52,594 nucleotides of DNA. Origin: Prevotella sp. GTDB taxonomy: Bacteria; Bacteroidota; Bacteroidia; Bacteroidales; Bacteroidaceae. This document shows positions 1 to 52,594 of this stretch, piece after piece (the first letter of the stretch is position 1; every line of letters begins with the position of its first letter). Made by a program: the position numbers and the translations under genes. The stretch lies in the NCBI GenBank assembly GCA_017447515.1, contig JAFSNG010000047.1, positions 1 to 52,594 on the forward strand. Direction: 5' to 3'. The notes under the pieces are model-generated. The model did not search any database and had not been told where the DNA came from. It was given only the letters and a program-made list of their open reading frames with translations.

Positions 1-137
1 TCAGATACAGTTAACTTCTTACGGCCCTTAGCGCGGCGAGAAGCCAGTACGCGACGACCATTCTTTGTTGCCATGCGCTCGCGGAAGCCATGCTTGTTTA
101 CGCGGCGACGATTGTGCGGCTGAAATGTTCTTTTCAT
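1..137 (-). CDS. rpmH: 50S ribosomal protein L34 (partial, 3' end outside window)
   Basis: Reading leftward from ATG at 137, the translation begins [20 protein letters not shown] and continues ...[25 protein letters not shown], the very basic, nearly invariant sequence of L34, a small protein of the large ribosomal subunit. About 45 residues are visible; the last few codons and the stop lie beyond base 1. It is divergent from efp. A Bacteroidetes promoter at 205-236 reads towards it. Identification is secure from sequence alone. Confidence 0.96.
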
Positions 138-204
138 TGTTTTATCCTTATTTTATTTGTTGTGATTCGACAATACAATCTCCGAAAATCAGAGTTTCGG
201 GCTG

Positions 205-236
205 CAAAATTACATATTTTTTTCTAATTGTGCAAG
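205..236 (-). promoter_or_regulatory. Promoter of rpmH
   Basis: On the minus strand a -7 box TAATTTTG (plus-strand CAAAATTA 205-212) is preceded, after a 20-base spacer, by CTTG (233-236), a near match to the Bacteroidetes -33 box TTTG. It would give a leader of roughly 60 bases ahead of rpmH. Confidence 0.6.
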
Positions 237-284
237 TTTTAAGCGATTTTTCTCAATATTTTATTCATTTTTCACGGAAAATTC

Positions 285-311
285 GTACCTTTCTCCCCCC
301 GGAGAAGGTAC
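285..311 (+). other. Hairpin upstream of the efp promoter
   Basis: GTACCTTTCTCC (285-296) and GGAGAAGGTAC (301-311) are complementary except for one bulged T and enclose a CCCC loop. There is no T-run, so this is not an ordinary terminator. The same arrangement, a hairpin about 60 bases before a conserved promoter, recurs at 31093-31119 and, inverted, at 46430-46457. Confidence 0.6.
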
Positions 312-347
312 TTTCGTTCGAAAAAACAAAGAAAAACAAGATTTTCC

Positions 348-379
348 TTTGCTTTTTGCTCACTTATTCGTACCTTTGC
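348..379 (+). promoter_or_regulatory. Promoter of efp operon
   Basis: TTTG at 348-351, a 19-base spacer and TACCTTTGC at 371-379 match the Bacteroidetes housekeeping sigma factor consensus. The spacer (around CTCACTTATTCG) is shared with promoters at 9173, 31155 and 46363, which is more similarity than the two boxes require. Transcription would start about 40 bases before efp. Confidence 0.75.
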
Positions 380-421
380 ACACGATTTTGAGAACAATAC
401 ATTATTAAATAGCTATTTTTT

Positions 422-988
422 ATGATTAATTCACAAGACATTAAGAAAGGAACAGCCATTCGTATGGACGGTGGCATTTGGGTTTGTATTGACTTCCAGC
501 ACCGCAAGCCTGGTAAGGGTAACACCATCATGAACATCAAGCTGAAGAACGTCAGCGACGGCCGTGTGCTGGAGCGCCGCTACAACATCGGTGAGAAACT
601 GGAGGACGTGGTCATTGAGCACCGCGACTATCAGTACCTCTATGAGGATCAGGAAGGCCGCATCTTCATGAACCAAGAGACTTTCGAGCAGATTCCCATT
701 GCCAACGACCTCGTGATTGGTCACGAGTTCATGAAGGAAGGCGACGTGGTATCAGTTGTCAGCGATACTACCGACGGTACTATTCTCTATGCTGAGATGC
801 CTGTTAAGACCATCCTGAAGGTGACCCACTCTGAGCCCGGTATCAAGGGCGACACTGCTACCAACACCCTGAAGCCCGCTACGCTGGAGACCGGTGTCGA
901 GGTTCGCGTTCCCCTGTTCATCAACGAGGGTGACCTCATTCAGGTCGACACCCGCGACGGTTCTTATCTGGCTCGCGCTAAGGAGTAA
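422..988 (+). CDS. efp: Elongation factor P
   Basis: A 188-residue protein of normal EF-P length. It enters the ribosomal E site and helps form peptide bonds at proline runs. The N-terminal KOW-like domain carries the loop KPGKGN with Lys32 at its tip, the position that is modified in many bacteria. Two OB-fold domains follow, with the usual ending (VPLFINEGDLIQVDTRDGSY). The start ATG sits in an A/T-rich context without a Shine-Dalgarno sequence, as usual here. Its stop TAA overlaps the next ATG by one base, so the glycosyltransferase is probably translationally coupled. Confidence 0.97.
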   Translation: MINSQDIKKGTAIRMDGGIWVCIDFQHRKPGKGNTIMNIKLKNVSDGRVLERRYNIGEKLEDVVIEHRDYQYLYEDQEGRIFMNQETFEQIPIANDLVIGHEFMKEGDVVSVVSDTTDGTILYAEMPVKTILKVTHSEPGIKGDTATNTLKPATLETGVEVRVPLFINEGDLIQVDTRDGSYLARAKE

Positions 989-1956
989 TGAAATATAGCA
1001 TTATCGTTCCTGTCTTCAACCGTCCTGACGAGGTGGATGAGTTGCTGGAGAGCCTTGGCTCCCAGACACTACGCGACTTCGAGGTGGTGATAGTGGAAGA
1101 CGGTTCACAGATTCCCTGCAAGGATGTTTGCGACAAGTACGCAGACATCCTTGATTTGCATTATTACTTCAAGGAGAACAGCGGTCCTGGACAGAGCCGC
1201 AACTATGGCGTAGAGCGTGCTCAGGGCGAGTATGTCATCATTCTCGACTCCGATGCCGTCACACCTACGGGATTTATGCAGGCTATCGATGACGAACTGA
1301 AGCGCCAGCCTACTGATGCCTGGGGCGGTCCCGATGCTGCCCACGAGTCGTTCTCTGACATTCAGAAAGCGATTTCGTATGCCATGACCTCGTTCTTTAC
1401 GACGGGTGGCATTCGTGGTGGCAAAAAACAGCTCGACAAGAAGTTCTATCCCCGCTCGTTCAACCTTGGCGTACGTCGCGAGGTTTATCTGCAGTTAGGC
1501 GGTTTCACGAAGGAGCGCTTCTCGAAGATGTCGCTCTATGGTGAGGATATCGATTTCAGCCTCCGCATCTACAAGAACGGTTACAGCTGTCGTCTGTTCC
1601 CTGATGCCTGGTTGTGGCACAAGCGCCGCACGGACTTCCGTCGTTTCTGGCGACAGGTCTACAACAGCGGCTATGCCCGCATCAATCTCTGGCGCAAATA
1701 TCCTGAGGCCTTGAAGCCCGTTCACGCCCTGCCGGCAGTCTTCACGATAGGTGTCGCTGGGCTCCTGTTACTCTCCGTGTTCTCCGTGTTGGCGCTTATA
1801 CCTCTTATATTGTATAGCGCCCTGATTTTCATCGACTCCACTATCCGCAACAAGAGCGTGATGGTAGGACTCAAATCCATTCCGGCAGCCTTCATCCAGC
1901 TCATTGGCTATGGCGTGGGCTTCCTAGAGTCGTTGTTTACCAAAAAACATGGATAA
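988..1956 (+). CDS. GT2-family glycosyltransferase, membrane-anchored
   Basis: A 322-residue GT-A fold enzyme. The N terminus YSIIVPVFNRPDEVDELLES is the classic GT2 nucleotide-binding start. The DxD-like motif is LDSDA near residue 91, and GEDIDFSLR near 190 supplies the likely catalytic acid region. The C-terminal 75 residues are hydrophobic and should place the catalytic domain on the cytoplasmic face of the inner membrane. It probably moves a sugar from a nucleotide donor to a lipid or polysaccharide acceptor; the substrate cannot be told. It lies between efp and radC with overlapping ends. Confidence 0.88.
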   Translation: MKYSIIVPVFNRPDEVDELLESLGSQTLRDFEVVIVEDGSQIPCKDVCDKYADILDLHYYFKENSGPGQSRNYGVERAQGEYVIILDSDAVTPTGFMQAIDDELKRQPTDAWGGPDAAHESFSDIQKAISYAMTSFFTTGGIRGGKKQLDKKFYPRSFNLGVRREVYLQLGGFTKERFSKMSLYGEDIDFSLRIYKNGYSCRLFPDAWLWHKRRTDFRRFWRQVYNSGYARINLWRKYPEALKPVHALPAVFTIGVAGLLLLSVFSVLALIPLILYSALIFIDSTIRNKSVMVGLKSIPAAFIQLIGYGVGFLESLFTKKHG

Positions 1957-2635
1957 GCTGAACATCAACCAGTGGGCAGAAGAAGACCGTCCGCGCGAGA
2001 AACTCATGCGCCTCGGTCCGTCGGCACTGACTGATGCCGAGTTACTGGCCATATTGGTTGGATCAGGTTCCACGAAGGAGGATGCCGTCACGCTGATGAG
2101 GCATATCCTGGCTGACTGCAACAACAACCTGAATACCTTGGGCAAACTCACCATTCGCGACCTTTGCGAGTATAATGGAGTAGGCGAGGCGAAGGCCATC
2201 ACCATCCTTGCTGCCTGCGAACTGGGTAAGCGCAGACAGGCTGGAAAGCCAGAAGAACGGCCTGACTTAGGCACGGCGACGCTCATCTACAACCACATGC
2301 ATCCTCTGCTACAGGATAAAGACGTCGAAGAGTTCTGGCTGTTGCTCATGAATCAGAACCACCGTCTCATCAAGAAGATGTTCATTGCCCGTGGAGGCAT
2401 CAGCGAGGTCAGCGTCGACGTTCGCCTCGTCATCAAAGAGGCTGTACTCTGCAATGCTACCATCCTCGCCGTTTGCCACAACCATCCTTCAGGTTCACTG
2501 CGTCCCAGTCATATGGACGACGACCTGACCATCAGCCTCCAGCGCGCCTGCCAGTTGATGCGCATCCGTTTTCTCGACCATGTCATCATTACTGACGGTG
2601 CCTATTACAGCTACCACGAACAAGGCCGCGTATAA
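1949..2635 (+). CDS. radC: RadC family protein (JAMM domain, UPF0758)
   Basis: 228 residues, the usual length. An N-terminal helix-hairpin-helix-like region (LCEYNGVGEAKAITILAACE) is followed by a JAMM/MPN+ domain with HNHPSGSLRPSHMDDD from about residue 177, which carries the H-x-H and downstream S/D zinc ligands. Despite its historic name, the family's function in DNA repair is not established. The start overlaps the glycosyltransferase by eight bases, making a compact efp-GT2-radC unit. Confidence 0.93.
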   Translation: MDKLNINQWAEEDRPREKLMRLGPSALTDAELLAILVGSGSTKEDAVTLMRHILADCNNNLNTLGKLTIRDLCEYNGVGEAKAITILAACELGKRRQAGKPEERPDLGTATLIYNHMHPLLQDKDVEEFWLLLMNQNHRLIKKMFIARGGISEVSVDVRLVIKEAVLCNATILAVCHNHPSGSLRPSHMDDDLTISLQRACQLMRIRFLDHVIITDGAYYSYHEQGRV

Positions 2636-2673
2636 CCTACATCAGTAATTATAAACATAAAACTACAAAAGAT

Positions 2674-4467
2674 ATGAAACGACCGTTTTTTACCCTGCTC
2701 CTGACTCTCATTGCTGCAACAGCCATGTGGGCTGCTCCTGCACTGCGAGGAACGTTTACCGTTACTCAGGCCGATGGCACGATGTTGACTGTCGAACAGT
2801 TTGGTGACGAATACTATCACTGGATGGAGACTGCCGACGGCACGTTGGTAATCCCTACGCGCCAGGGATATTTCGTGGCTGTCATTGATGACAAAGGTGA
2901 ACTGACGGCTTCCGATGTGCTGGCTCATGAGGCCCAGCTTCGCGATAGCAAGGAACAACAGCTGGTTCAACAGCAGGCTACGCGTCGCGCCTTGTTTCAC
3001 CAGCAGGGGCAACGGGCGCAGGTAGAACGGCGCGCGATGAGCATCTCCGCGAGTAGCAAATATTTGCCGCACGCTGGCTCGCCTCGGGTATTGACCATTC
3101 TTGTTGCCTATCAGGACGTTGATTTTATCGTTAATGAGCCGAAGCTGGCCTTCGACCAGTATCTGAATGCCGATGAAATCGTGGATTTAGGCAACAAGAA
3201 TACCCTGCAACTGTGTAGCGTCAGACAGTATTTCAATACATGCAGCAACGGACAGTTCACTCCCCAGTTTGATATAGTCGGTCCTGTCAAACTGCCTCAG
3301 GATATGGCATATTATGGAGGAACGAAAGCTGGTGGCAGCGACGACAAATTCCGCCAGTTGTGCGAGGATGCCTATCAGCTAGTAAAGGACTCTGTAGCCG
3401 ACTGGTCGCTCTACGACAACGACAAAGACGGCAACGTGGAGTTGGTATGCATCATCTTTGCTGGCTACGGTCAGAACCAAGGTGGAGAAAATAGCACCAT
3501 CTGGGCCAAGGCCTCCAGAATCAATTTAGGTATTGACAGCGACATGAGGATTACATTCTTCAACTGCAGTTCGGAGTTGTTCAATCCTACCAAGAACGAA
3601 TCCCACGACTACTCGCAGTACATCAACGGCACAGGCGCTTTTATCCACGAGATGTCGCATTGCATGGGACTGCCCGACCTCTATCAGACCACCGGCACCT
3701 ATGCCGACAATCAGGGTATGGAGTCGTGGAGTATCATGGACTACGGCCTCTACAACCGTAATGGTTTTGCACCGTCTTCTTACAATGCCTGGGAACGGGA
3801 AGTGATGGGCTGGGACATCATGGAACCTATCAGCGCTCCTACGCAAGTCAACCTGCTGAAGCCGTGGGAGGATGGCGGAACGGCATTCAAGATTGTCAAC
3901 GACAGCAACGACAACGAGTATATCGTCATAGAGAACATCCAGAAGCAAGGACTCAACAAGTATGCCAGAGGTCATGGGCTGTTGGTTTACCACGTGGCCT
4001 ATCCCTATTCGGAAATAAACATGACAGACCACCCGAACAATACAGTTGGTCATCCAGCCGTTGCCGTCGTACCTGCCAGCGGACTGCTCATCAATATAAA
4101 TCTGGCAAGAAGCGGCGGGCCACATACCCAGGCAGAATGGAAGGCGAGTATGGCCAGTGCCCCTTTCCCTGGCGACAGTGCTGTGACCGAGCTGACTCTT
4201 CAAAAGGAACTGCCCAACTACGTATTCTATAGCGGCGACTCCCTGAAAGTCGAGCTGCACAACATCACCGAGAGCGAAGACGGTAGTGTGTCCTTCGATT
4301 TCGTTGAGGCTCCCACCGTAGGCATAAACAACGTAAAAAACGACGTCCAGAATACGTCCGACCACGCCTATTACGACCTGCAAGGCCGCCGCGTCACTGG
4401 GTTGAGGTCAAAGGGCATCTATCTCCATCAAGGGAAAAAGATTGTAATATACAAAAAAGGCTTATGA
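2674..4467 (+). CDS. Secreted M6-family metalloprotease with T9SS-type tail
   Basis: 597 residues. A signal peptide (about residues 1-20, ending MWAAPA) is followed by an M6 peptidase domain with the zinc motif HEMSHCMGLPD at 325-335; His325, Glu326 and His329 act as ligand, base and ligand. The last 35 residues (YYDLQGRRV...GIYLHQGKKIVIYK) look like the short T9SS sorting tail common in Prevotella, predicting export to the cell surface or medium. The stop TGA overlaps the ATG of the next gene by four bases, which is odd because that gene opens a cytoplasmic catabolic operon. The natural substrate is unknown. Confidence 0.85.
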   Translation: MKRPFFTLLLTLIAATAMWAAPALRGTFTVTQADGTMLTVEQFGDEYYHWMETADGTLVIPTRQGYFVAVIDDKGELTASDVLAHEAQLRDSKEQQLVQQQATRRALFHQQGQRAQVERRAMSISASSKYLPHAGSPRVLTILVAYQDVDFIVNEPKLAFDQYLNADEIVDLGNKNTLQLCSVRQYFNTCSNGQFTPQFDIVGPVKLPQDMAYYGGTKAGGSDDKFRQLCEDAYQLVKDSVADWSLYDNDKDGNVELVCIIFAGYGQNQGGENSTIWAKASRINLGIDSDMRITFFNCSSELFNPTKNESHDYSQYINGTGAFIHEMSHCMGLPDLYQTTGTYADNQGMESWSIMDYGLYNRNGFAPSSYNAWEREVMGWDIMEPISAPTQVNLLKPWEDGGTAFKIVNDSNDNEYIVIENIQKQGLNKYARGHGLLVYHVAYPYSEINMTDHPNNTVGHPAVAVVPASGLLININLARSGGPHTQAEWKASMASAPFPGDSAVTELTLQKELPNYVFYSGDSLKVELHNITESEDGSVSFDFVEAPTVGINNVKNDVQNTSDHAYYDLQGRRVTGLRSKGIYLHQGKKIVIYKKGL

Positions 4468-5363
4468 ACAACAGCAATTATCGCGGTGTGGTGGTGCCGA
4501 TGGTTACGCCAGTCACGCAGGATGGACGGCTCGACACAGAGGCCGTTCAGCGCATTATCGATTTTTTCGCACAAAACAGGGTATCGCCTCTGCTGATGGG
4601 AACTACAGGCGAGGGCAACAGCGTCAGTCAGGCTGATGGTCAGCTGTTTGTGGAGACGGCTGTCAAGGCTGCCGACGGACGTATTCTGATTTACGCTGGT
4701 CTGACGGGCAACTGCTTCGCTGAGCAGGTGCGCCAGGCTGAGGTATACACGGCCTTGGGTGCCGATGTCATTGTGGCTACATTGCCTACCTATTATGCAC
4801 TGACGCCAGAGCAGATGTACGAGTATTACAAGACGCTGGCCGATTGCATCACGGGTCCGCTGATGCTCTACAACATCCTGGCAACCACCCACATGTCCAT
4901 CCCCGTGGATGTTATCAGGAAATTGGCCGACCATCCCAACATTGTAGGGCTGAAGGATTCAGAGCGCGACCTGGAACGCATGGCACAGTGTATCGAGATT
5001 ACCAAGACGCACGACGACTTTGCCTACTTCTGCGGATGGGCAGCACAGTCGGCCCACTCATTGGAACTTGGTGGCAACGGCATTGTGCCCTCTACGGGCA
5101 ATTTCGTGCCTGAGATGTTCCGGCAGCTGTTCGACGCTACTGTTGCTGGCGATAGGACGACAGCCAACCGCCTGCAGGACGAGACCAACGAGATAGCGAA
5201 AATCTATCAGAAAGACCGCACGCTCGGTCAGAGTCTTACTGCGCTGAAGGTGATGATGCAGACGAAGGGACTCTGCGAGCCGTGGATGCTCATGCCGCTG
5301 ACGCGTCTTTCCGCTGAGGAAGAACAAGCGATAGTTGATAAGGTCGAAGCCCTTTTGTCATAA
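4464..5363 (+). CDS. DapA/NanA-family lyase (dihydrodipicolinate synthase family)
   Basis: 299-residue TIM-barrel aldolase of the DHDPS superfamily. The GTTGE motif is at 46-50, the catalytic Tyr136 in LYNIL, and the Schiff-base Lys164 in GLKDSE, so the chemistry should be intact. Family members join or split pyruvate and an aldehyde. A role in lysine synthesis is unlikely: the gene sits with a symporter, a PdxA2-type dehydrogenase and a sugar-acid kinase, which suggests cleavage of a 2-keto-3-deoxy sugar acid or related compound. The exact substrate is inference. The start is fixed by the ATGA overlap with the upstream stop. Confidence 0.85.
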   Translation: MNNSNYRGVVVPMVTPVTQDGRLDTEAVQRIIDFFAQNRVSPLLMGTTGEGNSVSQADGQLFVETAVKAADGRILIYAGLTGNCFAEQVRQAEVYTALGADVIVATLPTYYALTPEQMYEYYKTLADCITGPLMLYNILATTHMSIPVDVIRKLADHPNIVGLKDSERDLERMAQCIEITKTHDDFAYFCGWAAQSAHSLELGGNGIVPSTGNFVPEMFRQLFDATVAGDRTTANRLQDETNEIAKIYQKDRTLGQSLTALKVMMQTKGLCEPWMLMPLTRLSAEEEQAIVDKVEALLS

Positions 5364-5375
5364 CATATTTCCGCA

Positions 5376-6935
5376 ATGCACATCATAGACTATATCATCG
5401 TATTGTTGTCCATTCTTGCGGCCATTGGCACAGGCATCTACTTCGCCCACAAGCAGAAGGACACCTCGCAATACTTTGCAGGAGGCGGCAAGATTCCTGC
5501 CTGGGCGGTGGGCATCTCGATATTCGCCACACTGATATCGAGCGTGACATTCCTTGCCTACCCGGGTGCTGCATACGCAGACAACTGGATTCTGTTGGTG
5601 CAGGGACTGATGGTTCCCATCGTGCTGGTGGCGCTCATCGGCATCATCGTACCCTTGTTCCGTAAGGTCATCCGACTCTCCACCTACGAATACTTCGAGC
5701 GTCGCTTCGGACTCTTTGCCCGTCTCTATTCGTCGTTTGCCTTTACCCTTGGCCATTTCTCCAAGGCAGGAACGGTGTTCTTCCTCGTCTCGATGGCGTT
5801 GGCGACGTTCCTCAACATCAATATCTATGGCATCGTGCTCGTGCTGGGCATCACCATCATCATCCTGACGCTGTTTGGCGGCATGGAGGCTATCGTGTGG
5901 ATGGACGTGGCACAGGGTTTCCTGCTCATCGGTGGCGGCATTATCTGCATCGGCATCCTGCTGTTCGGCATCGACGGAGGTCCTGCAGAGACCTTCCGCA
6001 TTGCCTCGGAATACGACAAGATCAGCTTTGGACCCTACGACTGGGACTTGACGCAGCTGACATTTATCGTGATGGTGCTCAACGGCATCTTCTATGCCTT
6101 GCAGAAGTATGGTACCGACCAAACCATCGTACAGCGCTATCTGGCTGCCAAGAACGACCACGAGGCGAAAAAAGCCGCTTATATCGGGGTGCTGATGTCG
6201 GTTCCCATCTGGGCGCTGTTCATGTTCATCGGAACAGCCCTGTTTGCCTACTATCATGCTCAGGGGGCACCCTTGCTCCCTGAGGGTATCAAGGCCGACG
6301 AGGTATTCCCTTATTTCATCGCCCACGAACTGCCTGTCGGCATTCGCGGACTTATCATTGCAGCACTGGCGGCAGCGGCCATCTCGTCATTGGACAGCGA
6401 CCTCAACTGCCTCTCGGCCATTGCCCTACAGGACTATTACAAGCGTTTCCGCAAGGATGCCACCGACCAGCAGCAGCTGCGCTTTGGCAAGTGGATGGTG
6501 GTAATGGCTGGTATCGGCGCCATCGGTGTGGCGTGTCTCTACATCTTCTGGGGAGGCGAAGGGGTGCTGGGTGCCCTGTTCTCGCTCTACGCCATCTTCT
6601 CCGCAGGCATCGTGGGCATCTTCATCCTCGGCTTGTTCAGTCGTCGCGCCAACAAGCAAGGGCTGTACATCGGCATCGCGGCAGCCGTGCTCTATACGGC
6701 CTATGCTGTGCTGACCTCCACGAAGGTTGACATTCACGGAACAGGTGTCAAGGAAACGTTGCTCGACTTGGGCGACTGGAACTTTTCGCACCATAAATAT
6801 ATGTTAGGTGTGTATAGCCATCTCATTGTCCTCGTGGTGGGTTACGTCGCCAGCTACTTCTTTAGGACGCCGCTGGCCGACAAAGAGCTGACGATATACG
6901 GCTATTTGGAGGAGAAGAAAAAGGTAAAGAAGTAA
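5376..6935 (+). CDS. Sodium:solute symporter (SSS family)
   Basis: 519 residues with about 13 hydrophobic helices. The SSS signature in the eighth helix region, SSLDSDLNCLSA (about 335-347), is present and supports Na+ coupling. It begins 12 bases after the lyase and ends 13 bases before the pdxA-like gene, so it is probably the importer for the substrate of this operon, perhaps a sugar acid such as threonate or erythronate (inferred from neighbours). The C-terminal lysine-rich tail is cytoplasmic. Confidence 0.88.
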   Translation: MHIIDYIIVLLSILAAIGTGIYFAHKQKDTSQYFAGGGKIPAWAVGISIFATLISSVTFLAYPGAAYADNWILLVQGLMVPIVLVALIGIIVPLFRKVIRLSTYEYFERRFGLFARLYSSFAFTLGHFSKAGTVFFLVSMALATFLNINIYGIVLVLGITIIILTLFGGMEAIVWMDVAQGFLLIGGGIICIGILLFGIDGGPAETFRIASEYDKISFGPYDWDLTQLTFIVMVLNGIFYALQKYGTDQTIVQRYLAAKNDHEAKKAAYIGVLMSVPIWALFMFIGTALFAYYHAQGAPLLPEGIKADEVFPYFIAHELPVGIRGLIIAALAAAAISSLDSDLNCLSAIALQDYYKRFRKDATDQQQLRFGKWMVVMAGIGAIGVACLYIFWGGEGVLGALFSLYAIFSAGIVGIFILGLFSRRANKQGLYIGIAAAVLYTAYAVLTSTKVDIHGTGVKETLLDLGDWNFSHHKYMLGVYSHLIVLVVGYVASYFFRTPLADKELTIYGYLEEKKKVKK

Positions 6936-6948
6936 AAAGATAAAAGAT

Positions 6949-8040
6949 ATGAAACCAATATTAGCAATCACCATGGGCGACCCGGCAGGCATCGGTCCTG
7001 AGATTACCGTTCGCGCCCTGAACAGACAAGAAACTTACGAGAAGTGCCACCCTATCGTCACTGGCGATGCTGCCATCATGCGTCAGGCCGTTCAGCTGCT
7101 GGGCTTCAACCTGCAGGTCCATGCGGTGCAAAGCGTGAAGGATGCCAGGTTTGAGTTCGGCACCATCGACGTACTCGACCTCCAGTGTGTCGACCTCGCG
7201 ACCTTCGAATTCGGTAAGGTGCAGCCTCAGTGTGGCAACGCCGCTTTCCAATACATCAAGAAAGCCATCGAATTGGCTATGGCCGACGAGGTAGATGGCA
7301 CCGTTACGGCTCCGCTGAACAAGGAGGCGCTGAATCTAGCCGGTCATCACTACGACGGACATACGGAGATTTACGCCACCTTCACCAACACCAAGAAGTA
7401 CGCCATGATGCTGGCCGATGAGAATATCCGCGTCATCCACGTATCGACGCACGTTCCTTTGCGTAAGGCCTGCGACCTGGTGAAGAAGGCCCGCGTTATA
7501 GAGTGTGTGGAACTGATTGCCGATGCCTGCCGCCAGTTTGGCATTGAGAAGCCCCACATCGGTGTGGCAGGACTCAATCCTCACTCCAGCGAGAACGGTA
7601 TGTTCGGCTATGAGGAAGCTCAGGAGATTATCCCTGCCATCGAGGAACTACAACAGCGCGGCTTCGACGTAGAGGGTCCCGTTCCGCCCGACAGCATCTT
7701 CGCCAAGGCCAAATGCGGTAAGTTCGACGGTTGCGTGGCCATGTATCACGACCAGGGACATATTCCCTTGAAGGTGTGTGCCTTCAACTGGAACAAGGAA
7801 ACGGGCAAGATGGAGAGTGCCTCTGGTGTGAACATCACCCTGGGATTGCCCATCATCCGCGTCAGTGTCGATCATGGTACTGCTTTCGACGTGGCAGGCA
7901 AGGGCATTGCCAACGATAGCGCGATGACGCTGAGCATCGATTACGCCACCCGCATGGCAATCTATCGAAGAGGTCAAAAGTCAAAGGTCGAAGGTAGAAG
8001 GTCAAAGGTGAGTGGTGAGAGCCATGATAGTTATTGCTGA
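6949..8040 (+). CDS. PdxA2-like 4-phospho-threonate/4-hydroxythreonine-4-P dehydrogenase
   Basis: 363 residues. PdxA signatures run along the chain: MGDPAGIGPE at the start, GHTE, HVPLRK, GLNPHSSENGMFG, MYHDQGHIPLK and SVDHGTAFDVAGKG. PdxA enzymes oxidise a 4-phosphorylated hydroxy acid with NAD and decarboxylate it. Next to a DUF1537-type kinase the likely role is PdxA2, converting 4-phospho-D-threonate or erythronate to DHAP, rather than vitamin B6 synthesis. The natural C terminus seems to be ...YATRMAIYRR; the last 20 or so residues are read from a seven-base tandem repeat (7972-8020) and are likely an accidental extension. Confidence 0.85.
   Translation: MKPILAITMGDPAGIGPEITVRALNRQETYEKCHPIVTGDAAIMRQAVQLLGFNLQVHAVQSVKDARFEFGTIDVLDLQCVDLATFEFGKVQPQCGNAAFQYIKKAIELAMADEVDGTVTAPLNKEALNLAGHHYDGHTEIYATFTNTKKYAMMLADENIRVIHVSTHVPLRKACDLVKKARVIECVELIADACRQFGIEKPHIGVAGLNPHSSENGMFGYEEAQEIIPAIEELQQRGFDVEGPVPPDSIFAKAKCGKFDGCVAMYHDQGHIPLKVCAFNWNKETGKMESASGVNITLGLPIIRVSVDHGTAFDVAGKGIANDSAMTLSIDYATRMAIYRRGQKSKVEGRRSKVSGESHDSYC
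7972..8020 (+). repeat. Degenerate heptamer repeat, seven units (GGTCAAA/GGTGAGA type)
   Basis: Seven consecutive seven-base units: GGTCAAA, AGTCAAA, GGTCGAA, GGTAGAA, GGTCAAA, GGTGAGT, GGTGAGA. The array lies at the pdxA/kinase junction, encodes the unusual basic pdxA tail and supplies a spurious GTG start for the kinase frame. Confidence 0.85.
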
Positions 8041-9145
8041 CGATATTACAGGGGCTGCGGAGATAGCGGGTATCGCTTTTACGCATGGTGCTGACGTCCG
8101 TTTAGTCTGCGGCGGTCCTACCTGTTGCCGCGTCACGGCAACAAACGGAACTACCGTCATTGCTACCGACACCCGCTCCATGAGCGAAGCGGAGGCCCTT
8201 GCCGAAACCCGCCGCATCGCCTCTCACCTCTCACCTCTTACTTCTCACCTCTCACCTCTCACCTCTCACATATTTAAAAAGACCGACTCCGCCCTGCGCG
8301 GGCATGTGGTGGCCGAACTACAGGCATTGATGGCGTCAACGGGTCTTCCACGTTGTGTCTACCTGCCTGCCAATCCGTCGAAGGGACGTATCATTCGCAA
8401 TGGTGTGTACTATATAAAAGAGGTGAGAGGTGAGAAGCAAGAGGTGAGAAAAGTGCCTTTAGCCGAAACCGATTTCTCGTTCGACCCGGAGTTTCCTGCC
8501 AAGACCTCTGTGCTTAGCGAGCGTTTCCCCGATGCTGAGGCTAAGGGCATCATCATGCCCGATGCCGAGAGTGAGGAGGATATCCGTAAGGTCATTCAGC
8601 AATACGATGATGGCAAGACCATCTTCGCTGGCGCGGCCGATTTGTTTAGCGAGATGATAGGTATAGGGTGTGGGCGATTAAAAAAATCTATCGCCAAACA
8701 CCCTATACCTATCATCCAAGCCCCCGATAACACCCTCATCCTCTGCGGCTCGACGCAAAGCAAACCCTTAGAGCTCGGCATCCCCATTTCACCCATACCT
8801 CGCGCTGTCTACGATGGCTCCAGCAATCTCGACCTTTGGGATACGACGGCGTATGAGCAGCAGCACAGTCTCATCCTCACCATTCCCCATACCCACCGCA
8901 CGGGCAAGGAGGTTGCCGTCCATCTGCGTCGTGTGATGGCAGAGATGGCCAAGCGGTTAGTCAGCAACCATCGCCCCGACCACCTCATCATTGAGGGTGG
9001 TGCTACCGCATGGGCTACGTTGCAAGCACTCGGCTGGACGGAGTTTCAGATCACACGGCAGATAGCTCCTGGGGTGGTACAAATGAGCGCCACGAATGGA
9101 ACACTTGTGACACTCAAACCCGGCAGTTATCCTTGGGGGTGGTGA
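8024..9145 (+). CDS. Four-carbon acid sugar kinase family protein (DUF1537; DtnK/OtnK-like)
   Basis: About 373 residues. The start MIVIADDITGAAE matches the family's N-terminal DDxTGA motif, so ATG 8024 is preferred over the GTG at 8012 inside the heptamer repeat; it overlaps the pdxA-like stop by 17 bases. KKTDSALRG is the second N-domain motif. The C-terminal nucleotide-binding domain carries LILCGSTQSK, EGGATA and the ending LKPGSYP. It should phosphorylate a four-carbon sugar acid for the PdxA2-like enzyme. Two heptamer arrays are inserted in frame, one just before KKTDS and one between GVYYI and VPLAET, both likely surface loops. Confidence 0.83.
   Translation: MIVIADDITGAAEIAGIAFTHGADVRLVCGGPTCCRVTATNGTTVIATDTRSMSEAEALAETRRIASHLSPLTSHLSPLTSHIFKKTDSALRGHVVAELQALMASTGLPRCVYLPANPSKGRIIRNGVYYIKEVRGEKQEVRKVPLAETDFSFDPEFPAKTSVLSERFPDAEAKGIIMPDAESEEDIRKVIQQYDDGKTIFAGAADLFSEMIGIGCGRLKKSIAKHPIPIIQAPDNTLILCGSTQSKPLELGIPISPIPRAVYDGSSNLDLWDTTAYEQQHSLILTIPHTHRTGKEVAVHLRRVMAEMAKRLVSNHRPDHLIIEGGATAWATLQALGWTEFQITRQIAPGVVQMSATNGTLVTLKPGSYPWGW
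8221..8269 (+). repeat. Degenerate heptamer repeat, seven units (CTCTCAC type), inside kinase gene
   Basis: CTCTCAC in five exact copies plus CTCTTAC and TTCTCAC fill 49 bases without a gap. Because three heptamers equal seven codons, the protein shows a seven-residue repeat, SHLSPLT. It is inserted immediately before the conserved KKTDS motif. Confidence 0.9.
8420..8454 (+). repeat. Degenerate heptamer repeat (GAGGTGA type), inside kinase gene
   Basis: GAGGTGA, GAGGTGA, GAAGCAA, GAGGTGA and a decayed fifth unit encode EVRGEKQEVRK. The unit is complementary to that of the array at 8221-8269, so the two arrays form a long imperfect inverted repeat about 150 bases apart. Confidence 0.8.
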
Positions 9146-9172
9146 GTTCTCGCTCGAAAATACTCAAATAAA

Positions 9173-9204
9173 TTTGGTATTTTACTCGCTTATTCGTAAC
9201 TTTG
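9173..9204 (+). promoter_or_regulatory. Promoter of the membrane AraC gene
   Basis: TTTG 9173-9176, a 20-base spacer and TAACTTTG 9197-9204. The preceding CTCGCTCGAAA (9150-9160) and the spacer CTCGCTTATTCG resemble the modules at 285-379, 31091-31187 and 46363-46457, but the hairpin is missing here. The ATG lies nine bases after the -7 box. Confidence 0.72.
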
Positions 9205-9213
9205 CAGGCGGAT

Positions 9214-10332
9214 ATGCTTGGACAGATAACTCTCGACCAGATACTGCTGTTTATGCTCTACGGAGCTGGGGCGATAACGGCACTCATTGCGTGCGTCTAC
9301 TTGGTGGTGCGGCGGGGCAATGCCTTTGCGCCCGACGTGACGCCGCCGCTGCGGCTGCGGCGGTGGACGGCAGCGTTCTTCGCCGTCTTGGCTGTGGGGC
9401 ACTTCTGGTATCTGCCTGCCGCCGCGTTCACGTCCGACGATGCCATCAAGCTGTGCATGCTCATTGGCGGCCTGCTCGACACGATGACGGTTCTACCCAT
9501 AGCGGCAGTCGTCATGCTCTGTATGCTGCAAGACCGCCGTCGCCCGCTGTGGCCCGTCTTTCTGTTGATGATGCCCCTCATGGCAGCAATGGTGTGGGGC
9601 ATCGTCCATTGCAGCTATGACCATATGCCGGCGGCGCGTATCTATATGCTGATATTGTGCATCGGCTTTATCATATATATGGTTCACGAGGTGAGACGCT
9701 ATGGGCACTGGCTGCGCGACAACTATGCCGACCTGGAGCACAAGGAGGTGTGGCAGAGCTTCGTGGTGCTGACCGTCATCCTGTTGATTTTCGGTTTTTA
9801 CGTGAGTGGCTTCAGTGGCATGGCCTACGAATACATCATACAGGTGTGCGGCATCGTGCTTATTTGCTTTCTGCTGTGGCGCGTCGAGACGCTGAGTAGC
9901 CTCACCCCCGACGCCAGCCTCACTCCCGACTCCTCTCCAAAGGGCGAGGGGGACATGGTGGGCGAGGGCGGTGATTACCTGGATGCCATCATTGCCGCTG
10001 CGCTGACCGAGCACTGTGTCGATACGCAGCTCTACCTGCAGCACGACCTGACCGTCTCTCAGTTGGCTCAGTCCATTGGTACCAACCGCTTCTATCTCAG
10101 CCAGTATTTCTCTAATCATGGCACGACTTACAATGACTATATCAACACGCTGCGCATCAATCATTTCGTCGCACTCTGCCAAGAGGCTGCCGATGCCCGG
10201 CGAATCATCAGCGCCCAACAGTTCGCCAGCAACAGCGGCTACCGCAGCTACAGCACCTTCAGCCTCGCCTTCAAGCAGCGCATGGGGCAGTCGGTAACCG
10301 AATGGTTGCGTACAAACCGTCCGAGCGATTAA
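9214..10332 (+). CDS. Membrane-anchored AraC-family regulator
   Basis: About 372 residues. Six or seven hydrophobic helices fill residues 1-230, and a C-terminal AraC HTH domain covers roughly 265-372 (QLAQSIGTNRFYLSQYF ... SGYRSYSTFSLAFKQRMG). Such proteins probably sense a membrane or periplasmic cue. ATG 9214 is chosen because the upstream TTG at 9202 is part of the -7 box. The linker between membrane and DNA-binding parts carries an 18-base direct repeat (SLTPDA SLTPDS) and a GC-rich palindromic segment. It follows the sugar-acid operon and is a natural candidate for its regulator, though that is inference. Confidence 0.82.
   Translation: MLGQITLDQILLFMLYGAGAITALIACVYLVVRRGNAFAPDVTPPLRLRRWTAAFFAVLAVGHFWYLPAAAFTSDDAIKLCMLIGGLLDTMTVLPIAAVVMLCMLQDRRRPLWPVFLLMMPLMAAMVWGIVHCSYDHMPAARIYMLILCIGFIIYMVHEVRRYGHWLRDNYADLEHKEVWQSFVVLTVILLIFGFYVSGFSGMAYEYIIQVCGIVLICFLLWRVETLSSLTPDASLTPDSSPKGEGDMVGEGGDYLDAIIAAALTEHCVDTQLYLQHDLTVSQLAQSIGTNRFYLSQYFSNHGTTYNDYINTLRINHFVALCQEAADARRIISAQQFASNSGYRSYSTFSLAFKQRMGQSVTEWLRTNRPSD
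9898..9965 (+). repeat. 18-base direct repeat plus REP-like segment in the AraC linker
   Basis: Units 9898-9915 and 9916-9933 differ at two bases and encode SLTPDA and SLTPDS. They run into CTCTCCAAAGGGCGAGGG and a further GGGCGAGGG, a purine/pyrimidine palindromic style seen as dispersed elements in many bacteria. Encoded peptide: SSPKGEGDMVGEGG. Confidence 0.6.
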
Positions 10333-10390
10333 GTGCCTGTCCCTTCGTCACCTAAAAAATAGGGGTAAATAGCAAATAATCTCCAATATT

Positions 10391-10422
10391 CTTGTTCGTT
10401 ATCAAAATAATATGTATATTTG
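10391..10422 (+). promoter_or_regulatory. Promoter of the AbiE operon
   Basis: CTTG at 10391-10394, a 20-base spacer and TATATTTG at 10415-10422, with GCAGACGG following. The -33 box is imperfect. The leader to the antitoxin ATG is about 50 bases. I could not find a convincing inverted repeat for AbiEi autoregulation. Confidence 0.55.
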
Positions 10423-10475
10423 CAGACGGAAAGCGAATGTAAACAGGAATAGTTTATTTTTAGCAGCCGATTGTT

Positions 10476-11288
10476 ATGCAGGCAGACAGTTTACAGCATT
10501 GGGTTGACCAACAGATGATACGCGGAAGGTACATCTTTACAAAGGAAGATGTGCTGGCGCAGGGGGTGTCGCAGACTGAGGAAAGTCTGAGGACGGCTTT
10601 GTCGAGGTTGGTCAAGAAGGGTATGATAGTCTCTCCCTGGCAGAATTTCTATGTAGCGGTGCCTACTGAGTATCGGTTGAGGGGCGAGGTGCCACCATCG
10701 TTCTATATAGACAGGTTGATGAAGCATCTGGGCAGGAATTATTATGTGTCTCTGCTGTCGGCAGCTGCGCTGAATGGTGCAGGGCATCAGCGGGCTATGG
10801 TGTTTCAAGTGACTGTCAATGGTGCGCCTATCCGTTCCGGAATCAAGAACGGTGTGAGGCTTGATTTCACGCTTCGCAATCCACTTCCGATGATGTACGT
10901 GAATCAGGTGAAGACGCAGATGGGATTCATGAATGTTTCGTCGCCAGAGTTGACGGCACTCGACTTGGTGCTTAATGAGGAGAAGGTAGGCGGACTGAGC
11001 CGTGTGGCAGAGGTGTTGATGGAATTGGTGGAGGACATGCATTTCGACGAATCCAAGACGGAGCTACTTGCTTTCTTCAACGCACCTGTTATTCAGCGTT
11101 TGGGCTATCTACTCGATTTGATTGAAGAGCATGAACTAGCAGATTGTCTGCAGGTGCTGGCACAAAAGCAAGAAAAGCTGTTCAGAAAAATCCGTCTGAA
11201 GCAGTCGAGACCCCAAACAGACGAGATGGCAATTGACAGCAGATGGAAGGTGATCGTCAACCAAGAAATAGAGACTGACGAAATATGA
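10476..11288 (+). CDS. Type IV toxin-antitoxin system AbiEi-family antitoxin
   Basis: 270 residues. The N-terminal winged-helix region (IFTKEDVLAQ...LRTALSRLVKKGMIVSPWQNFYVAVP) and the following domain match AbiEi antitoxins, which bind their own promoter and neutralise AbiEii. The stop overlaps the toxin start by four bases (ATGA), the typical antitoxin-first order. In other bacteria AbiE gives abortive-infection defence against phage. Symbols are left blank because no species-level name can be assigned. Confidence 0.88.
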   Translation: MQADSLQHWVDQQMIRGRYIFTKEDVLAQGVSQTEESLRTALSRLVKKGMIVSPWQNFYVAVPTEYRLRGEVPPSFYIDRLMKHLGRNYYVSLLSAAALNGAGHQRAMVFQVTVNGAPIRSGIKNGVRLDFTLRNPLPMMYVNQVKTQMGFMNVSSPELTALDLVLNEEKVGGLSRVAEVLMELVEDMHFDESKTELLAFFNAPVIQRLGYLLDLIEEHELADCLQVLAQKQEKLFRKIRLKQSRPQTDEMAIDSRWKVIVNQEIETDEI

Positions 11289-12088
11289 TACCAGCATATT
11301 TTATCCAAGAATGGAAGGAGAAGGCTCCTTGGACTGAACCTTATATGGTGGAGCAAGACCTCATTATCTGCCGTGCGCTGATAAGTATCTTCAGCGATGA
11401 GTTTCTGGCCTCGCAACTGGCATTTCGTGGTGGCACGGCCCTGCATAAGCTCTACTTGTCGCCGCAACCCCGATATAGTGAGGACATCGACTTGGTGCAG
11501 ATTAATCCTGGTCCTATCAAGCCTATCATGTATCGACTGGGAGAAGTGCTCAGTTGGTTGCCCGACAGAGTGACCAAGCAAAAGCGATACAATAATACGA
11601 TGCTGTTCAGGGCGGAATCGGAAATCGCTCCAGTGGTGCAGATACGCCTGAAGGTGGAGATCAACTGCTTCGAGCATTTCAACGTACTAGGTCTGAAGAA
11701 GGTCCCTTTCAGCATGGAGAACTCATGGTTTACAGGCACAGCAGAATTGACAACCTATCACCTCGAAGAGTTGCTTGGCACTAAACTGCGTGCGCTGTAT
11801 CAGCGAAAGAAGGGGCGCGACTTGTTTGACCTTCATTGTGCGCTGACCCAGCATGAAGTGGATGTAGATAAGGTGATGCTATGCTACAAGAAGTATATGG
11901 AGTTTGTGGTAGATAAAGCTCCGTCGTACAAGCAGTTTGTGAATAATATGGAGGAGAAGATGCAAGACCCAGAGTTCTTGGAAGACACAATGATGCTTCT
12001 CCGTTCGGAGATAAAATTTTCGCCTGCAGAAGCCTATCCGCTAGTTTATAAGATGTTTATTGATAGGATGGAAGGAAAGCGAGATTAG
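11285..12088 (+). CDS. AbiEii-family nucleotidyltransferase toxin
   Basis: 267 residues. Nucleotidyltransferase motifs are intact: FRGGTALHKLYL (Gly49-Gly50, Lys55) and RYSEDIDLV with Asp67 and Asp69, followed by a conserved KKGRDLFDLH segment near 180. AbiEii proteins are nucleotidyltransferases that block growth when the antitoxin is lost; the MenT relatives act on tRNA. The start overlaps the antitoxin stop. A 31-codon ORF begins on the base after the stop. Confidence 0.88.
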   Translation: MIPAYFIQEWKEKAPWTEPYMVEQDLIICRALISIFSDEFLASQLAFRGGTALHKLYLSPQPRYSEDIDLVQINPGPIKPIMYRLGEVLSWLPDRVTKQKRYNNTMLFRAESEIAPVVQIRLKVEINCFEHFNVLGLKKVPFSMENSWFTGTAELTTYHLEELLGTKLRALYQRKKGRDLFDLHCALTQHEVDVDKVMLCYKKYMEFVVDKAPSYKQFVNNMEEKMQDPEFLEDTMMLLRSEIKFSPAEAYPLVYKMFIDRMEGKRD

Positions 12089-12184
12089 ATGATGAAGAAT
12101 AATGATAGATGCCCAGTGACAGAGATTCACGAAGCCAAGCCCGCAGCCACCTATTTTGAGGGAAAGAAAGTGTATTCTAAATAA
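12089..12184 (+). CDS. Candidate 31-residue small protein behind AbiEii
   Basis: ATG follows directly on the toxin's TAG with no gap. The peptide runs MMKNNDRCPVTEIHE... to ...TYFEGKKVYSK and ends seven bases before a strong terminator stem, so it fits inside the AbiE transcript. It is hydrophilic, with one cysteine and no membrane segment. I do not recognise it. Zero spacing and position before the terminator favour a real, coupled gene; the small size means chance cannot be ruled out. Confidence 0.45.
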   Translation: MMKNNDRCPVTEIHEAKPAATYFEGKKVYSK

Positions 12185-12190
12185 AAATAT

Positions 12191-12226
12191 CGCCCGCTGC
12201 TCTTCCTTACGGCGGGCGGTTTTTTA
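12191..12226 (+). terminator. Rho-independent terminator of the AbiE operon
   Basis: CGCCCGC (12191-12197) pairs with GCGGGCG (12212-12218) and is followed by GTTTTTTA. It closes the AbiEi-AbiEii-small ORF transcript. Confidence 0.88.
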
Positions 12227-12346
12227 TGCGCGAAAATTTATAATTACTTTTTTATTTGCTACTTTTGCAAAAGATAAAACTACAAAAGTAAGAATGAACC
12301 TGTAGGATTTAAAAATTCATTTCAAAAATTGATAAATAATGGCCCA

Positions 12347-12743
12347 ACTATTCATGATTCGCTATAAGATACTAATTATCAATATATTACCGAATGAATA
12401 GTGCTTCATTACTATTCATCAACTATTCATTGTTTCGTGCTTTTTGCCAAAATTCAGCACCTCTCGTTTCATTCAGCAAAAGTGTCACCACATTATAAAA
12501 ACTATGGAAATACTCTGTCACAACATCAGTGACACATTGTCACACAATCTATTACAAAGTGTTACACTTTTACTTACAATATTGTAACTAGTTATCTTTC
12601 AATGATTTAATGATATCTCTTACCATCAAAAGTACTATCTGAACGATTAAAATGAATAGATGATGAATGGTTGAATAGCACTATTCATTGCATAATATTC
12701 TATCAATAAGTAAGTTAGTCAAATGGATGAATAGGTGAATAGT
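12347..12743. repeat. Gene-free AT-rich region with about nine ACTATTCAT boxes and several palindromes
   Basis: ACTATTCA(T) or its complement occurs near 12347, 12394, 12411, 12422, 12652, 12672, 12680, 12728 and 12735, in both orientations. Between these two clusters lie GTGTCAC/GTGACAC words (12481-12545) and two perfect palindromes: AAAGTGTTACACTTT (12556-12570) and TTACAATATTGTAA (12574-12587). No open frame of note exists between 12185 and 12785. It could be a cluster of binding sites, a decayed mobile element or an origin-like region. Confidence 0.6.
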
Positions 12744-12785
12744 GAATTTTATATTATGAATGAAAGAAAATTTTAGTATCACATT

Positions 12786-13670
12786 TTACATTGCTTCCAG
12801 AAAGATGATGATTTCGATGGCTGCCAACATTGCGGCTAACAATAAGGCAAGGGCTGCCAGATAGGAAAGAATCACGTAGAGACTGGTTCTCCACCACTTG
12901 AAGCCAGACAGTTGCTTCAGTGGTATGATGCATAAGAGCAGGGTAACTTCGGAAACATTGTCGTCATAGACACAAAAGAATGTGAGTACAATCTCATAAA
13001 TATCCTGCATTGCCCAGGTATATACCAGCGCTATGAGTAGTTCTGAATAGCGCAGGTCGGGGATGTTGGGACTTTTCCGGAAGAAGAGATAAAGAGGAAA
13101 TGACAAAACAAATAGCAGCGACAGCCAGAAGAACGCGGGGTTGTTTTCCCTAAACTCACGAAACTTGACAATATACATATCAGCTGTCTTGTTCCATTGT
13201 TCCATTCTGGTTTTCTCTTTCTTTTTGCTATTCTCCGTATGAGAATTATCAATATTAACCGTTTTCTCGTGATAGGATGCAAGATAGTTTTCGCCTTTCA
13301 GATTGACTCCGGAGTCCACGATCAGCAAGAGTGCCGTCAGCAGGAACAGCAGCTTGAACGGTGGGAAATAGGCCATCTGCATGCCTGAGATATAGTCGCG
13401 AATCAAGTAGCCTGGCCGCAGAATCAGGTCACGCAACGTGCGGAACATGCCACGATTGCCCATGCCCCAGACATCAAGGAACAGTAGCAGGGCGTTTTTG
13501 AACGAGTAGCGACCAATCCTGGCCGACTGCCCGCAACAAGGACAGTAGTTTCCCTGATACTCCTGTCCACAGGTGTAACAACGGTGATGCTGCTCCGCCA
13601 TCTGTGGTATATGCGAGGGGCGTCGCTGCCACTCACAAAACACTTTCCACTTTTCAACAATATGACTCAT
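12786..13670 (-). CDS. DUF3667 membrane protein with zinc-ribbon-like N terminus
   Basis: 294 residues. The N-terminal motif CYTCGQEYQGNYCPCCGQ holds two CxxC pairs that probably bind zinc. A conserved block (LLLFLDVWGMGNRGMFRTL, then DYISGMQMAYFPPFKLLFL) and four or five hydrophobic helices match DUF3667 proteins of Bacteroidetes. The function is unknown. The N terminus before the zinc motif (MSHIVEKWKVFCEW...) is longer than usual; an internal Met (MAEQHHRC) is an alternative start. It is convergent with the AbiE operon. Confidence 0.83.
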   Translation of the reverse strand: MSHIVEKWKVFCEWQRRPSHIPQMAEQHHRCYTCGQEYQGNYCPCCGQSARIGRYSFKNALLLFLDVWGMGNRGMFRTLRDLILRPGYLIRDYISGMQMAYFPPFKLLFLLTALLLIVDSGVNLKGENYLASYHEKTVNIDNSHTENSKKKEKTRMEQWNKTADMYIVKFREFRENNPAFFWLSLLFVLSFPLYLFFRKSPNIPDLRYSELLIALVYTWAMQDIYEIVLTFFCVYDDNVSEVTLLLCIIPLKQLSGFKWWRTSLYVILSYLAALALLLAAMLAAIEIIIFLEAM

Positions 13671-13697
13671 AACTCACATAATAGCTCTTTCAGATTG

Positions 13698-13728
13698 CAA
13701 AATTACGAAAAGTCGAGATCAAAACAAA
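13698..13728 (-). promoter_or_regulatory. Promoter of the DUF3667 gene
   Basis: Minus-strand TTTG (plus CAAA 13725-13728), a 19-base spacer and TAATTTTG (plus CAAAATTA 13698-13705). It gives a leader of about 20-25 bases to the start at 13670. Confidence 0.72.
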
Positions 13729-13804
13729 TAAACTTGGTTTTTTTTGCCGAGACGGAGTAATTTCGCCAAAGCTTATCAGTAATGTACGGAGTGATTAGTT
13801 TGTC

Positions 13805-13898
13805 ATTTGTAACATTTGCGGGGGAAGGGACTTTATTATTTGTAACATAGGGGGTGGGGGAGTTTCAAAATTAGCAATAATTGTTTCAAAATCAGCAA
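13805..13898. repeat. Two pairs of short direct repeats upstream of the giant gene
   Basis: ATTTGTAACAT occurs at 13805-13815 and 13838-13848 (33 bases apart), each followed by a G-run. GTTTCAAAATYAGCAA occurs at 13862-13877 and 13883-13898 (21 bases apart, two helical turns). They lie just upstream of the candidate promoter at 13924-13955 and could be tandem regulator sites. Confidence 0.55.
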
Positions 13899-13923
13899 AA
13901 AGTGCAGTAGGGGGTGGTTTTTG

Positions 13924-13955
13924 CTTGGTGGTTTGGAAAAGATTTGCTATCTTTG
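13924..13955 (+). promoter_or_regulatory. Candidate promoter of the giant-protein operon
   Basis: CTTG at 13924-13927, a 20-base spacer and TATCTTTG at 13948-13955. The leader of about 115 bases contains GCAAGCAAGCTTGC self-complementary sequence and CTCGCTTAACCGCAGCTTTGTA (14014-14035), which is shared with 47011-47032. Confidence 0.58.
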
Positions 13956-14075
13956 CAAGCAAGCTTGCGAAGCTGCTTGCGCTCGGCAATTGATGCGAGC
14001 ATCATTGCACTCGCTTAACCGCAGCTTTGTAACTCGAAACTTAAAATATTCATTATAAACTTAAAACTTAACAGT

Positions 14076-17000
14076 ATGAAAAAAAGTGACTACAACTTGC
14101 GAGGGTGGCCGTGGATGATTCTTACGGTGCTCTTTGTTTGGCTGCTGCCCCAGCGGGCGGCGGCGACCGCGTATTTGGAGGATGCGGACAACTACACTGT
14201 GATGTTGGGCGGCTCTAACATTGTGCGTTTCTCGGCACCGGTCTATGACAAGAAAGGTCTGGACCAGTGGATTACCGACGGTAACCTGAAGGTGACGGTG
14301 GACGGCACGACAAACACCGTCTTCCACTGGGAAGTGGCTGAAACGGACATCAGCGACTCCCGCACATGGGTGAATTGCAAGTTCAGCACCACCGCCGACG
14401 GATTCTTCGACATCTCGTCGTATGGTACTAGCACTCCGTCGAGGGTGTCAAAGAGCAGTTCCAAAACCATCGCCGTGAACGGCAGTGGCGACCAATTCTA
14501 TTTCGAGGCCGAGTGGGTTGTGCCCTACAACCTGCTGGGCAAGGAGGTGAAGTTCAGCTGGTATGTGAAGCGCGACGGCAACGGTTACGATAATATTGAG
14601 GTGAAAGGCCTCAAGGAAGAAACCCTGAAGATACCGGAGGCCAGCGCGAAGCTGAAGCCGTTCCTTTCGTCACCCATGATCTCCGCCACGGCCCCGGGCA
14701 AGCTGGAAGTGCCCTGGGTTTTGGCTTCGGACAAAATCGTCAGCGCTTACTACGAGTACGACGATGTTTGGGGCAAGCACCATAAGGAGAACATCAATAA
14801 CATCAGCGGCGGCATCATCGAACTGGATGCCAACGTGCCTCACCACAACTTCCGTCTTGTCTGCAGTTACAAGGAGACTGGCGACAAGGGCGAATATCTG
14901 ATTGAGGGTGTATCGACTGCGACGCAGGATATGCCGCTGATTCACGCCCCCGTCGGCCTGACCGCCCGTCCTCTGGGCGACAGGAAGGCGAAGGTGGAGG
15001 TGACGTGGAGCGTGCCCTATCTGGAGGATGACGACCTGACGCCGACAGACTTCTTCGAGGTTCAGCGCTCGCTGACTGGCAAGGAGGAGGACTTCGTCAC
15101 CATCAATCAGGTGTTCTTCGCCAAGACCGAAAAGAAAGGCACCTATTCCTTTATCGACAGCACGCTGGTGGATGACGTCACTACCGCCATGCTGAAGGAC
15201 GGCGGCACGCTGGACAACCTGACCTACCGCGTGCGCCGCACCGTCGCCCAGGACTGGGGATGGGATCACAACTGCGCCACCAGCACCAAGTGCGTGGTGG
15301 ACCGTCTGCACCTGTTGCGCATAGCCGACTACTCGGCCAAGTGGGAGGACGAGAAGGCCTACACTGTGCGTGTGTCGTGGAACTATGAGGACGAGCACAA
15401 TGCCGTGTGGGACGAGCGCGCCAAGATGGTGCTGCGCGTCATCTCGAAGAACCGTGACGGCGTGATGGTGGACAGTCTGATCTACAATCTGGAGGATGCC
15501 GACCGCGCCAAGCGCTACAAGATTGTGAACCTCACGCGCTCGTGCGTGTACTATGATGTAGATATGTATGTGGAGCGAGGCGAGTCGCCCATCAACTTCT
15601 TGGAACAGACGGAGGATTATTTCTTCCCCATCCGCAATGCTGGCGACTGGCACAAATTTGCCGTGATGATTAATGAGGCTCTCAACACGAAGGACATCAA
15701 CGCCCGCCTCTACGCCGACATCGAGACCGGCGAGCACGTGGGAGTTGACCCTGGTGCCTACTATCGTGGTGTGTTCGACGGTAACGGCCACACGGTGACC
15801 TTCACCAAAACAGGCTGGACGGACCAATACATGGCTCCCTTCCGCTATGTTGGCAACGCCACCATCAAGAACCTGCATGTGGCAGGAACTGTAAATACTA
15901 CCGGGCAATACGCGGGTGGACTGATAGCCTATATACTCAATGACAACAATGTCACTATAGAGAACTGTCGCTCGTCAATGACCATCAAAAGTACGAACTT
16001 TACCAATGGTGGCTTCATTTCCCGTTTAGGCGACAATGCCACAGTCGTGATAAGTAACAGCAAGTTCGATGGCGCTTTCGAGGGTGCTGAAAGTCACCAC
16101 AACGGCGGCTTCGTGGGCTATTGCCAGTCAAAGAGCAAAGCAACCATCGTAAACAGCCTTTTTGCACCCGACCATATCAGCACCAAACTCGATAAATGTC
16201 AAACATGGGCACGTGGTGGTGATGACATCACACTGTCGGTTGTGAACAGCTATGCCACCATATCGTATGATGAGGTTAAGACCACGATAATCGACGGCAA
16301 GTCCTTCATGGTGCTGTATAATAATGACGACTGGATGGCATTTAAGGAAGCCGTGAAGACCAATGACTACACCAACGCCATCTTGGCTAACGACTTTACG
16401 GTTTACCATTGTATTGCCTGGGATGGCGAGGGTACCTTCCGTGGTATCTTCGATGGCAACGGCCATACGCTGAATATGGACATCAATGCTGGTGATGCTT
16501 CCCCTGTTGGCCTGTTCAAAAATGCCTCAGACTATACCATCAAGAACCTGCACCTTACTGGTAGAATCATAGGCGGCCTACACACGGGTGGTCTCGTAGG
16601 TAATAGTACTGCCGCCAGTTCTGCAAACCGCAACCATATCAACAACTGTCGTGTATCGGCCACTGTAGAGAGTGTCGGCTGGTTAGCTGGCGGCTTCATC
16701 GGCCGTGGCAATTATGCTGACGTTTTGAACTGTCTGTTCGACGGTTACATAGGGTGCAATCAAGCAAAGACTGGTGGTCTTCAGTGGTGGGTAGGAGCTT
16801 TCTATGGTTTCCTTGATGGAGACTTAGCTTGCTGCGTACAGACATGTCTGGAGAAGGGCTCCTATAAAAGCGGTACTGAACATATTGCATTGAACATCAA
16901 ACCTTGGGGTTACTGGGGTAATGGAGCGAACGAATGGAACCGCGACAACTGGAGCTATAGCAACTTGGCTTATACCAAAGACGCAAACGCAGTAGCGATG

Positions 17001-20000
17001 GAAACTATGCTCAGTAATCTGGGTAGCAATTGGGAATTGATTGGCGGCAATGCTTATCCCAAGATGCCACAACGGCTCATCGAGCCTGACAATGGTATGT
17101 CGATGGACGAGATTAAGAAATATCTCACCACCGGTTGGGTGGAGGATGGCACCACCATCAATCCCCAGACCACGCAGGAGCCTTACAATGAGTACAGGAA
17201 CATCCCCAAGCCGACTTTGCCGGACTTCTACCACAAGAACACGGGTGAGATAGAGAAGACGCTGCTGACGACGACGCGCCAGAGCAGCGTGCTGCTGGCC
17301 TGGAACACCGACGGCAGACCCATCGACTACTTCAGGGTGCTGCGCCGCGTGCAGGGCGAGGGCGACGACAAGTGGGTGGAGATAGCCACCGACCTGGACC
17401 AGATGAGCTATGAGGACACCAGCGTGTCGCCACTGGCCACCTACGAATATAAGGTGCAGGCCGTGAACGACTGCGAGGGCATCACCACTACCGAGACTGA
17501 GGTGAAGGTGGGCGAGTGTAAGCACACCGGCCGCCTGGAAGGCTACGTGCGCTTCAACGACGGCACGAGCGCTCCCGACGTCCATGTGTCCATCTACCAT
17601 GTGAAGGGCACGACGGAGACGCTTGTGAAGGATGTCATAACCGACGAGAGCGGCTACTTCGAGGCCGACGAACTGTCGTACTACGGCGAATCGTCAGCGC
17701 AATACAAGGTTGTGCCCGTCAGCGGCGACAACATCAAGTTCGAGGTGGACGACTACTTGGTGACCTTTAACGCCACGAGCAACGACGAGACGGTGCATGA
17801 GTTCATCATCACGAACGGCAAGCGCTTCTCGGGCTTCGTGATGTTCGACGGTACGAGCATCCCCGTGAAGGGTGCCAACTTCCTGGTGAACGGCCGCAAG
17901 ATGCACAACGCCAAGGGCGACGTGCTGGAGACCGACTACGACGGCAGCTTCTCGTTCCGCGTGAAGGAGGGCGACAACACCATCCAGGCTGTGATGGACG
18001 GTCACAAGTTCACCAACGAGGGCTGGTATAAGAACAGCAACGCGCAGAGCATCAAGAGCGACGTTGCCGGCATCTACTTCTACGACGCCACGAAGGTGAA
18101 GCTGATTGGCCGCATCGTGGGTGGCGACGACCAGGGCAACATGCCGCTGGACAACAACCTGTCGAAGAACAACCTGGGCGACTCGCTGACGATGGTGCTC
18201 ACTCTGGAGGGCGACAACACGTCGTGGCTGGTGTATGACAACCTGAACCCGAACAAGACGAAGCGCGAGGAGGTGGTGCACCACCAGCGCAACGGCGACA
18301 AGCACTATACGTCGGTGACCACCGAGCGCAAGCGCATGACCGTATGGCCCGACCCGACGACGGGTGAGTACGAACTGACGCTGCCGCCCGTGCGCTGGAA
18401 GGTGCAGCAGGTTTACTGTAAGGGCTATCCCACGCTGTTCCAGGAGGGACAGGTGAGCGAGGTGGTCGACCTGACCAACTGCCTGACGCTGAAGGACACC
18501 ACCTACGTGGGCAGCTACAAGGACATTGACTCGCTGACGGTGGTCACCGACCCCAAAGTCAGTTACAATGCCATCTATAACCGCATCTACCACAGTCCCG
18601 TGGAGGTGACCTACAAGCAGAAGGTCTATGACTCGTTCAGCTACTTCGGCGACAAAGAGTATGCTTGCAGCGAACTGACGGGCAAGACGACGCAGATTCC
18701 TCTGGCCTATCCGAATCCCAAGGACACGACGCAGGCCAAATACTCGTTCGAACACCCCGTGTTCAGCGTGGAGCGTAAGTACATCATCCAGCTGCAGGTG
18801 GCCGAGCGCTATCCGTACAACAACGACCCGTATGCCAAGAAGGTTGACCTGGTGCGCCTGAGCGGCGGCACCGCCTACATGCAGAACGGCATGAACGACG
18901 GAGCCCTCTTCAAGGAGCCCCAGCTGCTCGACAGCCTGGGCCAGGCCACGTTTACCGTGAAGGCCAACCAGACCACGACGCTGCTGACGGGGCTGAGCGC
19001 GCTGAAGACGGTGACCTTCACCGTGGAGCGCGACGGCACCTACTACGAGGCTGAGCCGCTGCGCGGCTACGTGCTCAATATGTTCCCCGTAGGCGCAAGC
19101 CAGGACATCCTGACCGACGGCCAGCCCATGCTGTTCGACATCCTTCGCGACCCGCCGGGCGGCTACAGCTCGAACACGCTCGCCAAGGGCACTACGCTGA
19201 ACTATACGTACATGATGAACCTGTCGCTGACAGCCGGTCTGTATATGAACTTTAAGACAGGTGAGAAACTGGAAACCGTGTCTGCAACGGTGGTAGCACC
19301 GTCAGGTGCAGGTACTGCCGTCGGACCTATCAGCGGGTCTGACATGGTTGACACCACGATTGACGCGTTGATGTACAATGCGCAAGGCTCTAAGGCCTTC
19401 TCCTATACGATGGTCGTGGGCAACAACGTCAGCACGAGCGGCGACCCGTCGATGGTTGGCGCCGATGCCGACCTCTATATCGGCAGCGTGCAGAACGTGG
19501 TGGTGACTCCGATGTCCACCATCCGTGCCGTGACCAAGAAGATGTACTACGAGATGATAGCCCGCCAGGGCTTGGGTGTCATGCCGTCGGAAGTGGCCAA
19601 GTGGGACACTTACGGCACGGTGGTGAAGATAGCCGGAGGCGTTGACGAGAAGGGCGACTCCGTCTTCCTGATTCGTGACGTGGCCCTGGGCTACGGTCCG
19701 AAGATTCAGTCGAACTTCATCTACTCGCAGAAGCAGCTGCTGACGCAGATTATCCCTGCCAAGGCGAAGGAGATTGTTGACATGATGTACCTCGGCACGA
19801 AGGACGAAGCACAGACGATAGCCGACAAGACCGGACAACCCGTCTATCTGTCGCTGCGCCTGCCTACCGACTCGCTGTTTGCTGTGGTGAACAGACCGAT
19901 ATTGGGTAGGAAAGATCTCACCACCTTAAACGACAGTATCGACGTGGCCGGTGATGGCATCAACTACCTCATGGTGCTGCCCAGTGGCAAGCCAAGGACT

Positions 20001-23000
20001 GACTTCAGCGACGAAGTGTCCCAGAAGTACTATGTCATCAAGGCTTGGGCGGACATGATAGCCCGTAACGAGCATGAGAAGCTGAGTGCCAACGACCTGC
20101 TGACGAACTACGACGTGGCCGGTGCTGCGGGTGTGAACTACAGCGAGACCTTCGACACCAACTACTCGAACTCGTTCACGCACCATTTCCCCGTCGCCAC
20201 AGAGGTTGACTACTTCGGTCTCGGCGCCGGTGTGAGCAATGCCGCTTCGGCAGTGAGCATAGGTGCCTCGATTGCAAGTGCCATTGCAATCTCATTAAAA
20301 GAAATGAAGAAATGGACAACCCCGAGTGCGGAACTGGCGCTTATAGATGATGAAAACGGCATGAAGTCGGAGGTGACCTTCGCCGGCAAGCTGTTCAAGT
20401 GGACGGTATTCCCCATCATCTCATACACGACGATTGGTACCAACTCTCAGACAAAGGCCTACAACCGCACGGAGAGCTTCACCATTGCCCTCGACCCGTA
20501 CAGCCATCTGAGCGTGGATGTCTATCGCGCAAAGCTTATCCAATCCTCAAGCGGCCAGACCGTGACAGCCTCCAACATCTTCACGAACGACAACTTCTTC
20601 ACGTATTACAATGATGTGTATGAGCAAGTGAAGAAAGACCTGAAGGCCGATGGCATTGACGGTCCGCGCAGCTTCATCTTCCGCACCCGCGGCGGTTCTA
20701 CGCAGAACCCGTGGGAGGACCAGCGCGTGACGACGTTGTACCGTCCGGGCGCAGAACTCGATGCCCGCACGCTGAAGATTGTGAACCCGAAGATCCGCCT
20801 CGACAAGCAGAGCGTGAGCGGCGTGTCTGTCAACGATCCTGCCGTCTTCACCATCTATGTGTCGAACGAGAGCGAGAAGTCTGAGGCCACCGAGGGCCTG
20901 ACCGTCCTGCAGCTGTTTGCCGTCGACCAGATGAATCCGCTGGGTGCGAGGATCAGCGTCAACGGACAGGTGCTGACCACCGGCGGCATGAGCGTGACGA
21001 CGGTGCCGGGCTCAGAGACGGCACTGACCATGGAGGTGCGTGCCGGCCAGGGCTTCGACTTCGAGAACCTGACCATCGGCGTGATGTCGCCCACCGATCC
21101 CGAGCATACTTTCGCGCTGGCTACGTTCAACGTACACTTCCTGCGTGAGGCCGGCGGCGTGAACATTGCCACACCGGGCGACAAGTGGGTGCTGAACACC
21201 AACGCGCAGATGGACTCTAAGCGCGGCTGGTACATCCCCGTGACTATCAACGGCTTCGACCGCCACCAGTACAACTTCGACCACATTGAGTTCCAGTACA
21301 AGGAATCGCAGCGTGGCGACGACTCGTGGACGAATCTCTGCTCGTTCTACGCCAGCGACTCGCTGATGGCTAACGCCAACGGCGTGAGGGAGCTGATTCC
21401 CGAGAACGGCAATATCGTGACCCAGTTCTACGGTGAAGGCTGGGTGATGGAGCGTGAGTACGACCTGCGCGCCGTGCTGTTCTGCCGCAACGGCAGTGAC
21501 TTCCTCACTACGCCGTCGAAGATAATCACCGGCATCAAGGACACGCGCCGTCCGCAACTGTTCGGCACACCCGAACCGAAGAGCGGACTGCTGACGCAGA
21601 ACGACGATATCATCTTCAACTTCTCTGAAGACATCGAACACAACTACCTGAGCGCCATCACCAACTTCGAGGTGAAGGGCGAGGTGAACAACAATAATCT
21701 CTCTGAAATGGTGAGCGTGCAGTTCACGGGCAATTCCAGTGTCGAGAGTGAGGCCAAGCGCAACTTCAGCGGCAAGGACCTGACCATCGACATGATGGTG
21801 AAGCCTGCCGAGACGGGACGCGAAATGCCGCTGTTCTCGCACGGCACGAACGGCCAGAAGCTGCAGCTGTGGCTGACCGCGGACTTCCATCTGAAGGCAG
21901 TGGTCAACGACCAGGTGTTCACGAGCGACTCCGTTATCGGTAAGAACGCCTTCCGCCAGGTGGCTATGACCATCAGTCAGGCGGACAGCACGCTGACGTT
22001 CTACAAGGGCGGCGTGCAGATAGGCAGTCACAAACTGACGTCGCTGTACACCGGCACGGGTACACTGATCTTCGGACGCACCAACGAGAACGACCGCTCG
22101 ACGAGCCAGTTCTACGAGGGTCGCATGATGGAGGCTCGCCTGTGGTATAGCGCCATGGACGGCGGACTCATCGGCACGACCTACGGCGGCCGCCGACTGA
22201 CGGGCTACGAGAAGAACCTCGTGGACTACTACCCGATGAGCGAAGGCTCAGGCGACTATGCCATCGACCACACGCAGGGTGCCAACGCCATGCTAATAGG
22301 TGCCAACTGGGCTATCCCGCGCGGCCTGTCGCTGCACGTGGAGAAAGCGGACAAGGGTGTGCTGCTGGACAAGAACGCCATGAACCGCACTGCCGAGCAT
22401 GACTACACGCTGATGTTCTGGTTCAAGACCGATGCCGACGGACGCGGCGCGCTGCTGAGCAACGGACGCGGACTGAAGGAGGATGTCGGCGGCGAGAACC
22501 TGTTCCACATCGGATTCGAGGGCGACAAACTGATGTACCGCTCGAACGGCTATGCCGTAGAGGTTCCCGGCAACTGGAGCGACGGCAACTGGCACAACTA
22601 CGCCATGACGGTGAACCGTGCCTACAACGTGGCCAATATTTACATGGATAAGGAACTCGTTACGACGTTCGAAAGCGACAGCCTCGGCGGCATCAGCGGC
22701 GGCTATCCGCTCATCGGTGCCACCCGCTACGACGTGGTGAAGGAGAATGGCGACGTGGAGGTGAAGGACGGCGACGACGCCCTGAAGGGTAACGTGGACG
22801 AACTGCTGTTCTTTGCACAGGCACTGCCGCAGCAGCTCATCAAGACCTACACCACGAAGAGCCCGAACGGCGACGAGGCCGGTCTGCTGACCTACCTGTC
22901 GTTCGACCGTCAGGAGCGCCAGAAGGACAACAGCATCGAACTGGTGGCCTACGCCTACAGCAAGAAGCTCTATCTGGACGACAATGGTCAGCCGCGCTAC

Positions 23001-25025
23001 CAGCTCGACCCGCTGACGAAGGAGCCCACCGACATACTGGTGCGTGACTACCTGTTCGCGGACAGCATCGACGTGGTGATGAAGTACTTCGACGCTACGC
23101 AGGCTGCTCCCGTACTTCCTTACGAGGAGGTGACGAACCTGAAGTTCGCCTTCGTGGGCAAGGATAACCAGCTGTTGGTAGAACTCAACGAGCCTGCTGC
23201 CAAGATGCACCGCCGCAACATCTACGTCACCGTGCGCGACGTGGAGGACAAGAACGGCAACACGATGGCTTCGCCGCAGACGGCCAGCTTCCTGGTGAAC
23301 AACAGCAGCATTGAGTGGCTGTTGAACAAGGTGGACTGCGTTGTGAAGTACGGCGCTGGCGAAACGCTCGATCTGGCGTTCTACAACTACAGCTCTGCCG
23401 CCCATACATACACCATCGAGAACTGCCCGAGCTGGCTCACGCTCGGGAAGTACACCGACGTGCTGGCACCGCAGACGCTGGATGGCATCACGGCCATGGT
23501 CAGCAAGGACCTGAACATCGGTACGTATAATGAAATCATCTATCTGACCGACGAAGAGGGTATCACCGAGCCGCTCTACCTAAACCTGACGGTAGAAGGC
23601 GACGTGCCTGACTGGGCTCAGAGCATTGACAGCAATCTGCTGAAGAACTCGATGAGCATCATCGGACAGGTCTATCTGTATGATCAGCTGGACACCGATG
23701 CACGCGACATCGTGGGTGTCTTCGACAACGAGAACGTATGTCACGGCTTTGCCAACATCACTCATTCGGCACAGACTGGTGAGACTGGCCTGTACCTGAC
23801 CGTTTACGACAACGAGGCCAAGGGCCGTCAGCTGAACTTCCGTCTGTGGCAGTACAGCACGGGCCGCGAACTGATGCTGATTACCGACTCGACCCTTACG
23901 TTCGAGAAGTCGGCCGTATTAGGCGCTGACAAGCCTGTACGATTCGACGGCGGCGACACCTTCGTCCAGAACTTCAAACTGCAGGAAGGCTGGAACTGGG
24001 TATCGTTCAACGTCAGCAGCAAGCAGCTTGACAAGGTGTACTCACTGCTGAACACGCTGCCGTTGCAGAATGGCGACGTCATCACTGACCTCAGCAGCGA
24101 CCTGACGATGACCTATGCCGATGGTAAGTGGCTGTCGACAGACAACCCGGACTCCATCGTCGTCTCGTCGAAGAACTCGTATGCCATCAAGGTGCAGAAG
24201 GCTTGCGTCATCCCCATTGGCGGTACAGTCATCAAGGATCAGGAAGAGCGTACTATTGACTTGAAGCAAGGCTGGAACGGCATCGGCTACACGCCGGTTG
24301 CCAACCTGAGCGTGGAGACCGCCCTGAGCGACTACTTCGACCATGCACAGTCGGGCGACGTCGTGAAGAGCCAGACGGAGTTTGCCTACTTCAGCAAGTC
24401 GGGCAATACTGGACGCTGGCAGGGTAGCCTGAAGTACATGAAGCCCGGCGAGGGATATATGATGCTGCGCAACGGCGAGGGCAAAGCCTCGTTCACCTAT
24501 CCGTTCTACGAGCCCAGCAACTCGTTCCTGAACGGACTGGCTGCTGCACCGCACCGTGCAGGTGGCGACGAAGGTGGCGTCAAGAACTACCGCTACACCA
24601 TGTGCGTCTCCGCTGTGGTTGAAGGCTTCAACATCGAGGAGGGCGACCGTCTGGTGGCCTACGCTGAAGGCGAGGTTTGCGGTATCGCTGAGGTCAACGA
24701 GGAAGCCGTTGAAGGCACTGAGCCGCTGTACCTGACTATCGGTGGCGATAAGCAGACGGGTATCTCCTTCGGCATTGAGCGCAACGGCATAACCGCTGTT
24801 GTGACCGGCGAGCTGATGACCTTCAACGCCAACGCCATCGTGGGTAGCCCCGACGAACCGTTCGTCATCGACTTCACTGGTGCAACAGGTATCGACGTTG
24901 TTTCCGGCGGCTACGAGCATGGCAAGTGGTACACTGTCAATGGCGTGCAGCTGCAGGAGAAGCCCACTCGTCCCGGCCTGTACATTTATAATGGTAAGAA
25001 GGTCGTGATTAAAAAAGAGAAGTGA
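14076..25025 (+). CDS. Giant secreted multidomain protein (FnIII-like, GLUG, LamG, BACON-like, T9SS tail)
   Basis: A 3,649-residue surface or secreted protein. Visible parts, with rough residues: signal peptide 1-31; FnIII-like 291-395; two homologous GLUG-type blocks 520-900 (FDGNGHT ... KNLHVAG ... GGFI); FnIII-like 1044-1147; carboxypeptidase-regulatory-like 1149-1312; a Gly/Ala-rich hydrophobic helix 2047-2079; Ig-like about 2485-2545; LamG-like 2555-2715 and 2758-2945; BACON-like 3072-3180; a module shared with the next gene at 3182-3291 and 3504-3604; GWNWVSFNV-type repeats 3303-3478; and a T9SS-type tail from 3618 (WYTVNGVQL...GLYIYNGKKVVIK). No catalytic motif was found. Adhesion or glycan binding is likely, but the function is unknown. 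The long central region (1312-2480) is unassigned. Confidence 0.85.
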   Translation: MKKSDYNLRGWPWMILTVLFVWLLPQRAAATAYLEDADNYTVMLGGSNIVRFSAPVYDKKGLDQWITDGNLKVTVDGTTNTVFHWEVAETDISDSRTWVNCKFSTTADGFFDISSYGTSTPSRVSKSSSKTIAVNGSGDQFYFEAEWVVPYNLLGKEVKFSWYVKRDGNGYDNIEVKGLKEETLKIPEASAKLKPFLSSPMISATAPGKLEVPWVLASDKIVSAYYEYDDVWGKHHKENINNISGGIIELDANVPHHNFRLVCSYKETGDKGEYLIEGVSTATQDMPLIHAPVGLTARPLGDRKAKVEVTWSVPYLEDDDLTPTDFFEVQRSLTGKEEDFVTINQVFFAKTEKKGTYSFIDSTLVDDVTTAMLKDGGTLDNLTYRVRRTVAQDWGWDHNCATSTKCVVDRLHLLRIADYSAKWEDEKAYTVRVSWNYEDEHNAVWDERAKMVLRVISKNRDGVMVDSLIYNLEDADRAKRYKIVNLTRSCVYYDVDMYVERGESPINFLEQTEDYFFPIRNAGDWHKFAVMINEALNTKDINARLYADIETGEHVGVDPGAYYRGVFDGNGHTVTFTKTGWTDQYMAPFRYVGNATIKNLHVAGTVNTTGQYAGGLIAYILNDNNVTIENCRSSMTIKSTNFTNGGFISRLGDNATVVISNSKFDGAFEGAESHHNGGFVGYCQSKSKATIVNSLFAPDHISTKLDKCQTWARGGDDITLSVVNSYATISYDEVKTTIIDGKSFMVLYNNDDWMAFKEAVKTNDYTNAILANDFTVYHCIAWDGEGTFRGIFDGNGHTLNMDINAGDASPVGLFKNASDYTIKNLHLTGRIIGGLHTGGLVGNSTAASSANRNHINNCRVSATVESVGWLAGGFIGRGNYADVLNCLFDGYIGCNQAKTGGLQWWVGAFYGFLDGDLACCVQTCLEKGSYKSGTEHIALNIKPWGYWGNGANEWNRDNWSYSNLAYTKDANAVAMETMLSNLGSNWELIGGNAYPKMPQRLIEPDNGMSMDEIKKYLTTGWVEDGTTINPQTTQEPYNEYRNIPKPTLPDFYHKNTGEIEKTLLTTTRQSSVLLAWNTDGRPIDYFRVLRRVQGEGDDKWVEIATDLDQMSYEDTSVSPLATYEYKVQAVNDCEGITTTETEVKVGECKHTGRLEGYVRFNDGTSAPDVHVSIYHVKGTTETLVKDVITDESGYFEADELSYYGESSAQYKVVPVSGDNIKFEVDDYLVTFNATSNDETVHEFIITNGKRFSGFVMFDGTSIPVKGANFLVNGRKMHNAKGDVLETDYDGSFSFRVKEGDNTIQAVMDGHKFTNEGWYKNSNAQSIKSDVAGIYFYDATKVKLIGRIVGGDDQGNMPLDNNLSKNNLGDSLTMVLTLEGDNTSWLVYDNLNPNKTKREEVVHHQRNGDKHYTSVTTERKRMTVWPDPTTGEYELTLPPVRWKVQQVYCKGYPTLFQEGQVSEVVDLTNCLTLKDTTYVGSYKDIDSLTVVTDPKVSYNAIYNRIYHSPVEVTYKQKVYDSFSYFGDKEYACSELTGKTTQIPLAYPNPKDTTQAKYSFEHPVFSVERKYIIQLQVAERYPYNNDPYAKKVDLVRLSGGTAYMQNGMNDGALFKEPQLLDSLGQATFTVKANQTTTLLTGLSALKTVTFTVERDGTYYEAEPLRGYVLNMFPVGASQDILTDGQPMLFDILRDPPGGYSSNTLAKGTTLNYTYMMNLSLTAGLYMNFKTGEKLETVSATVVAPSGAGTAVGPISGSDMVDTTIDALMYNAQGSKAFSYTMVVGNNVSTSGDPSMVGADADLYIGSVQNVVVTPMSTIRAVTKKMYYEMIARQGLGVMPSEVAKWDTYGTVVKIAGGVDEKGDSVFLIRDVALGYGPKIQSNFIYSQKQLLTQIIPAKAKEIVDMMYLGTKDEAQTIADKTGQPVYLSLRLPTDSLFAVVNRPILGRKDLTTLNDSIDVAGDGINYLMVLPSGKPRTDFSDEVSQKYYVIKAWADMIARNEHEKLSANDLLTNYDVAGAAGVNYSETFDTNYSNSFTHHFPVATEVDYFGLGAGVSNAASAVSIGASIASAIAISLKEMKKWTTPSAELALIDDENGMKSEVTFAGKLFKWTVFPIISYTTIGTNSQTKAYNRTESFTIALDPYSHLSVDVYRAKLIQSSSGQTVTASNIFTNDNFFTYYNDVYEQVKKDLKADGIDGPRSFIFRTRGGSTQNPWEDQRVTTLYRPGAELDARTLKIVNPKIRLDKQSVSGVSVNDPAVFTIYVSNESEKSEATEGLTVLQLFAVDQMNPLGARISVNGQVLTTGGMSVTTVPGSETALTMEVRAGQGFDFENLTIGVMSPTDPEHTFALATFNVHFLREAGGVNIATPGDKWVLNTNAQMDSKRGWYIPVTINGFDRHQYNFDHIEFQYKESQRGDDSWTNLCSFYASDSLMANANGVRELIPENGNIVTQFYGEGWVMEREYDLRAVLFCRNGSDFLTTPSKIITGIKDTRRPQLFGTPEPKSGLLTQNDDIIFNFSEDIEHNYLSAITNFEVKGEVNNNNLSEMVSVQFTGNSSVESEAKRNFSGKDLTIDMMVKPAETGREMPLFSHGTNGQKLQLWLTADFHLKAVVNDQVFTSDSVIGKNAFRQVAMTISQADSTLTFYKGGVQIGSHKLTSLYTGTGTLIFGRTNENDRSTSQFYEGRMMEARLWYSAMDGGLIGTTYGGRRLTGYEKNLVDYYPMSEGSGDYAIDHTQGANAMLIGANWAIPRGLSLHVEKADKGVLLDKNAMNRTAEHDYTLMFWFKTDADGRGALLSNGRGLKEDVGGENLFHIGFEGDKLMYRSNGYAVEVPGNWSDGNWHNYAMTVNRAYNVANIYMDKELVTTFESDSLGGISGGYPLIGATRYDVVKENGDVEVKDGDDALKGNVDELLFFAQALPQQLIKTYTTKSPNGDEAGLLTYLSFDRQERQKDNSIELVAYAYSKKLYLDDNGQPRYQLDPLTKEPTDILVRDYLFADSIDVVMKYFDATQAAPVLPYEEVTNLKFAFVGKDNQLLVELNEPAAKMHRRNIYVTVRDVEDKNGNTMASPQTASFLVNNSSIEWLLNKVDCVVKYGAGETLDLAFYNYSSAAHTYTIENCPSWLTLGKYTDVLAPQTLDGITAMVSKDLNIGTYNEIIYLTDEEGITEPLYLNLTVEGDVPDWAQSIDSNLLKNSMSIIGQVYLYDQLDTDARDIVGVFDNENVCHGFANITHSAQTGETGLYLTVYDNEAKGRQLNFRLWQYSTGRELMLITDSTLTFEKSAVLGADKPVRFDGGDTFVQNFKLQEGWNWVSFNVSSKQLDKVYSLLNTLPLQNGDVITDLSSDLTMTYADGKWLSTDNPDSIVVSSKNSYAIKVQKACVIPIGGTVIKDQEERTIDLKQGWNGIGYTPVANLSVETALSDYFDHAQSGDVVKSQTEFAYFSKSGNTGRWQGSLKYMKPGEGYMMLRNGEGKASFTYPFYEPSNSFLNGLAAAPHRAGGDEGGVKNYRYTMCVSAVVEGFNIEEGDRLVAYAEGEVCGIAEVNEEAVEGTEPLYLTIGGDKQTGISFGIERNGITAVVTGELMTFNANAIVGSPDEPFVIDFTGATGIDVVSGGYEHGKWYTVNGVQLQEKPTRPGLYIYNGKKVVIKKEK

Positions 25026-25041
25026 TAAAGAATAAAACGAA

Positions 25042-25974
25042 ATGAATATGAAACTGAAATCATTTATATTGGCAATGGTGTTTGCAGCAGCGCAGTCTGC
25101 TGCTGCATACACCTCAACTCCTGTCACCGAAACCCCTGACTGGAAGGTGGACTGGAGCTACAACCAGGAGCGACCCGACTGGCAGGCTCCCAACGCCTCT
25201 GACTACGCCAGCTTCACCGTGATGCTGATCAAGATTGAGGAAGTCCTGCAGCCCTACGCCTCTACCGACGACCTGCTGGCTATCTTCGTCGGCGACGAGC
25301 TGCGCGGACTGGCCAGCCCCGCCTATGTGGTGGGCAGCGAAAACGAACCCATCAGCTTCGTGCTGAAAGCGTTCACCAACGAGTCCAGTGGCGACACTAT
25401 GGACGTCACGCTGAAGTACTATTGCGCCAAGGCGAGCCAGATATTCAGCCTCTCGACCTCCATCGTCTTCGACAGCGAGACCATCGGCGTTGAAGAGGAA
25501 TTCGTCCCCAAGTTCTCAGAGGGTTCACCCAAATATCCCGTGGTGACGACCATTGACCCTGCCGACCTACTCGCCCAGGCAGGCATCACGCCCGCCGATG
25601 GCGACCAGGTGGCCGTGTTTGTGGGCGACGAGTGCCGCGGCGTGCTGACGCTCCCATTGGAAGAGGGAGAGCTGCTCGACGTCTACCTGCGTGAGGAAGG
25701 CGAGGAGATTACCTTGATGTACTACGACAGCACCAACCAGCGCATCCTGACCCTTGCCGAGGGTGGGGAAGAAGTCTTCATGAAAGGCGATGCCAACGGT
25801 GACGGCGTGGTGGACGTGAGCGACTACATCGCCATTGCCAACTACATCCTTGGCGACATCCCCGAAGGCTTCAAAGAGAAGGCTGCCGACGTGAACGACG
25901 ACGGCATCATCGACGTGAGCGACTACATCGGCGTGGCGAACATCATCCTCTACGGGAATATCAATGGCAAGTAA
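25042..25974 (+). CDS. Secreted protein with C-terminal type I dockerin-like repeats
   Basis: 310 residues with a signal peptide (to about ...AAAYT). Two copies of a module (DDLLAIFVGDELRG near 75; GDQVAVFVGDECRG near 190) resemble segments at the C terminus of the giant protein upstream. Residues 250-308 form a dockerin-like pair: DANGDGVVDVSDYIAIANYI and DVNDDGIIDVSDYIGVANII, each with the D-x-[ND]-x-[DN]-G calcium loop and an F-helix. Dockerins bind cohesins, and the next gene encodes cohesin-like repeats. It starts 16 bases after the giant gene, so the genes are probably co-transcribed. There is no T9SS tail. Confidence 0.83.
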   Translation: MNMKLKSFILAMVFAAAQSAAAYTSTPVTETPDWKVDWSYNQERPDWQAPNASDYASFTVMLIKIEEVLQPYASTDDLLAIFVGDELRGLASPAYVVGSENEPISFVLKAFTNESSGDTMDVTLKYYCAKASQIFSLSTSIVFDSETIGVEEEFVPKFSEGSPKYPVVTTIDPADLLAQAGITPADGDQVAVFVGDECRGVLTLPLEEGELLDVYLREEGEEITLMYYDSTNQRILTLAEGGEEVFMKGDANGDGVVDVSDYIAIANYILGDIPEGFKEKAADVNDDGIIDVSDYIGVANIILYGNINGK

Positions 25975-26016
25975 GGCTGCGGTGCAGCATCTATGATCAA
26001 TTCATTTCATACGACA

Positions 26017-27153
26017 ATGAGAAAGATTTTATTACTGTTTGTGATGCTCTGCCTGGCACAGACTGCAGTGAAGGCCGACACCGACCTGACAGCCTACGAC
26101 AATGTGATATTCGTGTCTCCGGCCACTGTCGGTCAGAAGAGTGGCAATGAGGTGACACTCACCATCTGCATGAACAATACGGCCCCGATTCGCGGCTTCC
26201 AGTTCGACCTGTACCTCCCCGACGGCATGACTGCCGTGAAGACGGAGAATGGCAAGATAATGGCATCGCTGAACTCGGATCGTCTGCCTCAGGGTGACGA
26301 CCATACGCTGTCCGTGGCTGAGCAGGCTGACGGCTCCATCCGCTTCCTCTGCGGCTCGCCGTACAATGAGACCTTCACCGGCATGTGGGGCTCGATAGCC
26401 ACCATCAGGGTGAACTTCAAAGGGATGGCCAAAGGCTGGTACCCCCTCAGACTGAAAGCCATCAAACTTACCGAGAGCGACATCAGCAGGTTCTACGAGG
26501 TGGATGAGGTTGTCACCAGGTTCACCGTCCTCGCTGACGCTGGCACTGGCAGCACCGACATATCGGCCTACGACAACGTCATCTTTGTGTCTCCGGCCTT
26601 CGTAGACCAGACCAAGAGCGGTAATGAGGTGACGCTCGACATCTGCATGAACAATACGGCCCCGATTCGCGGCTTCCAGTTCGACCTGTACCTCCCCGAA
26701 GGCATGACTGCCGTGAAGACATCGAACGACAAGTTTGTGACATCGCTGAATGCAGCCCGCTTGCCTGTGGGCGACGGCCATACGCTGACGGTGGCTGAGC
26801 AGGCTGACGGCGCACTGCGCTTCCTCTGCGGCTCGCCGTACAATGAGACCTTCACCGACATGTCAGGTATGATAGCCACCCTCCTGGTGAACATCGAGGG
26901 GCTGGTCTATGGCGAGTACCCCATGACGCTGAAAGCCATCAAACTCAGCGAGAGCGACATCAGCAAGTTCTACGAGGTCTCCGAGATTGTCACCAAGTTC
27001 ACCGTTGGCTATAACACGACGGACATCAGCGACAATCAACGTGAAACGATAACCCATCATCAATGGTACACGCTCGACGGCCGCCTGCTCAACGGCAAGC
27101 CCACCGCAAAAGGAGTGTATATTGTGAATGGTAAGGCTGTCGTGATTAAGTGA
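26017..27153 (+). CDS. Secreted protein with two cohesin-like repeats and T9SS tail
   Basis: About 378 residues. The start MRKILLLFVMLCLAQTAVKA is a clean signal peptide, so ATG 26017 is preferred over 25993. Two repeats of about 155 residues follow, each with GNEVTL.ICMNNTAPIRGFQF, then LYLP(D/E)GMTAVK, a DG(S/A)(I/L)RFLCGSPYNE strand and an IAT..VN..G strand. This order of strands resembles cohesin domains (inference from pattern, not from a search). The end WYTLDGRLL...GVYIVNGKAVVIK is a T9SS-type tail. Thus it may be the surface anchor to which the dockerin protein binds. Confidence 0.75.
   Translation: MRKILLLFVMLCLAQTAVKADTDLTAYDNVIFVSPATVGQKSGNEVTLTICMNNTAPIRGFQFDLYLPDGMTAVKTENGKIMASLNSDRLPQGDDHTLSVAEQADGSIRFLCGSPYNETFTGMWGSIATIRVNFKGMAKGWYPLRLKAIKLTESDISRFYEVDEVVTRFTVLADAGTGSTDISAYDNVIFVSPAFVDQTKSGNEVTLDICMNNTAPIRGFQFDLYLPEGMTAVKTSNDKFVTSLNAARLPVGDGHTLTVAEQADGALRFLCGSPYNETFTDMSGMIATLLVNIEGLVYGEYPMTLKAIKLSESDISKFYEVSEIVTKFTVGYNTTDISDNQRETITHHQWYTLDGRLLNGKPTAKGVYIVNGKAVVIK
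26164..26719 (+). repeat. Near-identical DNA segments in the two cohesin-like repeats
   Basis: Bases 26164-26222 and 26641-26699 (offset 477) are identical over 59 bases, including synonymous sites, and identity resumes after one mismatch for about 20 more. A second block, encoding RFLCGSPYNETFT, is also nearly identical. The rest of the repeats has diverged. Confidence 0.8.
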
Positions 27154-27162
27154 TAGAAATGA

Positions 27163-27196
27163 GAGCTCGCTCACATGTCCTAGTGTGGGCGAGCTC
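27163..27196. other. Strong hairpin between cohesin-like gene and membrane-protein gene
   Basis: GAGCTCGCTCACA (27163-27175) pairs with TGTGGGCGAGCTC (27184-27196) over 13 positions with one G-T wobble and an eight-base loop. No T-run follows on the plus strand, so termination is possible but not typical. It may protect the upstream mRNA end or attenuate reading into the next gene. Confidence 0.7.
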
Positions 27197-27226
27197 GAAT
27201 GAAATTCAAGGTAGTGATTGAACATT

Positions 27227-27787
27227 ATGGAGACAAGATTCAAGAAGAGAGCCAAAGTCTTCGACATCGGTGTTACTGCCGTTGCCGCCGCGCTCTCTGT
27301 GGGCATCATGATTTTTGGTGTGTTTCATTTCGGTCTGAGTAATACGTGGCCCGAACTGGTGCTTAACATATTCTACATCGCCTGTTTGGTGATGATGTGG
27401 ATGTACTTCTTCGACTCCCCACGTATCACCACAGAGCAGTTTAACTACTGGTCGTCGGTGTGTGTGGGTATGACGATACTGCTGCGCGACATCCTCTTTG
27501 CGCCGCCACTGGCCAGCTACCCGCTCCACCTGGCGTGCTTCACGCTGTCGGTGCTGCTGCTCTGCACGCTCACCTATTTCTATTCGCGAAAGGACTGGAA
27601 GAGTTACTCGAAGAGCAATCTGTGGGCTATCTGCATCATCGATTTGATCATTGCCACACTCTACCACGTCGACATCATGTATTTTGAGGCGGCCGACGAA
27701 TATACCAACTACATGCTGACGGAAATCTGGATTCGTCCCGCCATCACCTACGGACTGGTGGCCTGTTTCGTGACGGAAACCAAATGA
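27227..27787 (+). CDS. Four-helix integral membrane protein of unknown function
   Basis: About 186 residues starting METRFKKRAKVFDIG; the upstream TTG at 27218 is less likely. About five hydrophobic stretches are separated by short loops, with a positively charged N terminus. I do not recognise the family. It lies 73 bases after the cohesin-like gene, behind a hairpin, and its stop overlaps a 27-codon ORF by four bases. Its place at the end of the giant-protein locus suggests a connection, but nothing in the sequence proves it. Confidence 0.7.
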   Translation: METRFKKRAKVFDIGVTAVAAALSVGIMIFGVFHFGLSNTWPELVLNIFYIACLVMMWMYFFDSPRITTEQFNYWSSVCVGMTILLRDILFAPPLASYPLHLACFTLSVLLLCTLTYFYSRKDWKSYSKSNLWAICIIDLIIATLYHVDIMYFEAADEYTNYMLTEIWIRPAITYGLVACFVTETK

Positions 27788-27867
27788 AGAATCTGCAAAC
27801 CAGATACATCTTATGTCTGTTGCCGGCTTTTGCCGCAATCGTCATTATTGCTTACAACATCGACTAA
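27784..27867 (+). CDS. Candidate 27-residue single-helix membrane peptide
   Basis: ATG overlaps the stop of the preceding membrane-protein gene in an ATGA junction. The peptide MKNLQTRYILCLLPAFAAIV... continues IIAYNID: a short polar, basic start, about 18 hydrophobic residues and an acidic end, which is the make-up of a single-pass membrane peptide. Coupling and composition together make chance less likely. The role is unknown; it may assist the larger membrane protein. Confidence 0.5.
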   Translation: MKNLQTRYILCLLPAFAAIVIIAYNID

Positions 27868-27882
27868 GTTCCTGGCCAACTA

Positions 27883-28410
27883 TTATTTCACGCGCCAGAC
27901 GTTGAGGACGATGCCCTTGAACGATTGTGACCACTCAGGGGCACAGACGAAGAGGGCGTTGTTCATCCAACCATAACGGCTGTCGGCAGGTGCCTCAAAC
28001 TGGGGTGCAGCCTTGAAATAGAACGAGGGATTGCCGTCGGTGTCTTTGCCATTGTAGATGATGCCGCGATTGCGCACGTGGATGTAGATGCCATCGTCGG
28101 TCTTGATGCTGTAGATGGCTTCCAGTTCCGTGCGGTTTCCTTCTGCATTGGCCAGCTGATAGTCGGCTCCTCCGTTGAGGATGGTACCCTTCAACAACGG
28201 ACCCTCAAAGGTCCCGCCGGTAATGGGAATCACCGTCCGGCGTCCGTGCTGGGTGTTTTGGATGCTGTACGTCTCACCCAGCGTAACCCTTAGCTGCAGG
28301 GCGAATTCCAACTGAGGGGTATCGGTATCCTTGGGAGGATACGTCTGAGCCTGTAAACTGTAAACGGAGCACATAAACAGTGCCAGAATGGATAAAATAG
28401 TCTTTTTCAT
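27883..28410 (-). CDS. DUF3237 domain-containing secreted protein
   Basis: 175 residues with a signal peptide (MKKTILSILALFMCSVYSLQ, cleaved near AQT). The body LRVTLGETYSIQNTQHGRR then TVIPITGGTFEGPLLKGTIL and NGGADYQL is characteristic of DUF3237, a small beta-barrel family of unknown function. It is convergent with the membrane protein and downstream of the GH20 gene on the same strand with a 60-base gap, so the two may be co-transcribed. Confidence 0.85.
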   Translation of the reverse strand: MKKTILSILALFMCSVYSLQAQTYPPKDTDTPQLEFALQLRVTLGETYSIQNTQHGRRTVIPITGGTFEGPLLKGTILNGGADYQLANAEGNRTELEAIYSIKTDDGIYIHVRNRGIIYNGKDTDGNPSFYFKAAPQFEAPADSRYGWMNNALFVCAPEWSQSFKGIVLNVWRVK

Positions 28411-28470
28411 ATTATTATTAATTGTGAGTTATGAATTAGATAATAATGAATTGTCATACGTTTTTGGTTC

Positions 28471-30087
28471 TTATTCGCTGCAACAGTAGGGCCAGTGTTG
28501 TTGGCGGTAGATGGTGGTGAGGGACGGCAGGCGGCGAAGGAAGCCGGCATAATCCTTTTGCGTCGGACTGGCCCACTGTACCTCGGCGAGGGCAGCGGCG
28601 CGGGGCAGCATTTGGTAGAGCAGCAGCTGTCGCCACGGGATGTACTCCGTCCAGATGTTCGCCTGTACACCGATGATATGTTGGCGTGTGGTCTCGTCGA
28701 GTTCCTCGGGCAGGGGTTCGTAGCTGTAGATTTTCTCCAAAGGCACATAGCCGCCAATGAGCAGGGGTTTGTTCCAGGTCTTTTCCTCGTCGGTCTGGTA
28801 GTAGTCGAAATAGCAATAGGCCGTGGGTGCCATGATGACGTCGTGGCCCTCTTTGGCCGCCTTGATGCCGTGTTCTATTCCGCGCCAGCAGAGCACGGTG
28901 GCACTCTGGCTGATGTCGCCTTCCATGATTTCATCCCAACCTATGATGCTGCGGCCCTTCGCATTGATATATTGTTCCATGCGGTTGGTGAAGTAGCCTT
29001 GCAGCTTGGCTTCTGCGCTCAGTTTACCACTGGCCTTGATGCCCTGTTCGCGGATGCGCTGCTGGCATTTCGGACACTGTTCCCAACGTTTCTTCGGAGC
29101 CTCGTCGCCTCCGATGTTGATATATTTGGAGGGGAAGATGTCTACGAGTTCGTCGACGACGCCACAGAGCAGGTCGAACACCTTGTCGTTGCCAGCGCAG
29201 AGGATGTCGTCGAAGATACCCCACGTCGGCTCCACCTCGTAGGGTCCGCCCGTGCAGCCTAACTCAGGATAGGCGGCGAGGATGGCCAGTGCATGTCCGG
29301 GAAGTTCCACTTCGGGAATGACGGTGATGCAGCGTTCTGCCGCATAGCGCACCACTTCGCGCAGCTGTTCCTGCGTGTAATAGCCTCCATGAGGCGTGTC
29401 GTCGAAGAGCCCTGTATTGCGACCGATGACGGTATGGCGACGCTGCGAACCTATCTCGTGCAGCCGCGGATATCGCTTGCTCTCCATGCGCCATCCCTGG
29501 TCGTCGGTGAGGTGCCAGTGGAAGGTGTTCATGTTGTGCAGCGCGAGGATGTCGATATACTCCTTTACCTGTTCCACCGTGAAGAAATGGCGGCACACGT
29601 CGAGGTGCATGGCGCGATAGGCAAAGCGTGGCGCGTCGTTGATCACTGCCGCGGGCAGCGAGATGGGTGAATGGGTTATGGTTTTCCTCAGCGTTTGCAC
29701 ACCGTAGAAAACACCGCGTGGACTGCCGCCAGCGACGGTGATGCTCCGCTTACGGCCGTCGACGGTCAGGCGGTAAGCCTCTACGCCCAGTTCCGAAACC
29801 GTCACGAGGCGGATGCTCTTGCCTTTCTTGGGCACCTGTGCGACGACAGGCAGGCGCAAACCGCTGGCCTGTTCCACATACGTCTGAAGAAACTCGGCAT
29901 TGCGACGCATCTGTGCATCGTCGCTGCCACACACAATCACACACGAGCCGTCAACGACGAACGGTTCACCACCCGTCAGCCTGACATCTTTCACTGCGGG
30001 TACTACTTGGTAAACACTGTCCGCATCCGCTGCAAAAGCTGTACTGACAAGCCCCAGAAACAAGTAAAGGAACATCATTTTTCTCAT
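28471..30087 (-). CDS. Beta-N-acetylhexosaminidase (GH20)
   Basis: 538 residues: signal peptide (MRKMMFLYLFLGLVSTAFAA), a GH20b-type N-terminal domain (about 25-150) and the catalytic TIM barrel from about 155. The catalytic pair Asp328-Glu329 is in INIGGDEAPKKRW; HNMNTFHWHLTDDQGWR and IPEVELPGHA are further family blocks. It should release terminal GlcNAc or GalNAc from glycans in the periplasm or at the surface. It stands alone with its own promoter. The PIG-L-type deacetylase gene about 1.1 kb away might act on GlcNAc products. Confidence 0.93.
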   Translation of the reverse strand: MRKMMFLYLFLGLVSTAFAADADSVYQVVPAVKDVRLTGGEPFVVDGSCVIVCGSDDAQMRRNAEFLQTYVEQASGLRLPVVAQVPKKGKSIRLVTVSELGVEAYRLTVDGRKRSITVAGGSPRGVFYGVQTLRKTITHSPISLPAAVINDAPRFAYRAMHLDVCRHFFTVEQVKEYIDILALHNMNTFHWHLTDDQGWRMESKRYPRLHEIGSQRRHTVIGRNTGLFDDTPHGGYYTQEQLREVVRYAAERCITVIPEVELPGHALAILAAYPELGCTGGPYEVEPTWGIFDDILCAGNDKVFDLLCGVVDELVDIFPSKYINIGGDEAPKKRWEQCPKCQQRIREQGIKASGKLSAEAKLQGYFTNRMEQYINAKGRSIIGWDEIMEGDISQSATVLCWRGIEHGIKAAKEGHDVIMAPTAYCYFDYYQTDEEKTWNKPLLIGGYVPLEKIYSYEPLPEELDETTRQHIIGVQANIWTEYIPWRQLLLYQMLPRAAALAEVQWASPTQKDYAGFLRRLPSLTTIYRQQHWPYCCSE

Positions 30088-30095
30088 AACATCTG

Positions 30096-30126
30096 CAAAA
30101 ATACGAAATAGTGCGCAGAAAACAAA
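30096..30126 (-). promoter_or_regulatory. Promoter of the GH20 gene
   Basis: Minus-strand TTTG (plus CAAA 30123-30126), a 19-base spacer and TATTTTTG (plus CAAAAATA 30096-30103). Only about nine bases separate the -7 box from the GH20 start at 30087, giving a very short leader. Confidence 0.7.
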
Positions 30127-30162
30127 GAAAAATCAGCATTTATTTTACTTTTTTCCCCTTCG

Positions 30163-30202
30163 TTGCGACAGATTTTGAGGGTATTCCCGAAATGTGTCGC
30201 AA
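30163..30202. promoter_or_regulatory. Long imperfect palindrome ahead of the broken lipoprotein gene
   Basis: TTGCGACA (30163-30170) and TGTCGCAA (30195-30202) are perfect complements. Inside them ATTT/AAAT and GGG/CCC can also pair around a TATT loop. It sits 20 bases before the lipoprotein ATG and could be an operator or an mRNA hairpin. Confidence 0.55.
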
Positions 30203-30221
30203 ATTTAAAAAATTACTCATT

Positions 30222-31035
30222 ATGAAGAAGAATTCAATTTTGGTAAAGAAGGTGCTCATGAGCATCGCTACCGCAGCAACTTTCACATTCGGACTTACCG
30301 CATGTAGTGACGACAACCTGGAGAACTGGTTGGCGACCGCTACATCATTGACGTCGTTCCCGCCACGATGGTCGAGGTTGTAGGCGAAAAGAAGGTGAAC
30401 CTGCAGACCAACATCTACGTGAACAATGATACCCGCTCGGTGCAGACCCGTGCTGCTGCCGACAACATCCCTGAGTATGCAGCCAAGTATGTCGACGACA
30501 ACAACGTCGTTCACCCCGCAGCCGTTCTGCTGACCGATCCTTACGGCTATGACAAGGAGGTACACTATAGCGATGACCAGCCCTCTGCCGCCCAGACACG
30601 CGCAGCACAGACGGGTGAATACCAGTACCTGACCTCCAGAACAACTACTTCTACAGGAACTTCGCGATCAAGATGGACCTCGACCTGATCCACAAGCAGT
30701 TCGTGAACGACCACAAGCGCGAGCCGGATAACGTGACGAGCGACATCGAGGCACTGGTCGAATATATGAAGGGCTTTGCCAAGATGTACTACCTGAACAG
30801 TTCCAAGGTTCAGCAGATGTACAACAAGGATTACGTCCAGATGTTCATCGACTACGGCAAGACTGTGAACGGTTACAACGACAATGTAAAGGAACAGGCT
30901 GCTTACGAGACGGTGTTACTCCTGTACACTAAAAGACCGAATGACTACAGCAATTGGAATCTGAATAGCGGTGGTGGTTGGTTGAAGAGAGTTTATCAAA
31001 ATAACCTGGGCAATATATCCAGTTATAAGTATTAA
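30222..31035 (+). pseudogene. Frameshifted lipoprotein gene
   Basis: The start MKKNSILVKKVLM... with lipobox GLTAC (C near residue 28) is a lipoprotein signal peptide. Good coding sequence then moves between frames twice. Near 30330 frame 1 (...LENWL) gives way to another frame reading VGDRYIIDVVPATMVEVVGE. Near 30630 it passes to a third frame reading NNYFYRNFAIKMDLDLIHKQ. The final part ends ...NLGNISSYKY at 31035. Each change is a -1 type step, or each marks a deletion. I do not recognise the family. Two breaks make a functional product unlikely. Confidence 0.75.
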
Positions 31036-31060
31036 AATTCCACAGCTTCCTCTCACACGA

Positions 31061-31091
31061 AAAGGCTTCCCCTACTCGGGAAGCCTTTTTT
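31061..31091 (+). terminator. Rho-independent terminator after the broken lipoprotein gene
   Basis: AAAGGCTTCCC (31061-31071) pairs perfectly with GGGAAGCCTTT (31078-31088), followed by T residues. The hairpin of the next promoter module begins two bases later. Confidence 0.93.
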
Positions 31092-31092
31092 C

Positions 31093-31119
31093 GTAACTTT
31101 TCGCTTCGTGAGAAGTTAC
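31093..31119 (+). other. Hairpin of the promoter module upstream of the PIG-L gene
   Basis: GTAACTTTTC (31093-31102) pairs with GAGAAGTTAC (31110-31119), with one wobble. The left arm repeats the sequence TTCGTAACTTT that also forms the -7 box 86 bases downstream. A strong terminator lies immediately upstream, so this hairpin is not needed to end that transcript. Confidence 0.6.
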
Positions 31120-31154
31120 TCTCGCTCGAAAGAACAAAGAAAAGTGAACTTTCC

Positions 31155-31186
31155 TTTGGTTCTTTACTCACTTATTCGTAACTTTG
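31155..31186 (+). promoter_or_regulatory. Promoter of the PIG-L/LmbE-type deacetylase gene
   Basis: TTTG 31155-31158, a 20-base spacer and TAACTTTG 31179-31186, a full match to the consensus. The spacer CTCACTTATTCG is identical to that of the efp promoter. The leader is about 15 bases. Confidence 0.78.
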
Positions 31187-31205
31187 CAGGGGAAAAAATT
31201 GCATT

Positions 31206-32351
31206 ATGATGAACTTGAATCTGACTACGACTATCAATTTCGACCACATTGTGGATCGTGAGTTGCGGCACGACGTGATAGAACTGTGCCGTAAGACGGG
31301 CAAGCCCGTGCTGAAACTCTCGACGAAGGACTATGCTGACAACGGCCTGCAACACTACGTGGAGCAGTACGGGTCGGCAGGGTTGGTGAACATTGCGGTA
31401 TTTAACATCCTGCAGCACACTATTACCGGTTGGCCTGGAGGCAAGCCAAACGCCGACGATTCTACACGGCCTGAACGCGCGCTGCCCTATCCGAAGCGCG
31501 TCATCGTGTTCTCGCCACATCCCGACGACGACGTCATCTCGATGGGGGGCACCATCCGTCGCCTGATGCAGCAGGGCCACGACGTACACATCGCCTATGA
31601 GACGTCGGGCAACATTGCCGTTGCCGATGAGGAGGTGAGGCTGTACATGCATTTCATCCGTGCCTTCAACGATTTGTTTGCCAACGGCAGTGACGAAATC
31701 GTCAAGCACTACAGCAAGAGCGTGTTGGAATTCCTCAAGCGGAAGAAGGAGGGCGAGTGGGACAATCGCGACGTGCTGGCCATCAAGGGTCTTATCCGTC
31801 GTGGCGAGGCGCGCAATGCCTGTGGGTACAATGGTATCAAGAAAGACCACATCCACTTCCTCGACCTGCCCTTCTACGAGAGTGGCAAGATAGAGAAGCT
31901 GCCCATGTCGGAACGGGATGTGCATATCGTCGAAGAACTGTTGCAACAAGTGAAGCCACATCAGATCTACGTCGCTGCCGACCTGGCCGACCCGCACGGA
32001 ACGCACCGCAAATGTACCGACGCCGTGTTGGCCGCTATCGACGAGGAGAAGAAGGCGGGTGCTGAATGGCTTGCTGACTGTCGTGTATGGATGTATCGCG
32101 GAGCGTGGGCAGAATGGGAGATAGAGAATGTCGAGATGTGTGTACCTATGAGTCCTGAGGAGCTGCGCGAAAAACGCAACGCCATCCTGCGCCACCAGAG
32201 TCAGATGGAGAGTGCGCCGTTCCTGGGCAACGACGAGCGGCTGTTCTGGCAACGTGCCGAAGACCGCAACCGCGCCACCGCCAAGCAATACGACGACCTG
32301 GGACTGGCCTGCTACGAGGCTATGGAGGCTTTTGTCGAATATAAGTTTTAG
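31206..32351 (+). CDS. PIG-L/LmbE-family deacetylase (lacks the usual NagB half)
   Basis: 381 residues. The PIG-L zinc motif HPDDD is at 105-109 (FSPHPDDDVISMGG), and ADPHGTHRKC near 265 supplies the other ligands. Residues 10-100 (LRHDVIELCRKTGKPVLKLS ... ITGWPGGKPNADD) correspond to the linker that, in Bacteroidetes proteins annotated as NagB-like, joins an N-terminal glucosamine-6-phosphate deaminase domain to this one. Here that first domain is absent and the gene has its own promoter 20 bases upstream. It probably deacetylates a GlcNAc derivative. The linker start means an ancestral fusion was trimmed. Confidence 0.8.
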   Translation: MMNLNLTTTINFDHIVDRELRHDVIELCRKTGKPVLKLSTKDYADNGLQHYVEQYGSAGLVNIAVFNILQHTITGWPGGKPNADDSTRPERALPYPKRVIVFSPHPDDDVISMGGTIRRLMQQGHDVHIAYETSGNIAVADEEVRLYMHFIRAFNDLFANGSDEIVKHYSKSVLEFLKRKKEGEWDNRDVLAIKGLIRRGEARNACGYNGIKKDHIHFLDLPFYESGKIEKLPMSERDVHIVEELLQQVKPHQIYVAADLADPHGTHRKCTDAVLAAIDEEKKAGAEWLADCRVWMYRGAWAEWEIENVEMCVPMSPEELREKRNAILRHQSQMESAPFLGNDERLFWQRAEDRNRATAKQYDDLGLACYEAMEAFVEYKF

Positions 32352-32385
32352 ATTTCACCTTCACGTACTCAATGTCCTCTCGCCA
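32352..32385 (-). other. Short sequence matching the tcdA 3' end
   Basis: Between convergent genes the minus strand reads GACATTGAGTACGTGAAGG and so on, encoding DIEYVKVK. The tcdA gene at 38.9 kb ends in the same eight codons with three base differences. No stop follows here, so it is at most a remnant. Confidence 0.4.
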
Positions 32386-33261
32386 TCACGTTCTTCTGAA
32401 TTCCATTGGCGTCATGCCGAAGTGGTCCTTGACGTACTTTCCGAAGAAGGAGGGGTTGGGAAATGCGAGACGGTCGCAAATCTGCTTGATGCTGAGGTCG
32501 GTTTGGCGCAGGTAGTAGCGGATGTCCTCCAGCACCTTTTCTGTAATCCACTCGTTGGCGGTCTTGCCAGAGTTCTTCTTGCAGACAGCCGTGAGGTATT
32601 TGGGCGAGATACAGAGCTCGCTGGCGTAGGCTTCTACTGTATGGCGCTTTACTTCACTGGAATGCAGCAGGTCGAGGAACCGCTGGAAGTAGCCTTTGCC
32701 TGTTGACGGGCGGGCATCGGATGACAGCATTTGCTTCATGGCTCCACAAAGGGCAAGGATGGCTGAGCGGAGCAGAGACTGGATAACATCGGTGTGCAGC
32801 GGATTGTCCTTACCTTTGGCGATGGCCAGTGTCAGCATGTCGTAAAAATGGGTATAGAAAAGTATCTCGTCTTCGTCCATTGTTACCACATGATGACGAT
32901 GGATGTACATCATATCGTTCCAGATGTTCATCTTTTCGCGCAAAAAGCTCTGTAAGATGCGGTTGGTGAGGAACATGGCCTTCAAGTTGAAGTCTGGACT
33001 AATCATCACATCGGTTACCGTGACGTTCTGCGGAACAATGGCCACTTGGTTTTTATGCAGTTCCATCCTCATGCCATTCATCTGAGCCTGTACTTTTCCG
33101 TCGGTACAAATGACGATGGCATTCATGGCCACGTGGGCGGTATTGGCCTCTGTAAACTTCTGGATACTGTCGACAACCACAATGTCGTTGTCGGAATAGC
33201 CAATCTGGAGATCCTCATTGTCGGCCAATGTCTGTAATGTAATCACTTCCTGTTGTTTCAT
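32386..33261 (-). CDS. AraC-family transcriptional regulator
   Basis: 291 residues. A cupin-like sensing domain (about 1-150; VDSIQKFTEANTAHVAMNAI) precedes a C-terminal AraC HTH domain (about 190-291; YASELCISPKYLTAVCKKNSG and PNPSFFGKYVKDHFGMTPMEFR). It is divergent from an RND efflux operon with 159 bases between, an arrangement that usually means local regulation. The -7 box TAAATTTG (plus 33266-33273) ends only four bases from the ATG, so its mRNA may be leaderless. Confidence 0.9.
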   Translation of the reverse strand: MKQQEVITLQTLADNEDLQIGYSDNDIVVVDSIQKFTEANTAHVAMNAIVICTDGKVQAQMNGMRMELHKNQVAIVPQNVTVTDVMISPDFNLKAMFLTNRILQSFLREKMNIWNDMMYIHRHHVVTMDEDEILFYTHFYDMLTLAIAKGKDNPLHTDVIQSLLRSAILALCGAMKQMLSSDARPSTGKGYFQRFLDLLHSSEVKRHTVEAYASELCISPKYLTAVCKKNSGKTANEWITEKVLEDIRYYLRQTDLSIKQICDRLAFPNPSFFGKYVKDHFGMTPMEFRRT

Positions 33262-33392
33262 GTTGCAAATTTACGCATAATTCCTTATATTTCATGTTTT
33301 ATTTGACATTATTTGTGTTTGTTTTGGAATCTTCTTGCTAAATTGATAAAGAATGAGGAGAAATCGAACACGAATGACCGCAGATTTTTAAC

Positions 33393-33420
33393 TAATTTTG
33401 TACCCAAATCAAACGTTTGA
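33393..33420 (+). promoter_or_regulatory. RND operon -7 box and adjacent palindrome
   Basis: TAATTTTG at 33393-33400 is a good -7 box without a proper -33 box, as expected for an activator-dependent promoter. The perfect 12-base palindrome TCAAACGTTTGA (33409-33420) abuts the ATG of the adaptor gene, where a regulator would block elongation or a hairpin would mask the start. Confidence 0.5.
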
Positions 33421-34467
33421 ATGATGAAAAAGGTAATATTCATAGCCATTGGCTGTTGGCTGTTAGCTGTCAGCTGCAGTGAGAAGAAGGAGCAGAACGA
33501 TAAGGCTCCGACGAGAGTGAAAACACAGGTGGTATCGCCTGGCATGTTGGATAATGCCCAGACGTATGTGGGCATCGTGGAGGAGCGCGAGGCGACGGCG
33601 GTGAGCTTTACGGGCATGGGTGTGGTAAAACGCATGTTGGTAAATGAAGGTCAGGCCGTCAGCAAAGGTCAGCTGATAGCTGAGATGGACGACACGCAGG
33701 CCCGCAATCTGCTGAGTGGTGCTGAGGCCCAGATGACGCAGGCCAACGACGCATTGGCGCGCTACAAGATGCTACACGACAACGGCTCGCTGCCCGAGGT
33801 GCAGTGGGTGGAGATCCAGAGCAAGGTGGCACAGGCGAAGTCGCAGTTGGAGGTAGCACGGAAGAATCTGGCCGACTGTAGGCTGACGGCTCCAGTCGGT
33901 GGTATCATAGGCAAGAAACTGATTGGCACAGGTGAGACAGCCCTGCCGTCACAGGCTGTTGTAAGCATCCTTGACATCTCAACGGTAAAGGTGAAAGTGG
34001 CTGTTCCTGAGGCGGAGATTGGTGGACTCAATGCCACTACGCCAACAAGTATTTCGGTAGAGGCCATCAATGGCAGTTATCAGGGAGGTAGGATTGAGAA
34101 GGGCGTACAGGCTGATGCGCTCACGCACACGTACGATATAAGAATCAATGTGGCAAACGGCGATCGGAAGTTGTTGCCAGGCATGGTAGCCAGTGTTCGT
34201 TTTATCTCAGAGGGGTCTCAGGCCATTGGCAGCAAGATGGTGCCTGTGACGGCCGTGCAGAAGACGACGGTGAGTACCAGTCGTCAGTCGGACGGCACGC
34301 TGTTTGTGTGGACGGTGGGCAAGGACAGCACGGCGCATCGCGCTACCGTGACGATTGGTCAGACACAGGGCAATTATGTAAGTGTCACCGACGGGCTGAG
34401 CATGGGTGACCGTATTGTCACAGAGGGTTATCAGAAACTGAGTGAAGGGAGTAAGGTGGTTTTCTGA
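33421..34467 (+). CDS. RND efflux periplasmic adaptor (membrane fusion lipoprotein)
   Basis: 348 residues. The lipoprotein signal peptide MMKKVIFIAIGCWLLAVSC has its lipobox at LAVSC. Then come a barrel-sandwich (lipoyl-like) half, VVKRMLVNEGQAVSKGQLIA, a coiled-coil hairpin (about 80-135), the second lipoyl half LTAPVGGIIGKKLIGTGETA, and a beta-barrel and proximal domain. It joins the inner-membrane pump to TolC. The hydrophobic core of the signal peptide (IGCWLLAV) is encoded by a heptamer repeat. First gene of the adaptor-pump-TolC operon. Confidence 0.93.
   Translation: MMKKVIFIAIGCWLLAVSCSEKKEQNDKAPTRVKTQVVSPGMLDNAQTYVGIVEEREATAVSFTGMGVVKRMLVNEGQAVSKGQLIAEMDDTQARNLLSGAEAQMTQANDALARYKMLHDNGSLPEVQWVEIQSKVAQAKSQLEVARKNLADCRLTAPVGGIIGKKLIGTGETALPSQAVVSILDISTVKVKVAVPEAEIGGLNATTPTSISVEAINGSYQGGRIEKGVQADALTHTYDIRINVANGDRKLLPGMVASVRFISEGSQAIGSKMVPVTAVQKTTVSTSRQSDGTLFVWTVGKDSTAHRATVTIGQTQGNYVSVTDGLSMGDRIVTEGYQKLSEGSKVVF
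33448..33475 (+). repeat. Degenerate heptamer repeat (GTTGGCT type) within a signal peptide
   Basis: ATTGGCT, GTTGGCT, GTTAGCT, GTCAGCT. The array encodes IGCWLLAVS, the core of the adaptor's lipoprotein signal peptide up to the lipobox cysteine. Confidence 0.75.
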
Positions 34468-34500
34468 TGTAAGATGGAAGAAGTAAGATGTAAGAAGTAT
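34466..34500 (+). repeat. Degenerate heptamer repeat (GATGTAA type) between adaptor and pump genes
   Basis: GATGTAA, GATGGAA, GAAGTAA, GATGTAA, GAAGTAT: five units that fill the whole gap. The adaptor's stop overlaps the first unit and the pump's ATG (34499-34501) overlaps the last. It thus also occupies the place of the ribosome binding region. Confidence 0.85.
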
Positions 34501-37500
34501 GCGCAATAAAATGAACTGGCTCCGATGGCCTTTGGAGCATTACCCGATATCGCTGCTCATCGTAGGCATCCTGTTTGTGATGGGCATCTACGGCATGTAC
34601 ATCATGCCGAAGGATGAGTTCCCGCACGCCACCATCCGTCAGGGTGTGGTGGTGGCGGTCTGTCCTGGTGCCACCAGCGAGGAGGTGGAGCAGCAGGTGG
34701 CCCGTCCGCTGGAGCGTTACCTGTTTACATATGGCGAGGTAAACCGCGTGAAGACGACCACGCAGTCGCAGAACGGCATGTGCATCGTGATGGTAAGACT
34801 GAACGACGACGTGAACAACAAGGACGAGGTGTGGTCGAAGATTAAGCATGGTCTGAACGGTTTTAAGGCACAACTGCCAAGTGGTGTGCTGGCCATCGTG
34901 GTGAACGACGACTTCGGCAACACCTCGGCGCTGCTCATTGCCATCGAGAGCGACCAGCGCAGCTATCGTGAACTCAAAACATATAGCGACGACCTGAGCG
35001 ACCGTCTGCGCCGCATCCCGTCGGTTGCTAACGTCAAACTGTTCGGCGAACAGAAGGAGCAGATCAGTCTCTACGTCGACCGCCAGCGCCTGCAGGCCTA
35101 CGGCATTGGTCAGCAGATGCTTTTTTCACGCTTACAGGCGCAGGGCATCACCACCATGAGTGGTTCGATTAGCGACGACGACCAGCAGGTGCCCATCCAC
35201 GTAGAGGCTCAGGAGAACAGCGAAGAGGAGATTGCGAATCAGATTATCTTCTCTGACCCTGCAACGGGTAAGGTGGCACGCGTCCGCGATGTGGCTCGTG
35301 TGGTGCGTGAATATGAACCGATGTCGAGCCGTATCGAGCAGGACGGCCACCCCTGTGTGCTGCTGTCGATGGAGATGACGCCTGGCAATAACGTGGTGCA
35401 GTACGGACAGGAGGTGGAACGTGTGCTCAGCAGTTTTGCTGCTGAAGAACTTCCCGACGACGTACATGTCACCCGCATTGCCGACAAACCTAAAGTGGTA
35501 GCCACGAGCGTGAGCGACTTCTTGCGCGACCTGCTCATCTCGATGTTGATTATTATCCTGGTGATGATGGTGCTGTTCCCCATCCGTTCGGCCATCGTGG
35601 CGGCCATCACCATCCCGCTGAGTACATTCGTCAGTGTGGCGGTGATGTACATGATGGGCATCGAACTGAACATCGTTACACTGGCGGCGCTGATCGTGGT
35701 GCTGGGAATGATTGTCGACAACTCGATTGTGGTCATCGACGGCTATCTGGAGTATTTGGGCAAAGGCTTTAAGCCCCACGATGCCGCCATAGAGTCGGCG
35801 CGCCAGTATTTCATGCCGATGCTGTTGGCCACCATCTGCATCTGCGCCATCTTCTATCCGTTCCTCATCACGATGAGGGGCATGTTCCACGACTGTCTGG
35901 AGGATTTCCCCGTGACGATTACCATCAACCTCATGGTGTCGCTGGTGCTGGCGGTGACGGTGATTCCGTTCTTGGAGACTCGCATCATCAAACCAGACAG
36001 GGTGAGTACCAAAGCCAATGCCATCACTAAATGGGTACAGCACACCTACGATAAAGTGCTCGACTGGACCTTCGGCCATCCTTGGCTTACGATCTATGGT
36101 GGTATTGGCGTCATCCTGCTGTCGTGTCTCATTGCCCCCACGCTGAAGATTCGCCTGTTCCCCTACGCCGACCGCGACCAGTTTGCCGTGGAGATATTCC
36201 TGCCCGACGGCAAAGGACTGGCCGAAACACGCGTGGTGGCGGATTCTGTCCGCCACGTCCTGGAGAAGGACGGGCGCATCACGAGCATCACGGGCTTTAT
36301 CGGTTGTTCGTCCCCTCGGTTTATGGATGCTTACGCACCGCAGATGGCTGGTAACAATTATGCACAGTTCATTGTGAATACCAAGAGTAACAAGGCCACG
36401 CTCGACCTCTTGGCGCAATATCAGCCACAGCTGGGCGAGACGTTTCCCAATGCCTACGTCAAGTTCAAACGATTGGACTATCTGGAGGTGAGCGAACTGG
36501 AGTACCGCTTCTATGGCGACAACCTCGACTCGCTGCATGTGGTAGCCGAGCGACTGATGGAGCGTATGCGCCGGATGCCGGAACTGGAGTGGGTGCATAC
36601 CGACTACTTCCAGCCTTATCCCATCATCAACGTCGAACTCGACCCTGTGACGTCGGCGCAGTTGGGTATCACCCGCACCACGGCCCAGTTGGCGCTGAGT
36701 GCCACCTCTTCCGACCTGCGTGTAGGTCAGATCTGGGAAGGCAACTATGAGCTGCCCATCGTAGTCAAGGACGATGCTGACATGACCTTCTCGGATATCG
36801 CGAATCTGGGCATTGCGTCGCCAGCGTCATTGTCCACAGTGCCTTTGCGACAGATTGCGAAGGTACACCCCAAGTGGAGCGAGAGCCGCATCATGCATCG
36901 TGGTGGCGAGCGTTGCATCACCGTCACCGCCCAGTTTGGACAGGGCATCTATACAGCTCCTATTGAGAAGGAGATTGCCCGCGTGATGCAGGAGGACATT
37001 GAGCTGCCACAGGGTGTTCGCACCGAGGTGGGTGGCGAGATAGAATACGGCGACGAGGCGCTGCCACAAATCTTTGGCGGTATTGCCATTGCAATGATTA
37101 TCGTGTTCTTCTTCCTGCTGTTCAACTTCAAGAAGTATGGTGTTACCACTGTTTGTATGGTAGCCCTGGCTTTGATGATTCCAGGTGCGCTAATCGGTCT
37201 GGGCTTGATGAATCGTGCCTTGGGTCTTACCTCTATCTTCGGACTCATCACCCTGATGGGAATGATTATGCGTAACGAGATTCTCATCTTCGAACATGCC
37301 AACGACCTGATTCAAAAAGGTGTACCTGTAAAGCAGGCTGCCTACGAGGCAGGAAAGCGCCGCATGGTGCCCATCTTCCTCACCACAGCCACTACTGCCG
37401 TCGGTGTGGTGCCGATGATTATCGCCCAGAGTTCGTTCTGGATGCCGGTAGGTGTCACCATCTTCGCCGGTGGCATCGGCTCGCTCATCATGGTAGTCAC

Positions 37501-37540
37501 CATGCTACCCGTCATTTATTGGCAAGTTTCAAAAAAATAA
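34499..37540 (+). CDS. RND-family efflux pump, inner-membrane subunit
   Basis: 1,013 residues, the normal AcrB/MexB-class length, with two homologous halves of six membrane helices and two large periplasmic loops. VLGMIVDNSIVVIDGYLEY (about 401-419) is the helix-4 region with the acidic proton-relay residue; GLITLMGMIMRNEILIFEHA is the equivalent in the second half. It expels hydrophobic compounds using the proton gradient. It sits between adaptor and TolC; the substrate is not predictable. Confidence 0.95.
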   Translation: MRNKMNWLRWPLEHYPISLLIVGILFVMGIYGMYIMPKDEFPHATIRQGVVVAVCPGATSEEVEQQVARPLERYLFTYGEVNRVKTTTQSQNGMCIVMVRLNDDVNNKDEVWSKIKHGLNGFKAQLPSGVLAIVVNDDFGNTSALLIAIESDQRSYRELKTYSDDLSDRLRRIPSVANVKLFGEQKEQISLYVDRQRLQAYGIGQQMLFSRLQAQGITTMSGSISDDDQQVPIHVEAQENSEEEIANQIIFSDPATGKVARVRDVARVVREYEPMSSRIEQDGHPCVLLSMEMTPGNNVVQYGQEVERVLSSFAAEELPDDVHVTRIADKPKVVATSVSDFLRDLLISMLIIILVMMVLFPIRSAIVAAITIPLSTFVSVAVMYMMGIELNIVTLAALIVVLGMIVDNSIVVIDGYLEYLGKGFKPHDAAIESARQYFMPMLLATICICAIFYPFLITMRGMFHDCLEDFPVTITINLMVSLVLAVTVIPFLETRIIKPDRVSTKANAITKWVQHTYDKVLDWTFGHPWLTIYGGIGVILLSCLIAPTLKIRLFPYADRDQFAVEIFLPDGKGLAETRVVADSVRHVLEKDGRITSITGFIGCSSPRFMDAYAPQMAGNNYAQFIVNTKSNKATLDLLAQYQPQLGETFPNAYVKFKRLDYLEVSELEYRFYGDNLDSLHVVAERLMERMRRMPELEWVHTDYFQPYPIINVELDPVTSAQLGITRTTAQLALSATSSDLRVGQIWEGNYELPIVVKDDADMTFSDIANLGIASPASLSTVPLRQIAKVHPKWSESRIMHRGGERCITVTAQFGQGIYTAPIEKEIARVMQEDIELPQGVRTEVGGEIEYGDEALPQIFGGIAIAMIIVFFFLLFNFKKYGVTTVCMVALALMIPGALIGLGLMNRALGLTSIFGLITLMGMIMRNEILIFEHANDLIQKGVPVKQAAYEAGKRRMVPIFLTTATTAVGVVPMIIAQSSFWMPVGVTIFAGGIGSLIMVVTMLPVIYWQVSKK

Positions 37541-37542
37541 TT

Positions 37543-38880
37543 ATGAAAAAGATATTAGCAATCATAGTTTGTTCTGTATGCTGCGATTTTGTCGCAGCCC
37601 AAACATACACGCTTGAGCAAATCAAGGATTCTGCCCTCCACAACAATATCGCCATTCGCAATGCGCGACATTACATTGAGGCAGCCCAGCAGCAGCGCAA
37701 GGAGGCGTTTACCAAGTACTTTCCTAATGTCAGCGGCACAGGCCTGTGGTTTAACGCCAACAAGGGAATGGCGCAGACCACTATCAATCCTTCAGAGATG
37801 ATTTCCCCAGAGTTGGGGGCCAGTCTGGCACAGATGCTGCCTGCCGAAGCACTTGCAGCCTTGGCTAACCCCATCAGCATCTCGATGCTAAAGAACGGTA
37901 CCATCGGCTCGCTGATGGCGGTGCAGCCTGTCTTTGCCGGTGGACAGATTATCAACGGCAACAAACTCGCCAAGGTGGGTGAGGACGTCAGTCGCCTGCA
38001 GTTGCAGTTGTCGGAAAACGAGGTGGAAAAGACAGCCGAACAATACTTCTGGCAGTTGGCCTCATTGCAGGAGAAAATGAAAACCGTTGAGGCTGTCGAT
38101 ACGCTGCTTCGCGATATATATAAAGATGTGGATGTGGCTGTGCGTGCTGGTTTGGCTATGCGCAATGACCTGCTGCAGGTACAACTGCGCCAAAACGATA
38201 TCCAGAGTCAGCGACTGAAACTGCAGAACGGCATCTCCATCGTCCGCCTATTGTTGTCGCAATACTGTGGCCTGCGCGACACGTCGTTTGTCATCAGCTA
38301 TCAGTCGGATGCCCCATCGGCACTTTTGTCTCGTCAAGACCATGACCAAGCGCTTCTGCGAACCACTGAATATCAGTTGTTAGGCAAGCAGGTCGAGGCT
38401 GCTAGCCTGCAGAAGAAACTGGCCGTCGGCCAGAATCTGCCGTCAGTCGCCGTCGGTGCAGGCTACAACTACCATAATCTGCTGGATAACAATCACACGT
38501 TCGGCATGGTCTTCGCCACCGTCAGCGTCCCTATTAGTGACTGGTGGGGCGGCTCCCACGCCATCAAGCGCCGCAAGATAGAGCATCAGCAGGCCCAGGA
38601 GCAGTTGGCCGACAATGCCGAACTGCTTAAAATCCGTATGCAGAATGCCTGGAATGGCGTCCAGGAAGCCTACCAGCAACTGCAAATCTCCGAACGCAGC
38701 ATCGAACAAGCCGAGGAGAACCTGCGTCTGAACCGCGACTACTATCGTGCCGGCACCTCACGCATGTCCGATCTGCTCGAAGCCCAGCTGCTCTACCAAC
38801 AGTCGCTCGATAGACATACCGATGCCTTCGCCGACTATCAGAACAAGTTACTGGAATACCGCCAAGCCATCGGGCAGTAA
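37543..38880 (+). CDS. TolC-family outer-membrane efflux channel
   Basis: About 445 residues. ATG 37543 is chosen because it opens a signal peptide (MKKILAIIVCSVCCDFVAAQ); the frame is open from 37519 inside the pump gene. Two long helical repeats with Ala/Gln/Leu heptads and the second-half signature LRLNRDYYRAGTSRMSDLLE are typical of TolC. It forms the trimeric outer-membrane duct of the RND complex. It starts two bases after the pump's stop. Confidence 0.93.
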   Translation: MKKILAIIVCSVCCDFVAAQTYTLEQIKDSALHNNIAIRNARHYIEAAQQQRKEAFTKYFPNVSGTGLWFNANKGMAQTTINPSEMISPELGASLAQMLPAEALAALANPISISMLKNGTIGSLMAVQPVFAGGQIINGNKLAKVGEDVSRLQLQLSENEVEKTAEQYFWQLASLQEKMKTVEAVDTLLRDIYKDVDVAVRAGLAMRNDLLQVQLRQNDIQSQRLKLQNGISIVRLLLSQYCGLRDTSFVISYQSDAPSALLSRQDHDQALLRTTEYQLLGKQVEAASLQKKLAVGQNLPSVAVGAGYNYHNLLDNNHTFGMVFATVSVPISDWWGGSHAIKRRKIEHQQAQEQLADNAELLKIRMQNAWNGVQEAYQQLQISERSIEQAEENLRLNRDYYRAGTSRMSDLLEAQLLYQQSLDRHTDAFADYQNKLLEYRQAIGQ

Positions 38881-38896
38881 GATATAGTCTTTTCTC

Positions 38897-39649
38897 CTAC
38901 TTCACCTTTACGTACTCGATGTCCTGAATGACCAGACCTGCCAACATAAATCCGAAGATGGCAGTGATGTGGGCGAGTGAACCGTTAGTCTGAGGCTTGT
39001 TAAAGGGCGAAGGTTCCTCGCCCTCATCTGTCGGGCAACCACGATTCTCAAGTAGTTCGTCGCTATATACACACTGGAACTTGCGCTTGGGGAACAGCTT
39101 TTCTTTCTTAAACTTGTTACGAAGGGCACGAGCCAAGGGGTCGCCCTTCACTTTCCAGAACTCCGTAATCTGAATGCGTGTAGGGTCCAGTTTCAGAGCA
39201 GCACCCATCGATGAAAAGAACTTCGCTTTCGTCTGACAAGCCAACAGAATAAGTGCCGCCTTGTCTTTCAGCGAGTCGATGGCATCGATGATGTAGTCGT
39301 AGTCCTCCAAATGGAATTCGGGAGCACTCTCCTCTGTGAAGATTTGCTGCAGGGCCGTAATGTCCGCAGCGGGATTGATGCTGAGCAGGCGCTCTTTCAA
39401 TGCCTCTACCTTCACCTGTCCCACGGTCTTCGTTGTTGCCATCAGCTGACGGTTGATATTCGTGATACACACGCGGTCAGAGTCTACAATTGTCAACTGC
39501 TGGATGCCGCTGCGCACCAGACTCTCAGCGCACCAAGAACCGACACCGCCCACGCCGAAGAGAATCACCCGTTTCTGGGCTATCCGTTCCATCGCGTCGT
39601 TGCCAAGAAGTAGCTCTGAACGCCTGAATATTGCACCTTCTATTGCCAT
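38897..39649 (-). CDS. tcdA: tRNA threonylcarbamoyladenosine dehydratase (ThiF/E1 superfamily)
   Basis: 250 residues. The nucleotide-binding loop FGVGGVGSWCAESL (Gly32-Gly37) and IVDSDRVCITNINRQL match TcdA/CsdL, which cyclises t6A in tRNA to ct6A using ATP. The downstream block DAIDSLKDKAALI and a late GSLAHITAIFGFMLAGLVI are as in the family. Convergent with tolC (16-base gap). The promoter is at 39670-39700. Confidence 0.9.
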   Translation of the reverse strand: MAIEGAIFRRSELLLGNDAMERIAQKRVILFGVGGVGSWCAESLVRSGIQQLTIVDSDRVCITNINRQLMATTKTVGQVKVEALKERLLSINPAADITALQQIFTEESAPEFHLEDYDYIIDAIDSLKDKAALILLACQTKAKFFSSMGAALKLDPTRIQITEFWKVKGDPLARALRNKFKKEKLFPKRKFQCVYSDELLENRGCPTDEGEEPSPFNKPQTNGSLAHITAIFGFMLAGLVIQDIEYVKVK

Positions 39650-39669
39650 TGTCTATCCGAATTTGGCCA

Positions 39670-39700
39670 CAAAGATAGTGCAAACCGAGCGAAATACAAA
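39670..39700 (-). promoter_or_regulatory. Promoter of tcdA
   Basis: Minus-strand TTTG (plus CAAA 39697-39700), a 19-base spacer and TATCTTTG (plus CAAAGATA 39670-39677). The region around the -33 box, CTTTGTATTTCGCTC, closely follows that of the histidine-kinase promoter at 46363 (CTTTGCATTTCGCTC). Confidence 0.75.
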
Positions 39701-39777
39701 GAAAAATAACGTTTTTTTTCTTTTGTTTCAACGACTTTGACGAGTTATAATGATGCCTATTTGCTTACATTTGATGC

Positions 39778-41742
39778 TCAATGTCCGCCTGGACCGCCGC
39801 CGGGACCGCCTCCAGGGCCACCGCCGCCTCCTGTATAGGACGAGAGGTTGACGCTGGTGCCGCCGGTGAAGGTGGCGCCAGTATAGCCTACTCCGTCGAA
39901 GATGCTGGTGCCGCCGCTGACGGTAACGCCGCTCATGAGCGTGGGCTGCGAAGCGCCGCTGACGACGAGCGTGTTGCCGCCACTGGATGGGGTCTTAAAG
40001 ACAAAAGTCTCGTTGCCGACAGTCATTGCATACCACGTGTTCTTGTTCCACGAACTTGCGGAATAGCACGCCTGCGTGAGCTGTGCACCATTCTCCAGTC
40101 CGCCGATGGCGATGATGGTGCCGCCAGTGACGTAGAGCTTCTTCTGCTCCTCGCTATTGGCATCGATGGCCACCTCGGGTGCTGATGTACCGATGGCATA
40201 GATTACGCCACCTTTAATATATACGTTGCCGTTGGCGTCGATGCCGTCGTTGCCGGTAGAGCGGGCGTAGACGTAGCCGCCCGAGATGGTTAGGTCGCCG
40301 GCATTGCTCAGGCTCTTGGTGTCGTCGTTATACGAGGCGTTGATGGCATCGTCCGAGGCGTTCACCGTCACCTGTCCGCCCGTGATGTCGATACTGGTCT
40401 TGCTCTCGATGCCCTCGCCGCCGGCACCGGTCGTGGTGACGAAGATAGCGGCATTGTCGCTAATCGTGATAGCCCCGTCAATCTTGATGCCCTTGGGCGA
40501 CGACTTGTAGTCGCTGTCGTAGTTATCGAGCTGATGCGAATTGCTGACGGTAGATAGCGTGCCGTTCGACGATGCCACTACGGCATTGCCGCTGGTCTTG
40601 ACGATGATGATGCCGCCCGTAGCAGTAAATGTTCCGTCACCGTTGATGCCCTTGCCGCCGGCACCTGTGCTGGTTAGATTGAGCGTGCCGCCGCTGATGG
40701 TCATGTTGCCGTCGGCACCCAGACAAGCCGAGGCCTTGGTCTTCACCTTCGTGCTGTCCCAAACGCCGCCGCCCGTGGTCTTCACGGTGATGTCGCCGTC
40801 GATGATGCGCATGTCGCCCTCGCCCTTGATGCCCTTGGCGGCGTCAGCCGTGATGGTGATGTTGATCTTGCCACCCTCGATATAGACATTGCCGCTGTCC
40901 TCGTCCTCGTGGTCAGTGGTCTCGCCCGTCGAGGCGTCGCCGTCGATGTCGCACTGGATACCGTCGTCCTGCGTACCGCTTATGTTAATCGTACCGCTCT
41001 CCATGAGGAAGTACTCGGCACAGTTGATGCCGTCGCCCACAGCCGAAGTCACGTTGATGGTGGCGTTCTTGATGGTGAAGTACTCGCCCGTCTTGATGCC
41101 GTGCTTCACGTTGCCAACGACGTTCAGCGTCCCCTTCTGCGCAAACTCGGCATGCCCCTTGATATAGAGACAGCCCTTCTGCGAACCAGTCGAAGCGTCG
41201 CTGAGCATGTTGGTCGTTCCTGTAACAATCTTTACCTTGATGCGTTTGCCGTTCTGGATATGTACAGCGGCACCGCTATACACCGGCGTCGCATTGGTCA
41301 GCGTCAGACCGTTCAGCTCTATCGTCGCCTTGTACGAGCCCGACATATAGAACTCGCCGTCCGCCGTCGTGCCGTTTAGCGTGTAGGTGATTTCCTCGGC
41401 CAGGTCGTCGCTCTGGGCTATCGATACATGCGCCCCACTGACAGTCGGCGTGACGTACTGCGCCACGTTGCCGGCCACCGTCACCGCTGCCGTCGAGCCG
41501 TCGTAACTGACGCCTATCGTGCCGTCGGTGACCTTGCTGTCGTCCACCGTCATTGCTGTGATGTCGGCGAGCGTAAAGGTCTTGCCCATGATGGTAACCG
41601 TCTCGCCATTGGCATAGGTCATATCGCCCGTCTGCGAGGCGGGGAACTGATAGGTCACGCTGCCCACCTTGACGTTCAGCGTCTGAGCCCCTGCTGCTAT
41701 CGTCAGCACGAGGACTATCATTGATAATACGATCCGTCTCAT
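39778..41742 (-). CDS. Secreted Cthe_2159/DUF4353-type beta-helix carbohydrate-binding protein
   Basis: 654 residues. A signal peptide (MRRIVLSMIVLVLTIAAGAQ) precedes a repetitive region with many short G-x-I/L-x-I units (GTINISGTQDDGIQCDIDG, ISGGTLNLTSTGAGGKG, ISGGYVYARSTGNDGID) that should form a right-handed beta-helix. The family prototype from Clostridium thermocellum binds cellulose and pectin-type glycans. The C terminus is a glycine/proline tract (GGGGGPGGGPGGGPGGH) rather than a T9SS tail. Its start overlaps the stop of the small upstream gene by four bases, so the two are coupled. Confidence 0.8.
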   Translation of the reverse strand: MRRIVLSMIVLVLTIAAGAQTLNVKVGSVTYQFPASQTGDMTYANGETVTIMGKTFTLADITAMTVDDSKVTDGTIGVSYDGSTAAVTVAGNVAQYVTPTVSGAHVSIAQSDDLAEEITYTLNGTTADGEFYMSGSYKATIELNGLTLTNATPVYSGAAVHIQNGKRIKVKIVTGTTNMLSDASTGSQKGCLYIKGHAEFAQKGTLNVVGNVKHGIKTGEYFTIKNATINVTSAVGDGINCAEYFLMESGTINISGTQDDGIQCDIDGDASTGETTDHEDEDSGNVYIEGGKINITITADAAKGIKGEGDMRIIDGDITVKTTGGGVWDSTKVKTKASACLGADGNMTISGGTLNLTSTGAGGKGINGDGTFTATGGIIIVKTSGNAVVASSNGTLSTVSNSHQLDNYDSDYKSSPKGIKIDGAITISDNAAIFVTTTGAGGEGIESKTSIDITGGQVTVNASDDAINASYNDDTKSLSNAGDLTISGGYVYARSTGNDGIDANGNVYIKGGVIYAIGTSAPEVAIDANSEEQKKLYVTGGTIIAIGGLENGAQLTQACYSASSWNKNTWYAMTVGNETFVFKTPSSGGNTLVVSGASQPTLMSGVTVSGGTSIFDGVGYTGATFTGGTSVNLSSYTGGGGGPGGGPGGGPGGH

Positions 41743-42122
41743 CTTACCACCATTTTATAAGTTTTACTCTTTGTCTTCACGATATACACGCCCTTGGATA
41801 GCTGTGATCTATCGACCACTTTTCCATGCAGGTCGTAAAAAGTAGCGGTAGCATATTCTTCACTATTCACTCTTAACTCTTCACTTATTCCTGTCGTCGA
41901 ACTCTCATCGGTGTTCGAGAAATACATCTTGCTCAAGTTCGAGAGCGTGAACGTCTGCGTTCCCGCTGTCAGAGTGGTTCCGCTGATGCTCAGCGTCAGT
42001 CCTTCGACGGATACCGAAGCCTTCGCCCCGTCCGTCGTCTCAAAAGTCAGGTAGGTATACTCCCCAGCCTGCGCCGTCAGCGTCCCCACCATCATTGTCA
42101 GTAACCATAAAATCTTCTTCAT
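41739..42122 (-). CDS. Small secreted protein with T9SS-type tail
   Basis: About 127 residues from ATG 42122 (MKKILWLLTMMVGTLTAQAG, signal peptide); the longer frame to 42188 runs through the promoter and is rejected. A short beta-rich domain (YTYLTFETTDGAKASVSVEG) is followed by a linker encoded by a heptamer repeat (EELRVNSEEY) and a tail, FYDLHGKVV...KGVYIVKTKSKTYK, of T9SS type. It resembles the N terminus of its overlapping partner (a metal-free, DGS/TFTL-type domain). The function is unknown. Confidence 0.72.
   Translation of the reverse strand: MKKILWLLTMMVGTLTAQAGEYTYLTFETTDGAKASVSVEGLTLSISGTTLTAGTQTFTLSNLSKMYFSNTDESSTTGISEELRVNSEEYATATFYDLHGKVVDRSQLSKGVYIVKTKSKTYKMVVR
41859..41886 (-). 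repeat. Degenerate heptamer repeat (AGTGAAG type) in linker
   Basis: Plus-strand units TTCACTA, TTCACTC, TTAACTC, TTCACTT, with the neighbour CATATTC as a possible decayed unit. It encodes EELRVNSEE between the domain and the T9SS tail. Confidence 0.78.
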
Positions 42123-42147
42123 ATCGCCTAATATTTTAATGATGTTG

Positions 42148-42179
42148 CAAAGGTAAAGATTATCGGGGTTTTCGCCAAA
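42148..42179 (-). promoter_or_regulatory. Promoter of the small T9SS-tail gene and Cthe_2159-type gene
   Basis: Minus-strand TTTG (plus CAAA 42176-42179), a 20-base spacer and TACCTTTG (plus CAAAGGTA 42148-42155). The leader to ATG 42122 is about 20 bases. Confidence 0.78.
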
Positions 42180-42230
42180 TAACTTCAACGAACGCCCCGA
42201 ATCATTCAGCGAAAAGTTGCGGCAAAGGCC

Positions 42231-42308
42231 TTACTCGGGGAAAGAATACACCAGCAGGCCACTATATACGCCACGGCCGAATGTGAATTGGTCGCCGTAG
42301 ATGCTGAT
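42231..42308 (-). pseudogene. Out-of-frame coding remnant at the GH3 3' end
   Basis: In the frame next to that of bglX the minus strand reads SIYGDQFTFGRGVYSGL then LVYSFPE and a stop at 42231. This is far more protein-like than the bglX-frame tail (QHLRRPIHIRPWRI). It may be the frameshifted natural end of bglX or the last codons of a deleted gene. Confidence 0.45.
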
Positions 42309-44571
42309 CCTTGATGGTCAATATGGTTTTCTTCAGATTCTTCAGACGGCTGTCTGGGCCTATCATCACTTCAAAGTCACCTGGCTCCAGCACATAGTCG
42401 AGACGGGCGTTGTAGAACTTCAATAGATCATCTGTGATTTCAAACTTCACCTCCTGGCTTTCGCCCTTCTTCAGGTGGATACGCTGGAAGCCCTTCAACT
42501 CCTTCACAGGACGCGAGATGCTTGCCACCACATCGTGGATATACAATTGAACAATCTCATCGCCGTCATAGTCGCCAGTGTTCGTTACGGTGACGGATGC
42601 CGTGCGCCCGTTAAGACTGATGTCGCTATAGCTGAAGGTGGTGTAGCTCAGACCGTAGCCAAAAGGATAGAGCGGATCATTGCGTACGTCCAAATAGTTG
42701 CTGGCGAATTTTACAAACGATTCCGCGCCCTCTTCAACAGGACGGCCCGTGGGCAAATGGTTGTAATAGAGTGGCTCCTGTCCTGTAGTCTGCGGCATCG
42801 AGACGGTCAGTTTTCCGCTGGGTACCTTGTCGCCGAAGATGATGTCGCAGATGGCATCACCGACTTCACTGCCTCCGAACCACACATTGAGGATGGCAGG
42901 GATATGTGCCTGCTCCCAGGTCATTACCGTAGGACGACCGGCAAAATTGAGCAATACGATAGGCTTGCCGAGTTTCAGTAGTTCTTCCAACAATCCTTTC
43001 TGCACGTCGAATAGCTCCAGGCTGGCACGGCTGCTGCATTCACCACTCATCTCGGCCTCCTCACCCATGGCGCAGACAATGACATCGGCCTCTTTTGCTA
43101 TGGTGACAGCCTCCTGCTTCAACTTGGCGGCATCCTTGAATGGCGTCTGGTTATAGAAACCACCCACCGTTTGCAATGTCTCATCGTTGGTGAAGTTGCA
43201 GCCTTGGGCGTAAGTCAGTTCGGCCTTGCCTTTCAGCGCCAGCTCCATGGCTTCCTTCAAGGTGATGTATTTGTCAGGCACGGCAGTAGGAGCCCATGCT
43301 CCTGCCAGATTCGTCCGGTTATCAGCCATCGGACCTATCAAGGCTATCTTGCCCTGTTTCTTCAGTGGCAGCAGCTTTCCTTCGTTTTTCAGCAACACGA
43401 AGGTCTTGGCAGCCATGTCGCGGGCAGCCTTGCGGTGTGCTGGCGTCAGGATGTCACTGGCGCGGCGCTTGGGGTCGAGGAAACGATAGGGATCGTCGAA
43501 GAGCCCCAACTTGTATTTTGCCTCCAACACGCGACGGCAAGCAATGTCAATGTCCTGCATCGTCACCTTTCCCTCTTTCAGCGATTGGGCTAACGTGTTG
43601 ATGAATCCCTCAGCGCACATGTCCATATCTGTACCGGCTTTCAATGCCATGGCTGAGACTTGCTGGAGATCGCCCAGTCCGTGCTTGATCATCTCGCCAA
43701 TAGACCCGTAGTCGGTGGTGACAAAGCCGTTCCATTGCCATTGTTTACGCAGTACGTCTGTCAACAGCCACCCATTGGCTGTGGCAGGCATGTAATCCAC
43801 TACATTAAACGAACTCATAAACGAGCCTGCCCCAGCCTTGGCAGCAGCTTCGTAGGGTGGCAAGAACTGGTTGTACATCCTGATGTGGCTCATGTCCACG
43901 GTGTTATAGTCGCGTCCGGCCTCGGCACCGCCATAGAGGGCATAGTGCTTCACGCAGGCCATCATGTTCTCCTTGCCATAGTTGCCCTGCAGACCACGCA
44001 CCATTGCTTCAGCGATTCTCGACCCCAACCAAGGATCCTCGCCGTTGCCTTCTGCTATGCGTCCCCAGCGTGCGTCAAGGGCTATGTCCACCATCGGACT
44101 GAACGCCCAGCAGATGCCGTCGGCGGTAGCCTCCTTGGCGGCAATCCTTGCGCCTTGCTCAATAGCCTCCAAGTCCCAGCTGCACGATTGTGCCAATGGG
44201 ATGGGGAAGACGGTCTCATAGCCGTGTATCACGTCGAGTCCCATCAACAGGGGGATGCCTAAGCGACTTTTCTTTACCGCCGTTTCCTGAGCCTCACGGA
44301 TGTCCTTGTAGCCCTTCATGTTGAGGATGGCTCCCAGTTTCCCCTCAGCAGCCAGTTTTAGCAGCGGACTGTCCTTCTCCGCACCTGTGGTGATGGTCTG
44401 CGCAGGCATCAGGTTCAACTGACCGATTTTCTCCTCCACTGTCATCTTGGCCATCAGTCGGTCGATAAACTGATTCATCTTTTCCTGTTGGCTCTGGGCC
44501 ATTGCCGGGATACTCGCCATGAGCAGTGCGCCAGCCAGCACAAGGGCTGAAATCTTCATGTACTTCTTCAT
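42262..44571 (-). CDS. bglX: Beta-glucosidase (GH3), BglX-like, secreted
   Basis: About 769 residues from ATG 44571 (MKKYMKISALVLAGALLMAS, signal peptide); the longer frame to 44613 adds a poor N terminus. The GH3 domain holds KHYALYGGAEAGRDYN and the likely nucleophile Asp287 in FVTTDYGSIGE. Then follow the GH3-C domain with CAMGEEAEMSGECSSRA and a C-terminal FnIII-like domain. It should cut terminal beta-glucosides in the periplasm. It lies 43 bases behind the LytTR regulator gene on the same strand. The last 14 residues are odd: another frame there looks coding (see 42231). Confidence 0.9.
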   Translation of the reverse strand: MKKYMKISALVLAGALLMASIPAMAQSQQEKMNQFIDRLMAKMTVEEKIGQLNLMPAQTITTGAEKDSPLLKLAAEGKLGAILNMKGYKDIREAQETAVKKSRLGIPLLMGLDVIHGYETVFPIPLAQSCSWDLEAIEQGARIAAKEATADGICWAFSPMVDIALDARWGRIAEGNGEDPWLGSRIAEAMVRGLQGNYGKENMMACVKHYALYGGAEAGRDYNTVDMSHIRMYNQFLPPYEAAAKAGAGSFMSSFNVVDYMPATANGWLLTDVLRKQWQWNGFVTTDYGSIGEMIKHGLGDLQQVSAMALKAGTDMDMCAEGFINTLAQSLKEGKVTMQDIDIACRRVLEAKYKLGLFDDPYRFLDPKRRASDILTPAHRKAARDMAAKTFVLLKNEGKLLPLKKQGKIALIGPMADNRTNLAGAWAPTAVPDKYITLKEAMELALKGKAELTYAQGCNFTNDETLQTVGGFYNQTPFKDAAKLKQEAVTIAKEADVIVCAMGEEAEMSGECSSRASLELFDVQKGLLEELLKLGKPIVLLNFAGRPTVMTWEQAHIPAILNVWFGGSEVGDAICDIIFGDKVPSGKLTVSMPQTTGQEPLYYNHLPTGRPVEEGAESFVKFASNYLDVRNDPLYPFGYGLSYTTFSYSDISLNGRTASVTVTNTGDYDGDEIVQLYIHDVVASISRPVKELKGFQRIHLKKGESQEVKFEITDDLLKFYNARLDYVLEPGDFEVMIGPDSRLKNLKKTILTIKDQHLRRPIHIRPWRI

Positions 44572-44614
44572 AATCGTATAATTTTTGTATTCTGCTTTAT
44601 TGGGAAATGGCAAG

Positions 44615-45355
44615 CTATCTTTTTTCTATTGAGCGAGTTTCGAGGAACTGGCGGAAGGTCTGCAGGTAGCCGTCAGGGATATGGATGATTTCCTTGCCGA
44701 TATAGACACAATCGTTGCGGTCAACCTTCTGTATCTTGTCGACGGCAATGATGTAGGAGCGGTGGATGCGAAGGAAACGGTCCTTGGGCAGCATATCCTC
44801 TACGGCTTTCATCGTCAGGTGGGTAATCAGCGCCTTGGACTCATTGTCGAGATAGAACAGCACGTAATCCTTCATGCCATTGACGTAGGTAATCTGGTCG
44901 ATGGGTACGTTGCGCCATTCGCCATCGACGCGGATGAAAACAGTAGTGGGCTGCTGGGGTTGAACGACAGGCTGTTGTGGCTGGGTAGGCTGCTGCTGGA
45001 ATACCTTCCTGGCTTTCTCGATAGCTGCGAGGAACTTGTTATAGCGGATGGGCTTCAACAAGAAGTCGAGGGCATTTACCTCGTAACTCTCGAAGGCATA
45101 TTCCTTGAAAGCGGTGGTGAAGACAACACGTGTCTCTTCGGGCAGACTATGGGCTAGCTCCATCCCGTCGATATTCGGCATCTGGATGTCAAGGAACAGC
45201 AGGTCGGGCTTCTGTGCCTTGATGGCGTTGATGGCTGTGATGGAGTCAGTAAAGGAGGCCAGCAACTGGAGGTCTGGAGTCTTTTCGACGTATGACTCCA
45301 AGAGGCGGACGGCCAAAGGCTCGTCGTCGACGATGATACAGGTTATTGGTCTCAT
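44615..45355 (-). CDS. LytTR-family response regulator
   Basis: 246 residues from ATG 45355 (MRPITCIIVDDEPLAVRLLE). A receiver domain with Asp10/Asp11 and phospho-acceptor Asp56 (LLFLDIQMPN) is joined by a Gln/Pro-rich linker (QQQPTQPQQPVVQPQQPTT) to a LytTR DNA-binding domain (about 140-246; LRIHRSYIIAVDKI). The start overlaps the stop of the sensor kinase gene by four bases, fixing the start and the partnership. GH3 follows closely, suggesting a three-gene unit. Confidence 0.92.
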   Translation of the reverse strand: MRPITCIIVDDEPLAVRLLESYVEKTPDLQLLASFTDSITAINAIKAQKPDLLFLDIQMPNIDGMELAHSLPEETRVVFTTAFKEYAFESYEVNALDFLLKPIRYNKFLAAIEKARKVFQQQPTQPQQPVVQPQQPTTVFIRVDGEWRNVPIDQITYVNGMKDYVLFYLDNESKALITHLTMKAVEDMLPKDRFLRIHRSYIIAVDKIQKVDRNDCVYIGKEIIHIPDGYLQTFRQFLETRSIEKR

Positions 45356-46356
45356 AGCTGAAGGGTGATTTTGACGTGATAGATGTTCTCTGGCGTAATG
45401 GTTTGCTCCCATTGATAGTGACCCTGATAGAGGAGATTGAGGCGGCGACGGGTGTTCTCCAGTCCGATGCCAGAAACACTGCGGTCCTTGGTGGGCTTGG
45501 GGTTGTTAGTATTGTCGCAATTGAAGACGAGTGTACCGTCTTTCTGCGTCAGACTGATATCGATGGTTGCAGGTGCATTGCTATTCATGCCATGCTTGAA
45601 GGCATTCTCGATGAGGGAGATGAAGAGCAAGGGTGCAATTAGCATTTGGCTATTGGCTATTTGCCATTGGCAGTTGACTCTAGTCATCTCATTACAACGG
45701 AGTTTCATCAACTCGATGTAGTTGCGCATAAACTCCACCTCGCCCTCCAACGGCACTTTCGGTTTGTTGGTCTCATACATCGCATAGCGCAGCAGGTCGC
45801 TCAGTTGCATCACCGTATCTTGGGCTTTGTCAGCATCAATCTGCGTCAGGCTGGAGATGTTGTTGAGGGTGTTGAAGAGGAAATGCGGATTGATCTGATT
45901 CTTCAGCCAGGCCAGTTCTGCCTCTACCTCCTTCTGCTTCTTTTCCCCCTGTCGCATTACGTAACGGATGCTTAGGGCAATGCCGATTGCCATCAGATTG
46001 ACAAGCAAAGCAATAATCTGGAACGAGGAATAACCAGCACGATAGATATCAGGCAAGCTGCTGATATTCTTAAAAAGCAGATGGGAATTGCATAACAATA
46101 TCAATACCAAATTGGCAATTCCAAACAGCCAGTAGCGGTGTCGGAACCATAGCATGGGCACGCAAAAATAGAAGTTGAGCAGATAGACCACAACAGCAGG
46201 TGCCAGCCAGAAAGCGGAAATCCATAGCGAATCCCATGCCATTACCGCATCGTTGGTTGTTACATAGTTGATAAGTCCCGGTGACAACAGCACCAGCGAC
46301 AACAGTAGTACCTGTGCCACAAACAGCCATACATCTTTTATCTGTATCTTCTTCAT
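45352..46356 (-). CDS. LytS/YehU-type sensor histidine kinase
   Basis: 334 residues from ATG 46356 (MKKIQIKDVWLFVAQVLLLS). The upstream TTG at 46392 lies within the promoter and is rejected. Four hydrophobic helices (about 10-130) precede the His_kinase domain with His158 in NQINPHFLFNTLNNI. The ATPase domain has an N-box ENAFKHG and GIGLENTRRRLN. It should phosphorylate the overlapping LytTR regulator. A heptamer repeat encodes CQWQIANSQMLIAP immediately before the N-box. The ligand is unknown. Confidence 0.9.
   Translation of the reverse strand: MKKIQIKDVWLFVAQVLLLSLVLLSPGLINYVTTNDAVMAWDSLWISAFWLAPAVVVYLLNFYFCVPMLWFRHRYWLFGIANLVLILLCNSHLLFKNISSLPDIYRAGYSSFQIIALLVNLMAIGIALSIRYVMRQGEKKQKEVEAELAWLKNQINPHFLFNTLNNISSLTQIDADKAQDTVMQLSDLLRYAMYETNKPKVPLEGEVEFMRNYIELMKLRCNEMTRVNCQWQIANSQMLIAPLLFISLIENAFKHGMNSNAPATIDISLTQKDGTLVFNCDNTNNPKPTKDRSVSGIGLENTRRRLNLLYQGHYQWEQTITPENIYHVKITLQL
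45637..45678 (-). repeat. Degenerate heptamer repeat (TATTGGC type) inside the histidine kinase gene
   Basis: Plus-strand units AATTAGC, ATTTGGC, TATTGGC, TATTTGC, CATTGGC, AGTTGAC. It encodes QWQIANSQMLI on the minus strand, ahead of the ATP-binding N-box. Confidence 0.8.
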
Positions 46357-46362
46357 CGTCTG

Positions 46363-46393
46363 CAAAGTTACGAATAAGTGAGCGAAATGCAAA
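46363..46393 (-). promoter_or_regulatory. Promoter of the LytS/LytTR (and GH3) operon
   Basis: Minus-strand TTTG (plus CAAA 46390-46393), a 19-base spacer and TAACTTTG (plus CAAAGTTA 46363-46370). Only six bases separate the -7 box from ATG 46356, so the transcript has almost no leader. The spacer CTCACTTATTCG equals those of the efp and PIG-L promoters. Confidence 0.78.
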
Positions 46394-46429
46394 GGGAAAA
46401 CTCGTTTTTCTTTTCATTTCCGAGTGAAA

Positions 46430-46457
46430 GTAACTTCTTCGCTTGCGAAAAAGTTAC
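46430..46457 (-). other. Hairpin upstream of the LytS promoter
   Basis: GTAACTTCTTCGC (46430-46442) pairs with GCGAAAAAGTTAC (46445-46457) with one mismatch and a two-base loop. It is at the same distance from the promoter as the hairpins at 285 and 31093, in the orientation of the gene. Confidence 0.62.
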
Positions 46458-46471
46458 GAATAATTAGTGAA

Positions 46472-46512
46472 AAAACAAAATCTCTTCCGCATAATCTCTA
46501 TGCGGAAGAGAT
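46472..46512 (-). terminator. Terminator of the small helical secreted protein gene
   Basis: ATCTCTTCCGCATA (46480-46493) and TATGCGGAAGAGAT (46499-46512) form a perfect 14-base stem with a five-base loop. On the minus strand it is followed by TTTGTTTTTT, as expected for a leftward transcript. Confidence 0.92.
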
Positions 46513-46545
46513 AATTAATACTTTAGTATGTATTATCCAGTAGTT

Positions 46546-46914
46546 TTATTTGCTGGCCAACTGCTGCTGATCCATCATGCGGTCTGCGGTGTTCTTGACT
46601 GTCAGGTCGAGCATAGCAATGTACTTGTCGTACTGTTTCTTGTCAAGAACATTCTTCATTGTTGCCTTGTGACGAGCCTGAATCTTCTCCCAAGCCTCTC
46701 CGCCTTTCGAGGTGTTCTGTAACTGATAGTACGCTTGCATTGAACTCTCGAATTGGGCCATAGCAGTCTTCACCGGTTCAATCTGGTTTACCCTTAGTTC
46801 CAGATAGCTTGCCAGACGGTCGAAGGTCAGCTTACTGTTGTTGTCAATACTCTGAGCGTTAGCACTCATTGTCATCATCACCATTGCCACGAGGGCGAAA
46901 AACATCTTTTTCAT
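46546..46914 (-). CDS. Small secreted helical protein, unknown function
   Basis: 122 residues. A signal peptide (MKKMFFALVAMVMMTMSANA) precedes about 100 residues that are helical and rich in Gln, Lys, Met and Ala (VKTAMAQFESSMQAYYQLQN, VLDKKQYDKYIAMLDLTVKN). The DKKQYDKY segment resembles the repeat of Spy/CpxP-like periplasmic proteins, but the match is too weak to name it. It has its own promoter, a long leader of about 140 bases and a strong terminator, hence a monocistronic, probably well expressed mRNA. Confidence 0.75.
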   Translation of the reverse strand: MKKMFFALVAMVMMTMSANAQSIDNNSKLTFDRLASYLELRVNQIEPVKTAMAQFESSMQAYYQLQNTSKGGEAWEKIQARHKATMKNVLDKKQYDKYIAMLDLTVKNTADRMMDQQQLASK

Positions 46915-46957
46915 ACCTTTTTAATTTTTTATTGTTAATACTATGTTACTGTCATTT

Positions 46958-47035
46958 GAGCTTCGCTCGAAACCGCTTTCGCTCGAAATAGCTCGAATTA
47001 CATTCGGCTCTTTGCTCGCTTAATTGCGGCTTTGT
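46958..47035 (+). repeat. Variant of the dispersed module in the leader of the small secreted protein
   Basis: Contains TTTGAGCTTCGCTCGAAA (self-complementary), CTTTCGCTCGAAA and CTCGCTTAATTGCGGCTTTGTAC. It resembles the efp/PIG-L/LytS modules and a segment at 14014-14035, but here it lies inside a transcribed leader and points away from the gene. Confidence 0.5.
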
Positions 47036-47059
47036 ACTTGTTTTCGTCTTTTGACAGTG

Positions 47060-47091
47060 CAAAGGTATGAACAATTTCTTCTGCTTCCAAA
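47060..47091 (-). promoter_or_regulatory. Promoter of the small secreted helical protein
   Basis: Minus-strand TTTG (plus CAAA 47088-47091), a 20-base spacer and TACCTTTG (plus CAAAGGTA 47060-47067). The leader would be about 140 bases and contains the variant module at 46958-47035. Confidence 0.72.
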
Positions 47092-47163
47092 TCACCTTCG
47101 ACGTTTACCCCCACGTCTTTCGACGTTTAAGTGAAACATCGCAGCGCTGCTCGGCTCTTTCGT

Positions 47164-47946
47164 TTATCCCATTACCACATCGAGTACCATCATCAGGACG
47201 AAGCCAATGGCAAAGCCGATGGTGCTGAGGTTGGAGTGCTGACCGCTGGAGGCTTCAGGGATGAGTTCCTCGACCACGACGTAGAACATGGCGCCTGCGG
47301 CAAAAGCGAGCATGTAGGGTAGGGCGGGCATCAGTAGCGAGGCCAACAACAAGACTGCGATTGCTCCTACAGGTTCCACAGCTCCGCTCAGTGAACCGAT
47401 GATAAACGAACGCCAACGGCTGTTTCCTGCTGCACGCATCGGCATAGAGATGATGGCTCCCTCAGGTATGTTTTGAATGGCGATACCCACGGCAACAGCC
47501 AGTGCACTGGCAATGGAGAGGTTCGTCGCGCCGCTATCGGCTCCTGCGAACACTACGCCGACGGCCATTCCTTCTGGCAGGTTGTGGATGGTGACAGCGA
47601 GGGCCAGCATCGCAGTCTTCGACAGATGCGAGCGCATGCCTTCAGGTTTGTCTGTCCCAATATGCAGGTGCGGTGTCAGTTCGTCGATGAGCAACAGGAA
47701 GCCCATGCCTAACAGGAATCCGATGGCAGCAGGTAGTACTGCCCATTTGCCACTATTGGCCTCCATCTCCATCGCAGGAATCAACAGCGACCACACCGAT
47801 GCGGCAACCATCACGCCCGAAGCAAAGCCCAATAGCGACTTTTGCAGTCGAGCCGACATCTCGTCCCGCATAAAGAATACAAAGGCTGAGCCGAGCATCG
47901 TGCCCAGCAGCGGAATCAATAGTCCTATGATTAATGTCGTTGTCAT
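47164..47946 (-). CDS. ZIP-family divalent metal transporter (GufA/ZupT-like)
   Basis: About 260 residues from ATG 47946 (MTTTLIIGLLIPLLGTMLGS); the TTG at 47955 is three codons upstream. It has eight hydrophobic helices. The metal-site motifs are TIHNLPEGMAVG (fourth helix) and AIQNIPEGAIIS (fifth helix), with Gln instead of His in the second, as in GufA-type members. EELIPEAS is also typical. It imports zinc or a similar metal across the inner membrane. It stands alone. Confidence 0.9.
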   Translation of the reverse strand: MTTTLIIGLLIPLLGTMLGSAFVFFMRDEMSARLQKSLLGFASGVMVAASVWSLLIPAMEMEANSGKWAVLPAAIGFLLGMGFLLLIDELTPHLHIGTDKPEGMRSHLSKTAMLALAVTIHNLPEGMAVGVVFAGADSGATNLSIASALAVAVGIAIQNIPEGAIISMPMRAAGNSRWRSFIIGSLSGAVEPVGAIAVLLLASLLMPALPYMLAFAAGAMFYVVVEELIPEASSGQHSNLSTIGFAIGFVLMMVLDVVMG

Positions 47947-47975
47947 CGTAAGCAATTTCGCGAAGTTTTACTGCG

Positions 47976-48007
47976 CAAAGGTACGAAATAATTTTATATT
48001 GTGCAAT
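47976..48007 (-). promoter_or_regulatory. Promoter of the ZIP transporter gene
   Basis: Minus-strand -7 box TACCTTTG (plus CAAAGGTA 47976-47983) with ATTG (plus CAAT 48004-48007) 20 bases upstream as a weak -33 box. The leader is about 25 bases. Confidence 0.6.
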
Positions 48008-48072
48008 ACTCAAATCATATTAAATGTCAAAGGAGAGCCGAAGCTCCCCTTTGAATTACGTAGTGATAACCT

Positions 48073-48424
48073 TTATGCCGGATTAAACTTCGACTTCGGC
48101 TGCTTGCAACGGGGACAACGCCAATCATCAGGCAGGTCGTCGAAAACTACGGATAGCTTGTCCTCGTGAAGAGCTTCGTCCACGTAGGTGATGTCACCGT
48201 GAAGCATGTAGAACAGACCATCCATCTCGACAATGATGATGCTGTTGCCCTTGGTGTGGCCCTTGGCCTTGATAAGGTAGATGCCGTCGGCAATCTTCTG
48301 ACTTTCGGGGAAGATGGGTGAATCTTCGTTTGGCACTTCCTCTGGAAAGCCTGCAGGCAGGCCTGTATCTACCAGAATCACCTCGCTGCCCGTGTCAATC
48401 AGATAGTTCTGTTTAAAGGAATTT
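48073..48424 (-). pseudogene. MBL-fold hydrolase remnant joined to a rubredoxin tail
   Basis: The minus strand reads NSFKQNYLIDTGSEVILVDT, then after NEDSPI jumps to FPESQKIADGIYLIKAKGHT. The HxHxDH zinc motif that should lie between is missing, so an internal deletion is likely near 48310. The late MBL part (HGDITYVDEALHEDKLSVVF) is followed without a break by DDLPDDWRCPRCKQPKSKF, the second half of a rubredoxin, which lacks its first CxxC. The open frame extends upstream only through antisense of the AraC remnant. Non-functional as either enzyme. Confidence 0.72.
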
Positions 48425-48489
48425 TGGCAACTGAGAAACCTACCTTTTCCCGAAGGTGAGTGGGATGGAAACGTTATCTGTCTGGAGAC

Positions 48490-48931
48490 CAACGCAGAGT
48501 GGTCATTCGGCGCGATGCCATCCGCACAGCCTACTTCTCGGTGGTGGAACTTACCTCGCCCATACTCCCGCTGAAAACCGACGATTTTCGCCGTCTGCGC
48601 GAACTGATGCAGATGATGATTCACTATCAACAGATGGGTCTTCCGCTTTCCAACGACAGCCTGCGCATGCTCTACAACCTCTTTCTCACCGACCTCTCCA
48701 CCGTCCAGCAGCACAGCATCCGCGAGCACCGCTTCCCCAAGCGCGTCGAAGAAATCTTCCTCGGTTTCCTCGGCCTGCTGCCCCAGCATTTCGCTGAGCA
48801 TCACCTAGATTTCCGACCAACTCCATTTCGCCGAAGTCACCACCTTCGCCCGCTTCTTCAACCGGATGAAGGGCATGAATCCGAGGGAATTCAGGAACAG
48901 GAAATCTTTGACACCGATACGCAGGAGGTGA
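48490..48931 (+). pseudogene. AraC-family regulator remnant
   Basis: RRVVIRRDAIRTAYFSVVEL to GFLGLLPQHFAEHH resembles the sensing half of an AraC protein. The chain then shifts frame at about 48807 to ISDQLHFAEVTTFARFFNRM then KGMNPREFRNR, the second helix-turn-helix, ending at 48931. The first HTH helix pair is missing and the N terminus starts abruptly. A deletion with frameshift is the simplest reading. Confidence 0.68.
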
Positions 48932-48972
48932 AGAGCCGTTGCCTATGACAATGAAGCCTCGGATCATAGGTT

Positions 48973-49119
48973 TCACAGATCCAAATCCTTTGCAGGCCAC
49001 CCGTAGTCTTGATACTTGGTGGCAGTGAGTCCGTGGAATTCTCCGCATCGACGGCCACCTCTTGGTAAACGGGGTACGGTGTACTCGCCCTTAGCATAGT
49101 GTCCGGCAATCTGCTCGGC
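48973..49119 (-). pseudogene. Unidentified gene fragment (C-terminal piece)
   Basis: A 48-codon frame between stops reads AEQIAGHYAKGEYTVPRLPR and ends ...TATKYQDYGWPAKDLDL, with protein-like composition but no start codon in a sensible place. I do not recognise the family. It lies between the AraC remnant and the permease in a run of broken genes. Confidence 0.4.
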
Positions 49120-49132
49120 CGTTTAAACGAGC

Positions 49133-50380
49133 TTAACGGCTCTCGCTGCTCCGTCCCTTAAACGTATAGCCGATACCCTCAACTGCTGCACGGATGACCT
49201 CTTCGGTAGCGGAGCCTTTGATGGTGAGGGTGTTGGCAGAGGCGCTGGCCTTGGCTTTCTCAACACCTGGCACTTCCTCGACGGCACGGACTACGGCAGC
49301 CTCGCAATGACTGCAATGCATATCCTCAACACGATAGACTGTCACATCGGGGCCTAACGGCTTTTTGTCTGTAAACTTGCTGAAAAACTTCATCATAAGA
49401 GCAAATACTATTAATAGGGTTAATACTGTGGCGCAAATAATCTTGAACGGACTGGGCAAGGCGGATGTGCTCATGCAGCACGCATCTTGGGCAGCGACGG
49501 AGAAGTCGATTCCCGTAGCATTGAGCAGCAGGCCGAATAGAACTGCGAAACCAACAATGGTCATCAGATAAATCGAGGTAAAGCGACGCCCCATGGACTT
49601 GTGAACCACGAGGATAGAGGCGAGATTGACGGCAGGGCCAGCCATCAACATTACCAGTGCCGCTCCTGGCGAGAGGCCCTTCATCATCAGTGCTGCAGCC
49701 ACAGGGATGCTACCCGTCGAGCAGATATACATCGGCACAGCGATGACGAGTATCACCAGCATCTGCAACAGCGGCTGACTGCCAAAACTGAGGAAGAACT
49801 CATCTGGCACTGCCACCTGAATCAATGCTGCTACAACAAGTCCGATAAGCAGTCGCAGGCCGATGTCGCGAAGCATATCATAATAGGCATACTTCAGCAC
49901 ACGCCAAATCCTGTTTCCGCTTTCTACTTGGCATGCAGCGGACGCATCCTCCTTCACGTCATCCTCGCGAACCAGTCGGTTTACCAGCAATCCTCCGCAG
50001 ACACCTGTGATAAGTGCTGCCGTAGGACGGATAATGGCAAAGCCCAGTCCCATCAGCGAGAACGTGGCCAAGATAGAGTCGATGCCCGTCTGCGGCGTGG
50101 CGATGAGAAACGAGGCAATGGCGCCCTTCGAAGCCTTCTCGTTCCTTAGTCCTATAGCGGTGGGGATGACTCCACATGAACACAGCGGCAGGGGTACACC
50201 CAACAGCGCCGCCCATAGCACCGATAACTTGTTATTCCGCGAAAGATAATTGGCATAGAACTTCTGCGGCACGAATACGTGTAGCACTCCTGCGATGAAG
50301 AATCCCAACAACAGATAGGGAGCCATCTCGCAGACCACATTTAGAAGCGATATGAAGAAACCCTGTAAATCCATAACCAT
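49133..50380 (-). CDS. SO_0444-family metal permease with C-terminal HMA domain
   Basis: 415 residues. Eight or more helices in two blocks hold the conserved GVPLPLCSCGVIPTAIGLR and ICSTGSIPVAAALMMKG motifs with their cysteines, typical of the SO_0444/ArsP-like permeases proposed to export Cu, Zn or As. Residues about 345-415 are a heavy-metal-associated domain with the metal site MHCSHCEAAV. A CCM motif (DACCMSTS) lies in the linker. The -7 box TACCTTTG ends about four bases before the ATG, so the mRNA may lack a leader; CGCAACTCGGTTGC lies upstream as a possible operator. Confidence 0.86.
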   Translation of the reverse strand: MVMDLQGFFISLLNVVCEMAPYLLLGFFIAGVLHVFVPQKFYANYLSRNNKLSVLWAALLGVPLPLCSCGVIPTAIGLRNEKASKGAIASFLIATPQTGIDSILATFSLMGLGFAIIRPTAALITGVCGGLLVNRLVREDDVKEDASAACQVESGNRIWRVLKYAYYDMLRDIGLRLLIGLVVAALIQVAVPDEFFLSFGSQPLLQMLVILVIAVPMYICSTGSIPVAAALMMKGLSPGAALVMLMAGPAVNLASILVVHKSMGRRFTSIYLMTIVGFAVLFGLLLNATGIDFSVAAQDACCMSTSALPSPFKIICATVLTLLIVFALMMKFFSKFTDKKPLGPDVTVYRVEDMHCSHCEAAVVRAVEEVPGVEKAKASASANTLTIKGSATEEVIRAAVEGIGYTFKGRSSESR

Positions 50381-50384
50381 GCTG

Positions 50385-50418
50385 CAAAGGTACGAAAAAT
50401 ATTCCGCAACTCGGTTGC
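50385..50418 (-). promoter_or_regulatory. Promoter and candidate operator of the metal permease
   Basis: The -7 box TACCTTTG (minus strand, about 50385-50393) ends about four bases before the start codon. Upstream lies the inverted repeat GCAAC-TCG-GTTGC (about 50406-50418), where a metal-sensing repressor could sit. No good -33 box is seen at 19-20 bases. Coordinates may be off by one base. Confidence 0.5.
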
Positions 50419-50471
50419 AAATATACTTTTTTTATGCCTTTACGCCAATAATGGTAGCATTCGATGGCTTT

Positions 50472-50506
50472 TAAAAAGGTGGTTGATCGTCACCGACTAA
50501 CCACCT
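50472..50506 (-). terminator. Terminator of the flavodoxin operon
   Basis: AGGTGGTT (50477-50484) pairs with AACCACCT (50499-50506). On the minus strand the stem is followed by TTTTT, giving a leftward rho-independent terminator. Confidence 0.85.
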
Positions 50507-50549
50507 CATTCTAAACTAAACAAATACTTTATGAATTTTATACCTGTGA

Positions 50550-51044
50550 TTATAGACTGGGAGTGATGGCGGCTATCCAAGCCTCGATGCGGGTGTCGGT
50601 CTTGTCATCCTCGTTGATATCATCAAGGGGCAGGCCGATAAACTTGCCGTCAATGACGGCCTCCGAATCGTCGAAGGTGTAGCCGTCGGTTTCAACAGCA
50701 CCGATGAACTTGGCGCCACTATTCTTGATGCCGTTGTAGAGTTCGCCCATGCCACCTACGAACGTGTCACTATATGATGAGCAGTCGCCGCATCCGAAGA
50801 GGGCGATGGTCTTGCCACTGAGGTCGGCACCTTGGAGTGTCTTCAGTCCGTCGTACCAGTCATCCTGCAGTTCTCCTGCGCCCCATGTCGAGGTGCCGAG
50901 AATCAGGTTCTGGTTGGCACTGACGATGTCGGCTGTCAAGTCTTGTACGTTCAGGGCCTCGCAGCCCAGTTTCGAGGCAATCTTCTCTGCGATGGCCTCG
51001 CAGGTTCCCGTCGAGGAACCATAGATTACAATTGTTGCGTTCAT
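50550..51044 (-). CDS. fldA: Flavodoxin
   Basis: 164 residues. The FMN phosphate loop YGSSTGTCEAIA (8-19), the 60s loop TSTWGAGELQDDW and the 90s loop FGCGDCSSYSDTF are all present, with the long-chain insertion. It is a low-potential electron carrier that can replace ferredoxin under iron shortage. It lies 25 bases downstream of the DUF2023 gene, a pairing known in other Bacteroidetes and Gram-negative anaerobes. Confidence 0.95.
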   Translation of the reverse strand: MNATIVIYGSSTGTCEAIAEKIASKLGCEALNVQDLTADIVSANQNLILGTSTWGAGELQDDWYDGLKTLQGADLSGKTIALFGCGDCSSYSDTFVGGMGELYNGIKNSGAKFIGAVETDGYTFDDSEAVIDGKFIGLPLDDINEDDKTDTRIEAWIAAITPSL

Positions 51045-51069
51045 TTTATGATTTATTCAAAAGAAGTTA

Positions 51070-51465
51070 TTAATTCTTGTTGATGCAATGTCCATCGCAC
51101 TCACACTCACCCTTACAACCGTTTTTACGCTTGCAATACCGTTCGCATTGTGCGCAGATATCGTAGCCGAGCATAGCTCCGAGGATAAAATCCTCTTCGG
51201 GCGTGAGCTGATGGAGAGGACGTGTGACAAAGAGACGGATAGCCTCCAGACACTCACGTCGCCCAAAGTACACATTCACGTTCTGTCGTCCGGCAGGCTG
51301 CAGAATGTAAGGAATGCCCTGACTCTCCAGTCGTGATACGACCTGTTCTCCGTATTTATTATTACAAGTAAAGAGCACCATATGGCGCACACCTTTATGC
51401 AGCTCGTAGATGTGGTTCATCAGCACCTGAAGCGCTGTGGGAATTGCTGTCGTTGTTCTCATTCT
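51070..51465 (-). CDS. DUF2023 family protein with C-terminal cysteine cluster
   Basis: About 131 residues from ATG 51465 ([20 protein letters not shown]). A GTG at 51483 could start six codons earlier, four bases after the -7 box. The core [29 protein letters not shown] and [17 protein letters not shown] is DUF2023. The C terminus [20 protein letters not shown] has eight or more cysteines and looks like a metal or Fe-S binding tail. It probably functions with flavodoxin encoded next door. Confidence 0.82.
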
Positions 51466-51487
51466 ATTGTTTTCTAATTTCACGGTG

Positions 51488-51550
51488 CAAAATTAGAGAG
51501 AAAAAACGAAGTGCGCAATACCTAAAAACGAGGTTTTAAACATTGCGCAC
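51488..51550 (-). promoter_or_regulatory. Promoter and inverted repeat ahead of DUF2023-flavodoxin
   Basis: The minus-strand -7 box TAATTTTG (plus CAAAATTA 51488-51495) has ATTG (plus CAAT 51516-51519) 20 bases upstream. The perfect inverted repeat GTGCGCAAT (51511-51519) / ATTGCGCAC (51542-51550) covers the -33 box, which is a good place for an operator. Confidence 0.6.
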
Positions 51551-51663
51551 CTGCAAAATCCTGCAAAAGCAGGTTAATCAAAAGTAGGTATTGCTTACTG
51601 TCGTTTTTTGTGCATTTTAATTGTTTTATATCTGCCATAGTACTTCAGATTGAATTTTTTTTG

Positions 51664-51671
51664 TAATTTTG
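51664..51671 (+). promoter_or_regulatory. -7 box of the LMW phosphatase gene
   Basis: TAATTTTG at 51664-51671, eight bases before the ATG. No proper -33 box is seen at the expected distance. The frame is open upstream to a TTG at 51650, but that codon precedes the -7 box. Confidence 0.5.
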
Positions 51672-51679
51672 CACCCCAA

Positions 51680-52186
51680 ATGGATAACAATACTAAACAT
51701 AGAATACTTTTTGTGTGCCACGGGAACATTTGCCGAAGCCCGATGGCGGAGTTCGTCATGAAAGATTTGGTGAGAAAAATGGGGTCGGAGGACAACTTCG
51801 TGATTGAGTCGGCAGCCACCTCGACGGAGGAGATAGGCAACTGTGTCTATCCCCCAGCACGACGGAAACTGGCGGAACACGGCATCGATGTGTGGGGACC
51901 GAAGGTCAAGACGGCACGGCAGATGACACGTTCGGACTACGACCGCTTTGACCTCCTGATTGGCATGGACTCGTGGAACATCCGCAACATGCGGAGTATC
52001 TGCGGTGGCGACCCGGAAGGGAAAATTCTGATGCTGATGGACTTCACCAAACGTCCTGGCGACGTAGCAGACCCTTGGTACACAGGCGACTTCGAGGCCA
52101 CTTGGCGCGACGTTCTTGAAGGCTGCCAGGCGTTGTTAGACTCATTCACTGGCGATGCCTCGCAAATCAAGGCTTCGGCTGGATGA
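51680..52186 (+). CDS. Low-molecular-weight protein tyrosine phosphatase
   Basis: 168 residues. The phosphate-binding loop VCHGNICRS holds nucleophile Cys13 and Arg19; the general acid is in DPWYTGDFE near residue 130. Length and order are those of the LMW-PTP family. In bacteria these enzymes often act on tyrosine kinases of capsule export, but no such gene is nearby. ATG 51680 is chosen because the -7 box lies just upstream. Confidence 0.93.
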   Translation: MDNNTKHRILFVCHGNICRSPMAEFVMKDLVRKMGSEDNFVIESAATSTEEIGNCVYPPARRKLAEHGIDVWGPKVKTARQMTRSDYDRFDLLIGMDSWNIRNMRSICGGDPEGKILMLMDFTKRPGDVADPWYTGDFEATWRDVLEGCQALLDSFTGDASQIKASAG

Positions 52187-52228
52187 GTCTTCAATCACGA
52201 AAAGTTTCTTCAGTGTCCGTTTCGGCAA

Positions 52229-52268
52229 AAAAGACGAGCCCGCCTCACGGTGGACTCGTCTTTGCTTA
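52229..52268 (+). terminator. Terminator after the LMW phosphatase gene
   Basis: AAAGACGAG (52230-52238) pairs with CTCGTCTTT (52255-52263), preceded by A residues and followed by a T-rich stretch. It could work in both directions. Confidence 0.8.
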
Positions 52269-52315
52269 TTTAACGGACTTGACTAGCCTTTCATCAACCT
52301 CACTCGGCGGCGATT

Positions 52316-52454
52316 GCCGAGGAACGGCTGTATAAGAACATCACCTCCACCATAGTCAAAGAGCAGTTATACCTGAAGCCGGGCTTCGGACGCACCGACA
52401 TCGTTGAGCGGTTTAACATTTCCGCCCACCGCGCCGGCATAATTTTCTCCAAGC
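52316..52454 (+). pseudogene. AraC-type HTH remnant
   Basis: The plus strand reads AEERLYKNITSTIVKEQLYL, then KPGFGRTDIVERFNISAHRA and GIIFSK. This resembles the beginning of the DNA-binding domain of AraC proteins in Bacteroidetes (E-x-L-Y-L-x-P-x-F-x-R). It then runs into sequence that is antisense to prmC. No start codon or second HTH is present. Confidence 0.5.
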
Positions 52455-52555
52455 GTCAGGCCGAACCTCACGTCGAGCATCCAGCGGGCGATGGCTTTCG
52501 CCTCGCCAGCCTCATAGAGCGGTGTCAGTCTTTTCCAGAGTGCTTCGTATGTCAT
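52454..52555 (-). pseudogene. prmC N-terminal fragment
   Basis: From ATG 52555 the minus strand reads MTYEALWKRLTPLYEAGEAK then AIARWMLDVRFGLTLGE, the N terminus of PrmC/HemK, the release-factor glutamine methyltransferase. After about 34 residues similarity stops where the AraC remnant begins on the other strand; the frame ends at 52367. A promoter (TAAATTTG, plus 52564-52571) is still in place. The break makes a working enzyme unlikely, unless an intact copy exists elsewhere. Confidence 0.6.
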
Positions 52556-52563
52556 ATCGCCTG

Positions 52564-52594
52564 CAAATTTACAGAAAAGTGAGGAAAAGGCCAA
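52564..52594 (-). promoter_or_regulatory. Promoter of the broken prmC
   Basis: Minus-strand TAAATTTG (plus CAAATTTA 52564-52571); CAA at 52592-52594, 20 bases away, is the beginning of a possible -33 box cut by the window end. Confidence 0.5.

Follow-up and report, generated by a model that had tools for sequence, protein, structure and literature searches.

Analysis of a 52,594-nucleotide stretch of DNA from a Prevotella sp. MAG (the whole stretch is referred to here as the window) indicated that two neighboring genes, A and B, probably encode a noncellulosomal dockerin-cohesin pair, in which the gene B protein would serve as a surface anchor for the gene A protein. The evidence that was computed consisted of the modules themselves, the cohesin fold, a gene order of dockerin followed by cohesin-T9SS, joint divergence of the two modules, and their co-occurrence in genomes. 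The MAG is 61% complete and 1.92 Mb in size.

The locus contained three adjacent plus-strand open reading frames (ORFs), encoding a giant protein and the proteins of genes A and B, with intergenic gaps of 16 bases (giant/gene A) and 18 bases (gene A/gene B). A Sec-type signal peptide was read from the sequence at the N terminus of all three proteins, and those of genes A and B were also supported by a crude heuristic. A trio of adjacent, co-directional genes for secreted proteins, as described in the original prediction, was thus confirmed. Just downstream of the trio, a GH20 gene was located on the opposite strand. The features of the locus were as follows.

14076..25025, + strand: giant secreted protein, 3649 aa (ORF, Pfam, tail family, and gene order in relatives)
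21726..22157, + strand: best Laminin_G_3 stretch of the giant, residues 2551-2694 (Pfam PF13385)
24885..25022, + strand: short T9SS-type C-terminal tail of the giant (alignment and own-genome tail family)
25042..25974, + strand: gene A, secreted protein of 310 aa consisting of an N-terminal region (D_N) and a C-terminal dockerin (ORF and Pfam)
25768..25971, + strand: dockerin module, residues 243-310 (Pfam Dockerin_1, PDB dockerin sequence matches, and model helices)
25789..25824, + strand: calcium loop 1, DANGDGVVDVSD, residues 250-261 (read from the sequence)
25888..25923, + strand: calcium loop 2, DVNDDGIIDVSD, residues 283-294 (read from the sequence)
25993..27153, + strand: gene B, secreted protein of 386 aa with a signal peptide, two cohesin domains, and a short T9SS-type tail
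26074..26544, + strand: cohesin domain 1
26548..27021, + strand: cohesin domain 2, 75% identical to domain 1
27013..27150, + strand: short T9SS-type C-terminal tail of gene B (tail alignment, own-genome family, and Prevotella intermedia short-CTD motifs)

The giant protein had a signal peptide, weak Fn3- and CarboxypepD_reg-like matches that were below their Pfam cut-offs, two LamG stretches that were over the cut-off (E value of 2.3e-23), and a short T9SS-type tail that had no match in Pfam. The gene A protein had no T9SS tail. Pfam Dockerin_1 (PF00404, type I) matched its residues 248 to 302 with an E value of 3.3e-9 and a score of 37.3 bits (cut-off, 22.9), and the usual calcium ligands were read in both loops, in accordance with the two dockerin calcium loops that had been proposed for the end of this protein. 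A likeness of D_N to the C-terminal repeats of the giant, suspected by eye, was discarded, as phmmer detected no significant similarity between D_N and the giant in the window.

The two repeats of gene B were ~155 aa each and 75% identical. With the Pfam Cohesin model (PF00963), the whole protein scored 20.0 bits and repeat 1 scored 13.8 bits, and the cut-off of 24.1 was not reached; among the cohesins of 24 A/B gene pairs, 4 reached an E value of 5e-5, which by our own conversion corresponds approximately to this cut-off. A profile check suggested for both families therefore succeeded for the dockerin but fell short for the cohesin. A phmmer search of the PDB with the single window protein returned no match at an E value of 1, and a profile of 22 relatives matched 5n5p with an E value of 1e-5. 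In the structural models, the gene B repeats had a cohesin fold, and the best fold matches included the Clostridium perfringens cohesin-like modules 2vo8, 2w1n, and 2jh2. Partner proteins of these modules carry dockerins; we know of no T9SS anchor in that system.

The window dockerin and the first cohesin repeat were then modelled as a joined chain. The pTM of this model was 0.83, compared to ~0.60 for two unrelated domains, the latter being our own rough estimate. A second model, of the natural Coh-Doc-Coh protein L160, addressed the cohesin preference of the dockerin; its pTM of 0.64 lay between our own expectations of 0.54 for one docked cohesin and 0.81 for both and favored neither arrangement. 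The two cohesin-like repeats of the original prediction were thereby supported, in that the models pointed to a cohesin fold, as opposed to an unrelated one, and were compatible with an interface between repeat 1 and the dockerin.

The gene B tail had no match to the curated T9SS models (NCBIfam TIGR04183 and Pfam PF18962), and when ten B proteins were compared, L235 was the sole one with matches, to TIGR04183 (E value of 0.019) and PF18962 (E value of 0.13), in both cases below the cut-off. A 46-residue tail profile built from 10 sequences detected 36 matching places in the window genome at an E value of 0.01. When the matches were made into loci, 29 of 30 ended no more than 5 residues from the stop codon, although two of the 30 (L260 and L270) show one and the same tail. 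The window genome also encodes SprA (SprA_N E value of 5.8e-215). In the excerpted text of a study of P. intermedia, short CTDs are described as having 43 to 55 residues, T/GI cleavage, conserved glycines, GxYI, and a basic end (PMC11969387). By eye, the gene B tail showed this length and these motifs, and it was located at the extreme C terminus of a protein in a genome with a T9SS. From its sequence, the gene B tail is likely to be a T9SS signal. The T9SS tail that had been proposed was thus supported by short-CTD motifs and an own-genome tail family but not by the curated models.

An alignment search with the cohesins yielded 57 loci in named genomes, which were of two main forms. The first was a single X-Coh-Doc-Coh chain, mostly T9-tailed. 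Coh-Doc-Coh was present in 32 proteins, and the borders of the first cohesin and the dockerin overlapped by 3 to 5 residues in 28 of them and touched in the other 4, leaving no linker. The second form was split (8 loci): gene A ended in Coh-Doc with no tail, and the next gene encoded a signal peptide, a cohesin, ~190 residues, and a T9 tail. A shortened B was present in L164, and three X-Coh-Doc genes followed by one Coh-T9 gene were present in L162. As the fused form is what joining of the split pair would give, this is a classical hint of contact between the A and B proteins. The lack of a linker could instead mean that the cohesin-like sandwich packs against the dockerin beside it in the chain, so that the modules act inside a single protein or as spacers and no bond joins different proteins, and the existence of dockerins without any neighboring cohesin also fits this explanation. 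However, in 10 of the 24 A/B pairs, that of the window included, no cohesin directly precedes the dockerin of gene A, so that the partner must be elsewhere. A purely within-protein role is further opposed by the frequency of cohesin genes after dockerin-terminal genes, which far exceeds that of the control, and by joint divergence that runs between proteins (see below), and we consider it improbable.

Over the 24 pairs, the median gap between A and B was 34 bases. Of nine A proteins from relatives, one carried an M6 peptidase with cleaved adhesin, and the others had LRR, InlB-like, Big_2, or Ig-like domains or no known domain; glycoside hydrolases were absent from all nine. A cellulosome was rejected as an interpretation: Pfam detected no enzyme domain in the trio, as the original prediction had held for these three genes, and the cargo elsewhere was mostly adhesin-like. 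Thirteen loci from other families (L237 to L249) were drawn from cohesin matches, in many cases on a contig that also encoded a dockerin, and are used as examples only; one of these (L237, in G409) was an A/B pair with a T9 tail.

A dockerin-selected sample was used to avoid selecting cohesins. A total of 150 genus genomes were searched with Pfam Dockerin_1, and 40 top places, no more than 2 per genome, were hand-picked from 26 genomes; 39 contributed, since L201 had no dockerin ORF. These loci contained 55 dockerin proteins, with the dockerin at the C terminus in 48. Edge genes were dropped, which reduced the dockerin-terminal genes to 47 and the two control groups from 142 to 108 and from 25 to 23. 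A cohesin gene was next downstream for 17/47 dockerin-terminal genes compared to 2/108 genes without a dockerin or T9 tail (P = 1.5e-8, with rows that are not independent, as several loci contain more than one dockerin gene). The frequency was 1/23 for T9-tailed genes without a dockerin. Twelve of the 17 downstream cohesin genes were T9-tailed; the absence of a T9 tail in the dockerin-terminal proteins nearly follows from their definition. Upstream of dockerin-terminal genes, a cohesin gene was found in 5/39 cases, once with a T9 tail, and 30/47 dockerin-terminal proteins had no downstream cohesin gene. The recurrent order of a dockerin gene and then a cohesin gene is probably how these relatives hold proteins on the surface.

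For the 24 A/B pairs, the dockerin distance matrix was compared with that of the first B cohesin, and a correlation of r = 0.88 was obtained (permutation P = 2e-4); these pairs are not fully independent, those of L158 and L159 being nearly alike. The set omits L064, L065, and L069 to L083, which duplicate named records, and L140, L164, and L185, in which no T9 tail was seen. Values of r in subsets were 0.84 for 12 DY/DF-type pairs, 0.82 for the 12 others, and 0.81 for 12 dockerin-selected pairs. For the 16 pairs whose B has an extra domain, r was 0.93 between dockerin and cohesin versus 0.13 (P = 0.14) between dockerin and extra domain; the latter stands in the same B protein as the cohesin and yet diverges apart from the dockerin. 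Dockerins with a DASLxLQ helix paired with one cohesin type (L202, L223, L235, and L236) and those with a DYIGVAN helix with another, and one genome (G033) contained a pair of each type (L064, DYIGVAN; L223, DASLILQY).

Joint transfer of the dockerin and cohesin, which are ~100 bases apart, as one DNA block could account for part of this joint divergence. Carried further, this would make the dockerin, stop, signal peptide, and cohesin a recombination cassette whose divergence reflects linkage and whose present function is another one, e.g., carbohydrate or matrix binding. The physical adjacency of the two modules and the separate history of the next domain of B (r = 0.13), as expected at a cassette border, agree with such a cassette, and the cohesin fold belongs to a generic type, the beta sandwich. 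Nevertheless, if such a cassette keeps the two modules together, mutual binding is the best explanation for that, and both the model pTM of 0.83 and the co-occurrence data below are against a different function, which we regard as very improbable.

Among the 150 genus genomes, a dockerin (E value of 1e-5) was detected in 75 and a Pfam cohesin in 52 (E value of 0.01), of which 35 were over the cut-off. Our own cohesin model (E value of 1e-4) detected a cohesin in 78/150: 71/75 dockerin genomes versus 7/75 genomes without a dockerin (P = 6e-29), with 4 genomes having a dockerin only. It also found a cohesin in 26 of the 30 dockerin genomes without a Pfam cohesin at an E value of 0.01. Co-occurrence of the two modules within the genus is partly phylogeny. 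Among 247 genomes of the order, a cohesin was present in 19 (E value of 1e-6), 17 of which had a dockerin (E value of 1e-5), and 39 of the 56 dockerin genomes were without a cohesin by our own model. The window genome had one dockerin over the Pfam cut-off, along with two weak matches (E values of 0.11 and 0.25), and its only cohesins by our own model (E value of 1e-4) were the two of gene B. In this incomplete assembly, the dockerin and cohesin form a one-to-one system.

The relationship to the giant was examined at the D_N locus of the window and at 53 further D_N places, the highest-scoring of those found with the window protein in 299 genus genomes; one of these (L104) gave no D_N ORF, so that 53 loci were read, window included. 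The C terminus of a giant was encoded upstream of D_N in 49/53 loci; of the other four, three were at contig ends and one (L134) had an opposite-strand gene. A dockerin was present in 6/53 D_N loci and absent in 47/53, and a cohesin gene was next in 3/6 of the former versus 0/47 of the latter (P = 8.5e-4), while L066, L067, and L089 had a dockerin but no cohesin neighbor. The third gene encoded a fimbrillin-like protein in 16/53 loci, as detected by a profile built here, and one of three such proteins given to Pfam matched Mfa_like_1. In L067, a fimbrillin-like protein was fused to D_N-dockerin.

The full giant-A-B set was present in five genomes (the window, L140, L141 [= G033], L142, and L185 [= G121]), so that a conserved neighborhood was found. 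Contig ends cut gene B in L140 and L185, the giant was split into two frames in L141 (L064), and the gene B open frame began within the first cohesin in L142. The records sharing this gene set were ruminant MAGs assigned to Prevotella sp. (L140 and L185), Prevotellaceae (L141), or Bacteroidaceae (L142), which suggests that the window likewise derives from a rumen Prevotella. The gene after gene B in the window encodes a hydrophobic 186-aa protein, and a homologue (75% identical) was located directly after a D_N gene without a dockerin in G264 (L086); this suggests that the dockerin and the cohesin gene were gained or lost in a single event. As the giant-D_N pair mostly occurs without these modules, which join many other partners elsewhere, the dockerin-cohesin looks like a portable attachment device that was added to the giant-D_N locus and not like a feature of the giant itself. 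The original interpretation thus held for the cohesin fold and the neighborhood but not for a tie between the dockerin-cohesin and the giant, given the 47/53 giant-D_N loci without a dockerin.

An extension that is compatible with the anchoring of A by B is that all three proteins belong to a single surface complex, with the giant touching A as well. The 49/53 loci with an upstream giant C terminus agree with this, as does a distant analogue (L224) in which a large giant-C/D_N protein, a small D_N-dockerin protein, and a cohesin-T9 protein were encoded in the same three-gene order; the D_N model also matched inside this large protein and inside large proteins of two other relatives (L197 and L198). 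However, D_N and the giant lack significant phmmer similarity in the window, and none of the 47 D_N proteins without a dockerin had a cohesin neighbor. A three-protein complex is therefore plausible, but we advance it tentatively.

Sec, T9SS, and PorU-type attachment are assigned their roles here from the general background on such systems. In the mechanism that we infer for the anchoring of A by B, both proteins would enter the periplasm by Sec, and the gene B protein would be exported across the outer membrane by the T9SS via its short tail and linked to the cell surface. The calcium-loaded dockerin of A would plug into a cohesin of B, and the tail-less A would be held at the surface beside the T9SS-tailed giant, which is a neighbor of A by gene order only; a contact between A and the giant would be a further step. 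With two cohesins in B, one anchor could hold two A molecules. A bolder version, which we consider rather unlikely, is that the dockerin is a portable in-trans tag for export and attachment: a Sec-only A would already join its cohesin-T9SS partner in the periplasm, the two would cross the T9SS pore together, and Coh-Doc operons (such as the three genes of L162) would chain from one anchor. If this were true, Prevotella with dozens of dockerins would lay out their surface by orthogonal plug-socket codes.

No description of a dockerin/T9SS-cohesin pair was found in titles and abstract openings of the open-licence literature, among the matches listed. According to the available extracts, rumen Prevotella dockerins are on record in polysaccharide loci with a role "not defined yet" (PMC7480376), and a camel rumen study counted 11 dockerins but 0 cohesins in two Bacteroidetes bins and also reported cohesins in certain Bacteroidetes, with bins of two to four tandem cohesins (PMC6071333). 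As extracted, these surveys are Pfam/dbCAN domain counts read as possible cellulosomes, with no description of the A/B gene pair, the T9SS tail, or Pfam-missed cohesins (PMC7480376 and PMC6071333). A cohesin family that is mostly under the Pfam cut-off, often encoded next to a dockerin gene, and provided with a T9SS-type tail turns the dockerin role into a direct binding test, and it provides a new source of orthogonal pairs for protein display on Gram-negative bacteria. It also hints at a further mechanism by which proteins that lack a T9SS tail may be retained at the cell surface.

Compared to the short-CTD T9SS cargo of P. intermedia, the gene B tail is alike in length and motifs, but no dockerin or cohesin is described for that cargo in the excerpt, unlike the A/B pair (PMC11969387). 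Cellulosomal dockerin enzymes and anchoring scaffoldins, as in Clostridium and Ruminococcus flavefaciens (ScaE), resemble the pair in the terminal calcium-loop dockerin and the cohesin fold, and ScaE, in the part of its report available, likewise combines a cohesin with a cell-attachment signal, there by sortase (PMC4081043). Plant-cell-wall enzymes with dockerins and a multicohesin scaffoldin with a carbohydrate-binding module, by which a cellulosome is recognized, were absent from the trio. Unlike cellulosomes, the trio has no glycoside hydrolase, its cohesin is too divergent for Pfam, the host is Gram-negative and the signal for anchoring a T9SS-type tail, and one anchor gene directly follows the dockerin gene. 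The nearest idea is that proposed for R. albus, in which, as far as the extract goes, a single cohesin would attach individual dockerin proteins to the cell surface instead of building a large scaffold; the cargo there consists of enzymes, and a separate anchor gene per cargo, as in A/B, is not part of that description (PMC6118326). The secreted glycoside hydrolases of C. perfringens share with the A/B pair the use of cohesin-like modules outside a cellulosome, but there the modules are located on the enzymes themselves, unlike those of gene B.

Flanking genes in the window included a toxin-antitoxin pair on one side of the three-gene locus and carbohydrate-related and efflux genes on the other.

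10476-12088, AbiEi/AbiEii type IV toxin-antitoxin pair (Pfam), a short distance upstream
28471-30087, minus strand (opposite to the locus), GH20 hexosaminidase gene (Pfam), close downstream
beyond the GH20 gene, PIG-L deacetylase gene
33421-38880, RND efflux operon, beyond the GH20 gene
39778-41742, Cthe_2159-type carbohydrate-binding protein gene, beyond the GH20 gene
42262-44613, GH3 gene, beyond the GH20 gene

A Pfam Dockerin_1 search of genomes of the genus detected at least 40 dockerin matches in each of G072, G049, G063 and G116, and our own cohesin model detected 8 to 22 cohesins per genome among the matches listed for these genomes. A total of 202 first-look dockerin candidates were obtained for G072. 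The predicted dockerin repertoires of these four genomes are large. Some dockerin proteins are predicted to be proteases, as a C10 peptidase with a Spi inhibitor domain (locus L093, 3323-6025; Pfam) has a dockerin at its end.

Dockerin-like halves were observed at the N terminus of the fimbrillin-like third gene product in five loci (L130, L132, L133, L136 and L138), and no cohesin neighbor of these genes was detected within the stretch read. A similar piece in L134 was located at a contig end. In L067 (1896-3758), D_N (the N-terminal region of gene A), dockerin and fimbrillin-like protein were fused in a single open frame of 620 amino acids.

In several of the example loci L239 to L249, from other families of the order, the gene for a large protein that contains a dockerin internally and has a sorting-like C terminus was directly followed by a cohesin or multicohesin gene (L239, L240, L241, L243, L244, L245, L248 and L249). 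These loci share the gene order of the Prevotella A/B pairs but have different tails.
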